64,000 nucleotides of DNA from Falsiroseomonas frigidaquae (GTDB lineage Bacteria; Pseudomonadota; Alphaproteobacteria; Acetobacterales; Acetobacteraceae). The notes under the pieces were generated by a model. The model was given only the letters and a program-made list of their open reading frames with translations. It had not been told where the DNA came from and did not search any database. The position numbers and the translations under genes are program-made. The stretch is from assembly GCF_012163145.1 (NCBI RefSeq), contig NZ_JAAVTX010000005.1, positions 62,001 through 126,000 of the forward strand, in the 5' to 3' direction. The first letter of the stretch is position 1; every line of letters begins with the position of its first letter. Shown piece by piece: positions 1 through 64,000 of this stretch.

Positions 1-665
1 GCGGCCTTCACCAGAGGCGGGCCGGCAAGGAAGATGGTGCCCTGGTTGCGGACGATGATGGCCTGGTCTGCCATGGCCGGCACATAGGCGCCGCCGGCGG
101 TGCAGCTTCCCATCACCACGGCGATCTGCGGGATGCCGGCGGCGGACATCCGCGCCTGGTTGAAGAAGATGCGGCCGAAATGGTCGCGGTCCGGGAAAAC
201 CTCGTCCTGGTTCGGCAGGTTGGCGCCGCCGCTATCGACCAGGTAGACGCAGGGCAGCCGGTTCTGCTCCGCGATCTCCTGTGCCCGCAGGTGCTTCTTC
301 ACGGTGATGGGGAAGTAGGTGCCGCCCTTCACCGTGGCGTCGTTGGCGATGACCACGCATTCCCGGCCCGCAACCCGGCCGATGCCGGTGATGATCCCGG
401 CGGCCGGTACCTCCCCGCCATACATGCCGTGCGCGGCAAGCTGGGAAAATTCCAGGAAGGGGGAGGCCGGGTCGATCAGGGCGCGGATGCGGTCCCGCGG
501 CAGCAACTTGCCGCGATCCAGATGGCGCTTGCGGGCCACTTCCCCACCGCCGAGGCGCACCCGGTCCACATTCTCCCGCAGCGCGGCGACCAGCGCCTCC
601 ATCCGGGCGGCATTGTTGCGGAAGCCTTCGCCGCGCGGATCGGCCGCGCTGACGATCACTGGCAT
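1..665 (-). CDS. mccB: Methylcrotonyl-CoA carboxylase, carboxyltransferase (beta) subunit, 5' part
   Basis: The visible 221 N-terminal residues begin [15 protein letters not shown]; the rest lies beyond the left edge. The reading carries the carboxyltransferase motifs [49 protein letters not shown] and [16 protein letters not shown], a close match to the beta subunit of methylcrotonyl-CoA carboxylase rather than propionyl-CoA carboxylase. The enzyme transfers carboxylate from biotin to 3-methylcrotonyl-CoA in leucine catabolism, in the cytosol, with a biotin-bearing alpha subunit not seen here. The ATG at 665 is the only in-frame start next to the conserved N-terminus. Family assignment is firm; the exact acyl-CoA substrate is inferred from the motifs. 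Confidence 0.9.
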
Positions 666-751
666 CGCCCGAACCCTGTCATGCCGCCCCTCCTGCTTTG
701 CGCTACTGCGACACGCAAGCCGGGGTCCCGTCAATCAGCCAGGAGGACAAC

Positions 752-779
752 AAAAAAGGGCGCCCGAAGGCGCCCTTTT
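752..779 (-). terminator. Intrinsic terminator of the OmpA-family gene
   Basis: A perfect 7-bp stem (GGGCGCC / GGCGCCC) with loop CGAA is flanked by an A-run on the left and TTTT on the right, so it can end transcription from either side. It lies 28 bases past the stop of the minus-strand OmpA-family gene and also faces the upstream side of the carboxylase gene. Confidence 0.8.
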
Positions 780-806
780 CCGATTGGCTTCGAGAGAAGC
801 CTGCGA

Positions 807-1910
807 TCAGCGCAGGACGATCTCGACGCGGCGGTTCTGCGGCTCGCGCACGCCGTCGGCGGTCGGGACCAGCGGGCGGCTCTCGCCGAAGGCCTGGATC
901 GACATCGCGGCGCGCGGCACGCCACGGCGCTCGAGCTCGGCGGCCACGGCGGCTGCGCGGCGCTCGGACAGGCGCTGGTTGTACTGCGGCGTGCCGGAAC
1001 GGTCGGCGTGGCCGGAGACCTCGATGCGGGTCGAGCCGACGCTCTGGCTGTTGGTTGCGGCCTCACCGATGATCTGGCGAGCGCGGTCCGTCAGGTCGGC
1101 GCGGTCGAAGTCGAAGAACACCAGGTAGGTGCGGGCAACCGCCGGGGCGGCGGCCGGCGCCGGGGCCGGGGCAACGACGGGCGGCGGCGGCGTCACGCCG
1201 AAGGCGTAGCGCAGGCCGATCATCAGGCTGTGGTTGTAGTTGTCCACATCCGTCGAACCGCGCGCCGTGGTGGAAGCGCCGCCGCGAACGTCGAGGTTCG
1301 GCTGCAGCGTGCCCATGAAGCGGTATTCGGTGGTGACGGCCAGGCCGGGAACGGCCGCGATCGGGAAGGCAGCGCCGACGATCGCCTGATAGGCGAACTG
1401 GCCGTCTTCACCGTCGATCGTCGCCAGCGTGGCGCCGTTGGCGGCGCGGGCGCGGACGCTGTCATACTCATGCCACTGGTAGCCGGCGCCGACGCCGACA
1501 TACGGGGTCAGGAAGGAGCCCGGGCCGAGGTCGATATCGTACAGGGCATTGGCCATCACGCCGTAGGAACGGGCCTTGCCGTCGGCGCGGATCGGGCTGG
1601 TCGCGAAGCCGTTGATGCTGTCGACTTCGTTCTCGCGGTAGGAGCCCTCGAGCTCCACGCGGACGCCGTTGCCGAAGCCGTAGCCGAGGCTGATGGCGCC
1701 GACATAGCCGTAGTTGAACTCGACCGTCCCGTTGCGCTGGGCGCGGGTCGCGCCGACCGCGGCCGGGCCCGTAACGCTCAAATCGGATTCCTGCAGCAGG
1801 TTCACACCGGCGCCGGCGCCGATGTAGAGGCCGCTGATGGGCTGCGCCTGCGCGGCGAGAGGCAGGGCCAGGAAGGTTGCGGCCAGGAGGGCGTTCCGAA
1901 CTCGCATCAT
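807..1910 (-). CDS. OmpA-family outer membrane beta-barrel protein
   Basis: A 367-residue protein with a signal peptide (residues 1-22, ending AQA), an 8-strand-type beta-barrel region to about residue 235 rich in alternating aromatic/glycine strands, a Pro/Ala hinge (TPPPPVVAPAPAPAAAP), and a C-terminal OmpA peptidoglycan-binding domain. The last domain shows FFDFDRADLT, VSGHADRSGT, YNQRLSERRA and QNRRVEIVLR, the meso-DAP-binding signature. It should anchor the outer membrane to the cell wall. A good ribosome site (AAGGAG) precedes the tandem ATGATG start. It is monocistronic, with a terminator downstream. Pore activity cannot be judged from sequence. Confidence 0.9.
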   Translation of the reverse strand: MMRVRNALLAATFLALPLAAQAQPISGLYIGAGAGVNLLQESDLSVTGPAAVGATRAQRNGTVEFNYGYVGAISLGYGFGNGVRVELEGSYRENEVDSINGFATSPIRADGKARSYGVMANALYDIDLGPGSFLTPYVGVGAGYQWHEYDSVRARAANGATLATIDGEDGQFAYQAIVGAAFPIAAVPGLAVTTEYRFMGTLQPNLDVRGGASTTARGSTDVDNYNHSLMIGLRYAFGVTPPPPVVAPAPAPAAAPAVARTYLVFFDFDRADLTDRARQIIGEAATNSQSVGSTRIEVSGHADRSGTPQYNQRLSERRAAAVAAELERRGVPRAAMSIQAFGESRPLVPTADGVREPQNRRVEIVLR

Positions 1911-2118
1911 TGTAGCTCCTTGATCCCCGATCTACGGGGAAGCGGCGGGCCGGAAGGAACCGGACACCCTTGTCGATGCCTCATCTACCCTGCAACCGCA
2001 GCGCGAGCGAGTGCCAGATGAAGCTGCTGCTGCAACCAGGGGGGATCTGTTGCCACAGAGCAACACTCACTGGCGCCACAGCCGCTTGGCATCCCCCGCA
2101 TGGTACTGTGCGCCACGC

Positions 2119-2847
2119 ATGACCCGCCCCGAATCGCCCCTCTCTCCCCCTTCTGGCCCCTTGCAGCCCGGCTCCGCCTGGGCCGCGCCCACCCTGACCG
2201 AGGAAGCCTATGCTCGACTCGAGGAGATGATCGTCACCCTGGAGCTCGCCCCCGGCAGCGTGGTGTCGGAGGCCATCCTCGGCCGGCTCCTCGGCATCGG
2301 CACCACCCCGGTCAGGGAAGCGCTGCAGCGCCTGGCACGCGAACACCTGGTCCAGGTGCTGCCACGTCGCGGCGTGGTGGTGACGGGCGTGGACCTGCAC
2401 CACCAGCTGCATGTGCTGGAAACCCGGCGGGAGCTGGACCGGATGATCGCCCGCGCCGCCGCCCGCCGCGCCCGCCCCGCCGAGCGCGCCGCCCTGGCCA
2501 CCCTCGCCCGGGAGATGGCCGCCGCCGCCGAGGCCGGCGACCTCCGCGCCTTCCTGCGGCAGGATGGCCAGCTCAACCAGGCGCTTGCGCAGGCGGCGCG
2601 CAATCCGGTCGCCGCGGCCGCCGTCGCCAGCCTGCACGCGGTGGCGCGACGATTCTGGTTCCATCACCACCGCGCGGAGGATGAATTGGCGGAAACCGCC
2701 GGGCTGCATGCCGCCGTCGCCATTGCCGTCGCCGAAGGCCAGGAACAGGCCGCCGCCGAAGCCTCGGACCGGCTGATCGGCCACATGATCCGCTTCGCCC
2801 GCCGCAGCGCCCCGGCGCTTGACCCGGATGAGGGAACGATCGCATAA
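2119..2847 (+). CDS. GntR-family transcriptional regulator (FCD subfamily)
   Basis: A winged-helix GntR domain (about residues 20-85: SEAILGRLLGIGTTPVREAL, then LPRRGVVVTGV) is followed by an all-helical FCD ligand-binding domain with conserved Asp/His metal positions (LRQDGQLNQAL, FHHHRAEDE, LHAAVAIAV). FCD regulators bind small carboxylic acids and usually repress nearby catabolic genes. The start at MTRPESP is chosen because the 36 residues further upstream look unlike the family and lack a ribosome site; an upstream start at 2011 is possible. It sits 53 bases before a TauD-type dioxygenase, with a palindrome in the gap, so it probably controls that gene. Confidence 0.85.
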   Translation: MTRPESPLSPPSGPLQPGSAWAAPTLTEEAYARLEEMIVTLELAPGSVVSEAILGRLLGIGTTPVREALQRLAREHLVQVLPRRGVVVTGVDLHHQLHVLETRRELDRMIARAAARRARPAERAALATLAREMAAAAEAGDLRAFLRQDGQLNQALAQAARNPVAAAAVASLHAVARRFWFHHHRAEDELAETAGLHAAVAIAVAEGQEQAAAEASDRLIGHMIRFARRSAPALDPDEGTIA

Positions 2848-2862
2848 AATCACTGGAACAGG

Positions 2863-2876
2863 ACTGGCATGCCAGT
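2863..2876. promoter_or_regulatory. 14-bp perfect palindrome, candidate operator
   Basis: The sequence ACTGGCATGCCAGT is fully symmetric and lies in the 53-base gap between the GntR regulator and the dioxygenase, just upstream of the latter's ribosome site. The position and symmetry fit an operator for the adjacent FCD regulator; binding is inference only. Confidence 0.5.
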
Positions 2877-2900
2877 TCCGCCACAACAGGGAGAACGGCC

Positions 2901-3776
2901 ATGAAGGTGACACCGATCGGCGTGGATTTCGTGGCCGAGATCGCCGGGCTCGACCTGCGCCAACCCCTCGCCCCGGCGCAGGTCGCGGCGGTGGAGGCGG
3001 CGGCGGATCGCTACGCCGTGCTGGTGTTCCGCGACCAGGACCTGGACGACGACCAGCAGATGGCCTTCGGCGCCGCGCTCGGACCGCTGGAGCAGGAAAC
3101 GGCGACGGTGGATGCCCATAAGCGCCGCCTGCGCCACGCCCAGATGAACGACATCTCGAACCTCGACGAGCAGGGAAGGCTGCTGGCCGCCGATGACCGG
3201 CGCCGCATGTTCAACCTGGGCAACCGGCTGTGGCACAGCGACAGCAGCTTCAAGCGCGTGCCGGCGAAGCATTCCATGCTGCACGCCCGCAGCGTGCCGC
3301 CCACCGGCGGCAACACCGAATTCGCCGACATGCGCGCCGCCTGGGACGCGCTGCCGCAGGCCGAGCAGGACCGGCTGCGGGAGCTGGTGGCGGATCATTC
3401 GCTGATCTTCTCCCGCGCCATGCTCGGCTTCGGCGAATTCACACCGGAGGAGCGGCTGAAATTCGCCCCGGTGCCGCAGCGCCTGGTGCGCCGGCACCCC
3501 GGCTCCGGTCGGCTGTCGCTTTACCTGTCCTCCCATATCGGCCGCATCCACGGGATGGAGGTGCCGGAGGCGATGGCGCTGCTGCGCGACCTGACGGAGC
3601 ACGCGACGCAGCGCGAATTCGTCTACGCCCACCAGTGGCGCACGCATGACCTGGTGCTGTGGGACAATCGCTGCACCATGCACCGCGCCCGCCCCTTCGA
3701 GGACACGCGCTTCAAGCGCGACATGCGGCGGGTGACGCTGATGGATTCGGCGCCGACGCTGGAGCAGGCGGCCTGA
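2901..3776 (+). CDS. TauD/TfdA-family Fe(II)/2-oxoglutarate dioxygenase
   Basis: A 291-residue cytosolic enzyme of normal family length. The iron-binding facial triad is visible: the H-x-D motif in LWHSDSSF (about residues 112-118) and the distal His in WDNRCTMHRARPF near residue 256; Arg residues after the distal His (FEDTRFKRDMRR) match the 2-oxoglutarate-binding position. Members hydroxylate and cleave substrates such as 2,4-D or taurine. The sequence resembles the 2,4-D dioxygenase/TfdA branch more than TauD, but the substrate cannot be named. The start ATG has a GGGAG site. It follows a GntR regulator in the same direction. Confidence 0.88.
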   Translation: MKVTPIGVDFVAEIAGLDLRQPLAPAQVAAVEAAADRYAVLVFRDQDLDDDQQMAFGAALGPLEQETATVDAHKRRLRHAQMNDISNLDEQGRLLAADDRRRMFNLGNRLWHSDSSFKRVPAKHSMLHARSVPPTGGNTEFADMRAAWDALPQAEQDRLRELVADHSLIFSRAMLGFGEFTPEERLKFAPVPQRLVRRHPGSGRLSLYLSSHIGRIHGMEVPEAMALLRDLTEHATQREFVYAHQWRTHDLVLWDNRCTMHRARPFEDTRFKRDMRRVTLMDSAPTLEQAA

Positions 3777-3951
3777 ACCAACTGCGCTCCATGCAGCGCG
3801 GTTGCGTCTGGATGCGCCACACCGAACCAGGCCGCAAGCCGCCCGGTCACAGATGCAGGAGAGCGGCGGAGGCATCTGGTCGCATCGCGTGAATTCGCTC
3901 AAAGGCAGGGCGGAGACCCTGCCCCGCCGAGCGAAAGCACGAACAGGACCC

Positions 3952-5064
3952 TTGCAGACCTTTCCGTCCGACACGCTGCCGGCCCCAACCCGGCAATCCC
4001 TGATCGACAGCCTGCGCGACCTCGGCTGGCAGACCCTTCGCCAGGCGCCGGCGGCTGGACGGCCATCGCTGGACGGGCCGCTCATCCTGGCGCATCCGGC
4101 GCATGGGATCGCGCTGCTGGATCTGGCGCCGGACAACCATGGGGAGGTTGCCGGCGCGCTGCGCCGGCGCCTGGAATCGGCCGGGCTGGAAACCGGGGGC
4201 CTGCCCATCATCCATCGGGTGCTGGGACCGGGCGATGACTGGCGCCTGACCGGCATCCTGGACCAGGCCTTCGCCGAGGCGCCGGCGCTCGACCCGCCGG
4301 ATGACGACGGCACCGGGAAGGACTGGATCGGCCAGGTGCAGCACGCGCTGCGGCCGGAGCCGCCGGCGCGCCCGCGCTACCCCGCCCTGCCGGTGGTGAG
4401 GCGCCAGGTGGCGCGGGCTGGCCCGCTCCGCCTGTTCTGGGGCGGGCTGCTGGGCTGCGTCGGCCTGGCCGCGCTGGTCCTGCAATGGCTCGGCCCCCCG
4501 CCCCCTCCAGCGCCCCCTCCGCCGGCACCCGCCGTGCAGCCGCAACAGGCGACGCCGCAGCCGGCTGAACCCTTACGCGCCGTAGCCGCGCCCGCGCGGG
4601 TGCAACCACCCGCACCGGCCAGCGGCGCGCCAGTCGCGGCGCCGGTCGCGGCGCCGGCCGCGGCGCCAACCGGGATGCCAGCAGAGGCCAGCCCGGCCTC
4701 ACTGCCGTTGCCGCCGCCCGAGGCACCGCCGCTGCCCGCGACCGGGGCCGCGCAGGCCGACGAAGCGCCGCCGGAAGGCAGCGTCGCGCTGCGGGTCTTC
4801 GTGCACCACGCCAGTGGCGGCAGCGGATCCGCGGCGGCAGCCATCGCGGCCCGCGCGGCGCGGTTTGGCGGCAGCGTCGAGATCCGCCCGGTGCCGGCCA
4901 CGCCGCCGATGCGCGAGGTGCGCTACTTCCGCGCCTCGGACGAGGTCCTGGCGCAGCGCCTGGCCGCGGCGCTCGGCGGCGGCTGGCGGCTGCATGACCT
5001 GACGCGCTTCACCCCGCGCCCCAGCCCCGGCACGCTGGAGGTCTGGCTGTCGGCCGAGGAGTGA
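3952..5064 (+). CDS. Single-pass membrane protein with Pro/Ala-rich periplasmic stalk, function unknown
   Basis: About 370 residues: a soluble N-terminal part (SLIDSLRDLGWQTLRQ, then ILAHPAHGIALLDLAP), one membrane segment near residues 160-180 (LFWGGLLGCVGLAALVLQWL), a long Pro/Ala-rich stretch, and a compact C-terminal domain (ALRVFVHH ... MREVRYFRASDEVLAQRLAAAL) reminiscent of the LytR C-terminal/SPOR-like envelope domains. The topology suggests N-in, C-terminal domain in the periplasm. The start is uncertain: TTG at 3952 has AGGA close by, but ATG at 3853 and ATG at 3802 are also open. It ends exactly where the convergent hydrolase gene ends, with no gap. I do not recognise a specific function. 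Confidence 0.65.
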   Translation: MQTFPSDTLPAPTRQSLIDSLRDLGWQTLRQAPAAGRPSLDGPLILAHPAHGIALLDLAPDNHGEVAGALRRRLESAGLETGGLPIIHRVLGPGDDWRLTGILDQAFAEAPALDPPDDDGTGKDWIGQVQHALRPEPPARPRYPALPVVRRQVARAGPLRLFWGGLLGCVGLAALVLQWLGPPPPPAPPPPAPAVQPQQATPQPAEPLRAVAAPARVQPPAPASGAPVAAPVAAPAAAPTGMPAEASPASLPLPPPEAPPLPATGAAQADEAPPEGSVALRVFVHHASGGSGSAAAAIAARAARFGGSVEIRPVPATPPMREVRYFRASDEVLAQRLAAALGGGWRLHDLTRFTPRPSPGTLEVWLSAEE

Positions 5065-6153
5065 TCAGCCCGCGAGGAAATCCCGCAGCAGCGCGGCGAC
5101 GCGCGCCGGCTGTTCCTGCTGCACCCAGTGCCCGGCGCCCGGGATCAGGTGCAGGCCGCGGAAATCCGTGCAGGACTGCGTCTGCATCTTCGCCAGCGCA
5201 CCGGGGAATTGATGGATGCCCCAGTCGCTGGCGCCGGCGATGAAGGTGGCGGGCACGGTGATGCGCAGGCCGCTGAACAGCGCAAGCTCCGCCGCATTCG
5301 CGCCGCCGGTGGCGCAGCGATAGGATTGCAGGCCGCCTGCGAAGCCTGTGCGCCGGTATTCACCGACATAGATGGCAAGCTCCGCATCGGTCAGCCACGG
5401 CGCCTCGCCCGGCGGCGCGAAGGGGGCGACGGCCTCGGGCATCGTCGCCTTCAGCGGCATCACATAATAGTCGGGCAGCTTCGCCAGCTCCGGTGCGGTC
5501 CAGCCGGACAGTTCGAAGGGCGTGTTGCCGGGCCAGTCGGCGCTCTTGTGGTGGTAGTAGGCGCGCAGGAAGGCGTGCAGGCCCTGCGGCGGATGGTCCA
5601 TCTCGGCCGCGGCGCCGCGTTCGGCATAGTACCACTGGTAGTGCTTGCGCGGCGGGTCCAGCGCGGCGAGCGCGGCATGCACATCCTGCGAGGCCGCCCG
5701 CGCGGGCGGGCCGGCGAAGGGCGAGCTCATCAACGCGACGCGGCGGAACACATCCGGGCGGATCAGCGCGCACCAGGCGGCGATCGGCGATCCGTAGTCG
5801 TGACCGACCACGGCATGCACCGCGGCGATGCCCAGCGCATCCAGCAGGGCGAGCTGGTCGCGCACGATGTTGGTCGGCAGGAAGGGCGCCAGCGGCTCGT
5901 CGTAGCCGGCCGACCAGCCGGTGGTGCGGCCATAACCGCGCAGATCGGGCGCGATCACGTGGTAGCCCGCCGCCGCCAGCGCCGGCATCACCTTGCGCCA
6001 GGAGAAGGCGAGCTCCGGGAAGCCGTGCAGCAGCAGCAGCGCCGGCCGGCCGGGCTCGCCCGCCTCCAGCACATGCACCGCCAGGCCATTCACGCCCGGG
6101 ATGATGCGCGTGCGCAGGCCCTCGGGCAGCAGCGTCGTGTCGAGTGGTGTCAT
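5065..6153 (-). CDS. Alpha/beta-fold hydrolase, epoxide-hydrolase-like
   Basis: A 362-residue alpha/beta hydrolase. The oxyanion motif LLLHGFPELAFSWR, the strand APDLRGYGRT and the nucleophile elbow VVGHDYGSP (Asp nucleophile, as in epoxide hydrolases and dehalogenases) are present, with the catalytic His in GAGHWVQQEQP near the C-terminus. The aromatic-rich cap region (HYQWYYAERG) fits soluble epoxide hydrolases. The start at MTPLDTTLL is preferred over an upstream frame extension that lacks family similarity. It is divergent from the aminotransferase gene (74-base gap). Confidence 0.85.
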   Translation of the reverse strand: MTPLDTTLLPEGLRTRIIPGVNGLAVHVLEAGEPGRPALLLLHGFPELAFSWRKVMPALAAAGYHVIAPDLRGYGRTTGWSAGYDEPLAPFLPTNIVRDQLALLDALGIAAVHAVVGHDYGSPIAAWCALIRPDVFRRVALMSSPFAGPPARAASQDVHAALAALDPPRKHYQWYYAERGAAAEMDHPPQGLHAFLRAYYHHKSADWPGNTPFELSGWTAPELAKLPDYYVMPLKATMPEAVAPFAPPGEAPWLTDAELAIYVGEYRRTGFAGGLQSYRCATGGANAAELALFSGLRITVPATFIAGASDWGIHQFPGALAKMQTQSCTDFRGLHLIPGAGHWVQQEQPARVAALLRDFLAG

Positions 6154-6227
6154 GGCGTGCCTCGCTGTCTTGCCGGTGGTGATGGCGCCGCGCACACTCG
6201 CCGGGACTTCACGAGGGAACAAGCTTC

Positions 6228-7136
6228 ATGTGGACCGCCGACACCATCATCCACAACGGCACGGCGATGCCCTTCGCGGAGGCGCGACTGCATCCGCTGT
6301 CCGTCGGCGTCGCCTATGGCGTGGCGGTGTTCGAGGGAATGCGCGCCTACCGCAACCCGGCCGACGGCAGCTTCAGCGTGTTCCGACTGGATGAGCATCT
6401 GGCGCGGCTGCAGCAGGGCATGAAGGTGATGCGCTTCGACGCGCCGCCGAGCACCGGGACGCTGCGCGATGCGGTGCTGGAGGTGGTGCGGCTGAACGCG
6501 CCGGATGAGGACGCCTATATCCGCCTGCAGGCGCAGATCGAGACCATCGGCACGCTGGCCAGCACCGGCCCGGTGGGCTGGGTGGTCGCCGCGCTGCCGC
6601 GCGAGCGTTCGGCGAAATTCGCGAGCGGTCTGGCGGCCACCGTCTCCTCCTGGACCCGCATTTCCGACAATGCTATGCCGCCGCGCATCAAGGCCTCGGC
6701 GAACTATCACGCCAGCCGGCTGGCCAACCTCCAGGCACGGGCGGATGGCTATGACAGCGCGCTGCTGCTGACCCAGCGCGGCAAGCTCTCCGAGGCCGCA
6801 TCGGCCTGCATCTTCCTGCTGCGCGACGGCGTGCTGGTGACGCCCGGCAAGTCCAGCGACATCCTGGAAAGCGTGACGCGCGACACGGTGCTGGTGCTGG
6901 CGGCGGAGGCCGGCATTCCGGTGGAGCAGCGCGACGTGGATCGCACGGAGCTGTATGTGGCGGAGGAGGTCTTCCTCTGCGGCACGGGGCAGGAGCTGGT
7001 GGCGGTGACCAGCGTGGACCGGCTGCCGGTGGGCAATGGAAAGCCGGGCGCCGTGACGCAGCGTTTGCAGGCGGCGTATGAGGCGGTGGTGCGGGGCACC
7101 ACCAACGCCCATCCGGAATGGCGCGCGCGGGTCTAG
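6228..7136 (+). CDS. Class IV PLP aminotransferase (branched-chain type)
   Basis: A 302-residue fold-type IV enzyme. GVAYGVAVFEGMRAY and the PLP lysine region PPRIKASANYHASRLAN are typical of branched-chain amino acid aminotransferases, as is the phosphate-binding stretch KLSEAASACIFLL. The late LYVAEEVFLCGTGQELVAV corresponds to the family's conserved FFTGTAxEV block. It would transfer amino groups between Leu/Ile/Val and 2-oxoglutarate in the cytosol; a D-amino-acid or aminodeoxychorismate-lyase-like role cannot be excluded. The start has a GAGGGA ribosome site. No operon partner is evident. Confidence 0.85.
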   Translation: MWTADTIIHNGTAMPFAEARLHPLSVGVAYGVAVFEGMRAYRNPADGSFSVFRLDEHLARLQQGMKVMRFDAPPSTGTLRDAVLEVVRLNAPDEDAYIRLQAQIETIGTLASTGPVGWVVAALPRERSAKFASGLAATVSSWTRISDNAMPPRIKASANYHASRLANLQARADGYDSALLLTQRGKLSEAASACIFLLRDGVLVTPGKSSDILESVTRDTVLVLAAEAGIPVEQRDVDRTELYVAEEVFLCGTGQELVAVTSVDRLPVGNGKPGAVTQRLQAAYEAVVRGTTNAHPEWRARV

Positions 7137-7195
7137 CTAATTCTTCCAACGCATTTTCCGGGTCGCCTTGCGAAGCCGCATGGCCTGAAAATGAT

Positions 7196-9250
7196 CTAGC
7201 CGAATTCCACGACCAGGTTCAGCGCCGCATCGACGGTGGCGCGGGACCCGGGCGGCAGCACCAGCGTGCTCTCGCGTTCCTCCACCAGCGCGGGGCCTGC
7301 CAGCGTGTCGCCGGGCCGCAGCGCGGTGCGGTCATGCACCGCGGCCTGCACGAAGCCGGTGCCGAACCAGGCGGGGCGCGTGCCCTTCAGCGATGGCGCG
7401 GCGCTGTCACGCGGGCGCGCCAATTCCAGCTTCGGCGTCGGGCCGGCGACGATGACGCGCCAGCCGACCGTCTCCACCGGCAGGCCGGGTTCGGTGCGGC
7501 CGTAAAGGCGGCGGTATTCCGCCTCGAAGGCCTGGCGAAGCGCGTCGCGGTCCAGCGAGGCGACCTCCGCCTCCACCTGGTAGCCCTGGCCGGCATAGCG
7601 CATGGCGGCGATGCGGCGGATGGTGATGTCCGTGACACCGGCCTCCGCCACCATGGCGCGGCCTTCCGCCTCCATCTCCGCCAGCATGGCACGTAGCCTG
7701 TCGAGGTCCAGCGTCGCCAGCGGCGCGACCATGGCGCGCAGATGCGCGAAGGAGATGGGCGCGGCAAGGAACCCGAATGCCGAGGCGACGCCCGCGCCGG
7801 GCGGCGAGACCAGCTTTGGCAGGCCGAGCTTCATGGCGATGGCACAGGCATGCACGGGCCCGGCGCCACCGATCGGGACCATGGTGTAGCCCTCGATCCG
7901 CCGCGCCTTTTCCAGTGCATGCACGGCGGCGGCCTGCGCCATGGACTGGTTCACCGTCTCATGCACCGCCCAGGCGGCCTCCAGCGCGGAAAGGCCGAGC
8001 GGCGTGCCGATATGCGTGGCGATGGCGCGTTCCGCCGCCGCCACATCCAGCCGCATGTCGCCACCGAGGAAGCTGTCCGGCGCCAGGTAGCCGAGCAGCA
8101 GATCCGCATCCGTCACCGTGGGCAGCGTGCCGCCGAGGCCGTAGCAGGCCGGGCCGGGATCGCTGCTGGCGCTGTCGGGGCCGACGCGGATCAGGCCGAG
8201 GCGATCGACGCGGGCGATGGAGCCGCCACCGGCGCCGATCTCGATCATCTCGATCACCGGCACCTTCAGGGGAAAGCCGCTGCCCTTTCGGAAGCGATCG
8301 ACCCGCGAAACTTCGAAATCCAGGCTGCGCTGCGGCTCGCCATCATCGATCAGCGCCGCCTTGGCCGTGGTGCCGCCCATGTCGAAGCAGAGGATATCGG
8401 CGGCACCGGCGCTCTCGCCAATGACGCGCGCCGCCTGCACGCCGCCGGCGGGGCCGGATTGTACGAGGCGGATCGGATTCCGCGCCGCCACATCCTCCCG
8501 CACCGTGCCGCCATCCGACAGCATCAGGAACAGCGGGCCGGTGAGGCCGGCGCCGCGCAACCCGTCGCCGAGCCGCGCCAGGTAGCGTTCGAAGACCGGC
8601 TGCACATAGGCGTTGCAGATGGTGGTGGTGCCGCGCTCGTACTCGCCGATTTCCGGCACGAGGTCAGAGGAGAGGCACAGCGTCAGCTCCGGCGCCTCCT
8701 GCCGTGCGATTTCTGCCAGGCGCTGTTCATGCACGGGGTTCAGGAAGGCGTGCAGCAGGCAGATGGCCAGCGCCTGCGCGCCACCATGGCGCAGCGCGCG
8801 GATTTTTTCGCGCGCGACGTCCTCATCGAGCGGGACCAGCACGGCGCCATCGGCCCGCAGCCGTTCGGGCACGCCGAGGCGGAGGCGGCGCGGCACCAGC
8901 GGGTCCGGGCGGCGCATGAACAGGTCGTAGGTATCGTGTCGCAGTTCCGTGCCGATCTCCGGCACGTCGCGGAAGCCTTCGGTGGTGAGGAAGCCCGTGG
9001 GCACGCCGCGGCGCTCGATCAGCGCATTGGCAACCAGGGTGGTGCCGTGGATGACGTGGCGCACCTGTTCAGGTGCCACGCCATGCTGCGCCAGCAGGCC
9101 CGCAATGCCGTTGAGCACCGCCTGTTCCGGCGCATGCGGCGTGGTCAGCACCTTGCCGTTCAGCAGGCGGCCATCGCGCGTGTCGAGCAGCACGAAATCC
9201 GTGAAGGTGCCGCCGATGTCGACACCGATCAGCCAGGGCTTTTGCGGCAT
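7196..9250 (-). CDS. hyuA: Hydantoinase/oxoprolinase subunit A (ATP-dependent)
   Basis: A 684-residue HyuA protein. The N-terminal ATPase motif IGVDIGGTFTDFVLLD, the second phosphate motif DILCFDMGGTTAKAALIDDG and the glycine-rich stretch MIEIGAGGGSIARVD define the hydantoinase A/oxoprolinase family, with the C-terminal HyuA domain after VPIGGAGPVHACAIA. With HyuB it forms an ATP-dependent amidohydrolase or ketone-carboxylase-like complex acting on hydantoins, 5-oxoproline or related substrates. Its ATG overlaps the hyuB stop (ATGA), and hyuB in turn overlaps a TPP-enzyme gene, so the three are one coupled operon. The exact substrate is unknown. Confidence 0.92.
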   Translation of the reverse strand: MPQKPWLIGVDIGGTFTDFVLLDTRDGRLLNGKVLTTPHAPEQAVLNGIAGLLAQHGVAPEQVRHVIHGTTLVANALIERRGVPTGFLTTEGFRDVPEIGTELRHDTYDLFMRRPDPLVPRRLRLGVPERLRADGAVLVPLDEDVAREKIRALRHGGAQALAICLLHAFLNPVHEQRLAEIARQEAPELTLCLSSDLVPEIGEYERGTTTICNAYVQPVFERYLARLGDGLRGAGLTGPLFLMLSDGGTVREDVAARNPIRLVQSGPAGGVQAARVIGESAGAADILCFDMGGTTAKAALIDDGEPQRSLDFEVSRVDRFRKGSGFPLKVPVIEMIEIGAGGGSIARVDRLGLIRVGPDSASSDPGPACYGLGGTLPTVTDADLLLGYLAPDSFLGGDMRLDVAAAERAIATHIGTPLGLSALEAAWAVHETVNQSMAQAAAVHALEKARRIEGYTMVPIGGAGPVHACAIAMKLGLPKLVSPPGAGVASAFGFLAAPISFAHLRAMVAPLATLDLDRLRAMLAEMEAEGRAMVAEAGVTDITIRRIAAMRYAGQGYQVEAEVASLDRDALRQAFEAEYRRLYGRTEPGLPVETVGWRVIVAGPTPKLELARPRDSAAPSLKGTRPAWFGTGFVQAAVHDRTALRPGDTLAGPALVEERESTLVLPPGSRATVDAALNLVVEFG

Positions 9251-10839
9251 CAGACGTAGCCCTCCGCGGCATCTTCGTCGCGTGCCGCGGCGCGGCGATC
9301 CGCGGGTGGGCCGAAGCCGCCACCGCCGGGGGTTTCGAAGACCAGCGTGTCGCCCGGTTGCAGGACCAACCGCGCCTTGGCCGCCACCTGCGTGCCGTTC
9401 AGCAGGTCCCGCCCGCCCCGCCCGGCCGTGCCGCCGAGCAGCCCGCGCGGCGGGTGCTGCACGCGTTCGTGGCGGTAGGTGGCGGTGACGGGCTTGTCGC
9501 CGATCACCCGGAAGCCCAGGCGCTGGCCCAGGCCGCCGCGCATCGCGCCATCGCCACCGCTGCCGGGGATCAGCGATTTCTCCGTGATCAGCATGGGCGC
9601 GGCATTCTCGAACTGCTCCACCGGTTGCGTCGCGACGTTGGAGGGGAAGGACAGGCAGGCGGCGCCGTCATGGCTGGCGGCCGCGCCGTGGCCGCCATTC
9701 ATGAAGAACATGCGGACATAGCGGCGGCCATCGGCGTGCTCGCCGGTGAAATATACGTTCCACAGCGGGCTGCCGGATTCCGCGACCACGCGATCCGGAA
9801 TCAGTTTTCCCAATGCCGACAGCACCAGCATCGGCAGGTAGTGCCCGGTCAGGTGCCGCCCCCAGACCGGTGCGGGCCGGCGCGGGTTCACGATGGACCC
9901 TTCCGGCGCGATCAGCGTGATCGGGCGGAAGCAGCCATCATTGTTCGGCGTGGTCGGATCGAAGGCGCATTTCACCGCGTAGTTGGAATAGGCGCGGGAG
10001 AAATTCAGCGGCGAGTTCACCGGCCGCGCGATCTGCGCATCCGTGCCGGTGAAATCCAGCGTCAGCTGGTCGCCCTTCACCTCCAGCCGCAGGCGGATGG
10101 TGACGGGGTGTTCGAAGCCATCGGCGGTGACCTCGTCGAAGACCTCGCCATCCGGCACGGCCGCGATCGCCTCCCGCATCGCGCGTTCGGACCGGGCAAA
10201 GATCTCGGCGGACAGCGCATCGGCATCCGCGATGCCTTCTTCCGCCAGGATGCGCAGCAGGCGCGGTGCGGCCTGGTCGTACATGGCGAATTGCGCGCGA
10301 AGGTCGCCCAGCACTTCCTCCGGCAGGCGCAGATTGGCTTCGAGGAAGGCGAAGACGTCCTCATTCTCCTCGCCGCCACGCAGGATGCGGGCGACGGGGA
10401 TGGTCAGCCCCTCCTCCCAGGAATCGCGCGCCTCCACGCTGGGGGCGCCGCCGATATCCGTGGCGTGGAAGGTGCTGCCGATCCAGGCGGTGATGCGGCC
10501 GCCGTCGAACACCGGCTTGATCATGGTGATGTCGTTCAGATGGCCGGTGCCGAGATAGCCGTCATTCGAGATCAGCACATCGCCATCCACCAGCCGCTCC
10601 GCCGGGATCTTCCGCAGCATGGCCGCCAGCGTCACCGGCATGGTGCCGACGAAGCTTGGGACCGAACGGGAGGACTGGGCAAACTGCCGGCCGGCGCTGT
10701 CCATCAGCCCGACCGCCATGTCCCAGTTATCACGCACGACGGAGGAGAAGCTGGTGCGGACGAAGGCCTCGGCGGCTTCGTCCATCAGCCCGGCGATGCG
10801 CGCCCAGGCAGTGCCGAGGCGAAGGGCGGAAATGCTCAT
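9250..10839 (-). CDS. hyuB: Hydantoinase/oxoprolinase subunit B
   Basis: A 529-residue HyuB protein. It shows FVRTSFSSVVRDNWDMAVGL near the N-terminus, GDVLISNDGYLGTGHLNDIT, the metal-binding-type stretch HATDIGGAPSVEARDSWEEG, RPVNSPLNFSRAYSNYAVKC and the glycine-rich C-terminus LIPGSGGDGAMRGGLGQRLG followed by TPGGGGFGPP. It pairs with HyuA. The start MSISALRLG is fixed by its overlap with the stop of the upstream TPP-enzyme gene (ATGA at 10839-10841 read on the minus strand); the longer open frame is a shadow of that gene. Confidence 0.92.
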   Translation of the reverse strand: MSISALRLGTAWARIAGLMDEAAEAFVRTSFSSVVRDNWDMAVGLMDSAGRQFAQSSRSVPSFVGTMPVTLAAMLRKIPAERLVDGDVLISNDGYLGTGHLNDITMIKPVFDGGRITAWIGSTFHATDIGGAPSVEARDSWEEGLTIPVARILRGGEENEDVFAFLEANLRLPEEVLGDLRAQFAMYDQAAPRLLRILAEEGIADADALSAEIFARSERAMREAIAAVPDGEVFDEVTADGFEHPVTIRLRLEVKGDQLTLDFTGTDAQIARPVNSPLNFSRAYSNYAVKCAFDPTTPNNDGCFRPITLIAPEGSIVNPRRPAPVWGRHLTGHYLPMLVLSALGKLIPDRVVAESGSPLWNVYFTGEHADGRRYVRMFFMNGGHGAAASHDGAACLSFPSNVATQPVEQFENAAPMLITEKSLIPGSGGDGAMRGGLGQRLGFRVIGDKPVTATYRHERVQHPPRGLLGGTAGRGGRDLLNGTQVAAKARLVLQPGDTLVFETPGGGGFGPPADRRAAARDEDAAEGYV

Positions 10840-12452
10840 CAGCCGCGCATCGCCTGCAATTGCGCGGGGTAGCCCGCGGGGTTGACCTGAACGTCCACCA
10901 GGCTCGGCCCATCCACCGCGAAGGCGGCGCGCAAGGCCGCGCGGTAGGTTTCGGGCGTGTCGGCGTGGAAGCCGCGCACGCCGAAGCCTTCCGCAACCTG
11001 GGCGAAGTTCGTCGGCGTGAAGGCGACGCCGGCCGGGGCCAGTTGCCGCTGCTGCTGCTTGATGTCGATCAGCGACAGGGCGCTGTCGTTGAACACCACC
11101 GTCACCAGCTTCGCGCCCGTCTGCGCGGCGGTGGCCAATTCGCCGACGCACATCATCAGCCCGCCATCCCCGGTGAAGGCGATCGCACCGCGCGCCGGGT
11201 CATGCAGCGCCGCGGCCAGCGCCGCCGGCAGCGCGAAGCCCATGGAGGCCAGGCCGTTCGAGATCAGCAGGTCGCGCGGCTGCTCGCATTGCCAGAAGGC
11301 GGTGGCGGAGAACATATGCGCCCCGGCATCCACCGCGGCGCGCGGGCTGTGCCCTGCGGCGCGCGCTTCCTGCTGCGCCAGTCGCACGATGTCCGGCGGG
11401 GAAACGCCGCCCTGCCCCTTCCATTCCAGCGCCGCCAGCGCATCCGCCCGCAGCGTCGCAATCTCCGCGTCGCGCCATTCCGAAGGCTGCGGGCGCAGCG
11501 CGGCGAGGCTCGCGGCCAGATCGCCATGCAGCGCCGCCTTCGGCTGCGCGTAGCGCACCGGATGCGGCCGCAAGGCCACATCCAGGATCGGTGCGCTGTA
11601 GCGCCAGGGCTGCAGGATCAGCTCCACCGGGTCCAGCCCGATCTGGATGATGAGGTCCGCCGCACCGACGCAGGGCGCTTCCAGCGAACCGCCGGTGAAC
11701 AGCCCGGCATAAAGCGGATGTGCATCCGGCAGCACGCCCTTCGCCTTGTAGGTGACCAGCACCGGACAGCCCAGCGCCTCCGCCATGCTGCGCAGCGCCG
11801 CCGCGGCGGCGGGCTCCGCGGCTTCGACTCCGGCCAGGATCACCGGGCGCCGCGCCTGCGCCAGCAGGGCTGCGGCATCGCCGATCGGCGGCGCGGCAGC
11901 CGCCGCCCCGGCGCGCGGCGCAGCGGGCAATGCGATGCGGCGCGCGGCCTGGCCGGTCAGGTCCAGATGCACGGCGCCGCGCGGGGCGGCCAGCGCCAGG
12001 TCCAGCAGCGCGCCGATCTCCTCGGCCGGCGAATCGCCTTCGGCGCGGGCATAGCCCTTGGCGATGGCCGCCGTCGCCGCCTGCTGGTCGAAGACCTGGT
12101 GCGTGACATAGGCGAGCTGCGCCGGCGTGAAGCCATCCGCGAGCAGCAGCAGCGGCGCGCGTTCCAGCATGGCGCAGGCCAGGCCATTGGCGGCGTTGGA
12201 CACGCCCGGGCCCTTGGTGGTCATCACCACGCCCGGCGCGCCGGTCAGCTCCGCATCCGCCAGCGCCATCATCGCCGCATTGGCTTCCTGGCGGGCCAGG
12301 ATGAATTCGATGCCGAAGCGCGGCGCCGCGGCGATCACGTCCAGCGAGGACCCGCCGCCCGGCACGCCCCAGATGCGCCGCGTGCCGCGCTGCGCCAGGG
12401 CCGCGAGCAGTGCCTCGGCCACGGTCTGATTTGCCGCCTGCGCTTCCGGCAT
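10839..12452 (-). CDS. Thiamine-diphosphate-dependent enzyme, acetolactate-synthase-like
   Basis: A 537-residue three-domain TPP enzyme. The cofactor-activating Glu lies in FILARQEANAAMMALADAE, and the Mg/TPP motif is GDGGLMMCVGELATAAQTG with VVFNDSAL. The middle domain (RRPVILAGVEA) is the usual Rossmann-like domain. Acetolactate synthases, benzoylformate decarboxylases and sulfoacetaldehyde acetyltransferases share this plan; no regulatory subunit is nearby, and the pairing with hyuB/hyuA suggests a catabolic rather than a branched-chain biosynthetic job. The start MPEAQAANQ has GGGAG upstream. The divergent SDR gene starts 111 bases away. Confidence 0.85.
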   Translation of the reverse strand: MPEAQAANQTVAEALLAALAQRGTRRIWGVPGGGSSLDVIAAAPRFGIEFILARQEANAAMMALADAELTGAPGVVMTTKGPGVSNAANGLACAMLERAPLLLLADGFTPAQLAYVTHQVFDQQAATAAIAKGYARAEGDSPAEEIGALLDLALAAPRGAVHLDLTGQAARRIALPAAPRAGAAAAAPPIGDAAALLAQARRPVILAGVEAAEPAAAAALRSMAEALGCPVLVTYKAKGVLPDAHPLYAGLFTGGSLEAPCVGAADLIIQIGLDPVELILQPWRYSAPILDVALRPHPVRYAQPKAALHGDLAASLAALRPQPSEWRDAEIATLRADALAALEWKGQGGVSPPDIVRLAQQEARAAGHSPRAAVDAGAHMFSATAFWQCEQPRDLLISNGLASMGFALPAALAAALHDPARGAIAFTGDGGLMMCVGELATAAQTGAKLVTVVFNDSALSLIDIKQQQRQLAPAGVAFTPTNFAQVAEGFGVRGFHADTPETYRAALRAAFAVDGPSLVDVQVNPAGYPAQLQAMRG

Positions 12453-12562
12453 AACTTGGATACTCCCACCATGCCACCTCCATCTGCACCGGCCGGGGCG
12501 GCTTGCCAAGCCATGCGGGGATGGCCTCTGCTGGGGGCCGGACGCATCGAAGGATCGAGGTC

Positions 12563-13309
12563 ATGACGGATTTCAAGGGCAAGCGCGTGCTGGTCGCGGG
12601 CGGGTCGCGGGGCATCGGGCGTTCCATCGCGCTGGGCTTCGCCCAGGCCGGCGCGGCCGTTTCGATCTGCGCGCGGGACGCCAAGGCGCTGGAGGCAACG
12701 AGGGCGGAAATCGCGGCGCTCGGCGTCACCGCGCATGCCACCTCTGCCGATCTCGGCGTGGCGGATCAGGTGACGGGCTGGGTGGCGCAGGCGGCGGAGG
12801 CGCTGGGTGGCGTCGATGTGCTGGTGAACAACGCCAGCGGCTTCGGCGCGAAGGACACCGAGGAGGATTGGGCGCGTGGCCTGAATGTGGACGTGATGGC
12901 GACGGTGCGCGCCAGCCGCGCCGCCGCGCCGTTCCTGAAGGCGGCGCGCGGGTCCATCGTCAACGTCTCCTCCATCTCCGGCTTCCGGCCTTCGCTGCGC
13001 ACGCCGGCCTATGCGGCGGTGAAGGCGCTGCTGGTGAACTACACCTCGAGCCAGGCGGCTGCCTTCGGGCCGGATGGGGTGCGGGTGAATGCGGTGGCGC
13101 CGGGCTCCATCGAATTCCCGGGCGGGTCCTGGGAACAGCGGCGGACCAGTGACCCGGCGCTGTACAACCGGATCCTCGGCCAGATCCCCTTCGGCCGCCT
13201 CGGCACGCCGGAGGAGGTGGCGGAGGTGGTCCTGTTCCTGGCCAGCCCGGCGGCGCGCTGGGTGACCGGGCAGACCATCATCGTCGATGGCGGCCAGATG
13301 CTGGGGTAG
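12563..13309 (+). CDS. Short-chain dehydrogenase/reductase (SDR)
   Basis: A 248-residue classical SDR. The cofactor motif VAGGSRGIGRSIALG at the N-terminus, the structural NNAS motif, the catalytic Ser (VNVSSISGF) and the YxxxK pair (TPAYAAVKALL), then a C-terminal VTGQTIIVDGGQMLG, are all visible. The Arg after the first strand (SICARDAKALE) suggests NADP(H) use. The start ATG follows AGGATCGAGG. It is divergent from the TPP-enzyme/hydantoinase operon and may share its control region; the substrate is unknown. Confidence 0.9.
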   Translation: MTDFKGKRVLVAGGSRGIGRSIALGFAQAGAAVSICARDAKALEATRAEIAALGVTAHATSADLGVADQVTGWVAQAAEALGGVDVLVNNASGFGAKDTEEDWARGLNVDVMATVRASRAAAPFLKAARGSIVNVSSISGFRPSLRTPAYAAVKALLVNYTSSQAAAFGPDGVRVNAVAPGSIEFPGGSWEQRRTSDPALYNRILGQIPFGRLGTPEEVAEVVLFLASPAARWVTGQTIIVDGGQMLG

Positions 13310-13406
13310 GGAGGCGAAACAGGCGAAACGCGTTCGCCGCGACGTGAAATGATGCTGGAACACACTGGGGGCAGAAGGCGCGCCGCAATCCCGGAGAAAC
13401 CGCGCC

Positions 13407-13817
13407 ATGCCCCGCCTGCCCCTGTTCTACGTCATCGCCGCTGCCTTCAACCTGCTGGTCGGCGTCTGCCTCGGCATCTGGATGGGCATCGCGCATGATT
13501 TCCAGCTCGCGCCCGTCCACGCCCATCTGAACCTGCTGGGCTGGGCCTCGCTGGCCCTGATGGGGCTGGTGTTCCGTGGCTGGCCGGAGCTGGGCCGCGC
13601 GGTGCTGCCGAGCGTGGTACAGTTCTGCCTCTGCGTCGGCGCGGCGGCGCTGTTTCCGGCGGGCATCTACCTGTCCATCGCCCATGAGGCGCCGGGCCTG
13701 GCGATCGGCGCGGCGCTGGCCTGGCTGGCCGGGGTGGTGCTGTTCCTGGTGCGGCTGGTGCTGCTGGCAGTCTATGCCGCGCCGCGACGCCTGTCGGCGA
13801 TGTTGCCCGCCGAATAG
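13407..13817 (+). CDS. Small four-helix membrane protein with HAHLNLLGW motif (cytochrome-oxidase-subunit-I-like)
   Basis: A 136-residue protein with four predicted membrane helices (about residues 5-27, 38-58, 67-88 and 96-120). The motif VHAHLNLLGWASLALMGLV resembles one helix of haem-copper oxidase/NnrS-type proteins, where the histidines bind haem. It is far too short to be a working oxidase subunit, so a free-standing haem or metal sensor or assembly factor is possible. GGAG precedes the ATG. It lies between the SDR and the altronate-dehydratase-like gene without obvious coupling. Confidence 0.7.
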   Translation: MPRLPLFYVIAAAFNLLVGVCLGIWMGIAHDFQLAPVHAHLNLLGWASLALMGLVFRGWPELGRAVLPSVVQFCLCVGAAALFPAGIYLSIAHEAPGLAIGAALAWLAGVVLFLVRLVLLAVYAAPRRLSAMLPAE

Positions 13818-13896
13818 CGGCGGAGGCCGCCAAGCCATGGCGGAGGCTGACACAGGCCGCGGAACATGGTGGATTGGGGGGAAACGGAGACGTCCC

Positions 13897-15444
13897 ATGA
13901 TCGACCTCAAAGCCAAGCGCCTGAACGGCCCCGTCATCCGCCTGCACCCGGACGACAATGTGGTGGTCGCGCGCATCGACATCGAGCCGGGCACCTCCAT
14001 TCCCGGCGAGAACATGCTGGCCCGCAACAAGGTGCCGGCCGGCTACAAGATCGCCACCACGCAGCTGCGCAAGGGCGACCCGGTGCTGAAGTACCAGGTC
14101 ACCATCGGCTTCGCGGCGGAGGACATTCCCGCCGGCACCATGGTGCACGCCCACAACATCGATTTCCGCGAATTCGACCGCGACTACGCGATCGGCCGCG
14201 ACTACCGCCCGGTGGAGATGATCCCGGAGGACCAGCGCAAGACCTTCGAGGGCTATGTCCGCGCCGATGGCCGTGTCGGCACGCGCAACTTCATCGCCGT
14301 CGTCTCCTCGGTGAATTGTTCCGCCACCGTCTCCCACGCCGTCGCCGACTGGTTCACGCCGGAGCGGATGGCGGAATGGCCGAATGTGGATGGCGTCGCC
14401 GCCTTCACCCACTCCACCGGCTGCGGCATGGAATTGTCCGGCGAGCCGATGCAGCTGCTGCGTCGCACGCTGGGGGGCTACATGCGGCACCCGAATGTCG
14501 CCGGCGTGGTGGTGATCGGCCTGGGCTGCGAGCGCAACCAGATTGCGGGGCTGCTGGCCGAACAGGGGCTGGCGCCCGGGCCGATGCTGAAATCCCTGGT
14601 GATGCAGGAAGTCGGCGGCACGCGGAAGAGCATCGATGCGGGCGTCGCCGTGGTGAAGGAGATGATGGAGGAGGCCAACAAGGCCACCCGCGAAACCGTC
14701 TCCGCCGCGCATCTGTCGGTCGGGCTGCAATGCGGCGGTTCGGACGGCTTCTCCTCGATCACCGCCAATCCGGCGCTGGGCGCGGCGATGGATCTGCTGG
14801 TTCGTCACGGCGGCACCGCCATCCTGTCCGAGACGCCGGAGATCTACGGCGTCGAGCACACGCTGACGCGCCGCGCCGCGAGCCAGGAGGTCGGTGAGAA
14901 GCTGATCGAGCGCATCCGCTGGTGGAAGGATGTCTACACGCCGGGTCGCGACACGCAGATCAACGGCGTGGTCAGCCCCGGCAATCAGGCGGGCGGCCTG
15001 GCGAACATCCTGGAGAAGTCGCTGGGGTCTTCCATGAAGGGCGGAACCGGGCCGCTGATGGATGTGTTCCGCTATGCGGAGCCGATCACCACCAAGGGCT
15101 TCGTCTTCATGGACACGCCGGGCTTCGACCCGGTTTCCGCCACCGGCCAGGTCGCCGGCGGCGCGAACATGATCGCCTTCACCACCGGCCGCGGGTCCAT
15201 GTATGGCGCGAAGCCTGTGCCCTCCGTGAAGCTCGCCACCAACACGCCCATGTTCCGCCGGCTGGAGGAGGACATGGACATCAATTGCGGCGAGATCCTG
15301 GACGGCACCGCCAGCCTGTCCGAGATGGGGGAGCGCATCCTGGATCTGCTGCTGCGCACCGCATCGGGCGAGCCGACGAAAAGCGAGCAGCTCGGCCTCG
15401 GCAAGCATGAATTCGCGCCGTGGCAGATCGGCATCACCGGCTGA
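13897..15444 (+). CDS. UxaA-family dehydratase (altronate/galactarate dehydratase type)
   Basis: A 515-residue full-length UxaA protein: an N-terminal SAF domain (to about residue 95, VIRLHPDDNVVVARIDIEPG) and the large catalytic part with YVRADGRVGTRNF, VAAFTHSTGCGME, VVVIGLGCERNQ, SVGLQCGGSDGFSS and the Cys/Asp-rich C-terminal block DMDINCGEILDG. Family members dehydrate D-altronate, galactarate or related sugar acids with iron or manganese. Start at MIDLKAKRL with a GGGGGGAAACGGAG leader; longer upstream frame is a shadow of the preceding gene. No uronate pathway partners flank it, so the substrate is open. Confidence 0.9.
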   Translation: MIDLKAKRLNGPVIRLHPDDNVVVARIDIEPGTSIPGENMLARNKVPAGYKIATTQLRKGDPVLKYQVTIGFAAEDIPAGTMVHAHNIDFREFDRDYAIGRDYRPVEMIPEDQRKTFEGYVRADGRVGTRNFIAVVSSVNCSATVSHAVADWFTPERMAEWPNVDGVAAFTHSTGCGMELSGEPMQLLRRTLGGYMRHPNVAGVVVIGLGCERNQIAGLLAEQGLAPGPMLKSLVMQEVGGTRKSIDAGVAVVKEMMEEANKATRETVSAAHLSVGLQCGGSDGFSSITANPALGAAMDLLVRHGGTAILSETPEIYGVEHTLTRRAASQEVGEKLIERIRWWKDVYTPGRDTQINGVVSPGNQAGGLANILEKSLGSSMKGGTGPLMDVFRYAEPITTKGFVFMDTPGFDPVSATGQVAGGANMIAFTTGRGSMYGAKPVPSVKLATNTPMFRRLEEDMDINCGEILDGTASLSEMGERILDLLLRTASGEPTKSEQLGLGKHEFAPWQIGITG

Positions 15445-15504
15445 GTATCGCTTGACGCAACGGGCGGGCAGGCCGATTCAGGGCCTCCCGCCTCGGAGTG
15501 CTTC

Positions 15505-15831
15505 GTGATGTCCAGCAGCCTGCCGCCCTCCGGTCCCTCACGCGACGCCGTCGCGATGATGCAGTACGATTCCGCCAAGAAGTCGGCGCTGCTGGCCTAC
15601 CTGCTGTGGTTCTTCCTCGGCTATCTCGGCGCGCATCGCTTCTACCTCGGCCGCATCGGCTCCGGCGTGGCGATGCTGCTGATCTTCCTGGTGTCCTTCC
15701 CGCTGGTCTATGTGGTGATCGGCATGCTGGGCTACATGTTCATCGGGCTGTGGTGGCTGGTGGATGCGTTCCTGATTCCGGGCATCGTCGCGCGGCACAA
15801 CTCGGCGCTGATCGCCCGTCTGCAGGGCTGA
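15505..15831 (+). CDS. TM2-domain membrane protein
   Basis: A 108-residue protein with the TM2 signature: AYLLWFFLGYLGAHRFYLGR followed by a second hydrophobic segment and LWWLVDAFLIPG. Two or three membrane helices are predicted. TM2 proteins are widespread and mostly uncharacterised. The start is either GTG at 15505 or ATG at 15508; GGAG at 15494 suits both. It converges on the phosphotriesterase-family gene across a poly-C tract. Confidence 0.85.
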   Translation: MMSSSLPPSGPSRDAVAMMQYDSAKKSALLAYLLWFFLGYLGAHRFYLGRIGSGVAMLLIFLVSFPLVYVVIGMLGYMFIGLWWLVDAFLIPGIVARHNSALIARLQG

Positions 15832-15834
15832 TCA

Positions 15835-15847
15835 CCCCCCCCCCCCC
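15835..15847. repeat. Homopolymer of 13 cytosines
   Basis: An unbroken run of 13 C followed by 4 G lies in the 21-base gap between the stop codons of two convergent genes. It belongs to neither coding sequence, so length change would not shift a frame; it may be an assembly-sensitive spot. Confidence 0.9.
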
Positions 15848-15852
15848 GGGGT

Positions 15853-16890
15853 TCACCCCGGCAGCGTCAGCAGGCGGCGCGGCGTCTCCACCAGGATCGC
15901 GTCCAGCTCCGCCTGGCTGAACCCGCGTTCCCGCATGAACGGCACGATGTTGCGGAAGATGTGGCCGTAGCCATGGCCGCCAAAGGCCCGCAGCCGCGTC
16001 AGCCGGCAGATGTCCTGGCTGATCACCACCTGGTCGCCATGGCCGCGGTCCAGCAGCCGCCGGATCCTGTCGATGCGCGTGCCGTCATTCGGCATGTTGA
16101 TCGGCGCGAAGGACCAGTAGGCGTGCTCATAGCCGAACAGGTCGAATTCCAGCACGCAGCCGGTATCGGCCAGCGCGAACAGCCGGTCGTCGTCGAAGAT
16201 GGTGCGGTCCACATGGTCGATGATGGTGCGCGGGATGTCGCCGCCATGGGCGCGCAGGAAGGCGATGATCTCGGCCGGCTGGTCGGGATGCACGCCAGGA
16301 TGGATGGTGAGCGCCGCGCCGGTTTCCTGCTGCGCCAGCGCCGCACCCGCCATCACGCGGCGTTCCAGCGGGGTCCAGGGCGCGGAGCAACCGATCTCGC
16401 CGATGATCCCGGCGCGCACATCGGTGCCCCAGGCGCCGCGCCGTAGCGCATCCAGCATCTCGGTGGCGAAATCCTCCACGCTGCGGGCGTGGTTGGAAGG
16501 ATCCTGGAAATCCTCGACATACTGGCCGCAGCCCATGACGAGCTGCACGCCGGTGCGGCGGGAGACCTCGACCAGCCCATCCGGGTCCGGCGCCAGCCCG
16601 CCGATGGTCATCTCCACCATGCTGGCGCCGCCCTCGGCGCGGAACAGGTCCAGCTCCGCCACCGCCAGCTCGCGGTCCAGCATCACCGTCTTGCCGGCAT
16701 GCGGATGCCGGCCGTAGTCGATGTCGTAGCGGCTTTGCAGCGTGATGGGCTGCAGCAGTTCGGGCCGGCTGAGGGTGGCCTCCCGCAGGCTGCGCGGCGT
16801 GATGTCGCACAGCACGTGCTCATGCATCAGCGTCGCGCCGAGGCTCTCGGGCGGCACCGCGCCCAGCACCGTCTGCACATGGCCTGCCAT
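15853..16890 (-). CDS. Phosphotriesterase-family metal-dependent hydrolase
   Basis: A 345-residue TIM-barrel protein of the PTE/PHP family. Metal ligands are visible in order: HEH near residue 23 (TLMHEHVLCD), the bridging position carrying Glu rather than carboxylated Lys (GIIGEIGCS), His in TIHPGVHPDQ, His in IIDHVDR, and Asp in VISQDICR. The Glu bridge is typical of the PTE-homology-protein and lactonase-like branch, so organophosphate hydrolysis is unlikely and a lactone or ester substrate is more plausible. It ends next to the poly-C tract and is divergent from the DUF4189 gene. Confidence 0.87.
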   Translation of the reverse strand: MAGHVQTVLGAVPPESLGATLMHEHVLCDITPRSLREATLSRPELLQPITLQSRYDIDYGRHPHAGKTVMLDRELAVAELDLFRAEGGASMVEMTIGGLAPDPDGLVEVSRRTGVQLVMGCGQYVEDFQDPSNHARSVEDFATEMLDALRRGAWGTDVRAGIIGEIGCSAPWTPLERRVMAGAALAQQETGAALTIHPGVHPDQPAEIIAFLRAHGGDIPRTIIDHVDRTIFDDDRLFALADTGCVLEFDLFGYEHAYWSFAPINMPNDGTRIDRIRRLLDRGHGDQVVISQDICRLTRLRAFGGHGYGHIFRNIVPFMRERGFSQAELDAILVETPRRLLTLPG

Positions 16891-17051
16891 CCGCCCTGCC
16901 CCTCAAAATCCTCGTGGCCCTGAGCCTGCGGCGGCGCCCGGCGCCGCGCAAGCCGGCCACCGTCGCGGACCGGGGCGCAAGTTTATTTCGGAGACGTGCC
17001 GCTTTCTCCGCCGCGCGATGCGTTGCAGCCCCGAGACGGAGTCCAAGACCC

Positions 17052-17702
17052 ATGATCGAGTTCCTGCAGTCGCGCCGCCGCTGCCATACCCTGCCCTTCG
17101 CGCTGGTCGCCCTGTTCCTGCTGGCCATGCCCGCCGCCGTGCTGGCGCAGGGCCGTGAACCGGCCAGCCAATCCTGCCGCCGGGAATGCCAGCCCCAGAG
17201 CCGCGGCGGCACGCCGCGGGACATGCAGGTCTGCCTGATCCGTTGTGGCGCGGGAGAGGATTACCTGACACGCCAGCACCGTGGCGGATCGGCGGAGGCC
17301 ACCGGCCTCGGCGAAGCACCTCGCGGCCGGCGCACCCCGCAACGCAGGGACCGCAGCCTGGTGGCCTATGCGGGGCCGCTGCCCTCCACCGGCCTCGGCG
17401 TGTCGCGCAGGGTAACCCGTCAAGTGGCGCATCGCACGGCGGAGCGCGATTGCTATCTCCGGAACGGCCAGCGGAACTGCCGCCTGCTGATGGAGACGCA
17501 GCAGCGCTGCATCGCAGTGGCCCGCGGCGTGCGGGGGCTCGGCCTTGTCATCACCAATGATCCGGGCACCTACACGGTGCTGAACTACGGCGTCGGCGAT
17601 GGTGCCAACCTGGTCACGGCCCAGGGCAATGCGATGCAGGATTGCGCGACGCGGCAGGAACGCGGCACCGCCTGCCTGATGGCGGTCAGCCGCTGCGGCT
17701 GA
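17052..17702 (+). CDS. Secreted DUF4189-domain protein
   Basis: A 216-residue exported protein with a clear signal peptide (FALVALFLLAMPAAVLA, cleavage near residue 33). The mature part has eight or so cysteines, an Arg-rich middle segment and a C-terminal DUF4189-like domain (QNALNY-type repeat seen here as LNYGVGDGANLVTAQGNAMQDC, split by the family's conserved Cys). Such domains are periplasmic or secreted with unknown function. The start MIEFLQSRR was chosen because the signal peptide directly follows; the earlier in-frame start lacks one. Confidence 0.75.
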   Translation: MIEFLQSRRRCHTLPFALVALFLLAMPAAVLAQGREPASQSCRRECQPQSRGGTPRDMQVCLIRCGAGEDYLTRQHRGGSAEATGLGEAPRGRRTPQRRDRSLVAYAGPLPSTGLGVSRRVTRQVAHRTAERDCYLRNGQRNCRLLMETQQRCIAVARGVRGLGLVITNDPGTYTVLNYGVGDGANLVTAQGNAMQDCATRQERGTACLMAVSRCG

Positions 17703-17709
17703 GGCGTCT

Positions 17710-18066
17710 TCAGGGGATCTGCGCGGGAAAGCCGTGCAGCCCATCGGCGCCCAGCGGCAGCCGGGTGGCGGACAGCACGGCGGAGAGTGGCAGCTTCGCA
17801 TAGAGATGCGGGAACAGGCCCGGCCGGCTGCCGCCCGCGGCCGGCTCCCAGCGCAGCGCCTCGCCCAGCCGGGCGGCATCCACCTCCACCAGCCAGAGGT
17901 CCGCGACGCCGGCACGATGCTTCGCGGCGCTGGCGCGAAGCTGGCCGGCGGTGGAGAAATGCAGGAAGCCGTCGCGCGCATCATCGGCGCTGCCGGCATA
18001 GGCGCCGGCCGCTTCCGCCGCGCGCCAATCGGCTTCCCGGACCATGGTGTAGATGCGGTCTTCCAT
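17710..18066 (-). CDS. DUF952-family protein
   Basis: A 118-residue small cytosolic protein matching the DUF952 pattern: IYTMVREADWRAAEAAG, GFLHFSTAGQL, ASAAKHRAGVADLWLVEVD and a C-terminal FPHLYAKLPLSAV. DUF952 proteins resemble glutathione-S-transferase-linked or ADP-ribosyl-type folds but have no proven activity. It is the last ordinary host gene before the phage-like module and is convergent with the DUF4189 gene (7-base gap). Confidence 0.85.
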   Translation of the reverse strand: MEDRIYTMVREADWRAAEAAGAYAGSADDARDGFLHFSTAGQLRASAAKHRAGVADLWLVEVDAARLGEALRWEPAAGGSRPGLFPHLYAKLPLSAVLSATRLPLGADGLHGFPAQIP

Positions 18067-18098
18067 GCGGCGCCCCCTGCCCTGCTGGCAGCCCGGTT

Positions 18099-18545
18099 TC
18101 AGCCGAGCAGCCGGTAGAACACAAGCCCGCCAATCTCCGCCGTCGGCACCTGGCCGATCGCCCAGCGCGGCAGCGCATCGGCCGGGTGGTAATGCGTCGC
18201 GCCCCGCGCCGCATCCGGCAACGCGCCCGCCAGCGCCCGGGCGGCGATGCGGCGGCAGATGGCGAAGGCGGGGTCCTCCGCCAGGGAAGCGGCCAGCATG
18301 GCCGCGTGGCGCGGATTCTGCGGGTGCCAGCAGGCGAATTGGAAGGGCGCGCGGCAGATGCCGGCGACGTCACCGCCCAGGTGCTGCGGCCCGCCGGGCG
18401 TGCGGGCCAGGCGCAGGCGGTTCATCACCACCGCGGCCACACCCTCGATCCCGCGCACCGGGCGATGCCCGGCCTCGCCCCACAGGGTCCGCTCCAGCAC
18501 GCCGGCCGCGCTGCTGCGCGGTGGCAGGTCCAGCGCGGCGCTCAC
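18099..18545 (-). CDS. SleB-type cell wall hydrolase (phage endolysin)
   Basis: A 148-residue protein of the hydrolase-2/SleB family. The N-terminal catalytic-type stretch RTLWGEAGHRPVRGIEGVAAVVMNR carries the family Glu, followed by FQFACWHPQNPRH and the C-terminal ATHYHPADALPRWA. These enzymes cleave peptidoglycan and in phages act at lysis. The GTG start overlaps the stop of the holin-like gene (GTGA), a common lysis-cassette arrangement; an ATG 45 bases further upstream is less likely. No signal peptide is seen, so export would rely on the partner protein. Confidence 0.82.
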   Translation of the reverse strand: MSAALDLPPRSSAAGVLERTLWGEAGHRPVRGIEGVAAVVMNRLRLARTPGGPQHLGGDVAGICRAPFQFACWHPQNPRHAAMLAASLAEDPAFAICRRIAARALAGALPDAARGATHYHPADALPRWAIGQVPTAEIGGLVFYRLLG

Positions 18546-18946
18546 CGGCTGCTCTCGGCATCGGCGCGGGCACCGAAGCCCATCTTGCAATTCGGCATGG
18601 CCTGGCCGGCGATGGCGGTGGCCGTGGTGGCGGTGCGGCTCACCTCGTCCAGCTTCTCCTCGATCCGCAGCAATTGCAGGGACAGGCGCGAATCGAGGTC
18701 ACGGATCAGCGACAGCGGCACATAGGTCCGCGCCACCTCCAGCTTGAAGTCCACCAGCTCGTCGCGCGACGGGCCGGGATGCGGCACGGGGAACGCGACG
18801 GGGGGCGCGACGGTGGGCGCGACGGGGGGCGCTTCGGGCCGCGCCTGCAGCTCGCGCCGCAACATGTGCATCATCCAGAGCATCAGCGCGGCGAGCGGTG
18901 CATCCGCCAGCGCGGCCATGAGCTGGGGGGGGATCTCAGGGATCAT
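18542..18946 (-). CDS. Holin-like or lysis-accessory small membrane protein
   Basis: A 134-residue protein with one N-terminal hydrophobic segment (AALADAPLAALMLWMMHML), a Pro/Ala/Val repeat coded by a 12-bp period (VAPTVAPPVAFPVP), and a C-terminal amphipathic/coiled-coil part (LIRDLDSRLSLQLLRIEEKLDEV). A strong ribosome site (AAGGAG) precedes ATG at 18946. Its overlap with the endolysin gene suggests a holin or spanin-like role; sequence alone does not prove it. Confidence 0.65.
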   Translation of the reverse strand: MIPEIPPQLMAALADAPLAALMLWMMHMLRRELQARPEAPPVAPTVAPPVAFPVPHPGPSRDELVDFKLEVARTYVPLSLIRDLDSRLSLQLLRIEEKLDEVSRTATTATAIAGQAMPNCKMGFGARADAESSR

Positions 18947-19069
18947 CGGGATACTCCTTGAAGGGGGGCGGCGGCGGGACCACCCTGGGGGCGCCGCGGA
19001 TTCAGGAATGCGGCGCCCAACCCCGGCCGCCGCCATGGCCGACAGGAAGAAGCGACCGCTCAGCGAACA

Positions 19070-19291
19070 ATGTGGAACCAGCCCTATCTCGAGACCTGCT
19101 GCCGCTCCGCGCTGCACCGGCTGACACTGGTGGGCCAGCCGGGCCGCCCTGACGGGCTGAAAGACGGCCCCTGCCTGAACCGCCTGGCCGGCATGGGCCT
19201 GGCCCGGCAGCGCCCGGACGGGCGGTTCGAGGCAACGGAGGCGGGGCTGGCGCGCCACGCGACGGAGATCGCGCCGAGGAAGCGCGCCTGA
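19070..19291 (+). CDS. Small phage-associated protein, unknown function
   Basis: A 73-residue open frame (MWNQPYLETCCRSALHRL ...) on the strand opposite to the rest of the module, converging on the large terminase gene with a 1-base gap. The pattern CLNRLAGMGLARQRPDGRF, then EATEAGLARHATEI, looks like a small winged-helix half and reads like real protein, but no good ribosome site precedes the ATG. I do not recognise a family. Confidence 0.45.
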   Translation: MWNQPYLETCCRSALHRLTLVGQPGRPDGLKDGPCLNRLAGMGLARQRPDGRFEATEAGLARHATEIAPRKRA

Positions 19292-19292
19292 G

Positions 19293-20729
19293 CTAGACGC
19301 CCCTCCAGGGCAGGGTGGCCGGCCGCAGCGCCGGCGCGCCGGGCAGCCGCACCGGCTCCGCCAGCAGGCAGCCGGCGACCGCGTCCAGCGCATCGTCGTG
19401 CTGGCCCGGCATCTCCGGCCGCCACTCCGCCATCTCCCGCGCGAAGCGGGTGCGGAACACGTCCTCATGCGCCAGCAAACGGCGCCCGGCGAGCACCGGG
19501 TCCAGCGCCGCCAGGATGCGTTCCGCCTTGGCGCGGCGGCTGGTGGCTTCCAGCACGCTGCAATGGATGCCGATGCGGGTCATCTCCCGCTTCAGCAGGC
19601 CGGGCAGGAACTTGCCGATGCCGTTGGTCTCCACCCGCAGCACCGGCAGCAGCAATTCGCGCGCGACCTGCGCCACCGCGCGGCATTGCTGGGTTGCCGC
19701 GTCATCCTCGCCATCCGGATCGTGCAGCAGATAGGCCAGGCGGTGCAGGTAGTGCCGCCCTTCCGCATCGGCATAGGTGCAGGCCAGCACGCTGGCATCG
19801 CCCACGCCGGGCCGGCCGAAGGCCGGATCCCACCAGCCACCGCCGGAGACCATCTGCCGGCCCATCAGCGTCAGCACGCCGCGGCCATTCGCCTCGCGGT
19901 AGTCGGTATCCTCCGCGTAGCGCAGGATCAGGGCGGGATCGAGCCGCGCAGCCTCCTCCGCCACCGCCTCCAGCAGCATCTGGCGGCGAAAGGCGAGCGG
20001 GCCGACACGCTGGCGCAGGGCGTCGATGCCAGGCTGGGTGAAGCGTTCCGGCCAGGCGCTGGCGCCCTGTTCATCCAGCAGCGGCAGTACCAGGCGGCGG
20101 TAGCCGGAAAGGAAGGCGTCCGGCCCCTCGGCATACAGGCTCTCCGCGCAATGCGGCGTGCCGACGAACAGCACGCGGCCGCCGGGCACCAGCACGAACT
20201 CCGTCTCCGTCAGGCGTTCGCGCAATTCGGCGCGCTGCCCTGCGGAGCCGCAATTGCCGGCGACCTCCACATCGTCGCAGACGATCAGGTCTGCGCGCGC
20301 GCCGGTGATGTTGCCGCCGATGCCCGCAGCCAGCATCGAGGCATCGCGCAGCACCGCTTCCCGCGCCACGGTGAAGCGGTCCGACGCCCAGGATCCTTCG
20401 CCATGGTCCGGCAGCAGCGCGCCGCACAGCGGATGCCGGCCGAGGATTCGGCGCACCGTCGCAACCATGCGCGTGGCCAGTGCATGATCGGCCGCCACCA
20501 CCAGGATGCGGGTTTCCGGCGCGCGGTAGAGCTGCCAGGCGCAGTACAGCCCGACCAGCGTGGATTTGCCGCAGCCGCGGAAGGCCATCAGCAGCAGGCG
20601 CAGATCGCCCTGCTCGCCGCGATCCGACAGCCAGCGCAGCATGCGGCGATGCACCGCCGGCGTGCCTAGGCCGGCGAGGCGGTTCCAGATCCAGGCGAAT
20701 TCCAGCAGGTCGGCAGGACGTTCGGTCAT
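19293..20729 (-). CDS. terL: Phage terminase large subunit (T7 gp19-like)
   Basis: A 478-residue DNA-packaging motor. The ATPase half has a variant Walker A (LLMAFRGCGKSTLVG, residues about 46-60), Walker B (ADLIVCDDVEVAG) and the coupling region FVGTPH; the nuclease half has a first Asp region (GWWDPAFG), then the C-terminal QHDDALDAVAGCLL with paired acidic residues. Both catalytic centres look intact. It would cut and translocate DNA into proheads. Its ATG overlaps the small terminase stop (ATGA). The T7-maturase-B-like start (ADLLEFAWIWNRLAG) supports the chosen beginning. Confidence 0.9.
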   Translation of the reverse strand: MTERPADLLEFAWIWNRLAGLGTPAVHRRMLRWLSDRGEQGDLRLLLMAFRGCGKSTLVGLYCAWQLYRAPETRILVVAADHALATRMVATVRRILGRHPLCGALLPDHGEGSWASDRFTVAREAVLRDASMLAAGIGGNITGARADLIVCDDVEVAGNCGSAGQRAELRERLTETEFVLVPGGRVLFVGTPHCAESLYAEGPDAFLSGYRRLVLPLLDEQGASAWPERFTQPGIDALRQRVGPLAFRRQMLLEAVAEEAARLDPALILRYAEDTDYREANGRGVLTLMGRQMVSGGGWWDPAFGRPGVGDASVLACTYADAEGRHYLHRLAYLLHDPDGEDDAATQQCRAVAQVARELLLPVLRVETNGIGKFLPGLLKREMTRIGIHCSVLEATSRRAKAERILAALDPVLAGRRLLAHEDVFRTRFAREMAEWRPEMPGQHDDALDAVAGCLLAEPVRLPGAPALRPATLPWRGV

Positions 20730-21031
20730 ACATCCCCTTCCTTCGCCATCTGCGCCCGCATCGCCGCCAGCAGGTGGTCCTCATCCGGTGCCGCATCGGC
20801 TGGCTTCGCGGCATCGCCAGAGGTCATCGCCGCCAGCTCCGCCATATGCGCCAGCGCCGAGCGGGCGGCGGCCTGGTGCGCGGCGAAGGCCTTGGGGTCC
20901 GGCGGCACCTCGCCACGCGGCCAGGAGGCGACGAACTCGGCATAGTCGCCGGCGACACGCTGCATCGCCGCCGCCAGGGCCTCCCGTGGCAGAGGCGAGG
21001 CGGTAGGCTTGCCCCGGCTGGGACGCTTCAT
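20726..21031 (-). CDS. Putative phage terminase small subunit
   Basis: A 101-residue, Ala-rich helical protein with a basic N-terminus (MKRPSRGKP) and no membrane segment. It sits directly before and overlaps the large terminase gene, and its own ATG overlaps the tail-spike stop, exactly where T7 gene 18 lies. Small terminases diverge quickly, so the call rests on position, size and charge rather than on motifs. Confidence 0.65.
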   Translation of the reverse strand: MKRPSRGKPTASPLPREALAAAMQRVAGDYAEFVASWPRGEVPPDPKAFAAHQAAARSALAHMAELAAMTSGDAAKPADAAPDEDHLLAAMRAQMAKEGDV

Positions 21032-23310
21032 GCCTTCACCACGCGCACGCGCACCGTGCCGGCATTCAGATCCAGCGCCGCGCCACTACGGTTCCAGGCG
21101 GTGACCGTCACCACATCCTGCGCGCCGATCTGCGCCAGGAACACGGCGCCGGAGGTGGCAAGCGAGAAGGCGGCCTGCACGAAATCACCGGGCCGGGCGC
21201 CGCTGACCGGCACGTTGACCTGCGCACTGGCCCCGGCCGTGATCGAGGCCGGGTCCCAGGCCTGCTCCGCGACGAGTTCCCGCACACCGATCGGCAGGTC
21301 CGGCAGCCCGTACATCACGGCCGGCGCGTGGCGCGGGTCGCAGTTCAGCCGCAGTGCGCGCAACTCGTAATCGGCGGAGATGCGCGCGACGCCGATCACG
21401 GCCGTCGCCACGGCCGGTGAGAGCCGCACCGCCTGCAGCCGCGAAAGCCCCGCATCGGTCATGTCCGCGGCGCCCTGCCACCAGCGCGCCGTCGGATTCC
21501 AGACCATCGACTGGCCGGACGCCAGCACCAGCGGGCCGAGGCTGTCGGTCAGCAGGTTGTTGGCGCCATCGAAGCACATCACCACCAGGCGCGGCGCATC
21601 GGCATCGACGCTGAGCGCGAAGTCGCGGCAGCTTCGCGCATCCACGATGAAGCCGAGGCCACGCCCGCCGGTCAGCATCACGCCGCGATTGGTCAGGGTG
21701 AAGGAATCCAGTGCCGGAAATACGAAGTCATGCAGCAGCGCCGGACTGCCGGCGACGTTGGAGGACAGACAGGCCAGCTTCTCGAACCCCGTCTCCGTCG
21801 AGTTCCAGCGGATCATGGCGGCGCGCAGCGATGGCACGCTCGCCACCTCCCGCGTCGCGGCGCGATGCGGCGCGGCCTGGTGCAGCGCCTCCACCACACC
21901 GCCGAGGCGGCTGGCGGAGGCGGCGTGGTCGATCTCCACCTGGTAGCCCTGGCTGGCCCAGGCCACTTCATAGACATGGTCCTGCGCCGCGCCGGTATGG
22001 CGGGCGACGAAGCCGCTGCAGCCTTCCATTCGCACGCCTCGTGCGATGATGGCGCGGCTGTTCACCTCGCACAGGAAGGGAATGCCGGAGATCGGCCTGC
22101 CTTCCGCGTTCAGCTCGAAATTCGGGCCGTTGAACAGATGCCGGTTGTGCGCGACATAGGCGCCAGGCGCCGCGGACAGCCGGATGCCAAAGCGGTCCTT
22201 GTCCACATGCACGGTGGAGCCCACGGCGAAGTGGCCGCCATGGTAGCGGATGGAGGTATTCCAGGCGCCGGCCGTCGCGGTGTGGATATCCAGCCCGATC
22301 CGGTTGTTGACGATGCGACCGAGCTCCAGCGTGGAATCCTCGAAGCCGCGGCCGTCGCCCAGGGTACGGATGCCGATGGTGAAACCCTCGACGCGCCGCA
22401 CCTCGATCAGCGATGCGTCGTGGTTGCGCAGCAGGATGCCGATCTCGGCTTCATCCTCCCACGCCCCCTGCGTCGCGCGCAGCACGGACAGGCCGCTATG
22501 CCGCTTGCTTGCGTTGCGCGCGGTGCCGCCATCGCCGATGGTCAGCGCAGGCTGCCCGGCGGGCCCGGCATAGACGATGCTGCCCAGCATGGTCAGCCCC
22601 GCCGCCGCACCGGGCAGGGTCAGCGGCTGGGTCGAGCGGAAGGTGCCCTCCCCGATCAGCAGCATCTTGCCGGACGCAGCGGCCGCATTCATCGCCGCCT
22701 GCAATGCCGGGCCATCTTCCGTCGCGCCATCGCCGGTCGCGCCGAAATCGCGCGCGCTGAGCTGTTCGGCCAGCTTGTCTTCCACCGTGTAGGGAACGGC
22801 ACCAGGAAACGGCGCGCCGATCAACGCTGAATCGCGCGGCAGCAGCACCAGGTTGCCGATGCCGTCGAAGCCCAGCATGCGGTTGGCACGCGCGGCGCGC
22901 AGCGGCAGGGTGAAGCTGCCGCCAACCTCGGCGGGGTCCTGGCGCAGGGTGGAGGAAAGGTCTTCCCGCTGTTCCTGCAACGTGGCGACGATGCGGTCCA
23001 GCTCATCATTCAGCGTGCGGGCACGCAGCACGCCATTGTCCTGGAAATCCGTGCTGCGCTCCACGCGGATGCGGCGGCGCAGCGTGACGGTGCTGCCGGA
23101 TGCGGGCGGCGTGGCGAGGATGACGCTGCCGCCCTCGCTGCTGCCGGCGCCGGTCACGCTGAAGCCGCCGGAAATCACCACGCCATCCAGGCGCAGCTCC
23201 ATCTCCGAGGTCTGGAAGATCGGGAAGGGATAGGTGAACGCAACGCGGCTGCCGTCGCCCAGATACTGGACGCGCGGCGCGACGTCGCCGATGCGGATAT
23301 GCTCGGCCAT
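21028..23310 (-). CDS. Phage tail spike/fibre with T7 gp17-like N-terminus and beta-helix body
   Basis: A 760-residue protein. Residues 1 to about 140 match the virion-attachment domain of T7-type tail fibres (VQYLGDGSRVAFTYPFPIF, LRRRIRVERSTDFQ, LNDELDRIVATLQEQ). From about residue 190 (LSARDFGATGDGATEDGPAL) a pectate-lyase-like right-handed beta-helix begins, as in tail spikes that bind or cut polysaccharide. The C-terminus is a jelly-roll-like part (VTVTAWNRSGAALDLNAGTV). It would recognise a surface glycan. Of two adjacent ATGs the second, at 23310, has the better spacing from GGAG. Confidence 0.88.
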   Translation of the reverse strand: MAEHIRIGDVAPRVQYLGDGSRVAFTYPFPIFQTSEMELRLDGVVISGGFSVTGAGSSEGGSVILATPPASGSTVTLRRRIRVERSTDFQDNGVLRARTLNDELDRIVATLQEQREDLSSTLRQDPAEVGGSFTLPLRAARANRMLGFDGIGNLVLLPRDSALIGAPFPGAVPYTVEDKLAEQLSARDFGATGDGATEDGPALQAAMNAAAASGKMLLIGEGTFRSTQPLTLPGAAAGLTMLGSIVYAGPAGQPALTIGDGGTARNASKRHSGLSVLRATQGAWEDEAEIGILLRNHDASLIEVRRVEGFTIGIRTLGDGRGFEDSTLELGRIVNNRIGLDIHTATAGAWNTSIRYHGGHFAVGSTVHVDKDRFGIRLSAAPGAYVAHNRHLFNGPNFELNAEGRPISGIPFLCEVNSRAIIARGVRMEGCSGFVARHTGAAQDHVYEVAWASQGYQVEIDHAASASRLGGVVEALHQAAPHRAATREVASVPSLRAAMIRWNSTETGFEKLACLSSNVAGSPALLHDFVFPALDSFTLTNRGVMLTGGRGLGFIVDARSCRDFALSVDADAPRLVVMCFDGANNLLTDSLGPLVLASGQSMVWNPTARWWQGAADMTDAGLSRLQAVRLSPAVATAVIGVARISADYELRALRLNCDPRHAPAVMYGLPDLPIGVRELVAEQAWDPASITAGASAQVNVPVSGARPGDFVQAAFSLATSGAVFLAQIGAQDVVTVTAWNRSGAALDLNAGTVRVRVVKA

Positions 23311-23340
23311 CATGGGCTCCGATGCTGTGGGGTGCTTGCT

Positions 23341-23781
23341 TCAATCGAGCAGGTTGCGCAGGGAACTGCCGAAGGTCGTGCCGGCGCGCAGGAAGCTGGT
23401 CAGCGAGCCGTCATTGTTCAGCAGGCTGCGTCGCCCCGCGGAAAGCCGGGCCGCGAAGATCTGGTCGCTATCCGCCTGCGCCGCCGCGGCTTCACGTTCG
23501 AGCCCCGTCGTCAGCGCGGCAGCGGAGCCCTCATCCGGAGAGATTCCGCCGGCCGCCAGGCGGGCACGGGTGGAGGCCAGCGTGCCGGCCAGCCGTGCCT
23601 CCCGCGCCCGCGCCTCGGCGGATTGCTGCAGCGCCGCCTGCTCGACGCGCGCGCGCTCCTGCTCACGCGCCGCAGTGGCCTGCGCCTTCGCATTGGCCGA
23701 TTGCGCCTGGCCCTGCTGGACGCTGCTGTAGATGGAAGCGCCCGCGCCGATGGCGGCCGCGATGGGTGCGAGTTGCGCCAT
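23341..23781 (-). CDS. Small internal virion protein (T7 gp14-like)
   Basis: A 146-residue, Ala-rich helical protein: an N-terminal hydrophobic start (LAPIAAAIGAGASIYSSVQQ), a long coiled-coil-like middle (AREQERARVEQAALQQSAEA), then RLAAGGISPDEGSAA, a pattern common in podovirus and siphovirus internal/adaptor proteins. Its place between tail tubular B and the tail spike equals T7 gene 14. Its ATG shares one base with the stop of the tail tubular B-like gene. It may form the ejection channel; this is inferred from position and composition. Confidence 0.65.
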   Translation of the reverse strand: MAQLAPIAAAIGAGASIYSSVQQGQAQSANAKAQATAAREQERARVEQAALQQSAEARAREARLAGTLASTRARLAAGGISPDEGSAAALTTGLEREAAAAQADSDQIFAARLSAGRRSLLNNDGSLTSFLRAGTTFGSSLRNLLD

Positions 23782-25661
23782 CAGTTGGAGATCCTCATGT
23801 CGGTGGTGACGGAAAGCAGTGTCAGCGGCAGCGGCGTCGCCCCCTCGATCCGCCACAGCGGCGCCATCGCGTCGCGCCGCCATCCCAGCGCACGCAGCGC
23901 GATGTCACCGGTGAAGGGCGCCGGCGCCGCATCCAGCAGCGCCGTGTCCAGCCGGCGGAACGGCACCGGCTGCACGCCGCGGCCGAGATCCACCTCCAGC
24001 GCCGGCGTCGCCAGCAGGCGGAAGGTGGCGGAGACCAGGCGCAGCGGCGCGGCGGCAGCGCCGCTGGCATTGCCGAGTGCCGGCGGCAGCGGCTCGATCA
24101 CATGCCGGAAGGGCAGGCCCGCCTGCACCGTGCTCGCCGGCAGATCGAGCGTGATGGCGCCGTCCAGCACCAGCGCCGCGGCGCCCGGCGCGCCATCGGT
24201 CAGCACGCCGACCTGCCGCGCCTCGAGATGTGCGAGGCCTGTCCAGCGGTCCTGCGGCGCAGCGCTGCTGCCGGACAGCGCCGCATCCAGCCCAGCCGCG
24301 TTGTCGAAGCGCTCCAGCCGGAAGCTGCCGAAGCGTTCCACCAAAGCGTAGACCCGGCCTTCGGTTTCGGCCACCGCGCGGAAGGCGCCCTCGGTTTCCT
24401 GCCGCGTCCAGGCGGTGACCTGTTCGGCGCGATACAGCGTCAGCGTGGCAATGCTGCCATCCGCCATCACCACATGCAGCAGCCGCGCCGTCTGGTCATA
24501 GGCCATGGAGACCGGGCCCTGCACCAGGTGCCGTGCCACCAGCGCCAGGTCGTTCGCCTGGTAGGCATCGGCGACGTCGGTATAGGCGAATTCATGCACG
24601 CCACGGCCAGACCGTGCGACGAACAGCGTCGCGCCATCCACATCCACCGGCGGCACCTGGCGATCCACCGCGGTGCCGATCCGCGTCTGGCGGTTCAGCT
24701 GGATGGAGGACGGCGTCAGCGGATCGCCCGTCACCATCCATTCGGCGCCGGATGTGAAGACCTGCAGGTGCCGCCCGGAGAACACCGCGCGGATCGCATT
24801 CACCTGGTCGGAGACCAGCGCGAACTCGATCGCCTCGTCATCCAGCCCGGTGCCGCCATCGAAATCGCCGAGGTCGCCTGTGCGCGACAGCCACAGCCGG
24901 TTCGGCGCATCGCGCGACCCGCCGAGCACCAGCCGGTCCTGGTGGAAGCAGGCGGAGACCGGCCAGCCGCGCACGCCGCTGAAGGCGGTCTCCTGCCAAT
25001 CCTGCGTCGCCAGCGTATCCTCCAGCGGCTCCTCCACCAGCGCAGTCGCGTTCTGCGGCCCTTCGACGGACAGGATAACCACGCGCTTGCCCTTCAGGCG
25101 GAAGCGGCTGGTGACATGACCGCCGCTGAAGACCGGCGCGGAACAGGTCAGCGCGACGGTGCCCGTGGTGGCGGAAGCGGACATCGCGACATCGCGCGTG
25201 AAATTGTGGAAGGCCTCCCGTACGAAGACGAAGGGCGTGATGGTCCAGGCGGTGTGGCTGCTGCGGGTCAGCCGCTGCGGCGGCATCTCCGGGTGGAACA
25301 GCAGCAGCGTGTCGGCGCTCTGCGTGAAGGCCAGTTGTGGCAGCATGACGGTGGACCACGGCGCCGGCAGGTTCGCGACCTCCGCATCGCCGAGGAACAC
25401 CTGCAGCCGGCCCTCGCTCAGCACCAGCAGATAGGTCTGTTCCGTATTGAACTCGAACGGCATCAGCCGCGCGGGGCCGGGCAGCGTGGCCACATGCACC
25501 AGCCCCGGCCGGCGGGCGACGCCGCCGGTCGGCTGGATGACGACATTCCGCAACTGCCGCGCACCATTCTCGAAGGCACGCAGATCGGCGCGGCCGTACA
25601 ATTCGGGGGCGAGCTCGCCGGCGGTGAAGGAGGATTTGATGCGGCGCGTGGCGATGGTCAT
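23781..25661 (-). CDS. Tail tubular protein B-like (T7 gp12-like nozzle)
   Basis: A 626-residue, beta-rich protein starting TRRIKSSFTAGELAPELYGR, the hallmark opening of phage nozzle/stabilisation proteins (SFxxGELSPxLYGRxD), then LRNVVIQPTGGVARRPGL, repeated beta-propeller-like segments (CFHQDRLVLGGSRDAPNRLW, LQVFTSGAEWMVTG) and the C-terminal DMRISN typical of the group. It would form the tail nozzle next to the portal-proximal ring of tail tubular A. A GAGGGG ribosome site precedes ATG at 25661, five bases from the previous stop. Confidence 0.85.
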   Translation of the reverse strand: MTIATRRIKSSFTAGELAPELYGRADLRAFENGARQLRNVVIQPTGGVARRPGLVHVATLPGPARLMPFEFNTEQTYLLVLSEGRLQVFLGDAEVANLPAPWSTVMLPQLAFTQSADTLLLFHPEMPPQRLTRSSHTAWTITPFVFVREAFHNFTRDVAMSASATTGTVALTCSAPVFSGGHVTSRFRLKGKRVVILSVEGPQNATALVEEPLEDTLATQDWQETAFSGVRGWPVSACFHQDRLVLGGSRDAPNRLWLSRTGDLGDFDGGTGLDDEAIEFALVSDQVNAIRAVFSGRHLQVFTSGAEWMVTGDPLTPSSIQLNRQTRIGTAVDRQVPPVDVDGATLFVARSGRGVHEFAYTDVADAYQANDLALVARHLVQGPVSMAYDQTARLLHVVMADGSIATLTLYRAEQVTAWTRQETEGAFRAVAETEGRVYALVERFGSFRLERFDNAAGLDAALSGSSAAPQDRWTGLAHLEARQVGVLTDGAPGAAALVLDGAITLDLPASTVQAGLPFRHVIEPLPPALGNASGAAAAPLRLVSATFRLLATPALEVDLGRGVQPVPFRRLDTALLDAAPAPFTGDIALRALGWRRDAMAPLWRIEGATPLPLTLLSVTTDMRISN

Positions 25662-25665
25662 GCGC

Positions 25666-26235
25666 TCATCCCCTCACATCGATCAGCGGGAAATGCTCGA
25701 TGGCGCGTGGCGTATCCTGCTGGCTGTCGATCAGCCGCGCACTGCGCATCTCGCCCTCCGCAAGGCGGAACAGCATCTCGGCACGGGATGCGCTGTCGGT
25801 GAGCGGCAGGCAGAACTCGGCGGCCAGGCGTGCGACCAGGGCCTGGGCGAAGAAGGGCGGGAAGGCGCTCTCGTCCGGGCGGAAGATGTAGGTCAGCGTC
25901 ACGCTGGTGGCATCGGCCTGCAGCTTGTCCTCATGCAGCCGGTACGGCATGCCGCCGCCACGCCCGCCACTGCCAGCCGACAAGGCGCGCAGGAAGCCGG
26001 TGGGAAGCTGGAAGGCATGCGCCATGTCGGCCGGCGGCGTGGCCGCAAGTCGTGGCAGGCTCGTCTGGCCGGTGGCGAAGGACCACGGGTGCGCCGAGAG
26101 CAGCGCATCGCGCGTGGACGCATAGAGATTCGCCGCTACCTCCGCTTCCGCGGTGCCCTCATCGAGCGAGGCGACGGGCTGCGCGCCGAGGCGCAGCAGG
26201 GCGCGCGAACAGAGCGCGACAGCGGTCAGGGCCAT
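25666..26235 (-). CDS. Tail tubular protein A-like (T7 gp11-like adaptor)
   Basis: A 189-residue protein with the tail-adaptor features ALTAVALCSRALLRLGAQPV, YASTRDALLSAHPWSFATG (the conserved HPWxFA block) and VARLAAEFCLPLT, TYIFRPDES. These adaptors form the ring between portal and nozzle in T7-like phages. The ATG has GGAAG upstream. Its neighbours, capsid upstream and nozzle downstream, match T7 gene order. Confidence 0.85.
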   Translation of the reverse strand: MALTAVALCSRALLRLGAQPVASLDEGTAEAEVAANLYASTRDALLSAHPWSFATGQTSLPRLAATPPADMAHAFQLPTGFLRALSAGSGGRGGGMPYRLHEDKLQADATSVTLTYIFRPDESAFPPFFAQALVARLAAEFCLPLTDSASRAEMLFRLAEGEMRSARLIDSQQDTPRAIEHFPLIDVRG

Positions 26236-26279
26236 GTGGGTTCTTCCGATCCGGGATGGTTGGTTTGCTGGCGAGGTCC

Positions 26280-26325
26280 CCCCTCACCCAACCCTCTCCC
26301 CCCAAACGGGGAGAGAGGGGCTTGG
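26280..26325. repeat. REP-like intergenic palindrome, possible terminator
   Basis: The block contains CTCTCCCC and GGGGAGAG as an 8-bp stem around a 6-base loop, within the context CCCTCACCCAACCCTCTCCC. Read on the minus strand this is the GAGAGGGTTGGGTGAGGG motif that recurs between genes of many proteobacteria. It lies between the capsid and tail-adaptor genes, where it could attenuate transcription of the tail genes. Its spread in the genome cannot be checked here. Confidence 0.65.
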
Positions 26326-26333
26326 CGGCGCGG

Positions 26334-26385
26334 ACTATTCCGCCGCGCGCATCCGCACGACTATTCCGCCGCGCGCATCCGCACG
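26334..26385. repeat. 26-bp tandem duplication at the capsid gene end
   Basis: Two perfect 26-bp copies (26334-26359 and 26360-26385), each beginning ACTATTCCGCCGCGCG. The right copy holds the final codons and stop (RMRAAE-stop) of the capsid gene; the left copy repeats the same bases just beyond the stop. The protein is not changed. Confidence 0.9.
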
Positions 26386-27200
26386 ACGCCGAAGTCATCC
26401 ACCAGCGCCGCGCCCTGGCTCATCATGTTGGCGACGAAATGCGCCGCGCGGTCGCCGTGCCAGGTGATGTCGGTCTCGACCTCCGCTGCGGCGGCGTGGC
26501 CGATGGCGGTGCGGTGGTAGAAGTAGCAATGCCGCAGCCCACCCGAGAGCGTCAGGCCGGAATGCGGCATCCACATCGCGCCGAGCCAGCGCTTCGCCTG
26601 GCTGCCCTTCCACGGCAGCGCGTCCTCGCCGATGTATTCGGACGAGGCGAATTCCTCGATCTCCAGCAGCTGCGACCACTGCTTCCAGCCGACCACGGCG
26701 TAGCGCCCGCCATCATCCGGCACTTCCGCGGCGCCCATCATCTCGAAGGCCAGCAGCACCTTCGCCTTGGTCAGACCGTCGCTGTCCGTGGTACCGGCGG
26801 CAGTACCCACCGCCTCCCGCGTCGAGGCATCCAGCGCGGCGATGATCAGCTCATCCGTCTTGCGGCCGAGCGCATAGGCGCCGGCATTGGCCACGACGTT
26901 GCGCTCATCCACATTGGTCTTCAGCTCATCGAGGCGGTCGATCCAGTCGCCGGCGTAGTAGTCCTGCAGCACGCATTCGACCTGCGCATGCTCCAGGTTC
27001 ATCACCGGCACGGAGCCATGCCGCGTCTTCGCCGCGGCAATGCCCTTGCCGACCTTCGGGAAGAAGGTGCTGGTGCCGGTCACGCCGGTCTTGGAACGCA
27101 CGGTGGGGCGCAGCTTGCTGCCCTGGCGCTGGTAGGCCTCATGCACCTCGGCCTGGAACTGGCGGGTGAAGACGGCGTCGATCTGGGTGGAAGCGGACAT
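26361..27200 (-). CDS. Phage major capsid protein
   Basis: A 279-residue protein. It opens with IDAVFTRQFQAEVHEAYQRQ and has a GSKLRPTVRSKTGV segment, VECVLQDYYAGDWIDRLDELKTN, ANAGAYALGRKTDELIIAAL and a beta-rich C-terminus (LRHCYFYHRTAIGHA). This is the capsid family found next to T7-like portals and scaffolds in alphaproteobacterial podoviruses; the length is compact but sufficient for an HK97-type fold. AAGGA precedes the ATG. The 3' end carries a tandem duplication outside the coding sequence. Confidence 0.85.
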   Translation of the reverse strand: MSASTQIDAVFTRQFQAEVHEAYQRQGSKLRPTVRSKTGVTGTSTFFPKVGKGIAAAKTRHGSVPVMNLEHAQVECVLQDYYAGDWIDRLDELKTNVDERNVVANAGAYALGRKTDELIIAALDASTREAVGTAAGTTDSDGLTKAKVLLAFEMMGAAEVPDDGGRYAVVGWKQWSQLLEIEEFASSEYIGEDALPWKGSQAKRWLGAMWMPHSGLTLSGGLRHCYFYHRTAIGHAAAAEVETDITWHGDRAAHFVANMMSQGAALVDDFGVVRMRAAE

Positions 27201-27327
27201 GCGATTTCCTTGTCAGGGACAGGGGTTTTCTGAAGCGGCCGCACCGACGGTTCCCCGGCTGGGCCGGCGGCACGGCAGAAGCCCACAGCCCGCCAATGGC
27301 GGGTTGCCTGCGGGAAAGGGGTTCGGG

Positions 27328-28056
27328 CTACTCGCCGACGAGGCGCCGAAAGCCGTCCGTCACGCGCTTGACGAAATCCGGCTCCCGCGTGCGCCAGTAG
27401 CGCGGGTCGCGCATCATCTTCCGCAGCTCGGCCTCATCCGGCCCGGCCTCGGCCTGCGCCTCGCGGGTCAGGGAAGGCTCCTTGCCCTCCATCATCCGGT
27501 GCAGCGCGACCACGCCATCGGCGGTGGAGGACAGCGCGGTGAACACCGCCTCCGGCAGATGCGCGCGGCCCCAGGCGGAAAGCTGGCCGGCGATGCGGCG
27601 GAAGCGGTCCTCGCCGCCGAAATGCGCGCGCAGCTTCTCCACCTGCCGCCCGGCCTCGAATTCCGCGGCGGCCTCGGCGATCAGCGGCAGCAGCCGTTCG
27701 GCGGCCAGGTCATACACAAGCTGCACCTGGCGCGGGTTGAAGCCGGCCTCGTGCAGGCGCTGGTTCACCGCGGAATCCGGCGTCAGCAGCTCGTTCGGCG
27801 GCGTCACCTGGTATTCATCCGCGCTGTCGGGAATGCCCAGCGCGCGGCGCCAGCGCATGCGGTCCTCCTCCGGCGCATCATCGGCCGGCGGGGCGAAGCG
27901 CTGGGACAGGCGGCGTTCCAGCTCGATGTAGGATTTCAGCAGCGCATCCACCCGCAGCGCGCCCTTCGCCTCGTCCCAGAATTTCTCGGGGATCTCGGCG
28001 GGCCGGGTGTTCGCGCTGGCGGTTTCCGTCGCGGCTTCGAGAAGGTTCTCGGACAT
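27328..28056 (-). CDS. Putative capsid scaffold/assembly protein
   Basis: A 242-residue acidic, helical protein. EIPEKFWDEAKGALRVDALLKSYIELERRL matches, in two stretches, the opening of podovirus scaffold proteins, which lead with a K-x-W-D-x-x-x-G-x-x-R element before coiled coil; a helical Arg-rich C-terminus (YWRTREPDFVKRVTDGFRRL) follows. It lies between portal and capsid, as T7 gene 9 does. ATG at 28056 is favoured because AGGAG sits 11 bases upstream; the GTG at 28068 overlaps the portal stop but its ribosome site would be too close. Confidence 0.8.
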   Translation of the reverse strand: MSENLLEAATETASANTRPAEIPEKFWDEAKGALRVDALLKSYIELERRLSQRFAPPADDAPEEDRMRWRRALGIPDSADEYQVTPPNELLTPDSAVNQRLHEAGFNPRQVQLVYDLAAERLLPLIAEAAAEFEAGRQVEKLRAHFGGEDRFRRIAGQLSAWGRAHLPEAVFTALSSTADGVVALHRMMEGKEPSLTREAQAEAGPDEAELRKMMRDPRYWRTREPDFVKRVTDGFRRLVGE

Positions 28057-28064
28057 GCCGGGGC

Positions 28065-29498
28065 TCACTCCTGGTTCTGGTGAATGGGTGCGGTCACGGG
28101 CCGGATGATCTCCGGCGGCGCGCCAAGGGTGCGGGCCAGCCAGCGGGCGGCGGCCGGCGCGTCCAGCACCGCCTGCGCGTCCTTGCCCAGCCCGGCCGCG
28201 GCCTGCAGGAACAGCAGCGTGTCGGAGGCATCGGCACGTGCCTGCACGCGGGCGAGCGGCGAGCTGTAGACCAGCCGCGCCTCCTGCCCATCGGCCAGCA
28301 GCGCGGGCACTTCGCCGCGCCGGCGCAGCACCGAAAGGCAGCGCGCCACCAGCGGGCTCAGCAGCTCTGCCTGCAGCCTTCCGTAGATGGCGCCGAGCAG
28401 GCGGATGGAGATGGCGCTGCGTTCCGTCACCTCCGTCGCCGTCATGCCGGCCTTGTCGGAAGCCGCGATCCGGTCGGCGAGCAGCGCGCCGCGGATCCGC
28501 GTGCGCAGATCCTGCAGGATGAGCTGCGAGACATCGAAGTTTCCCGGCGCCGCCAGCGGCGTCAGCCCGGCGGAGCCCTGCGCCTTGGGGATGATGGCGC
28601 CCGGCACCAGCCGCACCGTCGCCGGGTTCAGCACGCCGTCATCCTCCGCCTGCCAGATGCCGGTGGCGGCGATGGAGGCGTTCTTCAGGATCAGCTCCAC
28701 CACCTTGTTGGCGGTGCGGATATCCGGCAGCGCCTTGGCGACGGGGCCGCGGCCATAGGTCTCGCCGGGCACCTTCAGCCAGCGGAAGGCGATGAAGGGG
28801 TTTTCCGAGAACCGCCCCTCCGCCAGCAGTTCCGGCGCCGCCTCCCCGCCATCCAACACCACGGCGAAGCGGTGGCCGGCGCGCGCATCCGGCCACACCG
28901 CCTCCACCACCCGAAGCTGCGGCGCTTCGTCGTTGCCATCCTGCCTTGGCAGAACGAGCTGCGCCTGCGGCCAGCGGGCGCGGATCTCGGCGGGCGTCAG
29001 ACGGATGGCGCGGAACACCGTGTCCAGCCGGCCCGAGGGGCCTTCCTCCAGCACCGTCTCGCGCAGCGGCACCGCGGTGAAGCGCAGGGCGGAGGTCTCG
29101 CCGGGCGGCGCTTCCTCCACCAGCAGCACGGCGGTGCCGGTCACCACGAGTTCGAGAAAGGCCTGGTGCAGTTCCAGCGCGAAGTTGGAGCGGTCCAGAT
29201 GCCCCTGCAGCGTCTCCGCCGCATCCTCCAGCACCCTTGCGGCGGCCTGGGCGTCCGGGCCCTCGGCGACGCGGCGGGTCGGCGCCAGGCCGAACCAGCG
29301 GGACCAGGGCGGCGCCAGTTCCGCGAGCAGGGAGGCGGCGAGCTGTTCCGCCGCATCGGCCGCCGTCGCATCGAACAGCGGCGCGGCATTGGCGGCCGGC
29401 AAGGCGTAGTCGTAGCAATCCTGCCACCGCCCCTCCAGCGGGCGGCGCCGCGCGGCGGCGCGGGCGTGACGGGCGAGGATCTGTTCGGGTGTCATCAT
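28065..29498 (-). CDS. Phage portal (head-tail connector) protein, T7 gp8-like
   Basis: A 477-residue protein of the podovirus head-to-tail connector family. Typical blocks include WQDCYDYALPAANAA, LLAELAPPWSRWFGLAP, LVVTGTAVLLVEEAPPG, GETYGRGPVAKALPDIRTAN and the C-terminal MTATEVTERSAISIRLLGAI. It forms the dodecameric ring at the DNA-entry vertex. GTG at 29507 overlaps the previous stop; ATG at 29498 has a better-spaced TGAGG site and is used here. Confidence 0.9.
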   Translation of the reverse strand: MMTPEQILARHARAAARRRPLEGRWQDCYDYALPAANAAPLFDATAADAAEQLAASLLAELAPPWSRWFGLAPTRRVAEGPDAQAAARVLEDAAETLQGHLDRSNFALELHQAFLELVVTGTAVLLVEEAPPGETSALRFTAVPLRETVLEEGPSGRLDTVFRAIRLTPAEIRARWPQAQLVLPRQDGNDEAPQLRVVEAVWPDARAGHRFAVVLDGGEAAPELLAEGRFSENPFIAFRWLKVPGETYGRGPVAKALPDIRTANKVVELILKNASIAATGIWQAEDDGVLNPATVRLVPGAIIPKAQGSAGLTPLAAPGNFDVSQLILQDLRTRIRGALLADRIAASDKAGMTATEVTERSAISIRLLGAIYGRLQAELLSPLVARCLSVLRRRGEVPALLADGQEARLVYSSPLARVQARADASDTLLFLQAAAGLGKDAQAVLDAPAAARWLARTLGAPPEIIRPVTAPIHQNQE

Positions 29499-29503
29499 GG
29501 CCC

Positions 29504-29749
29504 TCACTCGCCCAGCAGGTTCTTGCGCGCGGTGCCGCCCGGCGCGGCGGCCAGCACCCCGCGGGCGGAGGTGGCGATGGTGCCGGCCAGGCCGCGGCGG
29601 GCACGGTCCAGCGCCCGCTGGCGGGCCTGGCGCGCGGCGTCCTCCGCCGTGGCCTCGGTGGCGGCGGCTTTCTCGCTGGCGGCCTGGACCGCGGTCTCGG
29701 TGTCCGTCGCGGTCACGACCGGCTTCGGCGCCTGGAACAGGCCACCCAT
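29504..29749 (-). CDS. Small phage protein upstream of portal, unknown function
   Basis: An 81-residue protein: GGLFQAPKPVV at the N-terminus, a Lys/Ala/Glu/Thr-rich helix (TETAVQAASEKAAATEATAE) and a Gly/Ala-rich end (GTARKNLLGE). Many podoviruses have such a short gene just before the portal gene, and GGLFxxPKxP openings are common in them. It is the first gene downstream of the strong terminator and overlaps the possible portal GTG start. Confidence 0.65.
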   Translation of the reverse strand: MGGLFQAPKPVVTATDTETAVQAASEKAAATEATAEDAARQARQRALDRARRGLAGTIATSARGVLAAAPGGTARKNLLGE

Positions 29750-29789
29750 GCGCGCTTCCTTCGGATCGGGTTGGCTCCTGGCCCAGGCC

Positions 29790-29824
29790 AAAAAAAGACC
29801 CGCCCGGCGAGGCCGGGCGGGTCT
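29790..29824 (-). terminator. Strong intrinsic terminator at the head of the phage late genes
   Basis: A perfect 13-bp stem (left arm AGACCCGCCCGGC) with a 3-base loop is followed, reading on the minus strand, by seven T. It ends transcripts coming from 29,926-30,812 or from the promoter candidate at 29,885, before they reach the 81-residue gene and the virion genes. Confidence 0.9.
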
Positions 29825-29884
29825 GAGTCTGGGGGACCGGGAGAGGAGATCGCCGTGGGACGCAATTCGTCCCGTGGCAGGGGG

Positions 29885-29913
29885 TTGATAGACCGGGCGT
29901 TTCACTGAGTCAA
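29885..29913 (-). promoter_or_regulatory. Sigma-70-type promoter candidate, minus strand
   Basis: Read on the minus strand: TTGACT (29913-29908), a 17-base spacer, then TATCAA (29890-29885). It sits in an AT-rich island (29,905-29,940) that stands out from the GC-rich surroundings, and points toward the virion genes. The terminator at 29,790-29,824 would stop its transcript after about 90 bases unless read through. Confidence 0.5.
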
Positions 29914-29925
29914 TATTTATTCCTA

Positions 29926-30378
29926 TCAAATATGATTATTTTCCTTTTCCTTGCCGCCGAGCGCCCGGAACAGCTGGAAGGGCGTCCAGGCCGCCGGCGC
30001 GCCACCACCCAGCAGGGCACGGCACAGCGCCACGCAGGTGAAGGGCGCGATCGACGGCAGGCGCTGTGGCAAGGGCTCCCCGGGGGTGAAGGGGCCGAGC
30101 ACGCGCAGCCCGGCGCGACGGTAGAAGCTGGGCAGGTCGAAGCCGCCAGGCACCGGCAGGCGGGCCACCAGCAGGCGGCCCGACAACGGTTCCGCCACCG
30201 TCCATCCGGCCTCGTCGCCGAGCGCGGCGAAACAATGCCGGAAGCCGGGGCGCAGCAGGTGCAGCCAGGGCTGGTCGGCGACCCCGCCGAAGGCGATCCA
30301 GACGGTCTGCCCCGCCTCATCCGTCGCGCGGCGATGCACCAGGCGGCGGGTCGAGATGGCCTGCGCCTGGCCGGTCAC
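29926..30378 (-). CDS. Phage-associated protein, 150 residues, unknown function
   Basis: Read from a GTG that overlaps the stop of the upstream 145-residue gene (GTGA). Visible blocks are VWIAFGGVADQPWLHLLRPG, FRHCFAALGDEAGWTV, VAPFT-type ending as IAPFTCVALCRALLG, and AWTPFQLFRAL. The paired Cys (FTCVALC) and an earlier His/Cys (FRHCF) recall papain-like or NlpC-like folds, but the case is weak. It is coupled to the 145-residue gene and ends in the AT-rich island before the virion genes. Confidence 0.7.
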   Translation of the reverse strand: MTGQAQAISTRRLVHRRATDEAGQTVWIAFGGVADQPWLHLLRPGFRHCFAALGDEAGWTVAEPLSGRLLVARLPVPGGFDLPSFYRRAGLRVLGPFTPGEPLPQRLPSIAPFTCVALCRALLGGGAPAAWTPFQLFRALGGKEKENNHI

Positions 30379-30812
30379 GACAGGCGGCTCCCGTTGCGCC
30401 CCGGAAAGGGCACCACCTCCGCCTCCTGCATCCCGCGCGGCGGGCCGCCGACGATGCCCTTGGCGCGCAGCGGGAAGTCCAACCGGTCCATCGCTTCCCG
30501 CCACAGCCGCAGGTCGCCGGCTTCCTGCGGAATGCGCGGGCTTGGGGATTCATGCCGCTCGCCCCAGATACGCATGATGCGGGCATGGGCCAGATCGATG
30601 CGGCGCTGGCGGTACAGCCGGTCGAGGCATTTCACAACGTCATCCGGCTCGCATGGCCGCACCACCAGGCCGCGACCTGCGCCGAGGCGCGCGCCGTCGC
30701 GCCGGGCGGTCAGCGCGGCCATGGTCCAGAACCAGGCATCCTCGGCGGTGGCGAAGGGCTGCGCGCGGTCCATGCTGGCGAGGATCGGGGCGCGGCAGGG
30801 GGCGATGGACAT
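30375..30812 (-). CDS. Phage-associated protein, 145 residues, unknown function
   Basis: A 145-residue, Arg-rich soluble protein. ATAEDAWFWTMAALTARRDG, RPCEPDDVVKCLDRLYRQRR and HARIMRIWGERHESP are distinctive and read like a DNA-binding or regulatory helix set. AGAGGA precedes ATG at 30812. It is the first gene of the minus-strand pair next to the SOS-type box, so it may be a damage-induced activator of the module; that role is inference. Confidence 0.7.
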   Translation of the reverse strand: MSIAPCRAPILASMDRAQPFATAEDAWFWTMAALTARRDGARLGAGRGLVVRPCEPDDVVKCLDRLYRQRRIDLAHARIMRIWGERHESPSPRIPQEAGDLRLWREAMDRLDFPLRAKGIVGGPPRGMQEAEVVPFPGRNGSRLS

Positions 30813-30842
30813 GGGGCGGGGGTCCTCTGCAGGTCGATTCCT

Positions 30843-30857
30843 GAACAAAACAGGAAC
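30843..30857. promoter_or_regulatory. Alphaproteobacterial SOS (LexA) box, GAAC-N7-GAAC
   Basis: GAAC at 30843-30846 and GAAC at 30854-30857 are separated by exactly seven bases; the reverse complement reads GTTCCTGTTTTGTTC. This is the direct-repeat operator used by LexA in alphaproteobacteria. It lies 31 bases upstream of the 145-residue phage gene and in the divergent gap to the S24 regulator. A further inverted pair, GGAACA (30853-30858) and TGTTCC (30873-30878), overlaps it. Confidence 0.6.
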
Positions 30858-30991
30858 AAAAGCTGCTTAACCTGTTCCACCCGAGGTTGCAAGGATATCG
30901 TTCCTATTGCATCGCGACTCGAAACCTAGGATGTGCCACCCAGGATGCGGCGCCCTGACCGCCGCCTTCCAATTCGAGGATTGCCTTGGCC

Positions 30992-31639
30992 ATGCGGCAT
31001 GAGGATATCTGGCGGGCGATCGACGCCCTCGCCGCCGAACACGGCCTCTCCGCCTCCGGCCTCGCCCGCCGGGCCGGGCTGGATGCCACCGCCTTCAACC
31101 CGTCCAAGCGGACCGGGGTGGACGGCCGCGCGCGCTGGCCCTCCACCGAAAGCGTCGCCAAGGTGTTGAGCGCGACCGGCACGGGGTTCGAGGCCTTCGC
31201 CTCCCTGGTCACCGGCGCCCCGGCCCTCTCGCGCGGCGGCCGCGGCCCGATCGCCCGGCGCATCCCGCTGATCGGCCTGGCGCAGGCCGGCGGCGAGGGC
31301 TTCTTCGACGATGGCGGCTATCCGGTGGGCGGCGGCTGGGACGAGATCTCGGTGCCCGACGTGCCCGACCCGAATGCCTACGCCCTGGAGATCAGTGGCG
31401 AGAGCATGGAGCCGGTGTTCCGCGACGGCGATGTGGTCATCGTCTCCCCCGGCGCGCCGGTGCGGCGCGGCGACCGCGTGGTGGTCCGCACAAGGCAGGG
31501 GGAGGTGATGGCCAAGGAGTTGCTGCGCCAATCCGCCCGGCGGGTGGACCTGGCCAGCCTGAACCCGGCGCATCCGAACTACAGCTTCGACCTGGCCGAG
31601 CTGGCCTGGATGCACCGCATCATCTGGGCGACCCAATAG
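30992..31639 (+). CDS. XRE/S24 LexA-like autocleaving transcriptional regulator
   Basis: A 215-residue protein with an N-terminal helix-turn-helix (IDALAAEHGLSASGLARRAG) and a C-terminal S24 peptidase domain: cleavage-site-like Ala-Gly (LAQAGGEGFF), catalytic Ser (ISGESMEPVF) and catalytic Lys (VMAKELLRQ). Such proteins repress phage or stress genes and self-cleave with RecA. Start at ATG 30992 fits the family opening MRHEDIWRAID; TTG at 30986 is closer to the GAGGA site. It is divergent from the phage-associated pair. Similar regulators also occur as ordinary host genes in alphaproteobacteria, so phage origin is not certain. Confidence 0.85.
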   Translation: MRHEDIWRAIDALAAEHGLSASGLARRAGLDATAFNPSKRTGVDGRARWPSTESVAKVLSATGTGFEAFASLVTGAPALSRGGRGPIARRIPLIGLAQAGGEGFFDDGGYPVGGGWDEISVPDVPDPNAYALEISGESMEPVFRDGDVVIVSPGAPVRRGDRVVVRTRQGEVMAKELLRQSARRVDLASLNPAHPNYSFDLAELAWMHRIIWATQ

Positions 31640-31642
31640 GGT

Positions 31643-32035
31643 TCAGTATTCGGCGTAGATCTCGATGAGGTTGTCCTCCGGATCGCGGAAGAACAGGGTG
31701 CGGTGGCGCCAAGATGGCAGGTCGGTCGGCCCGCGCAGCATCGCCACGCCCTTGGCCAGCAACGCCGCGTGGCAGGCCTCGATCGCCGGCGGCGCCACGC
31801 GGAAGGCAAGCTGCACGCAGGCCGCGCCCGGTACTGCCGCGCCGTCGTCGCAGACGCTCCAGACCCCGCGCGGGCGCAGCGACAACAGCCCGGCGCCGAT
31901 CCGGAAGCTGGTCCAGTTCGGGCGGTCCTCCTCGATCGGGAATTCCATCACGTCCCGGTAGAAGGCTCTGGTCTCCGCCATCCGGCGGCACAGCAGCACC
32001 GTGTGGTCCAGGTTGCGGATCCCGCCGAGGCTCAC
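31643..32035 (-). CDS. VOC-superfamily protein (glyoxalase/dioxygenase fold)
   Basis: A 130-residue VOC protein: RNLDHTVLLCRRMAETRAFY at the start and the second half ending TLFFRDPEDNLIEIYAEY, the classical family close with a metal-ligand Glu. The His in LDHTVLL is the other expected ligand. Function ranges over lyases, ring-cleavage dioxygenases and resistance proteins and cannot be narrowed. The GTG start at 32035 lies five bases after the MprF-like stop, with GAAGGC upstream. Confidence 0.8.
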   Translation of the reverse strand: MSLGGIRNLDHTVLLCRRMAETRAFYRDVMEFPIEEDRPNWTSFRIGAGLLSLRPRGVWSVCDDGAAVPGAACVQLAFRVAPPAIEACHAALLAKGVAMLRGPTDLPSWRHRTLFFRDPEDNLIEIYAEY

Positions 32036-32039
32036 GCCT

Positions 32040-34001
32040 TCAGCCTTCCCGATCGCGCGGCAGCGCCACCTGCGGCAGCAGCGGTGCCAGCGTCTCCAGA
32101 TCCTTCTCCGCCCGGCAGGCCAGGTAGCGCGGCCCGTCACCCGGCGCCGGGGCGCCGATCGGGAAGGCGGTCAGGCCGATATCGCCATAGACCCGCAGCA
32201 GCCCGGGCCCGACGCGCCAGAAGGCCGCATCCACCCCTTCCCGCTCGCACATGTCGCGGAAGCGCCAGATGGCGGCGACGCGGTCCCGCTCCTCCCCCGC
32301 CGGATCGCCGAGCGCCATCCAGATGCCGTTGCGCCGCACGAAGCCGAAGCCGGCGCGGCCGGATTCGCTGAAGAGGGCGCCATCGGCCAGTTCGGGGGCC
32401 TCCGCCCCCAGCGCCTTCAGCCGGGCGCGCACCTCCGGCCCCCAGGGTTCCGGCAGGATGCGGGCGGGGCGCAGCAGGCGCACCGCCGCCACCAGCAGCA
32501 GCACCGCGGCGAGGCCCACGGAAAACCGCAGGCTGTCCGGCGCCAGCGGGGATGCCACCACGCCCCACCAGCTATCCCCGGCCACCTTGCCGCCATAGCT
32601 GACCAGCGCCAGCATCAGCGCGCACAGGCCGACGACCACCAGCGGCAGCAGCGTGGACCCGGCGAGCGGTTCCTTCATCAGCCGCGCGGTGCGGTAGAAG
32701 GCGCTGCGCATCGCTGCCAGCAGGCCGGCCACCAGCAGGAAGGCGCCCCACAGCCACCAGCCATCCTCGCGCAGCCAGCAGATCAGCGCGCCGGTCAGCA
32801 GCAGCACCATCCCGGCACCCCAGGCCAGGGTCAGCCGCCGCAGCAGGCCATAGCCCATCACCAGCAGCAGCGACCCGATGACGGAGGCCGCGAAATGCGA
32901 CGCGACCGCCGCCTCATACCCCGCCCAGGCGGCCACCGCCGTATCCCGCGCCGGCAGCGCACCGACGAAGATCAGCAGCGCGCCACCGATGCCGACCAGC
33001 CCGGCGATGGCCGGCACCTCCAGCGCATCGGTCACGCCCTGTTCCGTGGCGAAGCGCTTCAGGGCATGGCGGCGCTGCGCGATCTCGAAGCCGGCGAATA
33101 GCGTGCCCGCCACGAACAGCGGCACGATGTAGTAGTACAGCCGGAACAGCAGCAGCGCGCCGACCACCTGCGCCGGCGTCAGCCAGGGCGCCAGCCCGAT
33201 CAGGATGGCGCCGTCGAACACGCCGATGCCGCCGGGCAGGCTGGCGGCGATGCCCGCGGTGTAGGCGGCCACATAGATGCCGAGGAAGCGCAGGAAGGTC
33301 AGCCCCTCCGCCGGCGGCAGCAGCACGTAGAAGATCATCGCCGTAACCGCGACATCGACGCTGGCCAGCGTGGTCTGCGCCACCGCCATGCGGAAGCCCG
33401 GCAGGTCGATCCGGTGCTTGAAGATGGTGATGTGGCTGCGGATGCGTGACAGCGTCACATAGGCCAGCACCGCCGCCCACATCAGCACGCCGACCACGCG
33501 CATGGCCCAATGCGGCACATGCTCGCCGAGGCCCGGCACCACATCCGGCTCCACCAGCAGCACAAGGCCGCCGAGCGCGAAGCCACCGAGGCCGAAGGTC
33601 AGGCTGGTGAAGGCCACCACCTTGGCGATCGCCAGCGGCGGCAGCCCCCAGGCGGCGTAGAAGCGGTAGCGCACCGCGGCACCGGACACCGCCGCGAAGC
33701 CCAGATTATGCGCGAGCGTATAGGCGCAGAAGGAAGCGAGCGAGGTGCGTGCATAGCTGACCGGGTAGCCGGCATAGACGCTGCCAAGCCGGTCGTAGAT
33801 GGTCAGCACCGCATAGGCCAGGACGGTCCACCCCGCCGCGATCCACAGCGTCAGCGGCGGGATGGCGGCCAGTGAGGCGCGGATATCCGCCACTGAAAGG
33901 CTGCGGAATTCCTTCTGCACCACCCAGATGGCGGCAATCAGCAGCAATACGCCGAAGCCGGCCACGCCATGCCGACGCAGCAGCCCGCCGAGCTTCTTCA
34001 C
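32040..34001 (-). CDS. mprF: MprF-like lysylphosphatidylglycerol synthase, lysyltransferase domain internally deleted
   Basis: A 653-residue membrane protein. The N-terminal flippase part (about 500 residues, 12-14 helices) is intact, with [20 protein letters not shown] and [19 protein letters not shown]. The C-terminal DUF2156 domain begins normally near residue 514 ([55 protein letters not shown]) but then jumps to the family's terminal PRYLA motif after only about eight residues; roughly 150 or more residues of the transferase core are missing. Downstream sequence is an intact VOC gene, so a frameshift does not explain it. The GTG start overlaps the lysK stop (GTGA). Lipid flipping may persist, lysine transfer probably not. 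Confidence 0.85.
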
Positions 34002-35692
34002 GCGGCCGCGTCGCCGTTCGCGGCGCCGATCGTAGCGCCGCTCGCGGCGCCCGGCGTAGTGCCGCTCGCGGCGCCGGGCGTGCCACCGGTGCTGGCGGGC
34101 CGGGCCAGCGCCGTCTCGATCAACCCGATCGTGCCGGCAATGCCGTACAGCGCGACGAAGCCGCCGAAGCGCGGTCCCTCCGGCTGGCCGAGCAGCACCT
34201 GGTACAGCGCGTTGAACCAGGCGCGGGAGACGCCGGGGCGGCCATCCTTGGTCATCTCGATGAAGGGCTCGCGGCGGCCGGCATCATAGACGATGTCCTG
34301 GATGGCACGCGCCTTGGCGTCCGGGGCCAGCGCCTCCAGCTCCTCGGCCTGCGCCCGCAGCGCGGCGGCCAGCGCCTCGAAGGCCGGGCGCTCGGCCTCC
34401 GTCGCCGGGCGGTGCTGCTTGTTCGGCGCGACGCGGTCCCGGTAGTAGGACACGGCGTGTTCCACCAGGCGGGCCAGCAGCGGATGCGTCTCGCCGCTCG
34501 CCTCGGGCGCGTAGCGGCGGAGGAAACCCCACAGCATCTCCGGCGCATCGGCGTTGATGACGCTGGCCAGGTTCATCAGCATGGTGAAGGACACCGGCGT
34601 GCCCGGGTCGTTGGTCGGGCCGCCATGGATGTGCCAGGCGGGATTGTCCGGCCCCGGCGCCGTCCGCAGCCGGTCCAGATTCTGCACGTATTCATCGACG
34701 GCGCGCGGAATCACGTCGAAATGCAGCCGCTTGGCGCGGCCGGGCTGGTTGTACATGAACTGCGCCAGGGATTCGGGCGGGGCGTAGTGCAGCCATTCGT
34801 CGATGGTCAGCCCATTGCCCTTGGACTTGCTGATCTTGCCGCCTTCCTCATCGAGGAACAGCTCATAGGTGAAGCCGATCGGCGGCTGGCCACCGAGCAC
34901 CCGGCAGATGGCACCGGAGAGCTTCACGCTGTCGATCAGGTCCTTGCCGGACATCTCGTAGTCCACGCCGAGCGCATACCAGCGCAGCGCCCAATCCGCC
35001 TTCCACTGCGCCTTGCAATGGCCGCCGGTGATGCGCGTGCCGTGGCGTTCCCCGGTTTCCGGATCCACCCACACCAGCAGGTCGTCGGCCGGCCGCACCT
35101 CCTCCATCGGCACCTGCATCACCACGCCGGTCTTCGGGTGGATCGGCAGGAAGGGCGAATAGGTGGCCCGGCGTTCCGGGCCGAGCGTCGGCAGGATCAC
35201 CGCCCGCACATCCTCATGCCGTTCCGCCATGCGCAGCAGCGCCGCATCGAACTTCCCCGAACGATAATAGTCGGAGGATGAGGCGAATTCGTATTCGAAT
35301 CCAAAACGATCGAGGAAGGCGCGCAGCCGGGCGTTGTTGTGGTGCCCGAAGCTCTCATGCGTGCCGAAGGGATCCGGGATGGCGGTGACCGGGCGGCCGA
35401 GGTGCTGCAGCAGCATCTCCCGGTTCGGCACGTTGTCCGGCGCCTTCCGCAGCCCGTCCATGTCGTCGCTGAAGGCGATCAGGCGGGTCGGCAATCCGGT
35501 CAGCTTCTCGAAGGCGCGGCGCACCCAGGTGGTGCGCGCCACCTCCCCGAAGGTGCCGATATGCGGCAGGCCGGAGGGGCCGTAGCCGGTCTCGAACAGG
35601 GCCGCCGTTTTGCCGCCGGTCCGGACCCGATCGGCGACCTTGCGCGCCTCCTCGAAGGGCCAGGCCTTGGCGGTGGTGAAATCGGCGGACAT
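33998..35692 (-). CDS. lysK: Lysyl-tRNA synthetase, class I
   Basis: A 564-residue class I LysRS, the archaeal-type enzyme that alphaproteobacteria use in place of class II LysS. The HIGH-like motif is PSGLPHIGT (near residue 44), the KMSKS-like motif [10 protein letters not shown] near residue 290, with [17 protein letters not shown] and [14 protein letters not shown] in between. It charges tRNA-Lys. ATG at 35692 has AGGA nine bases upstream and is favoured over the ATG at 35704. The C-terminus is a low-complexity Gly/Ala/Thr tail coded by a 24-bp repeat. Its stop overlaps the MprF-like start, linking Lys-tRNA supply and its consumer. Confidence 0.95.
34008..34079. repeat. Three 24-bp repeats at the lysK 3' end
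   Basis: Units 34008-34031, 34032-34055 and 34056-34079 share a CCGCTCGCGGCGCC-type core and code for the tail repeats [16 protein letters not shown] and GAANGDAA. The second and third units differ at few bases; the first has drifted more. The tail is not part of the conserved synthetase fold. Confidence 0.85.
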
Positions 35693-35853
35693 GGCGACGG
35701 TCATCCTCAGGCTGGAGACGGTGCCGCCTTATAGGTGCGGCGCTCCTTCCAGGCGAGGCCGTCCGCGACCGGAGCGGGCGTTCACAAGCCAGCATAAATT
35801 TGCGCTTAGGTTGATCCCGGTCCAGCCTGTATTGCCTCGCCCCATCCGAACCC

Positions 35854-35898
35854 GTCTCGCCTGTCCCCGTCTCGCCTGTCCCCGTCTCGCCTGTCCAC
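35854..35898. repeat. Three 15-bp tandem repeats upstream of the carbonic anhydrase gene
   Basis: The unit GTCTCGCCTGTCCCC occurs at 35854-35868, 35869-35883 and, with one change, 35884-35898. The array ends directly before the AAGGA ribosome site of the carbonic anhydrase gene, so copy number would alter the length of the mRNA leader. Confidence 0.85.
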
Positions 35899-35912
35899 GA
35901 AGGAAATGCGCC

Positions 35913-36680
35913 ATGCCGGCCTGCCCCTGCTGCTCCGTCGCCTTCCCGCACCGGACCGCACCCCATCCGGCCGGACCCGGGCGCGGTCGCCGCGGCCTGA
36001 TGGCGGCCTTTGCCGGCCTGGCCGCGGGCGCCGCCACCGGATTCCCGCTGGCACGCCCGGCCCGCGCCTCCAGCGGCCTGCCCCCCACCACCCTGACCCC
36101 GGACCAGGCGCTGGAGCGGCTGATGCAGGGCAACCAGCGCTACCTGGCCCAGGCGCCGCAGCCCGGCCCGGGCAATCGGGACCGCCGCGCCATCCTGGCC
36201 ACCGGCCAGGCGCCCTTCGCCGCCGTGCTCGGCTGCGCCGACAGCCGCGCGGCGCCGGAGGTGCTGTTCCAGGCCGGGCTCGGCGACATCTTCGTGGCCC
36301 GCAACGCCGGCAACCTGGCGGATACCGGCGCCATCGGCAGCCTGGAATATGCCGTATCCAATCTCGGCGTGCCGCTGATCATGGTGCTGGGGCATGAACA
36401 TTGCGGTGCCGCCGGCGCGGCCGTGGCGCTGGCGCAGCAGCCGCTCGCCTTGCCCGCGCATCTGCGCGACATGCTGCTGCCGATGCTGCCCGCCGCCCTG
36501 GCCGCGCTGCGCGCCGGCGGCGATACGGTGGAGGGTACCGTCCGCCTCAACGTGGCGCTGAATGTCAGCCGCCTGCTGACCGAAAGCCCGGTCCTGGCCG
36601 CCGCGGCCACGGCGGAGCGGCTGAAGATCGTCGGCGCCTATTATGACCTGGACACGCAGCAGGTCTCCGCCATCCAGTGA
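35913..36680 (+). CDS. Periplasmic beta-carbonic anhydrase with Tat-type signal
   Basis: A 255-residue protein. The N-terminus has a twin-arginine-like signal (GRGRRGLMAAFAGLAAGAA, then ARPARASSG). The mature part is a beta-class carbonic anhydrase: zinc ligands in LGCADSRAAPEV (Cys, with the Asp-Arg dyad) and LGHEHCGAAGAA (His and Cys), plus the family opening LTPDQALERLMQGNQRYL. It interconverts carbon dioxide and bicarbonate, here outside the cytoplasm. ATG at 35913 has AAGGA eight bases upstream. The longer upstream frame lies antisense to lysK and is ignored. Confidence 0.88.
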   Translation: MPACPCCSVAFPHRTAPHPAGPGRGRRGLMAAFAGLAAGAATGFPLARPARASSGLPPTTLTPDQALERLMQGNQRYLAQAPQPGPGNRDRRAILATGQAPFAAVLGCADSRAAPEVLFQAGLGDIFVARNAGNLADTGAIGSLEYAVSNLGVPLIMVLGHEHCGAAGAAVALAQQPLALPAHLRDMLLPMLPAALAALRAGGDTVEGTVRLNVALNVSRLLTESPVLAAAATAERLKIVGAYYDLDTQQVSAIQ

Positions 36681-36740
36681 TTGGCCGGGGCCCTGCTTTG
36701 CGCTATGCGGGCCGACCATCCTGGACAGGAGAAGCGTGTG

Positions 36741-37766
<1,026 letters not shown>

Positions 37767-37844
37767 GCAGAAACCTGTGCCATCTGGCACGATACTGATG
37801 TTTTCGCTCTTTGTTCTGTCGGGTTCTGCCGCCACATTGGCGGC

Positions 37845-40640
37845 ATGACCACGCCTCGCCCCCCAGCCGAGCTCCGGCAGCCGCGCCTGCTGCTGCCGGA
37901 CAGCCCGGCCCTGATCGCCGGATTCGGGCGCGGCACCCTCCTCACCCCGGATGGCGAGCTGTTCTCCGGCCCGGCCATCGAGATCGGCCGCAGGCTGCGG
38001 GACATGCCGCCGCCCATGGTGGTGCATGCGCCAGCCACCGCGCGGCGCCTCGGCCTGGGCAGCTTCCCGGCCTGCGACCTGTTGGAACTTTTCGCCTTCT
38101 GCCAGCCCGCGAGGCCCGCCGCGCCGACCCCGCGCGGCCTGGCGCTGGCGCTGGACCGGGAACCACCGGAGGATGAGGAAGGCCTGGCCGCGCTGCTGCC
38201 GGAACTCGCCACGGCCATGCTCCGCCACCTGGCCGCCGGCCGCAACGCGCCGCTGAACCGCGATGCCGCGGCGCTGGCCGCCAAGCTGGGCGCCGAGACC
38301 CACTGGCCCTGGGCGGATTCGGTGCTGGCGGCGCTCGGCCAGCAGGCCCGCCCCTCGCTCGATCCGCTGAAGGTCTGGCGCCGCCTGCCGGAATGGGAGG
38401 AGGTGGCCCCGCCCCCGCCCCCCGCGCACCACCCCGTCTCCCCCACCGACGCCCGCCGCCGCCTGGCCGAGATCCTCGGCGAGGGCGCGGAGCAGCGTCC
38501 GCAGCAGGCCGACTATGCCTCCGCCGCCGCTGGCGCCTTCCAGGCCCGGGAGGTGCGCGGCGCGCCGAACCTGGTGCTGGCGGAAGCCGGCACCGGCACC
38601 GGCAAGACGCTGGGCTATGTGGCACCCGCCAGCCTGTGGGCGGAGCGCAATGGCGCGCCGGTCTGGATCTCCACCTTCACCCGCAACCTGCAACGCCAGA
38701 TCGACCAGGAAGCGGCGCGCCTCTACCCGGAACCCGCCGAGCGCCGCCGCCGCATCGTCGTCCGCAAGGGGCGGGAGAACTATCTGTGCCTGCTCAACAT
38801 GGAAGAGACGGTCGCCGCCGCCTCCATGGCCGGCATCCTGCTGCCGCTGGCGCTGGTTTCCCGCTGGGCGCTGGCGACGCGGGATGGTGACCTGCAGGGC
38901 GGCGACTTCCCCGGCTGGCTGGCGGAGCTGTTCGGCCCGCATCACATCTGGCCGCTGGCCGACCGGCGTGGCGAATGCATCCACTCCGCCTGCGGCCACT
39001 ACAAGCAGTGCTTCGTCGAACACTCCATCCGCCGCGCCCGCGGCGCCACGCTGGTGATCGCCAACCATGCGCTGGTGATGGTGCAGGCGGCCCTCGGCGG
39101 CGGCGAGGACGGCAAGCCGCAGCGGCTGATCTTCGATGAGGGCCATCACCTTTTCGACGCGGCCGATGCCGCCTTCTCCGCCGATCTGACCGGCGGCGAG
39201 GCCGCGGAGCTGCGCCGCTGGCTGCTGGGCGCCGAGGGTGGCCGTTCCCGCGCCCGCGGCCTGTCCCGCCGGCTGGAGGATCTGGTGGGCGACCGCCCGG
39301 ACCTGCTGCTGCCGCTGGAGGAAGCCCTCCAGGCCGCGCGCGCCCTGCCCGCCCCCGGCTGGCCGAACCGCCTGGCGGATTTCGACGAACCGCGCGGCAC
39401 GGCGGAAGGCTTTCTCCAGTCCGTGCGCCGCCAGGTGCTCGCCCGCGCCAAGGATGAGGAAGCCGGCTACGGCGTGGAATGCGACCTGCACCCGCTGCCG
39501 GAACCCGTGGCGGAGGCCGGCGCCGCGCTCGCCGAAAGCCTGACCCGGCTGCGAAACCCCCTCCAGGCCCTGCATGACCGCCTGGCCGCACGGCTGGAGG
39601 ATGAGGCGGAGGAGTTGGAAGTCGGCGACCGCATCCGCATCGAGGCCGCCTGCCGCGGCTTGGAACGCCGCGCCCTGATGCCGCTGACCGCCTGGTGCGC
39701 CATGCTCGGCACGCTGTCGGCCCCGCCACGCCCGCCTGGCACCCGCCCCGAATACGTGGATTGGTTCGCCCTGGACCGGCGGGAGGGGCGGGAGGTGGAT
39801 TGCGGCATGCACCGCCACCACCTGGACCCGACCCAGCCCTTCGCCATGGCGGTCGCCGCCCCGGCGCATGGCGTGCTGATCACCTCCGCCACGCTGCGCG
39901 ACCATGCCGGCGCCACGGAGGGCGAGGAAGACCGGGAAGCCGCCTGGCGCGCCGCCGAATCGCGTACCGGCGCGGCGCATCTGCCCAACCCCGCGATCCG
40001 CGCCGCCGTCGCCTCCCCCTTCGATTACGCCACCCGCACCCGCGCCTTGGTGGTGGAGGATGTCAGCAAGGGCGATCCCGCCCAGGTGGCGGCCGCCTAT
40101 CGCGCGCTGTTCACCGCCTCGGGCGGCGGGGCGCTCGGGCTGTTCACCGCCGTGCGGCGGCTGCGGGACGTGCAGTCCCGCATCGCCCAGCCGCTGGCCG
40201 AACGCGGCATCCCGCTCTACGCCCAGCATGTCGATGCGATGGACAATGCGACGCTGGTCGATGTGTTCCGCGCGGAGGAACATGCCTGCCTGCTTGGCAC
40301 CGATGCGATGCGGGATGGCGTGGACGTGCCCGGCCGGTCGCTGCGCCTGCTGGTCTTCGACCGGGTGCCCTGGCCGCGGCCCTCCATCCTGCACCGCGAA
40401 CGCCGCACGCATCTCTCGGAGGGGCAGCCGAAATCCTATGACGACGCCATCGCCCGCCACCGGCTGCGCCAGGCCTTCGGGCGGTTGATCCGGCGCGGGG
40501 ATGACAAGGGCGTCTTCGTGCTGCTGGACAAATCCTGCCCCTCCCGCCTCCTCGCCGGCTTGCCGCCGGGGGTGGTGGTGCGGCGGCTCGGGCTGCGCGA
40601 TGCGGTGGCGGAGACCCGCGAATTCCTGGGGGAGAGCTAA
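37845..40640 (+). CDS. DinG/Rad3-like ATP-dependent DNA helicase with Fe-S cysteines
   Basis: A 931-residue superfamily 2 helicase. Walker A is LVLAEAGTGTGKTLGY (about residues 247-262), Walker B-type box RLIFDEGHHLFD (DEGH), and late motifs ITSATLRD and RLRQAFGRLIRRGDDKG (motif VI). Four cysteines (ENYLCLL, then ECIHSACGHYKQC) form the Fe-S cluster site of the DinG/XPD group. The N-terminal 200 residues are an extra domain not typical of E. coli DinG. It probably resolves R-loops or damaged DNA. The S9 peptidase gene follows after five bases. Confidence 0.9.
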   Translation: MTTPRPPAELRQPRLLLPDSPALIAGFGRGTLLTPDGELFSGPAIEIGRRLRDMPPPMVVHAPATARRLGLGSFPACDLLELFAFCQPARPAAPTPRGLALALDREPPEDEEGLAALLPELATAMLRHLAAGRNAPLNRDAAALAAKLGAETHWPWADSVLAALGQQARPSLDPLKVWRRLPEWEEVAPPPPPAHHPVSPTDARRRLAEILGEGAEQRPQQADYASAAAGAFQAREVRGAPNLVLAEAGTGTGKTLGYVAPASLWAERNGAPVWISTFTRNLQRQIDQEAARLYPEPAERRRRIVVRKGRENYLCLLNMEETVAAASMAGILLPLALVSRWALATRDGDLQGGDFPGWLAELFGPHHIWPLADRRGECIHSACGHYKQCFVEHSIRRARGATLVIANHALVMVQAALGGGEDGKPQRLIFDEGHHLFDAADAAFSADLTGGEAAELRRWLLGAEGGRSRARGLSRRLEDLVGDRPDLLLPLEEALQAARALPAPGWPNRLADFDEPRGTAEGFLQSVRRQVLARAKDEEAGYGVECDLHPLPEPVAEAGAALAESLTRLRNPLQALHDRLAARLEDEAEELEVGDRIRIEAACRGLERRALMPLTAWCAMLGTLSAPPRPPGTRPEYVDWFALDRREGREVDCGMHRHHLDPTQPFAMAVAAPAHGVLITSATLRDHAGATEGEEDREAAWRAAESRTGAAHLPNPAIRAAVASPFDYATRTRALVVEDVSKGDPAQVAAAYRALFTASGGGALGLFTAVRRLRDVQSRIAQPLAERGIPLYAQHVDAMDNATLVDVFRAEEHACLLGTDAMRDGVDVPGRSLRLLVFDRVPWPRPSILHRERRTHLSEGQPKSYDDAIARHRLRQAFGRLIRRGDDKGVFVLLDKSCPSRLLAGLPPGVVVRRLGLRDAVAETREFLGES

Positions 40641-40645
40641 GACCG

Positions 40646-42697
40646 ATGGATCTGCGACCGACCCTCGATGCGCCGGATGACGACCCTTATCTGTGGCTGG
40701 AGGAGGTGGAGGGCGACCGCGCCCTCGTCTGGGTCGCGGACCAGAATGCCCGCACCCGCGCCCGCTTCGCCGATGACCGCGTAACGGCGGACCGGGAGGC
40801 GCTGAAGGCGGCGCTCGACCGCCCCGGCCGCCTGCCCCACGTCACCCGCCGCGGGCCGTTCCTGTATAATTACTGGACCGATGCCGCGAACCCACGCGGG
40901 CTGTGGCGCCGCACCCGCATGGAGAGCTTCCGGACGGAGACGCCGGAATGGGACGTGCTGCTCGACCTCGACGCGCTGGCCGCGGCCGAGGGCGCCGACT
41001 GGATCTGGAAAGGCGCCACCACCCTGTTCGGCAGCCACGACCGCGCCATCCTGCGCCTGTCGCGCGGCGGCGGGGATGCGGTCGTGCTGCGCGAATTCGA
41101 CCTGCCCAGCCGCGCCTTCCCGGCCGATGGCTTTCACCTGCCGGAGGCGAAATCCAGCGCCGCCTGGCTGGACCGGGACACGCTGCTGCTGTCCTCGGCG
41201 CTGCTCGGCGCCACCACCTCCGGCTACGCCAGCACCGTGCGGCTGTGGCGCCGCGGCACGGACGCCCTGGCTGCGCCCACCATTTTCGAAGTGCCGGAAA
41301 CCAGCATGGGCGCCGGCGCCGGGGTGGACCGGGAAGGCGGGCGGGAGGTCGTGATCTTCCACGACCAGCTCGGCTTCTACGACGCCCGCATCCACCTCGG
41401 CGACCGCCACGGCCCGCAGCGCGAAATCCCGTTGCCGACCGATGCACACTACACCTGGCAGCGCGGCTTCTTGGCCGCCAAGCCACGCACGCCCTGGACC
41501 CTCGCGGGCACCACCTACGCACCCGACACCCTGCTCGGCATGTCCTTCGACTCGGCGCTTGGCGGCGCGCCGGTGCCGGAGGTGCTGTTCGCGCCGGAGC
41601 CACGCCGGGCCCTGCAGGGCTTCTTCTGGTGCGACGGCACGCTGGTGCTGCACATACTGGACAATCTCGAACCGCATTTCGCGTTGCTGACCCCCGGCAC
41701 CACCGGCTGGACGCGCCAGGAGGTGCCCGGCCTGCCGCGCATCGGCGTGGTGGACCTCTGGGCGCTGGATACCGAGGCGGAGGAATCGGACGGCACGCTG
41801 CTGGTCCTGGCGCAGGACCCGGTGACGCCGCCGCAGCTCAAGCTCACCGCCACCACCCCCGCCACGCCGGCGTTGCTGAAATCCTCCTCCCCCAGCTTCG
41901 ACTCCACCGGCCTGACGGTGACGCGGCATGAGGCGGTGTCCTCGGATGGGGAGCGCATCCCCTATGTCCAGGTTGGCCCGAAGGATGAGACCGGCCGGGC
42001 GCCGGTGCATCTCTCGGCCTATGGCGGCTTCCAGGTCTCCCGCCTGCCCTATTATGCCGCCACCACCGGCCTGCTCTGGCTGCAGAAGGGCGGCACCGCT
42101 GTGCTCGGCCAGATCCGCGGCGGCGGCGAATTCGGCACCGCCTGGCACGAGGCCGGGCGGCTGGCCAACAAGGTGAAGAGCCACGACGACTTTGCGGCAA
42201 TTGCCACCGATCTGGTGGCCCGCGGCGTTACCGTGCCTCGGCGCATCGCGGCGGAGGGCGGCTCCAATGGCGGGTTGTTGATCGCCAATATGCTGACCCG
42301 CTACCCGGAGCGGTTCGGCGCGCTGTTCTGCACCATCCCGCTGATCGACATGCGCCGCTACACGAAGCTGCTGGCCGGCGCATCCTGGATGGCCGAGTAT
42401 GGCGACCCCGACAAGGCGGAGGATTGGGCCTTCATCCGCCACTTCTCCGCCTATCACGCCGCGGAGCCCGGCCGTCCCTACCCACCCATCCTGCTGGCGA
42501 CGACGCGGCGGGACGACCGGGTGCATCCTGGCCATGCCCGCAAGATGGCGGCGAAGCTGCAGGCCATGGGCTATGATGCCTCCCTGCTCGAACCCGAGGC
42601 CGGCGGCCATGGCTATGGCAAGGACAATGCGGAAGTCGCGGCCTTCGCCTCGCTCGGTGCCGCCTTCCTGCGGCGGGCCATCGGCTGGGATGTGTAG
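40646..42697 (+). CDS. Prolyl-oligopeptidase-family (S9A) serine peptidase
   Basis: A 683-residue cytosolic peptidase with an N-terminal beta-propeller (from DDDPYLWLEEVEGDRALVWV) and C-terminal alpha/beta hydrolase domain. The catalytic Ser is in RIAAEGGSNGGLLIANM, Asp in TRRDDRVHPGHARKM, and His in EAGGHGYGKDN. No signal peptide is seen. It would cleave short proline-containing peptides. It starts five bases after the helicase gene and probably shares its transcript. Confidence 0.9.
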   Translation: MDLRPTLDAPDDDPYLWLEEVEGDRALVWVADQNARTRARFADDRVTADREALKAALDRPGRLPHVTRRGPFLYNYWTDAANPRGLWRRTRMESFRTETPEWDVLLDLDALAAAEGADWIWKGATTLFGSHDRAILRLSRGGGDAVVLREFDLPSRAFPADGFHLPEAKSSAAWLDRDTLLLSSALLGATTSGYASTVRLWRRGTDALAAPTIFEVPETSMGAGAGVDREGGREVVIFHDQLGFYDARIHLGDRHGPQREIPLPTDAHYTWQRGFLAAKPRTPWTLAGTTYAPDTLLGMSFDSALGGAPVPEVLFAPEPRRALQGFFWCDGTLVLHILDNLEPHFALLTPGTTGWTRQEVPGLPRIGVVDLWALDTEAEESDGTLLVLAQDPVTPPQLKLTATTPATPALLKSSSPSFDSTGLTVTRHEAVSSDGERIPYVQVGPKDETGRAPVHLSAYGGFQVSRLPYYAATTGLLWLQKGGTAVLGQIRGGGEFGTAWHEAGRLANKVKSHDDFAAIATDLVARGVTVPRRIAAEGGSNGGLLIANMLTRYPERFGALFCTIPLIDMRRYTKLLAGASWMAEYGDPDKAEDWAFIRHFSAYHAAEPGRPYPPILLATTRRDDRVHPGHARKMAAKLQAMGYDASLLEPEAGGHGYGKDNAEVAAFASLGAAFLRRAIGWDV

Positions 42698-42759
42698 TCG
42701 TCCCGGCTTGACCCGCCGCGCTTCCGGCGCGACCAACAGGCAAAGATCGGAGACCCCCC

Positions 42760-43203
42760 ATGCCCAGCCGCGCCGCCACCGCTGAGTTCCAGGTTTCAAG
42801 CTTCACCGCCCAGGAAGCCCTGGTCTGCGCCATGGTGCTGATGTCGGTGGCGGATGGGCCGATGTCCGACCCGGAGCTCGCCATGATGTCCCGCATGGTG
42901 CAGGACCTGCCGGTCTTCGCTGATTTCCACTCCACGGATATCGAGACGGTGACGGATACGGTCGCCAAGCTGCTCGGCCGCACGGATGGCCTGGACCGCG
43001 CCATGACCATGCTGTGCGACACCCTGCCGATGCGCCTGCGGGAAACCGCCTATCTGCTGGCCTGCGAGGTCTGCGCGGCCGATGGCGATGCGACGCAGGA
43101 GGAGTTGCGCTTCCTGCAGGACCTCCGCATCGGCCTGGACCTGGACCGGCTGATCGCCGGCGCCATCGAGCGCGCGGCCAAGGCGCGCTTCCAGATTATC
43201 TGA
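42760..43203 (+). CDS. TerB-family protein
   Basis: A 147-residue all-helical protein matching the tellurite-resistance TerB/DjlA N-terminal fold: EALVCAMVLMSVADGPMSDPE and ETAYLLACEVCAADGDATQEE, two repeats each with the A-D-G acidic turn. These acidic sites may bind metal. Many alphaproteobacteria carry this as a stand-alone gene with no proven link to tellurite. It is convergent with the next gene, overlapping by 8 bases. Confidence 0.85.
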   Translation: MPSRAATAEFQVSSFTAQEALVCAMVLMSVADGPMSDPELAMMSRMVQDLPVFADFHSTDIETVTDTVAKLLGRTDGLDRAMTMLCDTLPMRLRETAYLLACEVCAADGDATQEELRFLQDLRIGLDLDRLIAGAIERAAKARFQII

Positions 43204-44095
43204 CGGCTTCCGCCTCGACCGGCTGCGGCGCCACGGTGCCGTAGTCGCTTTCGCTCCAGGCGGCCATGGCGGCGAATTCCACCGCATCATGGGTGCAGAA
43301 CACCGCCAGATCCGCATCCGGCGCGGCCAGCATCTGGCGCAGCCGGGCCAGGCTTTCCGCCCGCGCTGCGCCGTCATCCGCCATGAAGCGCTCATAGGCG
43401 CCGAGCAGCGGCGGCGGGTGGCCGGCGCCATGCGCCTCCGCCCGGTTGAAATAGGCATCGCCCGCATGCAGTAGCCAGCTGCGCGGGCCGCGCACGGCGA
43501 TGCCGACATGGCCCGGCGTGTGGCCCGGCAGCGGCACCATCAGGATCTCCGCCGGCAGGCCCGGAATCTCCCGCACATTCGGCAGGCCGAAGAAGGTGTC
43601 GCCGCCACCGCGCCGGCCGAGCCGCGTCTCCACCGGCTGCCAGCGGCTCCGATCGCCCCATTGCACCGGGCGCCAGCGCGCATGGTCGAGGAAGCCGCGC
43701 GGATTCGTCGCCGCCTCCACCTCCGCCGCCGCCAGATGCACCGTGGCATGCGGGAAATCCACCAGCCCGCCGGCATGGTCGAAGTCCAGGTGGGTCATGA
43801 CGATGTGCTGCACGTCAGACGGCGCGAAGCCCAGCTTCTTGATGCGGCGGATCGCTGTACGCTCCGGATCCAGCGTCGGGCGCAGCAGCGCCAGGTTCCA
43901 GGCGGGCAGGCGCGGCGTCGGGCGCATCGTGTCGCGCAGGCCGAAGCCGCTATCCACCAGCACCAGCCCGTGCGAGGCCGTCTCCAGCAGCAGGCAATGG
44001 CAGGATAGCCGCGCCACGGCGCCGCGGCTGACGCCGTCCATCAGCCGGCCGCCCAGGGGCCGGCTCGGCCCCAGATCGAGATGGTGGATCCGCAT
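43196..44095 (-). CDS. Metallo-beta-lactamase-fold hydrolase
   Basis: A 299-residue hydrolase. The zinc motif is IVMTHLDFDHAGGLV (HxxxDH: His/Asp/His), with later ligands in LPGHTPGHVGI and LLHAGDAYFNR. The N-terminus LSCHCLLLETASHGLVLVDSGFGL is typical of lactonase/quorum-quenching and glyoxalase II-like branches. The substrate is unknown. Start MRIHHLDLG is preferred to an upstream extension. The next gene upstream on the same strand starts 228 bases away after its own stop. Confidence 0.87.
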   Translation of the reverse strand: MRIHHLDLGPSRPLGGRLMDGVSRGAVARLSCHCLLLETASHGLVLVDSGFGLRDTMRPTPRLPAWNLALLRPTLDPERTAIRRIKKLGFAPSDVQHIVMTHLDFDHAGGLVDFPHATVHLAAAEVEAATNPRGFLDHARWRPVQWGDRSRWQPVETRLGRRGGGDTFFGLPNVREIPGLPAEILMVPLPGHTPGHVGIAVRGPRSWLLHAGDAYFNRAEAHGAGHPPPLLGAYERFMADDGAARAESLARLRQMLAAPDADLAVFCTHDAVEFAAMAAWSESDYGTVAPQPVEAEAVR

Positions 44096-44147
44096 CCTCG
44101 CCTCCTGACTGCTCCAGCCAGGAACGGCGCCGGCGCGGCCGCGTTCG

Positions 44148-45323
44148 TTACGAGGCCAGCACCCCGTCCCGCGCCACCACGCGGCCATGGCTCAGCACCA
44201 GGCGCCGCGGTGGGGTGGCGACCACGGCTTCCGCCACCGTCTCCGCCTCCACCAGCACCAGATCGGCCCGCGCGCCCACCGCCAGGCCGTAGGCGGCGAA
44301 GCCACAGCCTTCCGCCGCCCAGTCGGTGACGGTGGCCAGGGCCCAGGCGATCTCGTCGTCGCGGCGGAACTCGTTCTTCAACCCGACCAGCATGGCCCGC
44401 TGCAGCATGTCCGGCATGTTGTAGGGGGTCCAGGTATCGCGGATGCCGTCATTCCCCGCGAAGATCCGCCCGCCGGCCGCCCGCATGGCGCGCACGGAGG
44501 GCACGGCGCGGGAGGGTGGCGCGGTGGTGGCCACGGCAATGCCGGCCTCCGCCAGCGCCGCATAGAGGGCGGGCGCGCGGGCCACGTCGCCCAGGCAGAA
44601 GGCGTGGCTCAGCACCACCTGCCCCTGCATGCCCAGCGCCAGCGTCCGCTCGATCGTCAGCTCCAGCGCGAAGGCGCCGAGTTCCCCCGGTTCATGCAGG
44701 TGGATATCCAGCGGCTTGCCATGCTTCTCGGACAGGCCAAACACCGCATCCAGATGCCCCTTCGGATCGCGGTCGATGCCGGAGGGATCGAGGCCGCCCA
44801 CGATATCCGCCCCGTTCCGCAGCGCCTGGTCCAGCAACTCCAGCGTGCCCGGCCGCACCAGCAGGCCGGATTGCGGAAAGGCCACCACCTGGATGTCCAT
44901 GGTGCCGCGCAGGGCCTCGCGCAGCGCCACCAGCGCATCGCTATGCGCCGTGCCGATCTCCGTATCCACATCGGCGAAGCTGCGGATGCGGGTGGTGCCG
45001 CGCGCCAGGAATTCGCGCGCGAGCCGGGCGGATTGCGTCGCCGGGTCGAAGCCGCCGCGGCGCGTGGCGCGTTCCGTATCGATGCGGTCGATCAGCCGCG
45101 GGCCGACCTCGTTCACCCACCAGCCCATGCCCCAGCGGGATTTGTCGAGATGGGTATGCCCCTCGACGAAGGCCGGCAGGGCCAGCATCCCCTGCCCGTC
45201 CAGCAGCGTGGCGCCCTCGGGCGCCGGCAGCCCGGCGCCGATCGCGGTGATGACCTCGCCCTCGATCAGCAGATCGGCGGCCGTGCCCCCCATCGGGCGG
45301 CAGTTGCGGAGCAGCGTGGTCAT
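44148..45323 (-). CDS. Amidohydrolase, cytosine-deaminase-like
   Basis: A 391-residue TIM-barrel amidohydrolase. Metal ligands appear in FVEGHTHLDKSRWG, LDIHLHEPGEL, QVVLSHAFCLG and IFAGNDGIRDTWTPYN, the set and spacing of the cytosine deaminase/CodA-like group, including the conserved Lys after the first HxH. Probable hydrolytic deamination of a ring compound; the substrate is not fixed. Its ATG overlaps the stop of the threonine-dehydratase-like gene (ATGA), so the two are translated together. Confidence 0.87.
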   Translation of the reverse strand: MTTLLRNCRPMGGTAADLLIEGEVITAIGAGLPAPEGATLLDGQGMLALPAFVEGHTHLDKSRWGMGWWVNEVGPRLIDRIDTERATRRGGFDPATQSARLAREFLARGTTRIRSFADVDTEIGTAHSDALVALREALRGTMDIQVVAFPQSGLLVRPGTLELLDQALRNGADIVGGLDPSGIDRDPKGHLDAVFGLSEKHGKPLDIHLHEPGELGAFALELTIERTLALGMQGQVVLSHAFCLGDVARAPALYAALAEAGIAVATTAPPSRAVPSVRAMRAAGGRIFAGNDGIRDTWTPYNMPDMLQRAMLVGLKNEFRRDDEIAWALATVTDWAAEGCGFAAYGLAVGARADLVLVEAETVAEAVVATPPRRLVLSHGRVVARDGVLAS

Positions 45324-46276
45324 GCGGCCAGCACCCAATCGCGAAACAGATCCAGGTCGATATTGCCGCCGCAGAGGATGGTGGCCACGCGCTTGCCGGC
45401 CATCCGGTCCTTCTCCTGCAGCAGCGCGGCCAGCGGCGCGGCGCCGGCGCCCTCCGCCAGGTTGTGCGTATCCTGCCAATAGGCGCGGATGGCGGCGGCG
45501 ACCTCATCATCCGTCACCGTCACGATGCGCGCCGCGCCGCGGGCTATGATGGCCAGCGCGGCGGGGTCCGGCACGCGGGTCGCCATGCCATCGGCGCGCG
45601 TCTCCGCCCGTTCCGTCGTCACCACCCGGCCGGCGGCGAGGCTGCGGGCGTAGGAATCGGCGCCGGTGCTCTGCACGCCGATGATCTCGGTCGGCAGGCC
45701 CAGCAGGTCGCGCGCCATGATGCAGCCGCAGATGCCGGAGCCGAGCCCGATCGGCACATACAGCGCATCCAGCGGTGGGGCGGCGCGGAACAGTTCCAGC
45801 GCATAGGTGGCGACGCCCTTGACCAGGTCCGGCGCGAAGGATGGCGCGAATTCCAGCCCCTGCTCCGCCGCTAGGCGCATGGCGTGTTCCCGCGCCACGT
45901 CGAAATCCACCCCGTATTCCACCAGCCGGGCGCCCTGGGCGCGCATCGCGGCGTTCTTCTCGCGCGAATTGCCCTGCGGCACCACGATCGTCACCGGCAC
46001 GCCGAGCCGCTGCCCGGCATAGGCCAGCGACTGCCCGTGATTGCCCCTTGTCGCGGAGATGATGCCCGGCACCTGGGGCCGTTCCCGCTTCAGCCGGTCC
46101 ATGAACACCAGGCCGCCGCGCACCTTGAAGGCGCCGGTCGGCGTGTGGTTCTCGTGCTTGACCCAGACCTCCGCCCCGCTGCGCGCCGCCAGCAGGGGCC
46201 AGGCGAATTGCGGCGTCGGCGGGAATACCTCATGGACCAGCCTCGCGGCCGCCTCGAGCGCAGGCAGGTCGAACAC
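45320..46276 (-). CDS. Threonine/serine dehydratase-like PLP enzyme
   Basis: A 318-residue fold-type II PLP enzyme. The Schiff-base Lys is in HTPTGAFKVRGGLVFMD, the phosphate-binding loop is IGLGSGICGCIMA (Gly/Ser-rich), and ISATRGNHGQSLAYAGQRLG is the conserved N-x-G-x-S/N-H-x-Q block. It could deaminate threonine or serine or act on hydroxyaspartate. GTG at 46276 is chosen because a near-perfect AAGGAGGA lies six bases upstream, inside the longer ATG-initiated frame. The downstream amidohydrolase overlaps it. Confidence 0.87.
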   Translation of the reverse strand: MFDLPALEAAARLVHEVFPPTPQFAWPLLAARSGAEVWVKHENHTPTGAFKVRGGLVFMDRLKRERPQVPGIISATRGNHGQSLAYAGQRLGVPVTIVVPQGNSREKNAAMRAQGARLVEYGVDFDVAREHAMRLAAEQGLEFAPSFAPDLVKGVATYALELFRAAPPLDALYVPIGLGSGICGCIMARDLLGLPTEIIGVQSTGADSYARSLAAGRVVTTERAETRADGMATRVPDPAALAIIARGAARIVTVTDDEVAAAIRAYWQDTHNLAEGAGAAPLAALLQEKDRMAGKRVATILCGGNIDLDLFRDWVLAA

Positions 46277-46354
46277 GCAATGTCCTCCTTTTGGAAACAT
46301 CGGCCGGCGGCCTGCGTTCCTTGTGCTGACAGCAGCATAAGGGAGCATGGCGCG

Positions 46355-46876
46355 ATGGCCATCAAGGTGGACAGCAGCCAGTGGACGGGCGAATCAGGCG
46401 ACACGCGGACCACGCCGGTGGTCTGGGGCGAGTTCGCGGACGAAACCACGCGCGATGCCGCCATTGCGCGGCTGCGGAGCGAGGGCACGCAGCGCAATGG
46501 CGGGACGACCGATCCCGACCGGCCGGTGGACCAGCCGGATGAGCATCCGGAGGAAGCCGATCTCCGCAACCGTCGCCAGCTCGGCGTCGGCGTTGCCATG
46601 GCCGCAAGCGCCATGGGCGCGGCGGGGCTGGTGGTGGCCAGCGGCGGCGCATTGCTGCCGGCGGTTGCCGCCGCGGCAGCGGCTGGGACAGGCGCAGGGG
46701 TTGCAGGTGAGGCCGTGGCCGCAGCGGTCAGCGATACGCCGGAGGAGGCCACCCGACTGCCGCCGAACGACGCGCCACTGATCGGCCTGCGCGCGCCGGA
46801 TGAGGCGACACAGCACGCGGCGGAGACGAAGCTGCGGGAGTTGGGTGCGATCCGGGTGATCGTGGACGCGGACTGA
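46355..46876 (+). CDS. Glycine-zipper-like small protein, unknown function
   Basis: A 173-residue protein: a hydrophilic N-terminus with WGEFADETTRDAAIARLRSEG, a Pro/Asp-rich linker, then a Gly/Ala-rich hydrophobic stretch (VAMAASAMGAAGLVVASGGA, followed by an Ala run and GTGAGVAGEAV) suited to membrane or self-association, and a C-terminal DEATQHAAETKLRELGA resembling the opening helix. The two similar ends (AxxxLRxxGA) look like a duplicated ferredoxin-like half found in general stress proteins. GGGAG precedes the ATG. Confidence 0.7.
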   Translation: MAIKVDSSQWTGESGDTRTTPVVWGEFADETTRDAAIARLRSEGTQRNGGTTDPDRPVDQPDEHPEEADLRNRRQLGVGVAMAASAMGAAGLVVASGGALLPAVAAAAAAGTGAGVAGEAVAAAVSDTPEEATRLPPNDAPLIGLRAPDEATQHAAETKLRELGAIRVIVDAD

Positions 46877-46933
46877 GGCGCGCCACGTCGCAAAACCCAG
46901 GCGGTGATCCCGGTTCGGATACAGCCGGCGCCA

Positions 46934-46962
46934 GAAAAAAAGAAGGGCGGGATGTCCCGCCC
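46934..46962 (-). terminator. Intrinsic terminator of cspA
   Basis: An 8-bp stem (GGGCGGGA / TCCCGCCC) with a 2-base centre is followed, reading on the minus strand, by a T-rich run (the plus strand shows A8 at 46934-46941). It lies 95 bases beyond the cspA stop. Confidence 0.85.
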
Positions 46963-47056
46963 GACAGGCAGACCCTGGGCATGTCTCCGCCCCGGGAAAC
47001 GTTTCAGGCGGATCCGACCGCCCGCACCGGCGGCGCCACGTGCCGCCGGTCAGCGC

Positions 47057-47260
47057 CTACAGAGGGCGCAGATTGATGGCTGCGGCCTTGCCGCGTTCCA
47101 TCGCAACTTCGTAGGAAACCTTCTGGCCTTCATTCAGGCCCTGCAGGCCCGCCTTCTGCACGGCGGTGATGTGCACGAACACATCCTTGCCGCCATCCTG
47201 CGGAACGATGAAGCCGAAGCCCTTCGTTGCATTGAACCACTTCACGGTGCCAGTCGCCAT
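47057..47260 (-). CDS. cspA: Cold shock protein (CspA family)
   Basis: A 67-residue single cold-shock domain. RNP1 is [12 protein letters not shown] and RNP2 is VFVHITAVQ, after the invariant [12 protein letters not shown] opening. It binds single-stranded nucleic acid and acts as an RNA chaperone. GGAAGGAGC lies upstream of the ATG, and an intrinsic terminator follows. Several CspA paralogues are usual in alphaproteobacteria, so cold induction is not certain for this copy. Confidence 0.95.
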
Positions 47261-47570
47261 GCGAACCGGGCTCCTTCCAGACTAGCTCGCCCGTGCGCCG
47301 ATCGCCCGGGCGGGGCGCCATGCGGCGGCGGAACCTGTGGAGCGGCCCCGGGGTATGGTCCGGAAGGCACGTGAGGCGAGCCGATACGCGATGACCCGGC
47401 CAGCATGCTGGCTCGTGTAACAGCGAGTCAAACCTGGCAGGCGCTGGTCACGGCGTTGTCAGAATTGTGTCTGCATTACGAAAAAAAAGAGGCGGACCCT
47501 GCGGTCCGCCTCCCTTCCTCGGCAAATTCCTGCTCGCATTGGCGGCCGGTTGCCCGGCCGCCGAGTGCGA
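47261..47570. other. Intergenic region between cspA and groL
   Basis: About 310 bases without a gene. It holds the upstream leader of cspA (47,261-47,470, probably including its promoter, which I cannot pin down) and the groL terminator at 47,481-47,512. I see no small open frame with a convincing ribosome site. Confidence 0.7.
47481..47512 (-). terminator. Intrinsic terminator of groESL
   Basis: A 10-bp stem (GAGGCGGACC / GGTCCGCCTC) with a 4-base loop, followed on the minus strand by eight T. It lies 59 bases past the groL stop codon. Confidence 0.92.
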
Positions 47571-49229
<1,659 letters not shown>

Positions 49230-49322
49230 CTATGTCCGTTGTGGAAACCAGGCGAGGCCTGGCCGATCACCAGCGATGCGGGCTGGGCGCAGGATTTCCC
49301 GCGCCACCGCCCGCAGCCGGGA

Positions 49323-49634
49323 TCAGGCCGCCTTCGCCACGGCCGGGGTGTCGAGGATGCCCATGATGTCGGACTCCTTCATGATGAGGAGCTCCTCGCC
49401 ATCGAGCTTCACTTCGGTGCCCGACCACTTGCCGAACAGGATGCGGTCGCCGGCCTTCACGTCGAGCGCGCGGAGCTCGCCCTTGTCGTTCAGGGTGCCG
49501 GAGCCGACGGCGATCACTTCGCCTTCCTGCGGCTTTTCCTTGGCGGTGTCGGGGATGATGATGCCGCCCTTGCTCTTCTCTTCGGCCGTGACGCGGCGGA
49601 CGAGAACGCGGTCATGCAGTGGACGAAAGCCCAT
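49323..49634 (-). CDS. groS: Co-chaperonin GroES (Hsp10)
   Basis: A 103-residue Gro[42 protein letters not shown] (mobile loop and start of the barrel), [21 protein letters not shown] and [15 protein letters not shown] are all canonical. It caps the GroEL ring. AGGAG lies five bases before ATG at 49634. The open frame runs further upstream through the regulatory region, but that is not coding. Confidence 0.97.
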
Positions 49635-49714
49635 GGACTTCTCCTGTCGCTTCCAGTGATTGGCAAGCTCTTCCGGAGATAACAGCGGCCAGAGGGCCCG
49701 CTCCTTGGCGCCCG

Positions 49715-49741
49715 CTAGCACTCCCCCCAGAGGAGTGCCAG
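49715..49741. promoter_or_regulatory. CIRCE operator, promoter-proximal copy
   Basis: CTAGCACTC, nine bases, then GAGTGCCAG: an inverted repeat with the CIRCE spacing, two mismatches from the TTAGCACTC/GAGTGCTAA consensus. It covers the expected transcription start just downstream of the -10 element, the place where HrcA would block initiation. Confidence 0.8.
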
Positions 49742-49742
49742 C

Positions 49743-49771
49743 GATGTAGGCCAGCGGCCGCGAAACGTCAA
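49743..49771 (-). promoter_or_regulatory. groESL promoter
   Basis: On the minus strand: CTTGACG with the -35 hexamer TTGACG at 49771-49766, a 17-base spacer and TACATC at 49748-49743. The CTTG opening also suits a heat-shock sigma-32 promoter. It is bracketed by two CIRCE operators. Confidence 0.65.
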
Positions 49772-49777
49772 GGCTTC

Positions 49778-49804
49778 GCAGCACTCTCGGAGTGCGAGTG
49801 CTAA
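49778..49804. promoter_or_regulatory. CIRCE operator, upstream copy
   Basis: GCAGCACTC, nine bases, then GAGTGCTAA: the right half is a perfect CIRCE half-site and the left differs at two outer bases. It lies just upstream of the -35 element, giving HrcA a second binding site. Confidence 0.88.
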
Positions 49805-49931
49805 CACCTTGTTTGTGAAGGTTTTTCTTGCCAGACCTTGACCCCTCCATGCCATGCTTCCCTGCCCCTGGGGCGCGGTTGCCCCAGGGACACGCGCAAT
49901 GGCCCACGGATCAGGGCCGGGAAGGAGCACG

Positions 49932-50216
49932 ATGGAACTCGCTGGCCTCGAACGCTTCGCAAACCCCGCCGCGGTGCCCGACTGGCGCCTGACCACGGCG
50001 GAAATCCTGTACCACATGCCGGACCATCCCGGCCTGCTGCAGACCTTCATCTGGCAGAAGCACGATCTGGCGCCGGGCTTCCCGGCGCTCGCGCAATTCC
50101 TCGCCTTCTGGCAGCGCGAGATCGAGGGGCCGCTGCATTCCGTCCGCGTCGCCTCCGCCGCCCTGATCAAGCCGGCGGAGCTACGCTATGCCGGCGGGCA
50201 GTTCATCCTGCACTGA
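49932..50216 (+). CDS. usg: Usg family protein
   Basis: A 94-residue protein with the Usg pattern: DWRLTTAEILYHMPDHPGLL, TFIWQKHDLAPGFPAL, FLAFWQREIEGPLHSVRVAS and a final ELRYAGGQFILH. Usg proteins are found in alphaproteobacteria, originally upstream of trp genes, and have no known activity. AAGGAG precedes ATG at 49932. It is divergent from groESL and converges on the next gene with a 14-base overlap. Confidence 0.9.
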   Translation: MELAGLERFANPAAVPDWRLTTAEILYHMPDHPGLLQTFIWQKHDLAPGFPALAQFLAFWQREIEGPLHSVRVASAALIKPAELRYAGGQFILH

Positions 50217-50745
50217 GAGGCACAGCGGGATGCAGTTCCGGCAGGGCCGCGGCCAGCTTCGCCTCGAATTCGCTGGCCCGGCCCCTGCCCTGCACCGTGT
50301 TGTAGTGCGCCTTCCAATAGGCGCCCATCGCTGCCACATCGCCCGCCGCCGGCAGCGCCCCCGGCGCGCGGCGAAACCGCAGCCGGGCCATCGCCGCGGC
50401 GTAGACGTGGTTTTCCGCCATCAACGCCGCCTTCGGCTTTCCGTCACCATCGCCGGCGATGGCCAGCACCAGGGCCGACAGTGCCGGACGGAAGGCCAGG
50501 TAGGTCGCCCAGATATCGTCATGCGTCGCTGGCTCCATCTGGAAATAGCCCAGCACCGGGCCGCGCCTGCCATCGCGATGGGCCAATTGCCGCAGGTAGC
50601 GCAGCCCGCTTTCCTGCAGGGCGGTGCCGAGCAGCAGTTGCCGCACGCCGGCCAGCCGCGCCGGCGGGTCGAGCCCCAGTGCCGCCAGCGCCGGGTCGAT
50701 CACCTGCGCGGCGAAGCGCCCCGGCGTCCAGACTGCATCGACCAT
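50203..50745 (-). CDS. Lysozyme/transglycosylase-like protein of phage type
   Basis: A 180-residue soluble protein. LLGTALQESGLRYLRQLAHR has the Glu-Ser pair of lysozyme-fold glycosidases, and GPVLGYFQMEPATHDDIWATYL is the matching glycine-rich substrate loop seen in phage-encoded proteins. No signal peptide is present. It stands alone outside the virion module, 20 kb away. The active site is inferred; an inactive structural relative is possible. Confidence 0.6.
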   Translation of the reverse strand: MVDAVWTPGRFAAQVIDPALAALGLDPPARLAGVRQLLLGTALQESGLRYLRQLAHRDGRRGPVLGYFQMEPATHDDIWATYLAFRPALSALVLAIAGDGDGKPKAALMAENHVYAAAMARLRFRRAPGALPAAGDVAAMGAYWKAHYNTVQGRGRASEFEAKLAAALPELHPAVPLSAG

Positions 50746-50807
50746 GGCGCGCCTCCCTGCGACGGGAGGGCGGCGTAGCAGGTCATAGGAAAATAATCAA
50801 GATCGTT

Positions 50808-51995
50808 TCAGCTTCGCAGCCGCGCCGCGGGGCCAAGCCGCTGTCCCGCATCCATCAACCCGGCGACGATCGCCCGCCGCACCGGCGCCAGCGCCGCCCC
50901 CGCGCCGATCAGCGCCGCGCGCGCCAGGCGGGCCGGGGCGCGGTCATCCGAATACAGCCGCGCCACCGCGTTGGTCGCCAGGAACAGCGGCAGCGTCGCC
51001 CGCCGATGCTGGCTGGCATAGCGGAACAGCCCGGCCACCGCCCCCGGGTCGCCGGCACGGCGGATCTCGCCGGCCAGGATCTCGGCGCCAGACAGGCCGA
51101 AATTGAAGCCATGCGCCGTCACCGGATGCATCCCCACCGCCGCATCCCCGAGCAGGGCAAAGCGCCGCCCGGCGAAGCGATGGGCATAGGCGGCCACCAG
51201 CGGATAGGCATGCCGCGTGCCCGCCAGGGTCATCGCGCCGAGCCGCCGCTGGTAGCGCCGCGTCACCTCCGCCCCGAATTCCTCCGCCGTCATCGCCATC
51301 GCCGCCTCGGCTTCCGCCGGCAGCAGCGTCAGCACGGCGGAGGACATGGCGCCGTTCAGCGGCAGCATGGCGATGGTCTGGCCATGGCCGAACCACTCGG
51401 TCGCGACGCCGCCATGCGGCGCTTCATGCGCCACGCGCGCCACGATCATGGTGCGCCCGAAATCCAGCATCTCCGCACCGATGCCCGCCAGGCGCCGCGC
51501 CGCCGAGAAGCGTGAATCGGCGGCGACCACGACCCGTGCCGTCACCGCCTCGCCGCCCTCCAGCGTCACCGTCGCGCCCTGCGGCGCCAGCGCCAGGCCG
51601 GTGACGGCGCGGCCAGCGACCAGCCGCGCCTCGGTGGTGGCGGCCACCTGGAACAGGGCGCGCCGGATCAGCTGGTTCGGCACCAGCCGCCCAAGCGGTT
51701 CTCCATCCCGCCCGGGCGCGAAGCGCAGCGCCAGCGGGTTCGCGCCGTTCAGCACCTTCGCCTCCCGCAAGGGCGCCGTCTCAGCCATGGGAATATGCGC
51801 CCAGGCCCCAAGATCGCGCAGGATGCCCTGGGAGCGATGGGTCAGCGCAATCTCGCGCCCATCGAAGGCCGGGTCGGCGATCGCCGCTTCCGGCGCGCGT
51901 TCCAGCAAGGTGATCCGCAGCCCGCTGCCCGCGAGCCCGCATGCCAGGGCAAGCCCCGCGGGGCCGGCTCCGATGATGGCGACATCCGTGTCCAT
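50808..51995 (-). CDS. UbiH/Coq6-family FAD-dependent ubiquinone hydroxylase
   Basis: A 395-residue flavin monooxygenase. The FAD motif DVAIIGAGPAGLALACGLA opens the protein, VVVAADSRFSAARRLAGI is the DG-type motif region, and FALLGDAAVGMHPVTAHGFN followed by FGLSGAEILAGEI is the C-terminal FAD motif (GD...HP...G.N). The HPVTAHGFN wording resembles the UbiM branch. It would hydroxylate a ubiquinone precursor ring with oxygen and NADPH. Start MDTDVAIIG chosen directly before the FAD motif. Confidence 0.88.
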   Translation of the reverse strand: MDTDVAIIGAGPAGLALACGLAGSGLRITLLERAPEAAIADPAFDGREIALTHRSQGILRDLGAWAHIPMAETAPLREAKVLNGANPLALRFAPGRDGEPLGRLVPNQLIRRALFQVAATTEARLVAGRAVTGLALAPQGATVTLEGGEAVTARVVVAADSRFSAARRLAGIGAEMLDFGRTMIVARVAHEAPHGGVATEWFGHGQTIAMLPLNGAMSSAVLTLLPAEAEAAMAMTAEEFGAEVTRRYQRRLGAMTLAGTRHAYPLVAAYAHRFAGRRFALLGDAAVGMHPVTAHGFNFGLSGAEILAGEIRRAGDPGAVAGLFRYASQHRRATLPLFLATNAVARLYSDDRAPARLARAALIGAGAALAPVRRAIVAGLMDAGQRLGPAARLRS

Positions 51996-52051
51996 GGCCA
52001 CTCCTTCTCCCGGACCATCTCGGGCGTCCATGATCCCGCGCAAGCCGCGCG

Positions 52052-52729
52052 TCAGTTTTCGCTCTGCAGCGCCTGCCCGGCCCGGTGCCGCCGCAGCAGC
52101 ACGAGGCCGATCGCCGCCGAGACGACGAAAAGCCCGACGCCGAGGGCCAGTTGCCAAGCCCCCTCCACCCGGATGCCCTTGCCGAGCAGCGCGAAGATCA
52201 CCGTCTGCGGCAGATAGCCGATGGCGGAGGCCGCCAGGAACGGCCCGGCGGCCAGCCCCGCCATGCCCCCCAACAGGTTCAGCGCCAGGTTGTTCCCCAC
52301 CGGCAGCAGCCGCAGCGCCAGCGTCGCCTCGAAGGGGCTCTGGCGCAGCGCGTCGCGCAGCGGCCGCAGCCGGTGGCCGAAGCGCCCCTGCATCCGGCGT
52401 TCCGCCCAGCCGCGCCCGAGCAGCCGCGCCCAGGCATAGGATGCGGCGCAGCCCAGCATCTGCGCCGCCAGCCCCAGCCCGGTGCCGAGCAGGGTGCCGA
52501 AGCCATAGCCGCCGAGGAAGGCGATGCTCTGCCGCGGCACGCCGGCCGCGGTCAGCGCGGCGCCGACCAGCACGAAGACCAGCTCGCCCCACAAACCTTC
52601 GTTGCGCAGTTCGCGATCGACCCAGCCGGTGCCGGGCACGCCGCCCATCTGCCGCAGCAGCGCCCCGGCCGCCACCAGCCCGGCCGCCAGCAGCAGCAGC
52701 TTCCCCAGCGATCGCCAGCGCTCGGGCAT
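52052..52729 (-). CDS. VTT/TVP38-family (DedA-like) membrane protein
   Basis: A 225-residue protein with five or six membrane segments. VGAALTAAGVPRQSIAFLGG, YGFGTLLGTGLGLAAQMLGC and LALRLLPVGNNLALNLLGGM with LPQTVIFALLG match the VTT domain, including the re-entrant Gly-rich stretch and the Arg of the second motif. The family includes lipid scramblases and flippases. Its ATG shares one base with the stop of the glycosyltransferase gene (TGATG), and the two probably act together on a polyprenyl- or phospholipid-linked sugar. Confidence 0.85.
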   Translation of the reverse strand: MPERWRSLGKLLLLAAGLVAAGALLRQMGGVPGTGWVDRELRNEGLWGELVFVLVGAALTAAGVPRQSIAFLGGYGFGTLLGTGLGLAAQMLGCAASYAWARLLGRGWAERRMQGRFGHRLRPLRDALRQSPFEATLALRLLPVGNNLALNLLGGMAGLAAGPFLAASAIGYLPQTVIFALLGKGIRVEGAWQLALGVGLFVVSAAIGLVLLRRHRAGQALQSEN

Positions 52730-53517
52730 CAGCCTGCGGGCGGGGTCGGAACCCGCTCGGCGACCGGCCGCTTCCAGCGCCGCTGCAGCCAGATCACGCC
52801 CAGCATGTCCGACAGGCTGACCACCAGCCGGTCGAGCGTGCCGTAGTTGGACTGGCCGCGCAGCCGTGGCCGGTGGTTCACCGGCTCGCTCACCACCCGC
52901 CCACCGGCCCGCAGCACCAGGGCCGGCAGATAGCGGTGCATGTGATCGAAGCGCGGCAGGTCGAGAAACAGGGCGCGCGGAAACACCTTCAGCCCGCAGC
53001 CGGTATCCGGAGTCGCATCGCCCAGCAGCCGGGCGCGGATCGCATTCGCCATCCGGCTGGTCACCCGCTTCACGCCGCTGTCCTTCCGCCGCGTGCGGTG
53101 CCCGGCCACCAGCAGGTCGCCGCTGCCCTCCGCCTGCGCGCGGCGCCACAAGGCGGGGATGTCCGCCGGGTCGTTCTGGCCATCGCCGTCCAGTGTCGCG
53201 ATCCAGGGCGCCCGCGCCGCCAGCACGCCGCTGACCACGCCGGCCGATTGCCCGCAGGACACGGCATGGCGCAGCACCACCACGGGATGCCGTGACGCGG
53301 CCTGCAGCAGCTGGTCGCGGGTATCGTCGGTGGATCCGTCATCGACGCAGACCACCTCATAGGGGTGGCCTTCCAGCGCCTGCGCGATCTCCTCGATCAG
53401 CGGCAGCACGTTGGGGCCCTCGTTCCGCATGGGAATGACGACGGAAATCGCCGGGAGCGGGGAAGCCGGGTCGGCGGTGATCGGCCGGTCCGGCCTCGGG
53501 GACAGGTCGGGGGCCAT
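52729..53517 (-). CDS. Family 2 glycosyltransferase (polyprenyl-phosphate type)
   Basis: A 262-residue GT-A enzyme without membrane helices. ISVVIPMRNEGPNVLPLIEE, EVVCVDDGSTDDTRDQL, ATLDGDGQNDPADIPAL (the DxD-like site) and GLKVFPRALFLDLPRFD with HRYLPALVLRAGG are characteristic of dolichyl/undecaprenyl-phosphate sugar transferases such as GtrB/ArnC types. The coupled VTT membrane protein fits a lipid-linked sugar pathway. ATG at 53517 is the start nearest the conserved beginning. Confidence 0.88.
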   Translation of the reverse strand: MAPDLSPRPDRPITADPASPLPAISVVIPMRNEGPNVLPLIEEIAQALEGHPYEVVCVDDGSTDDTRDQLLQAASRHPVVVLRHAVSCGQSAGVVSGVLAARAPWIATLDGDGQNDPADIPALWRRAQAEGSGDLLVAGHRTRRKDSGVKRVTSRMANAIRARLLGDATPDTGCGLKVFPRALFLDLPRFDHMHRYLPALVLRAGGRVVSEPVNHRPRLRGQSNYGTLDRLVVSLSDMLGVIWLQRRWKRPVAERVPTPPAG

Positions 53518-53622
53518 GGGCGGGCGGGGTAGCAGGGGGCGCCGCGGGCGGCAAGCCGGGGCCGCACGCACGTATTCTGCACCTCGTGTGCTGCTCGTGT
53601 GCTGCACCTTGGCGCGGTGCCT

Positions 53623-53628
53623 TATATA
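53623..53628 (+). promoter_or_regulatory. -10 element implying a leaderless ctaA transcript
   Basis: TATATA at 53623-53628 is the only strong -10-like sequence before ctaA, and the ATG is at 53636. A start of transcription about seven bases downstream would fall at or one base before the ATG. No ribosome site precedes the ATG, and the -35 region is weak. Confidence 0.4.
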
Positions 53629-53635
53629 AAGCGAC

Positions 53636-54721
53636 ATGCCCTTCGATCCGCCCCCGTCCCCCCTTTCCGCAACGCAGCGCCGCGACGCCCGCGCCGTGGC
53701 CTTCTGGCTGTTCGGAGTCGCCGGTCTCGTCTGGATCATGGTGGCGATCGGCGGCGCCACCCGTCTCACCGGCTCCGGCCTGTCCATCATGGAATGGGCG
53801 CCGCTGTCGGGCACGCTGCCGCCGATGAGCGAGGCGGAATGGCAGCGCCTGTACGATCTGTACCGGACCATCCCGCAGTATGCGTTGGTCAACCAGGGCT
53901 TCGGCATCGACGGCTTCAAGCAGATCTTCTGGCTGGAGTGGATCCACCGCTTCTGGGGCCGACTGATCGGCCTGGCCTATGCCGCGGGCCTAGCCTGGTT
54001 CTGGCTGCGCGGCCGCATCCCGGCCGGCAGCAAGCCGCGGCTGCTCGGCCTGCTGGCACTGGGCGGGCTGCAGGGTGCGATCGGCTGGTACATGGTCGCC
54101 TCCGGCTTCGAGGCGGACCGCACCGCCGTCTCCCCCTACCGGCTGGTCATCCATCTCGGCCTGGCCTTGCTGATTTTTTCCGCTCTCGTCTGGACCGCGC
54201 TTGGACTAATGCGACCGCAGGGCACGGCACCGGCGGAGGCGCGGCCGGTGCGGCGGATGCTGAAGGTGGCGGCCTGGACCCTGGTCGGCGCCATGCTGGC
54301 CGGCGGCTTCGTCGCCGGCATCCGCGCCGGGCTGACCTTCAACACCTTCCCGCTGATGGATGGCCAGCTCGTGCCGGATGGCTACTGGCTGCTGTCGCCG
54401 GCCTGGACCAACCTGACGGCCAATGTGGCCGCCGTGCAGTTCAACCATCGCCTGCTCGCCACGCTGACGGCGCTGTTCGCCATCGGCGCCGTCTGGGCGG
54501 CATTGCGGCGCCTGCCGGAAGGTCGCGCACGCCGCGCGGTGCTCGGCTTCGGCGCGGCGGTGGCGCTGCAATACGCGCTGGGGATTGCCACCCTGGTCTA
54601 TGTGGTGCCGGTGGCGCTCGGCACGCTGCACCAGGCGGTGGCCGTCCTGGTGCTGACCACGGCGCTGGTGGCGCTGCACGCGCTGCGGCCGGCGCCGAAA
54701 CCCCCGGCCCGACCAGCGTGA
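53636..54721 (+). CDS. ctaA: Haem A synthase (CtaA/COX15)
   Basis: A 361-residue, eight-helix protein. VAIGGATRLTGSGLSIMEW carries the first conserved segment, EWIHRFWGRLIGLAYA and HLGLALLIFSALVWTALGL provide haem-ligand His residues, with further His in QFNHRLLATLTALFA and LHQAVAVLVLTTAL. It oxidises haem O to haem A for cytochrome c oxidase. Two-lobe (COX15 type 2) layout with NTFPLMDGQLVP between lobes. The histidine kinase GTG overlaps its stop (GTGA). Confidence 0.95.
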   Translation: MPFDPPPSPLSATQRRDARAVAFWLFGVAGLVWIMVAIGGATRLTGSGLSIMEWAPLSGTLPPMSEAEWQRLYDLYRTIPQYALVNQGFGIDGFKQIFWLEWIHRFWGRLIGLAYAAGLAWFWLRGRIPAGSKPRLLGLLALGGLQGAIGWYMVASGFEADRTAVSPYRLVIHLGLALLIFSALVWTALGLMRPQGTAPAEARPVRRMLKVAAWTLVGAMLAGGFVAGIRAGLTFNTFPLMDGQLVPDGYWLLSPAWTNLTANVAAVQFNHRLLATLTALFAIGAVWAALRRLPEGRARRAVLGFGAAVALQYALGIATLVYVVPVALGTLHQAVAVLVLTTALVALHALRPAPKPPARPA

Positions 54722-56952
54722 GCACCGCCCCGGCCGCGACGTCCGACCTGCTGCCCGCGTTGTTCGCGGCGCTGCCGGTTGCGATCGCGGTCTATGACGG
54801 GGACCACCGGCTTGTCATGGCGAGCGATGCGAGCTTCCGCTGGCATGGGCTGGAGCCGTCCGTCGCGCCACCCGGCATCCGGTTGCAGGAGATGGTCCGC
54901 ATCCTGGCCTGGGGCGGCGCATATGGGCCCGGGGACCCGGAACAGCTGGTCCGCGCCGTGCTCGCCGTGGACCGCACCCGGCCCAGCAGCCGCCTGGTCC
55001 GCAGCCATACCGGCCGGGTCGGCCTGGTCGAAAGCCGCCCGATTGAAGGCGGCGGCTTCCTGACCTGCACCACCGATGTCAGCGCGCTGAGCCGCGCCGA
55101 GGCCAGTTCCGCCGCCCGGGTCCGGCTGCTGGAGATGGTGCTGGCCCGGCTGCAGGGCGGTGTCGCGGTGTTCGATGGCGCCATGGAACTGGCCCTGTCC
55201 AACCCGGCCTATGAGGGGCTGATCGGCCTGTCCGCCGGCGGCATCCGCCCCGGCATGACGCATCGCGACATCCTCCGCTTGCTGGTCGACCGCGGCGAGA
55301 TGGACGCCGATGAGGCGGCGGAGACGGCGGAACGCATGGCGCTCGGCCGCTTCCGCCCGGGCAGCCGGCAGCGCGTCCGGCCGAATGGGGATGTGCTGCG
55401 CGTCGGCAGCCAGCCGCTGCCGCCCGGCGGCTTCATGATCGAGGTGGACGACGTCACCGCCCTGAAGCGGGCGGAGGATGAGGCCAGCCGCCGCGCCGCC
55501 CTGCTGGATGGCGTGCTGGACGCGCTGCCGCACGGCGTCTGCGTCTTCGGCCCGGACCGGCGGGTGAGCCTGTTCAACCGCGCCTATGCCTCCATCATGG
55601 CCGGCTCCCCCATCACCGTCGGCGAGGGGCTGGAGGAGATGGTGGCCCGCCGGCTGGCGGAGGGTGAGTTCACCGAGGCGGAGGCGGCGCTGGTCCGCCG
55701 CCGCCCGGCCGACTCCGGCAGCGACGGCCTGCTGCGCCACATCCGCCCGAACGGCACCGCCGTGGAAAGCCGCGTGGCACGGCTGCCCGATGGCGGCCAT
55801 ATCAGCGTGCTGACCGATGTGACCGCGCTGCACCGGGCGGAGGGCGAGGCCACCCGCCGCGCGGAAATGCTGGAGGCGATGCAGGGCTCGATCCGGCACG
55901 GCATCAGCATGTACGGCCCGGACCACCGGCTGCTGATCACCAACAGCCGCACCGAGGCGATGATCGGCCTGCCCCCCGGCTTCCTGACGCCGGGCCGGCA
56001 CGTGGATTCGGTGCTCGACGAACAGGTGCGCCGCGGCGAGATTCCGGCCGAGGCCGCGGCCCGCGCCCGGGCGAACGACCGCAGCAGATCCTACCGCTAC
56101 CACCGCAGCACCAGCGACGGCCGGATGCTGGAGATATCCTCCGACCCGATGGCCGGTGGCGGCTTCGTCATGACCTTCAGCGACGTGACGGACGAATACC
56201 GCATCCGCGCCGAGCTGGAGGCCGCCCGCGCCGCGGCGGAGGCGGCCTCCGAGGCCAAGTCCCGCTTCCTGGCGACGATGAGCCACGAATTGCGGACGCC
56301 GCTGAATGCCGTGATCGGCTACTCCGAGGCCCTGGCCGGGGAGCACGACCGCAAGCGGCTGGAGGATTACGCCCGCTCGATCAACGAGGCCGGCCGCCAC
56401 CTGCTGCTGCTGATCGACGACATCCTGGACGTGGCGCGCAGCCAGACCGGCGCGCTGGAGATCGCCCGGGCGCCGGTTGCCCTCGGCCCGCTGCTGCGCG
56501 CGGCCGGTGCCGCGGTGGCGGAGGAGGCGGAGCGCGCCGGCCTGACCCTGACGCTGGAGGTGCCGCCGGACCTGCCGAGCCTGATGGGCGACACCCGCCG
56601 GCTGCACCAGCTGCTGGTGAACCTGCTGTCCAATGCCGCCAAATTCACCCCCGCCGGCGGCCGCATCACCCTGTCCGCCAAGGTGACGGCGGAGGGGCTG
56701 GCGATCAGCGTCGTGGATACCGGCATCGGCATCGCGCCGGAGGACCGGGAGCGGGTGTTCGAGCCCTTCACCCAGCTGGACAATTCGCTGTCCCGCCGCT
56801 TCCATGGCTCCGGCCTTGGCCTCTACATGGCGCGCACCCTGGCCGAGGCGCTGGGTGGCAAGGTTGGGCTGGAGGCGCCGCAGGGTGCGGGAACCGTCGC
56901 CGTGCTGCGCTTCCCGGCCAGCGCGCTGATCGCGGAGGCCGGGGGGGCGTGA
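54718..56952 (+). CDS. Multi-PAS hybrid-less sensor histidine kinase, cytosolic
   Basis: A 744-residue kinase without membrane segments or receiver domain. Four PAS-like modules fill residues 1 to about 500; each has the pattern LPxxVxVxxxDxRL ... VTALxRAEDEA (for example LPHGVCVFGPDRRVSLFN, RHGISMYGPDHRLLIT). The HisKA part is SRFLATMSHELRTPLNAVIG (phospho-His), followed by HATPase boxes: N box LLVNLLSNAAKFTPAGG, G1 VVDTGIGIAPED and G2 FHGSGLGLYMA. The GTG start overlaps ctaA's stop. The signal is probably redox or a small ligand; no response regulator is adjacent. Confidence 0.88.
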   Translation: MSTAPAATSDLLPALFAALPVAIAVYDGDHRLVMASDASFRWHGLEPSVAPPGIRLQEMVRILAWGGAYGPGDPEQLVRAVLAVDRTRPSSRLVRSHTGRVGLVESRPIEGGGFLTCTTDVSALSRAEASSAARVRLLEMVLARLQGGVAVFDGAMELALSNPAYEGLIGLSAGGIRPGMTHRDILRLLVDRGEMDADEAAETAERMALGRFRPGSRQRVRPNGDVLRVGSQPLPPGGFMIEVDDVTALKRAEDEASRRAALLDGVLDALPHGVCVFGPDRRVSLFNRAYASIMAGSPITVGEGLEEMVARRLAEGEFTEAEAALVRRRPADSGSDGLLRHIRPNGTAVESRVARLPDGGHISVLTDVTALHRAEGEATRRAEMLEAMQGSIRHGISMYGPDHRLLITNSRTEAMIGLPPGFLTPGRHVDSVLDEQVRRGEIPAEAAARARANDRSRSYRYHRSTSDGRMLEISSDPMAGGGFVMTFSDVTDEYRIRAELEAARAAAEAASEAKSRFLATMSHELRTPLNAVIGYSEALAGEHDRKRLEDYARSINEAGRHLLLLIDDILDVARSQTGALEIARAPVALGPLLRAAGAAVAEEAERAGLTLTLEVPPDLPSLMGDTRRLHQLLVNLLSNAAKFTPAGGRITLSAKVTAEGLAISVVDTGIGIAPEDRERVFEPFTQLDNSLSRRFHGSGLGLYMARTLAEALGGKVGLEAPQGAGTVAVLRFPASALIAEAGGA

Positions 56953-57018
56953 AGCCCATCCCGGCATCCCATATGCTACCGCAGCACATGCACGCCGCCC
57001 GCTGACAAAGGAATTCCC

Positions 57019-58452
57019 GTGACCGATGCCCTGGCCGCCACCGATGCGCTGTTCTTCGCCAAGCTGGACCGCGCGGCCGCGGAGCGCCTGACCCGCGCCG
57101 CCACCGAGGGCGCCGAGGATGGCGAGCTGTTCCTCGAACACCGCGAATCCGAGGCGATCACGCTGGAAGACAGCCGCATCCGCTCCGCCAGCTTCGACGT
57201 GACCAGCGGCTTCGGCCTGCGCAGCGTGGCCGGCGAGGCCGCCGGCTATGCCCATGCCGCGGAGATCACCGAGGCCGCGCTGGGCCGCGCGGCGGAGACG
57301 GTGAAGGCGGTGGCCGCCGGCCATTCCGGCACGCTGGATGTCGGCCCGCGCGCCACCAACACGCAGCTCTATTCCGAGCTGAACCCGCTCTCCGCCATGG
57401 AATTCGCCGCCAAGACGGCGATGCTGGCGGAGATCGACGCCTATGCCCGCGCCCGCGACAGCCGGGTGAAGCAGGTGATGGCCTCCATCTTCGGCGAGTG
57501 GCAGGCGGTGCAGATCCTGCGCCCGGACGGTTCCCGGGTTGCCGACCTGCGCCCGCTGGTGCGGCTGAACGTCTCCGTCGTGGTGGAATCGAACGGGCGG
57601 CGGGAGACCGGCAGCACCGGTACCGGCGGCCGCTTCGCCTATGAGCGGGTGCTGAACGCCGCCACCTGGAAGGCGGCGGTGGAGGAAGCGCTGCGCCAGG
57701 CGCTGCTGAACCTCGACAGCGTCCCGGCCCCGGCCGGGGAGATGGAGGTGGTGCTCGGCCCGGGCTGGCCCGGCATCCTGCTGCATGAGGCGATCGGCCA
57801 CGGGCTGGAAGGGGACTTCAACCGCAAGAAGACCAGCGCCTTCGCCGGCCTGCTCGGCCAGCGCATCGCCTCCCCCGGGGTCACCGTGGTGGATGACGGC
57901 ACCATGCCGGACCGCCGCGGCAGCCTGACCGTGGATGACGAGGGTACGCCATCCGGCCGCACCACGCTGATCGAGGACGGCATCCTGGTGGGTTTCCTGC
58001 AGGACCGGCAGAATGCCCGGCTCATGGGTGTGGCGCCGACCGGCAATGGCCGTCGCCAGTCGCACGCCCATATCCCGATGCCGCGCATGACCAACACCGT
58101 GATGCTGAACGGCGACCGCGATCCGGGCGAGATCCTGGCCAGCGTGAAGCGCGGCATCTACGCGGTGAATTTCGGCGGCGGCCAGGTGGACATCACCAAC
58201 GGCAAGTTCGTCTTCTCCGCCTCCGAGGCCTACCTCATCGAGGACGGCAAGCTCGGCGCGCCGGTGAAGGGCGCCACCCTTATTGGCAACGGGCCGGATG
58301 CGCTGACCAAGGTGGCGATGGTCGGCAACGACATGGCGCTGGACCCTGGCATCGGCACATGCGGCAAGCAGGGCCAGGGCGTGCCGGTGGGCGTCGGCCA
58401 GCCCACGCTGAAGATGACGGGGCTGACCATCGGCGGGACCGCCGTGGGGTAA
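57019..58452 (+). CDS. tldD: Metalloprotease TldD
   Basis: A 477-residue TldD. The zinc motif LLHEAIGHGLEGDFNRKKTS (HExxxH) sits near residue 255; GFGLRSVAGEAAGYAHAAEI and NGRRQSHAHIPMPRMTNTVM are family blocks. With TldE/PmbA it degrades unfolded peptides and processes some peptide natural products; the partner gene is not in the window. GTG at 57019 has AAGGA seven bases upstream. The last codons (GGTAVG) form the first unit of a 24-bp tandem repeat. Confidence 0.93.
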   Translation: MTDALAATDALFFAKLDRAAAERLTRAATEGAEDGELFLEHRESEAITLEDSRIRSASFDVTSGFGLRSVAGEAAGYAHAAEITEAALGRAAETVKAVAAGHSGTLDVGPRATNTQLYSELNPLSAMEFAAKTAMLAEIDAYARARDSRVKQVMASIFGEWQAVQILRPDGSRVADLRPLVRLNVSVVVESNGRRETGSTGTGGRFAYERVLNAATWKAAVEEALRQALLNLDSVPAPAGEMEVVLGPGWPGILLHEAIGHGLEGDFNRKKTSAFAGLLGQRIASPGVTVVDDGTMPDRRGSLTVDDEGTPSGRTTLIEDGILVGFLQDRQNARLMGVAPTGNGRRQSHAHIPMPRMTNTVMLNGDRDPGEILASVKRGIYAVNFGGGQVDITNGKFVFSASEAYLIEDGKLGAPVKGATLIGNGPDALTKVAMVGNDMALDPGIGTCGKQGQGVPVGVGQPTLKMTGLTIGGTAVG

Positions 58453-58516
58453 CTCGGCGGGACCGCCGTGGGGTGACTCGGCGGGACCGCCGTGGCGGTA
58501 ACGCGCCGGGACCGCC
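58431..58516. repeat. 24-bp tandem repeat at the tldD 3' end
   Basis: Units CGGCGGGACCGCCGTGGGGT plus four bases at 58431-58454, 58455-58478 and, with changes, 58479-58502, then a partial fourth to 58516. The first unit contains the final tldD codons and the stop; the others lie beyond it, in the gap before the convergent aldo-keto reductase gene. Because the period is a multiple of three, each copy repeats an in-frame stop-bearing end of the protein. Confidence 0.9.
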
Positions 58517-58532
58517 GTTTAGCCGGCCTGGG

Positions 58533-59546
58533 TCAGGCGCCGCCAGGTAGCGGCGCCTCCGGGTGCACCAGGCCGGCCTGGCGCAGATCGCGCCAGAATT
58601 CGGCCGGCACCGTCTCCTCCAGCGCGGCGCGGTCCTCGGCGATCCGGGCCGGCCGGCTGGCGCCCGGAATCACCGCGACCACCGCCGGATTGGCCAGCGA
58701 GAACTGCAGCCCGGCCGCCTTCATGCTCACGCCATGCCGCTCCGCGATCGCCTTGATCCGCGCCACCTTGTCGAGGATGGCGGGCGGTGCCGGCGCATAT
58801 TCGAAGTTGGGCCCGCCGACGAGCGCGCCGGAGCTGTAGGGACCGCCGACCACGATGCCCAGGCCACGCCCGGCCACCAGCGGCATCAGCCGCTGCAGCG
58901 CCCGATCGTGGTCCAGCAGCGTGTAGCGCCCGGCGAGCAGGGAGCCATCCGGCCGCGGCTCCTCCAACCCGAGCAGCAGCTCGACCGCCTCCACCCGGTT
59001 GACGCCGAGCCCCCAGGCCTTGATCACGCCCTCATCCCGCAGCCGGTCGAGCACCTTGAAGGCGCCCTGGCGCGCGCGCTCGAACATGTCGATCCATGCG
59101 TCGCCGTAGAAATCCTGCGCCACGTCATGCACCCAGACGATGTCGATGTGGTCCGTCCGCAGGCGCTTCAGGCTGTCCTCGATGGAACGCAGCGTGGCGT
59201 CCGCGGAATAGTCGTTCACCACGCGGTTCGGGCGGCCGTGCTTGAAGACCTCGCTCTTCTCGCCCTGGTCGCGGGCGCCGACATCCTCGACCTCGTCCAG
59301 GACCAGGCGGCCGACCTTGGTGCTGATGACGTAGTCCGCGCGCGGCTTGCCGGCCAGCGCCTGGCCCATGCGGAGCTCCGCCAGGCCGGCGCCGTAGAAG
59401 GGCGCATTGTCGAAGTAGCGGATGCCGTCGCGCCAGGCGGCCTCGACGGTTGCCAGCGCCTCCTCCTCGGGGATGTCGCGGAACATGTTGCCGAGCGGCG
59501 CCGAGCCGAAGCCAAGCTTGCCGGGGAGAATATCCTTCAATGCCAT
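58533..59546 (-). CDS. Aldo/keto reductase
   Basis: A 337-residue TIM-barrel oxidoreductase. GFGSAPLGNMFRDIPEEEAL opens the barrel; the catalytic set is Asp in IRYFDNAPFYGAGLAELRMG (with Tyr), Lys in YVISTKVGRLVL and His in DIVWVHDVAQDF; the C-terminus VVAVIPGASRPARIAED binds the cofactor. It resembles the L-fucose/D-threo-aldose dehydrogenase group. Start MALKDILPGK. It is downstream, on the same strand, of an ArsR-type regulator (86-base gap) that may control it. Confidence 0.88.
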   Translation of the reverse strand: MALKDILPGKLGFGSAPLGNMFRDIPEEEALATVEAAWRDGIRYFDNAPFYGAGLAELRMGQALAGKPRADYVISTKVGRLVLDEVEDVGARDQGEKSEVFKHGRPNRVVNDYSADATLRSIEDSLKRLRTDHIDIVWVHDVAQDFYGDAWIDMFERARQGAFKVLDRLRDEGVIKAWGLGVNRVEAVELLLGLEEPRPDGSLLAGRYTLLDHDRALQRLMPLVAGRGLGIVVGGPYSSGALVGGPNFEYAPAPPAILDKVARIKAIAERHGVSMKAAGLQFSLANPAVVAVIPGASRPARIAEDRAALEETVPAEFWRDLRQAGLVHPEAPLPGGA

Positions 59547-59632
59547 GGGGGTGATCCTTGCTGTCGCCGGGACAACGCCGCCAACGCTCGAAGTGCCGCG
59601 GTCCCTGCGCGATTTGATCCGCCGCGGCGGCG

Positions 59633-60325
59633 TCATTCCAGCTCGATTCCGAAGGCCTGGCGCAGCCCGGCCTCCCCGGCGCGGGTCACCAGCACGGCGC
59701 GGGAAGCCGGCACCCGCTTCACCCAGCCGAGCTCGAAGCAGCGCGTGCAGATCGCCGCGCCCAGCCCGCCAGCCAGGTGATGGCGCCGCTCGCTCCAGTC
59801 CAGGCAGGGGCGGCAGAAGGCGCGGCGCGATCCGCCGGCATCGGGCGTGATGCCAAGGCTGCCGAGAAAATCCTGGCCGGCCGGCGTGACCGCGCCGCCA
59901 TCGGTGGCGAGTTCCACCTGGCCCCGCGCCGCCATGGCATCCGCGATCGCGACGCCCAGCCGGCCGGCCAAATGGTCGTAGCAGGTGCGCGCGTTCCGCA
60001 TCGCCGCATCCGCCGGGCCGACCCGGCGCGGCCGCGCCGGCGGCGGGGCGCTGCCGGCCACCATCATGATCGCCTCCAGCATCCGCGCCACGGCCGGGCT
60101 GGCCAGGCGGTGGTAGCGGTGCCGCCCCTGGCGCTCCATCGCCAGCAGCCCGGCGGCGGAGAGGCGGGCCAGGTGGCCGCTGGCGGTCTGCGCGGTGATG
60201 CCGGCGACGCCGGCCAACTCGCCCGCCGTCAGGGCGCGGCCATCCATCAGCGCGTTCAGCATGGCGGCGCGCGCCGGGTCGCCCACCAGCGCGGCGGTCT
60301 CGGCCATGGCGGCGTTGGTGGACAT
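59633..60325 (-). CDS. ArsR-type winged-helix regulator with extended C-terminus
   Basis: A 230-residue regulator. The ArsR winged helix covers residues 1-90 (LVGDPARAAMLNALMDGRAL, ELAGVAGITAQTASGHLARL, QGRHRYHRLASPAVARMLE). The C-terminal part is a second domain with ARTCYDHLAGRLGVAIADAM and Cys-rich stretches (AFCRPCLDWSERRHHLAGGL, ICTRCFELGW) that could bind metal; this two-part layout is a known ArsR subgroup. ATG at 60325 starts the conserved opening MSTNAAMAETAAL. It precedes the aldo-keto reductase gene on the same strand. Confidence 0.85.
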   Translation of the reverse strand: MSTNAAMAETAALVGDPARAAMLNALMDGRALTAGELAGVAGITAQTASGHLARLSAAGLLAMERQGRHRYHRLASPAVARMLEAIMMVAGSAPPPARPRRVGPADAAMRNARTCYDHLAGRLGVAIADAMAARGQVELATDGGAVTPAGQDFLGSLGITPDAGGSRRAFCRPCLDWSERRHHLAGGLGAAICTRCFELGWVKRVPASRAVLVTRAGEAGLRQAFGIELE

Positions 60326-60410
60326 GGCGCGGCTCCCGGTCGTCTCGGCGAAGCATGGGCCAGAACTGCCCGGCATGCTTCGGTGCAGGCCGAAACATGG
60401 CCGTCCACCT

Positions 60411-60611
60411 TCAGCTCCGCCAGCAGGGTTTTGCCACCTCCCGCGCCACCGCGGCATCGGTCAGGCCGAGGTCTCGCCGGAGATGCGGACACAACCCGGC
60501 CAGATCCTGCCGGCTATGGTGCCGTGCGAGGCAGCCGGCCAGCCAATCCAGCGCCAGCCACCAGAATCGGGGGCGATGGCTGATTGCGAGGGGTTGCGCG
60601 AGGGCAGGCAT
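60411..60611 (-). CDS. DUF1127-family small protein
   Basis: A 66-residue protein. The DUF1127 pattern is visible in WLAGCLARHHSRQDLAGLCP and LRRDLGLTDAAVAREVAKPC, an Arg-rich helix ending in D-x-G-L. Such proteins act in phosphate, carbon and small-RNA-linked regulation in alphaproteobacteria. GGAG lies about eight bases before ATG at 60611. It is 85 bases upstream of the ArsR-type gene on the same strand. Confidence 0.8.
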   Translation of the reverse strand: MPALAQPLAISHRPRFWWLALDWLAGCLARHHSRQDLAGLCPHLRRDLGLTDAAVAREVAKPCWRS

Positions 60612-60816
60612 GGCGAGGCTCCGACTGGACCCCGCCAGGATGCGGCGCCGGTACCGCCCGGTGTTTCGGGCGCAGCCGAAGCGGGTTTCTCGGAGACCGT
60701 CTGGGAAAACTGGCGGCTGAGGGTTCGCGAGGGGTCTCGCGTTCCGGAAAGGCTTGCAACGCCCCCGGGGCGGAAAGCCCAGCGAAACCGACCCGCCGAT
60801 GTTCCCGGACGGTCTC

Positions 60817-61476
60817 TCAGACCTCCGCCGTCACATGCCGCTCCAGCACCGCGCGCCACTGATCCGCATCGCCGTCATGGTCGCTGTCATCCGGCTCCAG
60901 GATCGCGAGCCGGAAGCCGGCCTCGCGCGCATCCGGGGTGATGCGGTGCGCGTAGGCGACGAACAGCAGGCTGTTGCCATCCGGCCCGAACACCGCGGCC
61001 ACCGCCGCCGCCAGGTCCCGCATCCGCTGCCCGGGCAGGCGGAAATCCATCGGCTGCGGCGCGCTGTCGCGCACGCGGTTCAGATTGTTCTGGGTGTTGG
61101 AGACGATGAAGACGCGCCGCTCCAGCGCCCGCAGCGCCAGCATCCGGTCCCAGCGCCGGCGCAGGCGGTCCTGCAGCGCGGCGAACGCCGCCGCATCATC
61201 CACCGGATCATGCCACAGCCACACGCCATGCCGCGCCCAGAAGGGCCGCTGCGCCGGCAGCAGTTCCGCCCGCGTCTGCGGCACCCGCACCTGGCCGCGC
61301 AGCCAGCGCGATGCGGCACCGGCCGGGGTCAGCGACCAGTCGAAGGGCAGCGAGCGCAACTCCATCGTCGGGTCCAGCCGGTCCCGCAGCAGCTTCACGT
61401 TCAGGCTGATATGCCGCGCCGTCTGGCAGGAGGTGCCGAGGCTGACCACGGCCGCGCGCTGGCCGACCAGGGACAT
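60817..61476 (-). CDS. DUF1796-family (papain-like) protein
   Basis: A 219-residue protein matching DUF1796: AAVVSLGTSCQTARHISLN near the N-terminus with the candidate catalytic Cys, RSLPFDWSLTP (the family PFDW block), RRVFIVSNTQNN and a final region LLFVAYAHRITPDAREAGFR with a His. The group is proposed to be cysteine-peptidase-like; activity is not proven. It is divergent from the class V aminotransferase gene (85-base gap). Confidence 0.75.
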   Translation of the reverse strand: MSLVGQRAAVVSLGTSCQTARHISLNVKLLRDRLDPTMELRSLPFDWSLTPAGAASRWLRGQVRVPQTRAELLPAQRPFWARHGVWLWHDPVDDAAAFAALQDRLRRRWDRMLALRALERRVFIVSNTQNNLNRVRDSAPQPMDFRLPGQRMRDLAAAVAAVFGPDGNSLLFVAYAHRITPDAREAGFRLAILEPDDSDHDGDADQWRAVLERHVTAEV

Positions 61477-61561
61477 GCATCACACCATTCGCTGTGGCTT
61501 TCCTTTTGGCCAGTTTGCGCGGAGAAGGAAAGCGGGGCCCGACCCCGGGGAGACAGGCAAG

Positions 61562-62740
61562 ATGACACCGCGCGGCCGCCATTTCTTCGCCAATCCAGGT
61601 CCGACCAACATCCCGGACAGCATCATGCAGGCGGTCAGCCACCACACGGTGGATTTCAACGGCCCGGATTTCCTGGAGGTCTATGACGCCTGCCTGGCCG
61701 GGCTGAAGCGCGTGCTGCGGACGGAACAGCACCTGTTCATGTACACCGGCACCGGCCACGCGGCGTGGGAGGCGACGCTGGTCAACCTGCTCTCGCCCGG
61801 CGACCGCATCCTGGTGATCGAGACAGGCCATTTCTCGGAAAACTGGGGCAAGATGGCCGCTGATCTCGGCATCGAGGTCCAGACGCTGGCGGCCGATTGG
61901 CGCCGCGGGCTGGACTACGCCGCGCTGGATGCGGCGCTGGCGGCCGATACGGGCCATGCCATCAAGGCGGTCTGCGCCGTGCATAACGAGACCTCCACCG
62001 GCATGACGCTGGACCTGCCGCGCATCCGCGCCGCGCTGGACCAGGCCCGCCACCCGGCGCTGCTGCTGGCGGACATCATCTCCTCCCTCGGCTCCATCGA
62101 ATTCCGCTTCGACGATTGGGGCATCGATGCCGCGGTGGGCGGCAGCCAGAAGGGGCTGATGCTGCCGGTCGGCTTCTCCTTCACCGGCGTCTCGGACAAG
62201 GCGATGGCGGCGCACCAGTCCTCCGCCTTCCCGAAGCACTATTTCAACTGGACCACGATGCTGACGCGGCGCCACCGCAGCTTCATCGGCACCGTGCCCA
62301 TCGCCCTGTTCTACGGGCTGCGGGAGGCGCTGCGCCTGATCGAGCAGGAGGAAGGCCTCGACAACGTGCTGGCCCGCCATGCGCGGCTGGCCGAAGCCAC
62401 GCGGCGCTGCGTGCGGCATTGGGCAGGCAACAACGGGCCGCAGCTGTTCTGCCTCTCGCCCGAACGCGTCTCCGATTCCGTCACCTCGGTCCTGATGCCG
62501 GAGGGGCATGATGCGGAGGCGCTGCGCAAGCGCGTGGGCACCATGAACGTGGCGCTGGGCACCGGTCTGTCCCGGCTGAATGGCAAGGTGTTCCGGATCG
62601 GCCATCTGGGCGACCTGAACGAGCCGATGCTGCTCGGCACGCTGGCGGCGACGGAAATCGGCCTGCGCCTGCAGGGCGTGCCGCATGCCGCCGGCGGCTC
62701 GGAAGCCGCGATCGCCTACCTCGCGGAGACGGCGCCCTGA
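61562..62740 (+). CDS. Class V PLP aminotransferase (serine-glyoxylate/alanine-glyoxylate type)
   Basis: A 392-residue enzyme. RHFFANPGPTNIPDSIMQAV is the conserved opening, MYTGTGHAAWEATLVNL binds phosphate, VCAVHNETSTGMTLDL and LLADIISSLGSIEFRFDDW lead to the Schiff-base Lys in DAAVGGSQKGLMLPVG. Members transfer amino groups from serine or alanine to glyoxylate in the serine cycle or photorespiration-like routes. Start ATG 61562 follows GGGGAGA. The GNAT gene overlaps its stop, with a non-standard start codon. Confidence 0.9.
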   Translation: MTPRGRHFFANPGPTNIPDSIMQAVSHHTVDFNGPDFLEVYDACLAGLKRVLRTEQHLFMYTGTGHAAWEATLVNLLSPGDRILVIETGHFSENWGKMAADLGIEVQTLAADWRRGLDYAALDAALAADTGHAIKAVCAVHNETSTGMTLDLPRIRAALDQARHPALLLADIISSLGSIEFRFDDWGIDAAVGGSQKGLMLPVGFSFTGVSDKAMAAHQSSAFPKHYFNWTTMLTRRHRSFIGTVPIALFYGLREALRLIEQEEGLDNVLARHARLAEATRRCVRHWAGNNGPQLFCLSPERVSDSVTSVLMPEGHDAEALRKRVGTMNVALGTGLSRLNGKVFRIGHLGDLNEPMLLGTLAATEIGLRLQGVPHAAGGSEAAIAYLAETAP

Positions 62741-63189
62741 TCCGCCGCGCCACGCCGGCGGAAGCCCCGGCGCTGGCTGCGCTGGTGGAGCGCGCCTATG
62801 CGCCCTGGGTGCCGATCACCGGCGCCCGGCCGCTGCCGATGGATGACGACTACGCCGCCCGCTGCGAGTCCGGCCAGGCCTTCGCCCTGGAGCAGGATGG
62901 GGCGCTGGCCGGGCTGATCGTGCTGGTGGATTTCCCGACCCATCTCTGGATCGACAATGTCGCGGTGGAGCCGGCGCTGAAGGGCCAGGGGCTCGGCCGG
63001 GCGCTGATGGGTTTCGCCGAGACGGAAGCGCGGCGCCGCGGGCTGCCAGAGCTCCGCCTGCTGACCAATGCGCTGATGGCGGCGAACATCGCCCTCTACA
63101 CCCGCCTCGGCTTCATCGAGACGGAACGGCGGACGGAGAAGGGTCGCGCCCGGGTCTATATGGCAAAGCGGCTTCAGCCCTCCGGCTGA
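62737..63189 (+). CDS. GNAT-family N-acetyltransferase, probable CTG start
   Basis: The reading IRRATPAEAPALAALVERAY is the normal first strand and helix of a GNAT protein, followed by WIDNVAVEPALKGQGLGRAL (acetyl-CoA loop) and NIALYTRLGFIETERR. No ATG or GTG precedes that strand in frame; the codon directly before it is CTG at 62737, which overlaps the aminotransferase stop (CTGA), the same layout as the ATGA and GTGA couplings elsewhere here. The first standard start, GTG at 62785, would delete the first strand. Substrate unknown. Its stop overlaps the convergent aroA end by 16 bases. Confidence 0.75.
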   Translation: MIRRATPAEAPALAALVERAYAPWVPITGARPLPMDDDYAARCESGQAFALEQDGALAGLIVLVDFPTHLWIDNVAVEPALKGQGLGRALMGFAETEARRRGLPELRLLTNALMAANIALYTRLGFIETERRTEKGRARVYMAKRLQPSG

Positions 63190-64000
63190 AGCGCCACGCC
63201 CAGGCTCTCCAGGTCGCGCCAGTAGTCCGGATAGGTCTTGGCGACGCAGCCGGGGTCCAGGATGGTCACGCCCGGCACCATCAGCCCCACCAGCGCCAGG
63301 CTCATCGCGATGCGGTGGTCGGCATAGGTCTCGATCCGCGCGGGCCGGAAGGCTTCCCGCGGCTGCGGCGTCACCAGCAGGTCATCGCCGACCTCCACGG
63401 CCAGGCCGGGGGCGATGCGCGACAGTTCCGTCGCCATCGCCGCCACCCGGTCGCATTCCTTCACGCGCAGATTGGCGATGCCGGTGAAGCGCACCGGCGT
63501 GGCGTTGAAGGCGGCGAGCGCGGCCAGCGTCGGCACCGCATCCTGCATCTGCGACCCCTCGATCTCCGCCGGCAGATGCGGGAACAGCCGGATCAGCGCA
63601 TGGGCCTGCGCATCCGGCTGGGTGAAGGACTCTGTGCCGAGGTCGATCGCCCCGCCCGTCAGCACCTCCGCCGCCCAGAGATAGGTGGCGGCCGAGGCGT
63701 CGGGCTCCACATGCAGGTCCGCCGCCCGGTAGCCACCAGGCTGCACCAGCCAGGCCGCCGCACCCTCCTGCGCCACCATCGCGCCGAAGCGGCGCATGGC
63801 GGCGACGGTCAGGTCGATATAGCCGCGCGCGCCGATCGCATCACCCGCCAGCGAAACGCGCACCGGCTTCGCCCCGCAGGCCGCCAGCATCAGCAGGGCG
63901 GAGACATATTGGCTGGACAGGCCGGCATCCACCGTCACCGCCTCGCCCGCGAAGCCGCCGCGGCCCTGCACCGTCACCGGCGGGCAGCCCGTGGGCGCGG
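63174..64000 (-). CDS. aroA: EPSP synthase (3-phosphoshikimate 1-carboxyvinyltransferase), 3' part
   Basis: The C-terminal about 275 residues; the gene runs off the right edge. APTGCPPVTVQGRGGFAG is the family's shikimate-binding lead, SSQYVSALLMLAACGA the glyphosate/PEP-region helix, IANLRVKECDRVAAMATEL the R-x-K-E-x-D-R motif, and ETYADHRIAMSLALVGL contains the active-site DHR motif. It makes 5-enolpyruvylshikimate-3-phosphate in aromatic amino acid synthesis. It is convergent with the GNAT gene. Confidence 0.95.
   Translation of the reverse strand, partial: APTGCPPVTVQGRGGFAGEAVTVDAGLSSQYVSALLMLAACGAKPVRVSLAGDAIGARGYIDLTVAAMRRFGAMVAQEGAAAWLVQPGGYRAADLHVEPDASAATYLWAAEVLTGGAIDLGTESFTQPDAQAHALIRLFPHLPAEIEGSQMQDAVPTLAALAAFNATPVRFTGIANLRVKECDRVAAMATELSRIAPGLAVEVGDDLLVTPQPREAFRPARIETYADHRIAMSLALVGLMVPGVTILDPGCVAKTYPDYWRDLESLGVALQPEG

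Follow-up and report, generated by a model that had tools for sequence, protein, structure and literature searches.

Gene content of the module

The window (i.e., the whole stretch of DNA analysed, 64,000 nucleotides) contains at positions 18099-30812 an intact podovirus-type virion module, in which profile searches recognise no replication or integration genes. The genes are all on the minus strand, in the order portal, scaffold, capsid, tail tubular protein A (tubA), tail tubular protein B (tubB), internal virion protein, spike, large terminase subunit (TerL) and hydrolase. The portal gene (28065..29507; PF12236, E 4e-118; true start possibly the ATG at 29498) is followed by a T7-type scaffold (27328..28068; PF05396, E 3e-15), the major capsid protein (26361..27200; PF19821, E 4e-80), tubA (25666..26235; phrog_394, E 3e-45) and tubB, or nozzle (23781..25661; phrog_376, E 6e-147). 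Then come a gp14-like internal virion protein (23341..23781; phrog_418, E 5e-8; start chosen among candidate starts), the tail spike (21028..23313; PF03906 and a pectate-lyase-like stretch, PF12708), TerL (19293..20729; phrog_38, E 1e-76, with conserved motifs) and a cell-wall hydrolase, i.e., an endolysin (18099..18590; PF07486, E 8e-11).

These domain and family matches confirm, from portal through TerL and for the hydrolase, the T7-like order on one strand announced by the original prediction. Two of its assignments hold in part. Of the two terminases, TerL is identified by its family, while the putative small subunit (20726..21031, minus strand) is placed by position and matches phrog_31793, whose function is unknown. 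Of the lysis pair, the hydrolase stands; its partner, a 134-aa protein (18542..18946, minus strand), is a possible holin or spanin on position and sequence, and the longer frame has no Pfam match.

The GC content of the module equals that of its surroundings and no tRNA is found in the window, both as originally noted. The absence of an integrase in or beside the module is also borne out: of the 13 integrase-domain matches in the genome, none falls in the window and only one is on the contig of the module, about 390 kb away. An integrated temperate prophage would have an integrase beside it. T7-type RNA polymerase (PF00940) has no match in the genome, a weak negative since the search gave no match in any control genome either. 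A tailocin is rejected: it consists of a tail only, and capsid and terminase genes are present here.

Upstream genes and control regions

Several features were not in the earlier inventory: three genes upstream of the portal (p1, p2 and p3), a divergent S24 gene, predicted repressor boxes and a leader terminator. p3 (29504..29749, minus strand) encodes a small conserved protein ending in KNLLGE and is found in 46 of the 49 full-length loci described below. p2 (29926..30378, minus strand) encodes a protein with conserved His and Cys; it has weak relatives in small Vibrio podoviruses (29% identity with the p2-like protein of Vibrio podovirus 121E34-1). p1 (30375..30812, minus strand) belongs to no known family and is a candidate regulator of the module. 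It is present in all 49 full-length loci and not found in any of the 20 module-free genomes searched; it was not found in two module-bearing genomes (G350 and G437), and no relative was found in the phage records searched. p1, p2 and the small terminase have no PDB or Pfam relative worth keeping.

The S24 gene (30986..31639, plus strand; PF00717, E 9e-21) encodes a LexA/cI-like HTH repressor and is divergent from the module. Its best matches among phage repressors cover only about half of its length. Some match occurs in 241 of 385 genomes of the class sample. The protein (217 aa) has the same layout as RogA of Caulobacter (213 aa), as compared by description. In the portions available of its published account, RogA is a LexA-like HTH and S24 protein, widespread in Alphaproteobacteria, which binds GGAA-N4-TTCC and represses a gene transfer agent (GTA) (PMC9632790); in the text available it is also reported to be devoid of the cleavage residues. 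The S24 protein of the module retains the Ser, Lys and Ala-Gly cleavage positions, as do those of 14 out of 14 genomes with the gene transfer agent RcGTA.

A repressor-box model was built from the S24 upstream stretches of these 14 RcGTA genomes with the seed TAGGA, chosen after the module spacers and RcGTA spacers had been viewed. When 6-mers are counted without a seed in the RcGTA stretches only, TAGGAA (the box core) comes first (12 of 14; largest shuffle 9). The five best matches of this RcGTA-derived model in the window all lie at the two control regions of the module. The best one (29908..29927, minus strand) is at the p2 stop and overlaps a TTGACT −35-like element; the second and fifth are the two strands of a predicted box over the p2 3' end (29929..29948); the third (30889..30908, minus strand) and fourth (30849..30868, plus strand) are in the S24-p1 spacer. 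More generally, in 51 of 54 loci the best box falls within the control spacers, which make up 2.85% of the sequence. The exact RogA box GGAA-N4-TTCC does not occur in the window, and its strict form is found in 0 of 73 spacers of named genomes and 2 of 37 other spacers. A promoter consensus scan found no promoter.

The leader of the structural operon contains a strong intrinsic terminator (29796..29824, minus strand; 13-bp stem with 11 G-C pairs, then a T-run). A hairpin of dG −18 or lower with a T-rich tail is present in 56 of 75 Acetobacteraceae spacers versus 11 of 450 random windows. Outside this family the leader terminator is not clear (dG −15 or lower in 8 of 30 spacers versus 38 of 320 random windows).

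Distribution and conservation of the locus

The portal of the module is found in the 16 genomes of the genus, with one match each (a contig-edge piece in G015). In the wider Acetobacteraceae, presence is partial: a portal with at least 60% identity is detected in 75 of 299 genomes. Patchy presence, which had been put forward as a sign of a simple prophage remnant, is thus not the rule: the genus has the portal throughout, and the wider family has it in part. In the alphaproteobacterial sample, portal relatives with at least 41% identity (a cut-off set after a gap between 36 and 41% identity had been seen) occur in 60 of 385 genomes (our own included), from 35 families. None occurs in the 36 genomes with the RcGTA marker PF13547; conversely, this marker is absent from our genome and from the other 59 module genomes of the class sample.

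Synteny was examined on the best 80 of 160 named loci, which gave 49 full-length loci. S24, p1, p2, portal, scaffold, capsid, tubA and TerL are present in all 49 Acetobacteraceae loci in the same order and on the same strand, so that the syntenic module sought in relatives at the same locus does exist. The S24 gene adjoins the module in these loci, at a distance of 3.6 kb in one (L115). At the other end, a DUF952 gene (17710..18066, minus strand), outside the particle genes, forms the conserved far flank of the site; in 17 of 20 Acetobacteraceae it follows the last gene of the module. The empty site, i.e., the S24-DUF952 gap, is seen in 9 of 14 RcGTA genomes.

In IMG/VR, the best 80 of 156 relatives measure 4.1-15.2 kb, in a scan that reaches close relatives only. 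If the module is a gene transfer agent, these 4-15 kb entries may be chromosomal genes rather than viruses. A literature search, mostly of open-access papers and without preprints, found no published description of the element.

Descent, selection and decay

The module tree was compared with that of rpoB. This gene was sought in 46 genomes and matched in 42; 39 stretches were taken (G388, G594 and G600 being omitted as partial) and 35 genomes were used, after exclusion of G477 (RpoB motif unmatched) and of G183, G395 and G502 (module gene missing from the stretch). The Mantel r is 0.80 (0 of 2000 permutations) and 16 of 32 splits are shared, as compared to a mean of 0.21 and a maximum of 2 in 500 shuffles; two strongly supported conflicts are present. 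The module tree largely follows rpoB, which points to largely vertical descent.

With the two nearest relatives, dN/dS is 0.05-0.18 for capsid, tubA, TerL, portal and spike; two flanking genes give 0.14-0.19. The medians of all 91 pairs within the genus are higher: capsid, portal, TerL and spike reach 0.24-0.33, p3 and the small terminase 0.63-0.67, and the flanking genes 0.23 and 0.35. The dN/dS check proposed at the outset reveals purifying selection on the capsid and packaging genes. The terminase motifs, first judged intact by eye, are nearly invariant among 91 full-length TerLs: the Walker A Lys is kept in 90 of 91, and the Walker B and nuclease Asp in 91 of 91. This count includes only proteins of more than 440 aa (named genomes) or with a profile score above 500 (others); the TerLs of G374, G663, G586 and L121 are outside it because these limits exclude split or truncated proteins.

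Where the cassette is split, single open capsid and TerL genes are kept elsewhere, in clusters far apart, in 8 of 8 genomes. Damage is seen in the following cases: (i) the stretch from tubB to part of TerL is missing (L121); (ii) the capsid gene is broken (G038); (iii) the portal contains a stop (G284, G323, G442 and G647) or is broken up (G103 and G304); (iv) a stop lies inside TerL (G374). Inactivation, also named beforehand as a sign of a remnant, is confined to single relatives and is not the rule.

Nature of the module

The module is probably a podovirus that has been domesticated, is passed down with the chromosome under selection and makes a short-tailed DNA-packaging particle, most likely a gene transfer agent. 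The domesticated, possibly GTA-like particle of the original prediction gains support from genus-wide presence, the conserved locus, purifying selection and the kept TerL motifs. As in gene transfer agents, virion genes are fixed in the host genome and vertically descended, without replication or integration genes (with the two conflicts between the trees and an incomplete presence in the family), and purifying selection acts on packaging and capsid genes. By analogy, the particle would package and transfer host DNA.

A possible course of events can be drawn. In resting cells, the S24 repressor would sit on the boxes before p1 and before p3-portal and keep both promoters off. Its removal, perhaps by RecA-stimulated self-cleavage (conceivable because S24 keeps Ser, Lys and Ala-Gly), would lead to the production of p1 and p2. 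p1 or another factor might then let RNA polymerase pass the leader terminator, and the structural operon would be expressed. On the model of RcGTA and CcGTA (the gene transfer agent of Caulobacter), TerL would package cellular DNA into heads unspecifically, the hydrolase would lyse the cell and the spike would bind relatives. The module has no counterpart of the large ejection proteins found in a related phage, which leaves this scheme without a route for DNA entry.

This last point also favours the main alternative, as DNA delivery may be impaired: the particle would be domesticated but do another job than gene transfer, either as a capsid with an antibacterial or signalling role or as a means of exporting DNA, for repair or kin killing. 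The spike agrees with this alternative too: across four genus members compared, it shows 73-94% identity along its length (at least 73% throughout in three of them, 68-78% in L052), and its last third falls to 35-48% in 4 of 6 loci of other genera. Nevertheless, the TerL motor and nuclease, the portal and the scaffold are constrained, and an empty killing particle would not need them. Such a job is considered unlikely, yet deserves to be kept in mind.

A defective prophage remnant in decay, common to the relatives through insertion in a recent ancestor, is very improbable. It would account for the lack of integrase and replication genes and for the deletions or stops in single relatives. It is contradicted by purifying selection, by the conserved TerL catalytic residues, by occurrence in 35 families, where descent is largely vertical, and by the survival of the two halves of split cassettes; as a rule, dN/dS is not neutral and loss is not random, and the remnant is rejected.

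A satellite or helper-dependent mobile element, which replicates through another phage and spreads, would likewise have virion genes without replication genes; known satellites usually lack a full virion set. With no integrase nearby, a fixed orthologous site, a single copy in the genus, a congruent tree and neither excision nor differing sites in close relatives among the loci compared, it is rejected as scarcely credible. Just as hard to credit, and likewise rejected, is an active temperate podovirus with unrecognised replication genes, always at the same site: the closest phage relatives are indeed podoviruses with similar virion gene order, one with an integrase, but the 12.7 kb contain no candidate replication gene, the tree is host-like and none of the best 80 of the 156 IMG/VR matches exceeds 15.2 kb among the close relatives reached.

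The module may thus represent a type of gene transfer agent not recognised so far, kept by many alphaproteobacterial groups as a part of the chromosome. If it is one, then: (i) the RcGTA record underestimates how widespread gene transfer agents are in Alphaproteobacteria; (ii) they arose at least twice in this class, each time from another type of phage, and perhaps have a regulator in common; (iii) lineages without RcGTA gain a route for chromosomal gene exchange. A wider scheme is put forward tentatively, with somewhat more doubt than confidence: Alphaproteobacteria may have two ancient, mutually exclusive gene transfer agents (the siphovirus-type RcGTA, and the podovirus-type module in Acetobacteraceae and many other families of the class sample lacking the RcGTA marker) with one inherited S24 repressor for both. 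This repressor would first have stood beside the module, would have been kept at the empty site after module loss and would there have taken control of RcGTA, as RogA in Caulobacter.

Comparison with known systems

The module shares with T7 and T7-like phages the families of portal, scaffold, tubular proteins, spike N-terminus and TerL. It differs from T7 by a terminase located after the spike and by the lack of a detected phage RNA polymerase (the weak negative given above); it also has no protein the size of T7 gp15/gp16. Pelagibacter phage EXVC031P Hodr ranks first among complete phages for capsid (45.5%) and portal (36.2%); its 34 kb carry many additional genes, all annotated as hypothetical. 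Vibrio podovirus 121E34-1 (31.6 kb) has, according to its record annotation, the same order of p2-like gene, portal, scaffold, capsid, two head-tail proteins and small protein. It differs in that large proteins follow the small internal one, an integrase and many other genes are present, and TerL is at the other end.

Among gene transfer agents, a podovirus-type one is FpGTA of Faecalibacterium, a gut Firmicute. In the parts of its description available, FpGTA is a GTA-like element that has podovirus-type portal, scaffold, capsid and terminase and lacks replication genes, and it is called the first gene transfer agent with podovirus-like morphology (PMC12946183). According to the same parts, its tail fibre and lysis genes form a second operon, unlike in the module (PMC12946183). 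The likeness is one of description.

With RcGTA and CcGTA the module has in common a domesticated, vertically inherited set of virion genes without replication genes. RcGTA is siphovirus-like and made of other genes. Its marker PF13547 is absent from the module genomes of the class sample, and the module is not an RcGTA-like gene transfer agent. The portion available of Kogay 2019 lists no RcGTA-like cluster among 62 Acetobacterales genomes (PMC6821227, Table 3). CcGTA is described, in the sections available, as having RogA, a LexA/cI-like S24 repressor, and an early terminator in its structural operon (PMC9632790, PMC11150451); the module likewise has an S24 repressor gene and a leader terminator.

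Gene content of the module

The module is almost certainly domesticated and under selection; by analogy with known gene transfer agents (GTAs), it probably packages host DNA and transfers it. It occupies 18099-30812 on the minus strand and begins with three small genes, p1 (30375-30812), p2 (29926-30378) and p3 (29504-29749, upstream of portal). Next in transcription order come portal, scaffold, capsid, tubA and tubB (tail tubular proteins A and B), a gp14-like internal protein, tail spike, a putative small terminase and TerL; the last two genes encode a 134-aa protein and, after it, a cell-wall hydrolase. The family matches of portal, scaffold, capsid, TerL and the tubular proteins are strong. 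The original prediction of T7-like virion genes, spike included, on one strand is borne out for most of them. Its mention of both terminases holds for TerL, the small terminase being putative. His48 and Cys115 of p2 are invariant in 30 aligned sequences, a pattern that may be that of a papain- or NlpC-like hydrolase; a database match for this reading was not found.

The reported lack of an integrase and of a tRNA gene was confirmed: the searches found no integrase within ~390 kb of the module and no tRNA anywhere in the window. As for the replication genes, also said to be missing, no resemblance was found among the tested proteins in or beside the module. A profile for T7-type RNA polymerase had no match, but it gave none in any control genome either, and this negative is weak.

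Distribution and split modules

The portal gene is single in each of the 16/16 genus genomes, the window's own included (in G015 as a contig-edge piece). A portal match exists in 80/299 family genomes, with at least 60% identity in 75/299, across 23/102 genera; the remaining five reach 26-30% only. Patchy presence had been named as a mark of a simple prophage remnant: the genus speaks against it; in the wider family presence is partial. Additional distant portal copies (28-36%) occur in three family genomes.

A syntenic module at the same locus in relatives, which had been proposed as a check, was found. Among the Acetobacteraceae loci from named records (best 80 of 160, 49 of these 80 long enough to judge), 49/49 contain S24 (a LexA/cI-like repressor gene, 30986-31639, plus strand, divergent from the module), p1, p2, portal, scaffold, capsid, tubA and TerL, with the strand of all module genes as expected. 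In the same 49 loci, tubB, internal protein and spike are found in 48, p3 in 46 and, by simple search, the putative small terminase in 15; the 134-aa gene and hydrolase, with which the fetched stretches end, are found in 41 and 34. Inactivation in relatives, also named as a sign of a remnant, is seen in single cases and is not the rule. A Sabulicella locus (L121) is missing the stretch from tubB into TerL, and the portal is split over contigs or broken in a few of the 75 family genomes (G066, G310, G323, G103, G304).

In the class, 102/385 genomes have some portal match and 60/385, own included, have one of at least 41% identity, in 35 families; outside the class (299 phylum genomes) matches reach 33% at most. 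Profiles on 40 fetched genomes of other families detect, within the stretch, portal in 40, scaffold in 34, p2 in 32, S24 in 31, capsid in 27, TerL in 26 and p1 in 24; five stretches (L184, L185, L187, L188, L191) hold little beyond portal. Where the second half is absent after scaffold, it was found elsewhere in the genome in 8/8 cases (G480, G523, G575, G411, G682, G605, G395, G552), with capsid and TerL as single open genes; four of these genomes have them 0.13-1.2 Mb off and the other four on a different contig, and in most of the eight the displaced genes keep their neighbours. G038 is likewise split, with a broken capsid gene. With second stretches added (46 genomes), the counts are capsid 45, tubB 44, TerL 41, S24 38, spike 34 and p1 30. 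Survival of the two halves at separate places is unlike the behaviour of a phage moving as one piece.

Three further arrangements were observed. In two 0.9 Mb genomes (G663 and G374; loci L220-L223), TerL appears to be divided into an ATPase gene and a nuclease gene that lie kilobases from each other. Locus L157 (G346) has ~10 kb of sequence foreign to the module between scaffold and capsid, the order being otherwise kept. In family f82 (G388, G502, G594), portal (41-42% identical) and capsid (58-59%) lie at separate places, and TerL was not found in a search with the window protein.

Descent and selection

The module tree (35 genomes; portal, capsid, tubB, TerL) agrees with that of rpoB: Mantel r is 0.80 (0/2000 permutations as high), and 16/32 splits are in common vs. 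a mean of 0.21 (largest 2) under shuffled labels. Two conflicts are strongly supported.

The dN/dS check, by a counting method that is rough at this GC, gave the following values against the two nearest relatives: capsid and tubA 0.05-0.06, TerL 0.08-0.14, portal 0.11-0.17, spike 0.17-0.18, and two flanking genes 0.14-0.19. Constraint is looser on p3 and hydrolase (0.35-0.79). Medians over all pairs of 14 loci are higher: capsid 0.24, portal 0.29, TerL 0.31, spike 0.33, small terminase 0.63, p3 0.67, flanks 0.23 and 0.35. The comparison ran into one stop in p2 and two stops in the gene of class I lysyl-tRNA synthetase (LysRS). The TerL motifs, described as intact, are so in relatives: among 91 full-length proteins (split and truncated ones are outside this count), 90/91 keep the Walker A Lys (one gap), and 91/91 keep both the Walker B Asp-Asp plus Glu and the Asp residues of the nuclease.

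The genomic site

LysRS (33998-35704) flanks the module side of S24 in 31/49 judged named loci (best 80 of 160). The DUF952 gene (17710-18066) follows the last module gene in 17/20 module-bearing Acetobacteraceae genomes, within 140 bases in 14. The module-free comparison comprised 20 loci, 14 positive for RcGTA and 6 without its marker. S24 and DUF952 are divergent and 84-217 bases apart in 9/14 RcGTA-positive genomes, and 2.5 kb apart in one more, with LysRS on the other side of S24 in 10/14; the divergent pair exists in 1/6 genomes without the marker (G024). The module thus occupies the S24-DUF952 gap; this gene order would fit a gain there or a loss from there in RcGTA lineages, in either direction. 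S24-like matches, many of them weak, occur in 241/385 class genomes.

Predicted control region

The 20-base box model used here derives from the stretches upstream of S24 in 14 RcGTA-positive genomes; its seed was picked after the module spacers had been seen. The box core also emerges without module data, TAGGAA being the top 6-mer in these stretches alone (12/14, largest shuffle 9; the top 7-mer is ATAGGAA). In 51/54 module loci, one of the two control spacers (S24-p1 and p2-p3, together 2.85% of the sequence) holds the best predicted box of the whole locus. Best scores exceed the shuffled 95% level in 64/73 S24-p1 spacers of named loci and in 18/28 stretches upstream of S24 in other families. 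Within the 64 kb window, the top five hits (four positions, scores of at least 14.7, next 10.4) are all in module control spacers. No copy of the published RogA box in its strict form, GGAA-N4-TTCC, was found in the window or in the 73 named spacers; 2/37 other spacers have it.

A strong predicted terminator (29796-29824) lies after the p2-p3 boxes. A hairpin of dG <= -18 with a T-rich tail occurs in 56/75 Acetobacteraceae spacers vs. 11/450 random windows, and by a stricter test in 31/75 vs. 17/1500; in other families the leader terminator is not clear (8/30 spacers at -15 vs. 38/320 random windows).

The own genome also contains a separate prophage-like region (L410, C9:279000-298500) with a DnaB-like helicase, a CII-like activator, an integrase and a divergent p1 relative, which sits among phage control genes. 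Since p1 is the first gene, turned up in 5/7 module genomes against 0/20 module-free genomes and has this relative, it is a candidate positive regulator of the module.

Comparison with phages and known GTAs

Among complete phages, the best-ranked ones reach no more than 46% identity to the module in capsid, 36% in portal and 33% in TerL. Vibrio phage 121E34-1 has a plan that is likely ancestral: it carries an integrase and many further genes, and its small internal protein is followed by three large proteins absent from the module. A 5.1 kb human faecal contig named 'Bacteriophage sp.' (MT838907.1, L362) has portal and capsid 53-57% identical to the module and may be a bacterial fragment. IMG/VR relatives listed as viral (L224-L303, best 80 of 156, in a scan reaching close relatives only) are 4.1-15.2 kb long, carry the module's portal and look like pieces of the module.

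The RcGTA marker PF13547 is found in 36/385 class genomes and 0/60 module genomes; distant portal matches (23-31%) occur in three of the 36 (G443, G474, G615), and family f93 has both kinds in different genomes. The exclusion (hypergeometric P 0.0016) ignores kinship of genomes and therefore tells mainly that the module and RcGTA occupy different clades. In the excerpted text of Kogay 2019 (PMC6821227), RcGTA-like clusters are in none of Acetobacterales, Azospirillales, Kiloniellales and Rhodospirillales; of the module families, only Acetobacteraceae was placed within these orders.

No description of this element was found in the literature searched, where FpGTA (PMC12946183, in extract) is the only podovirus-type GTA-like element met. 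In CcGTA, according to the extracts of PMC9632790 and PMC11150451, gafYZ is repressed by RogA, an S24-type repressor, and GafYZ lets RNA polymerase past an early terminator; the layout of predicted repressor boxes and leader terminator in the module recalls this control.
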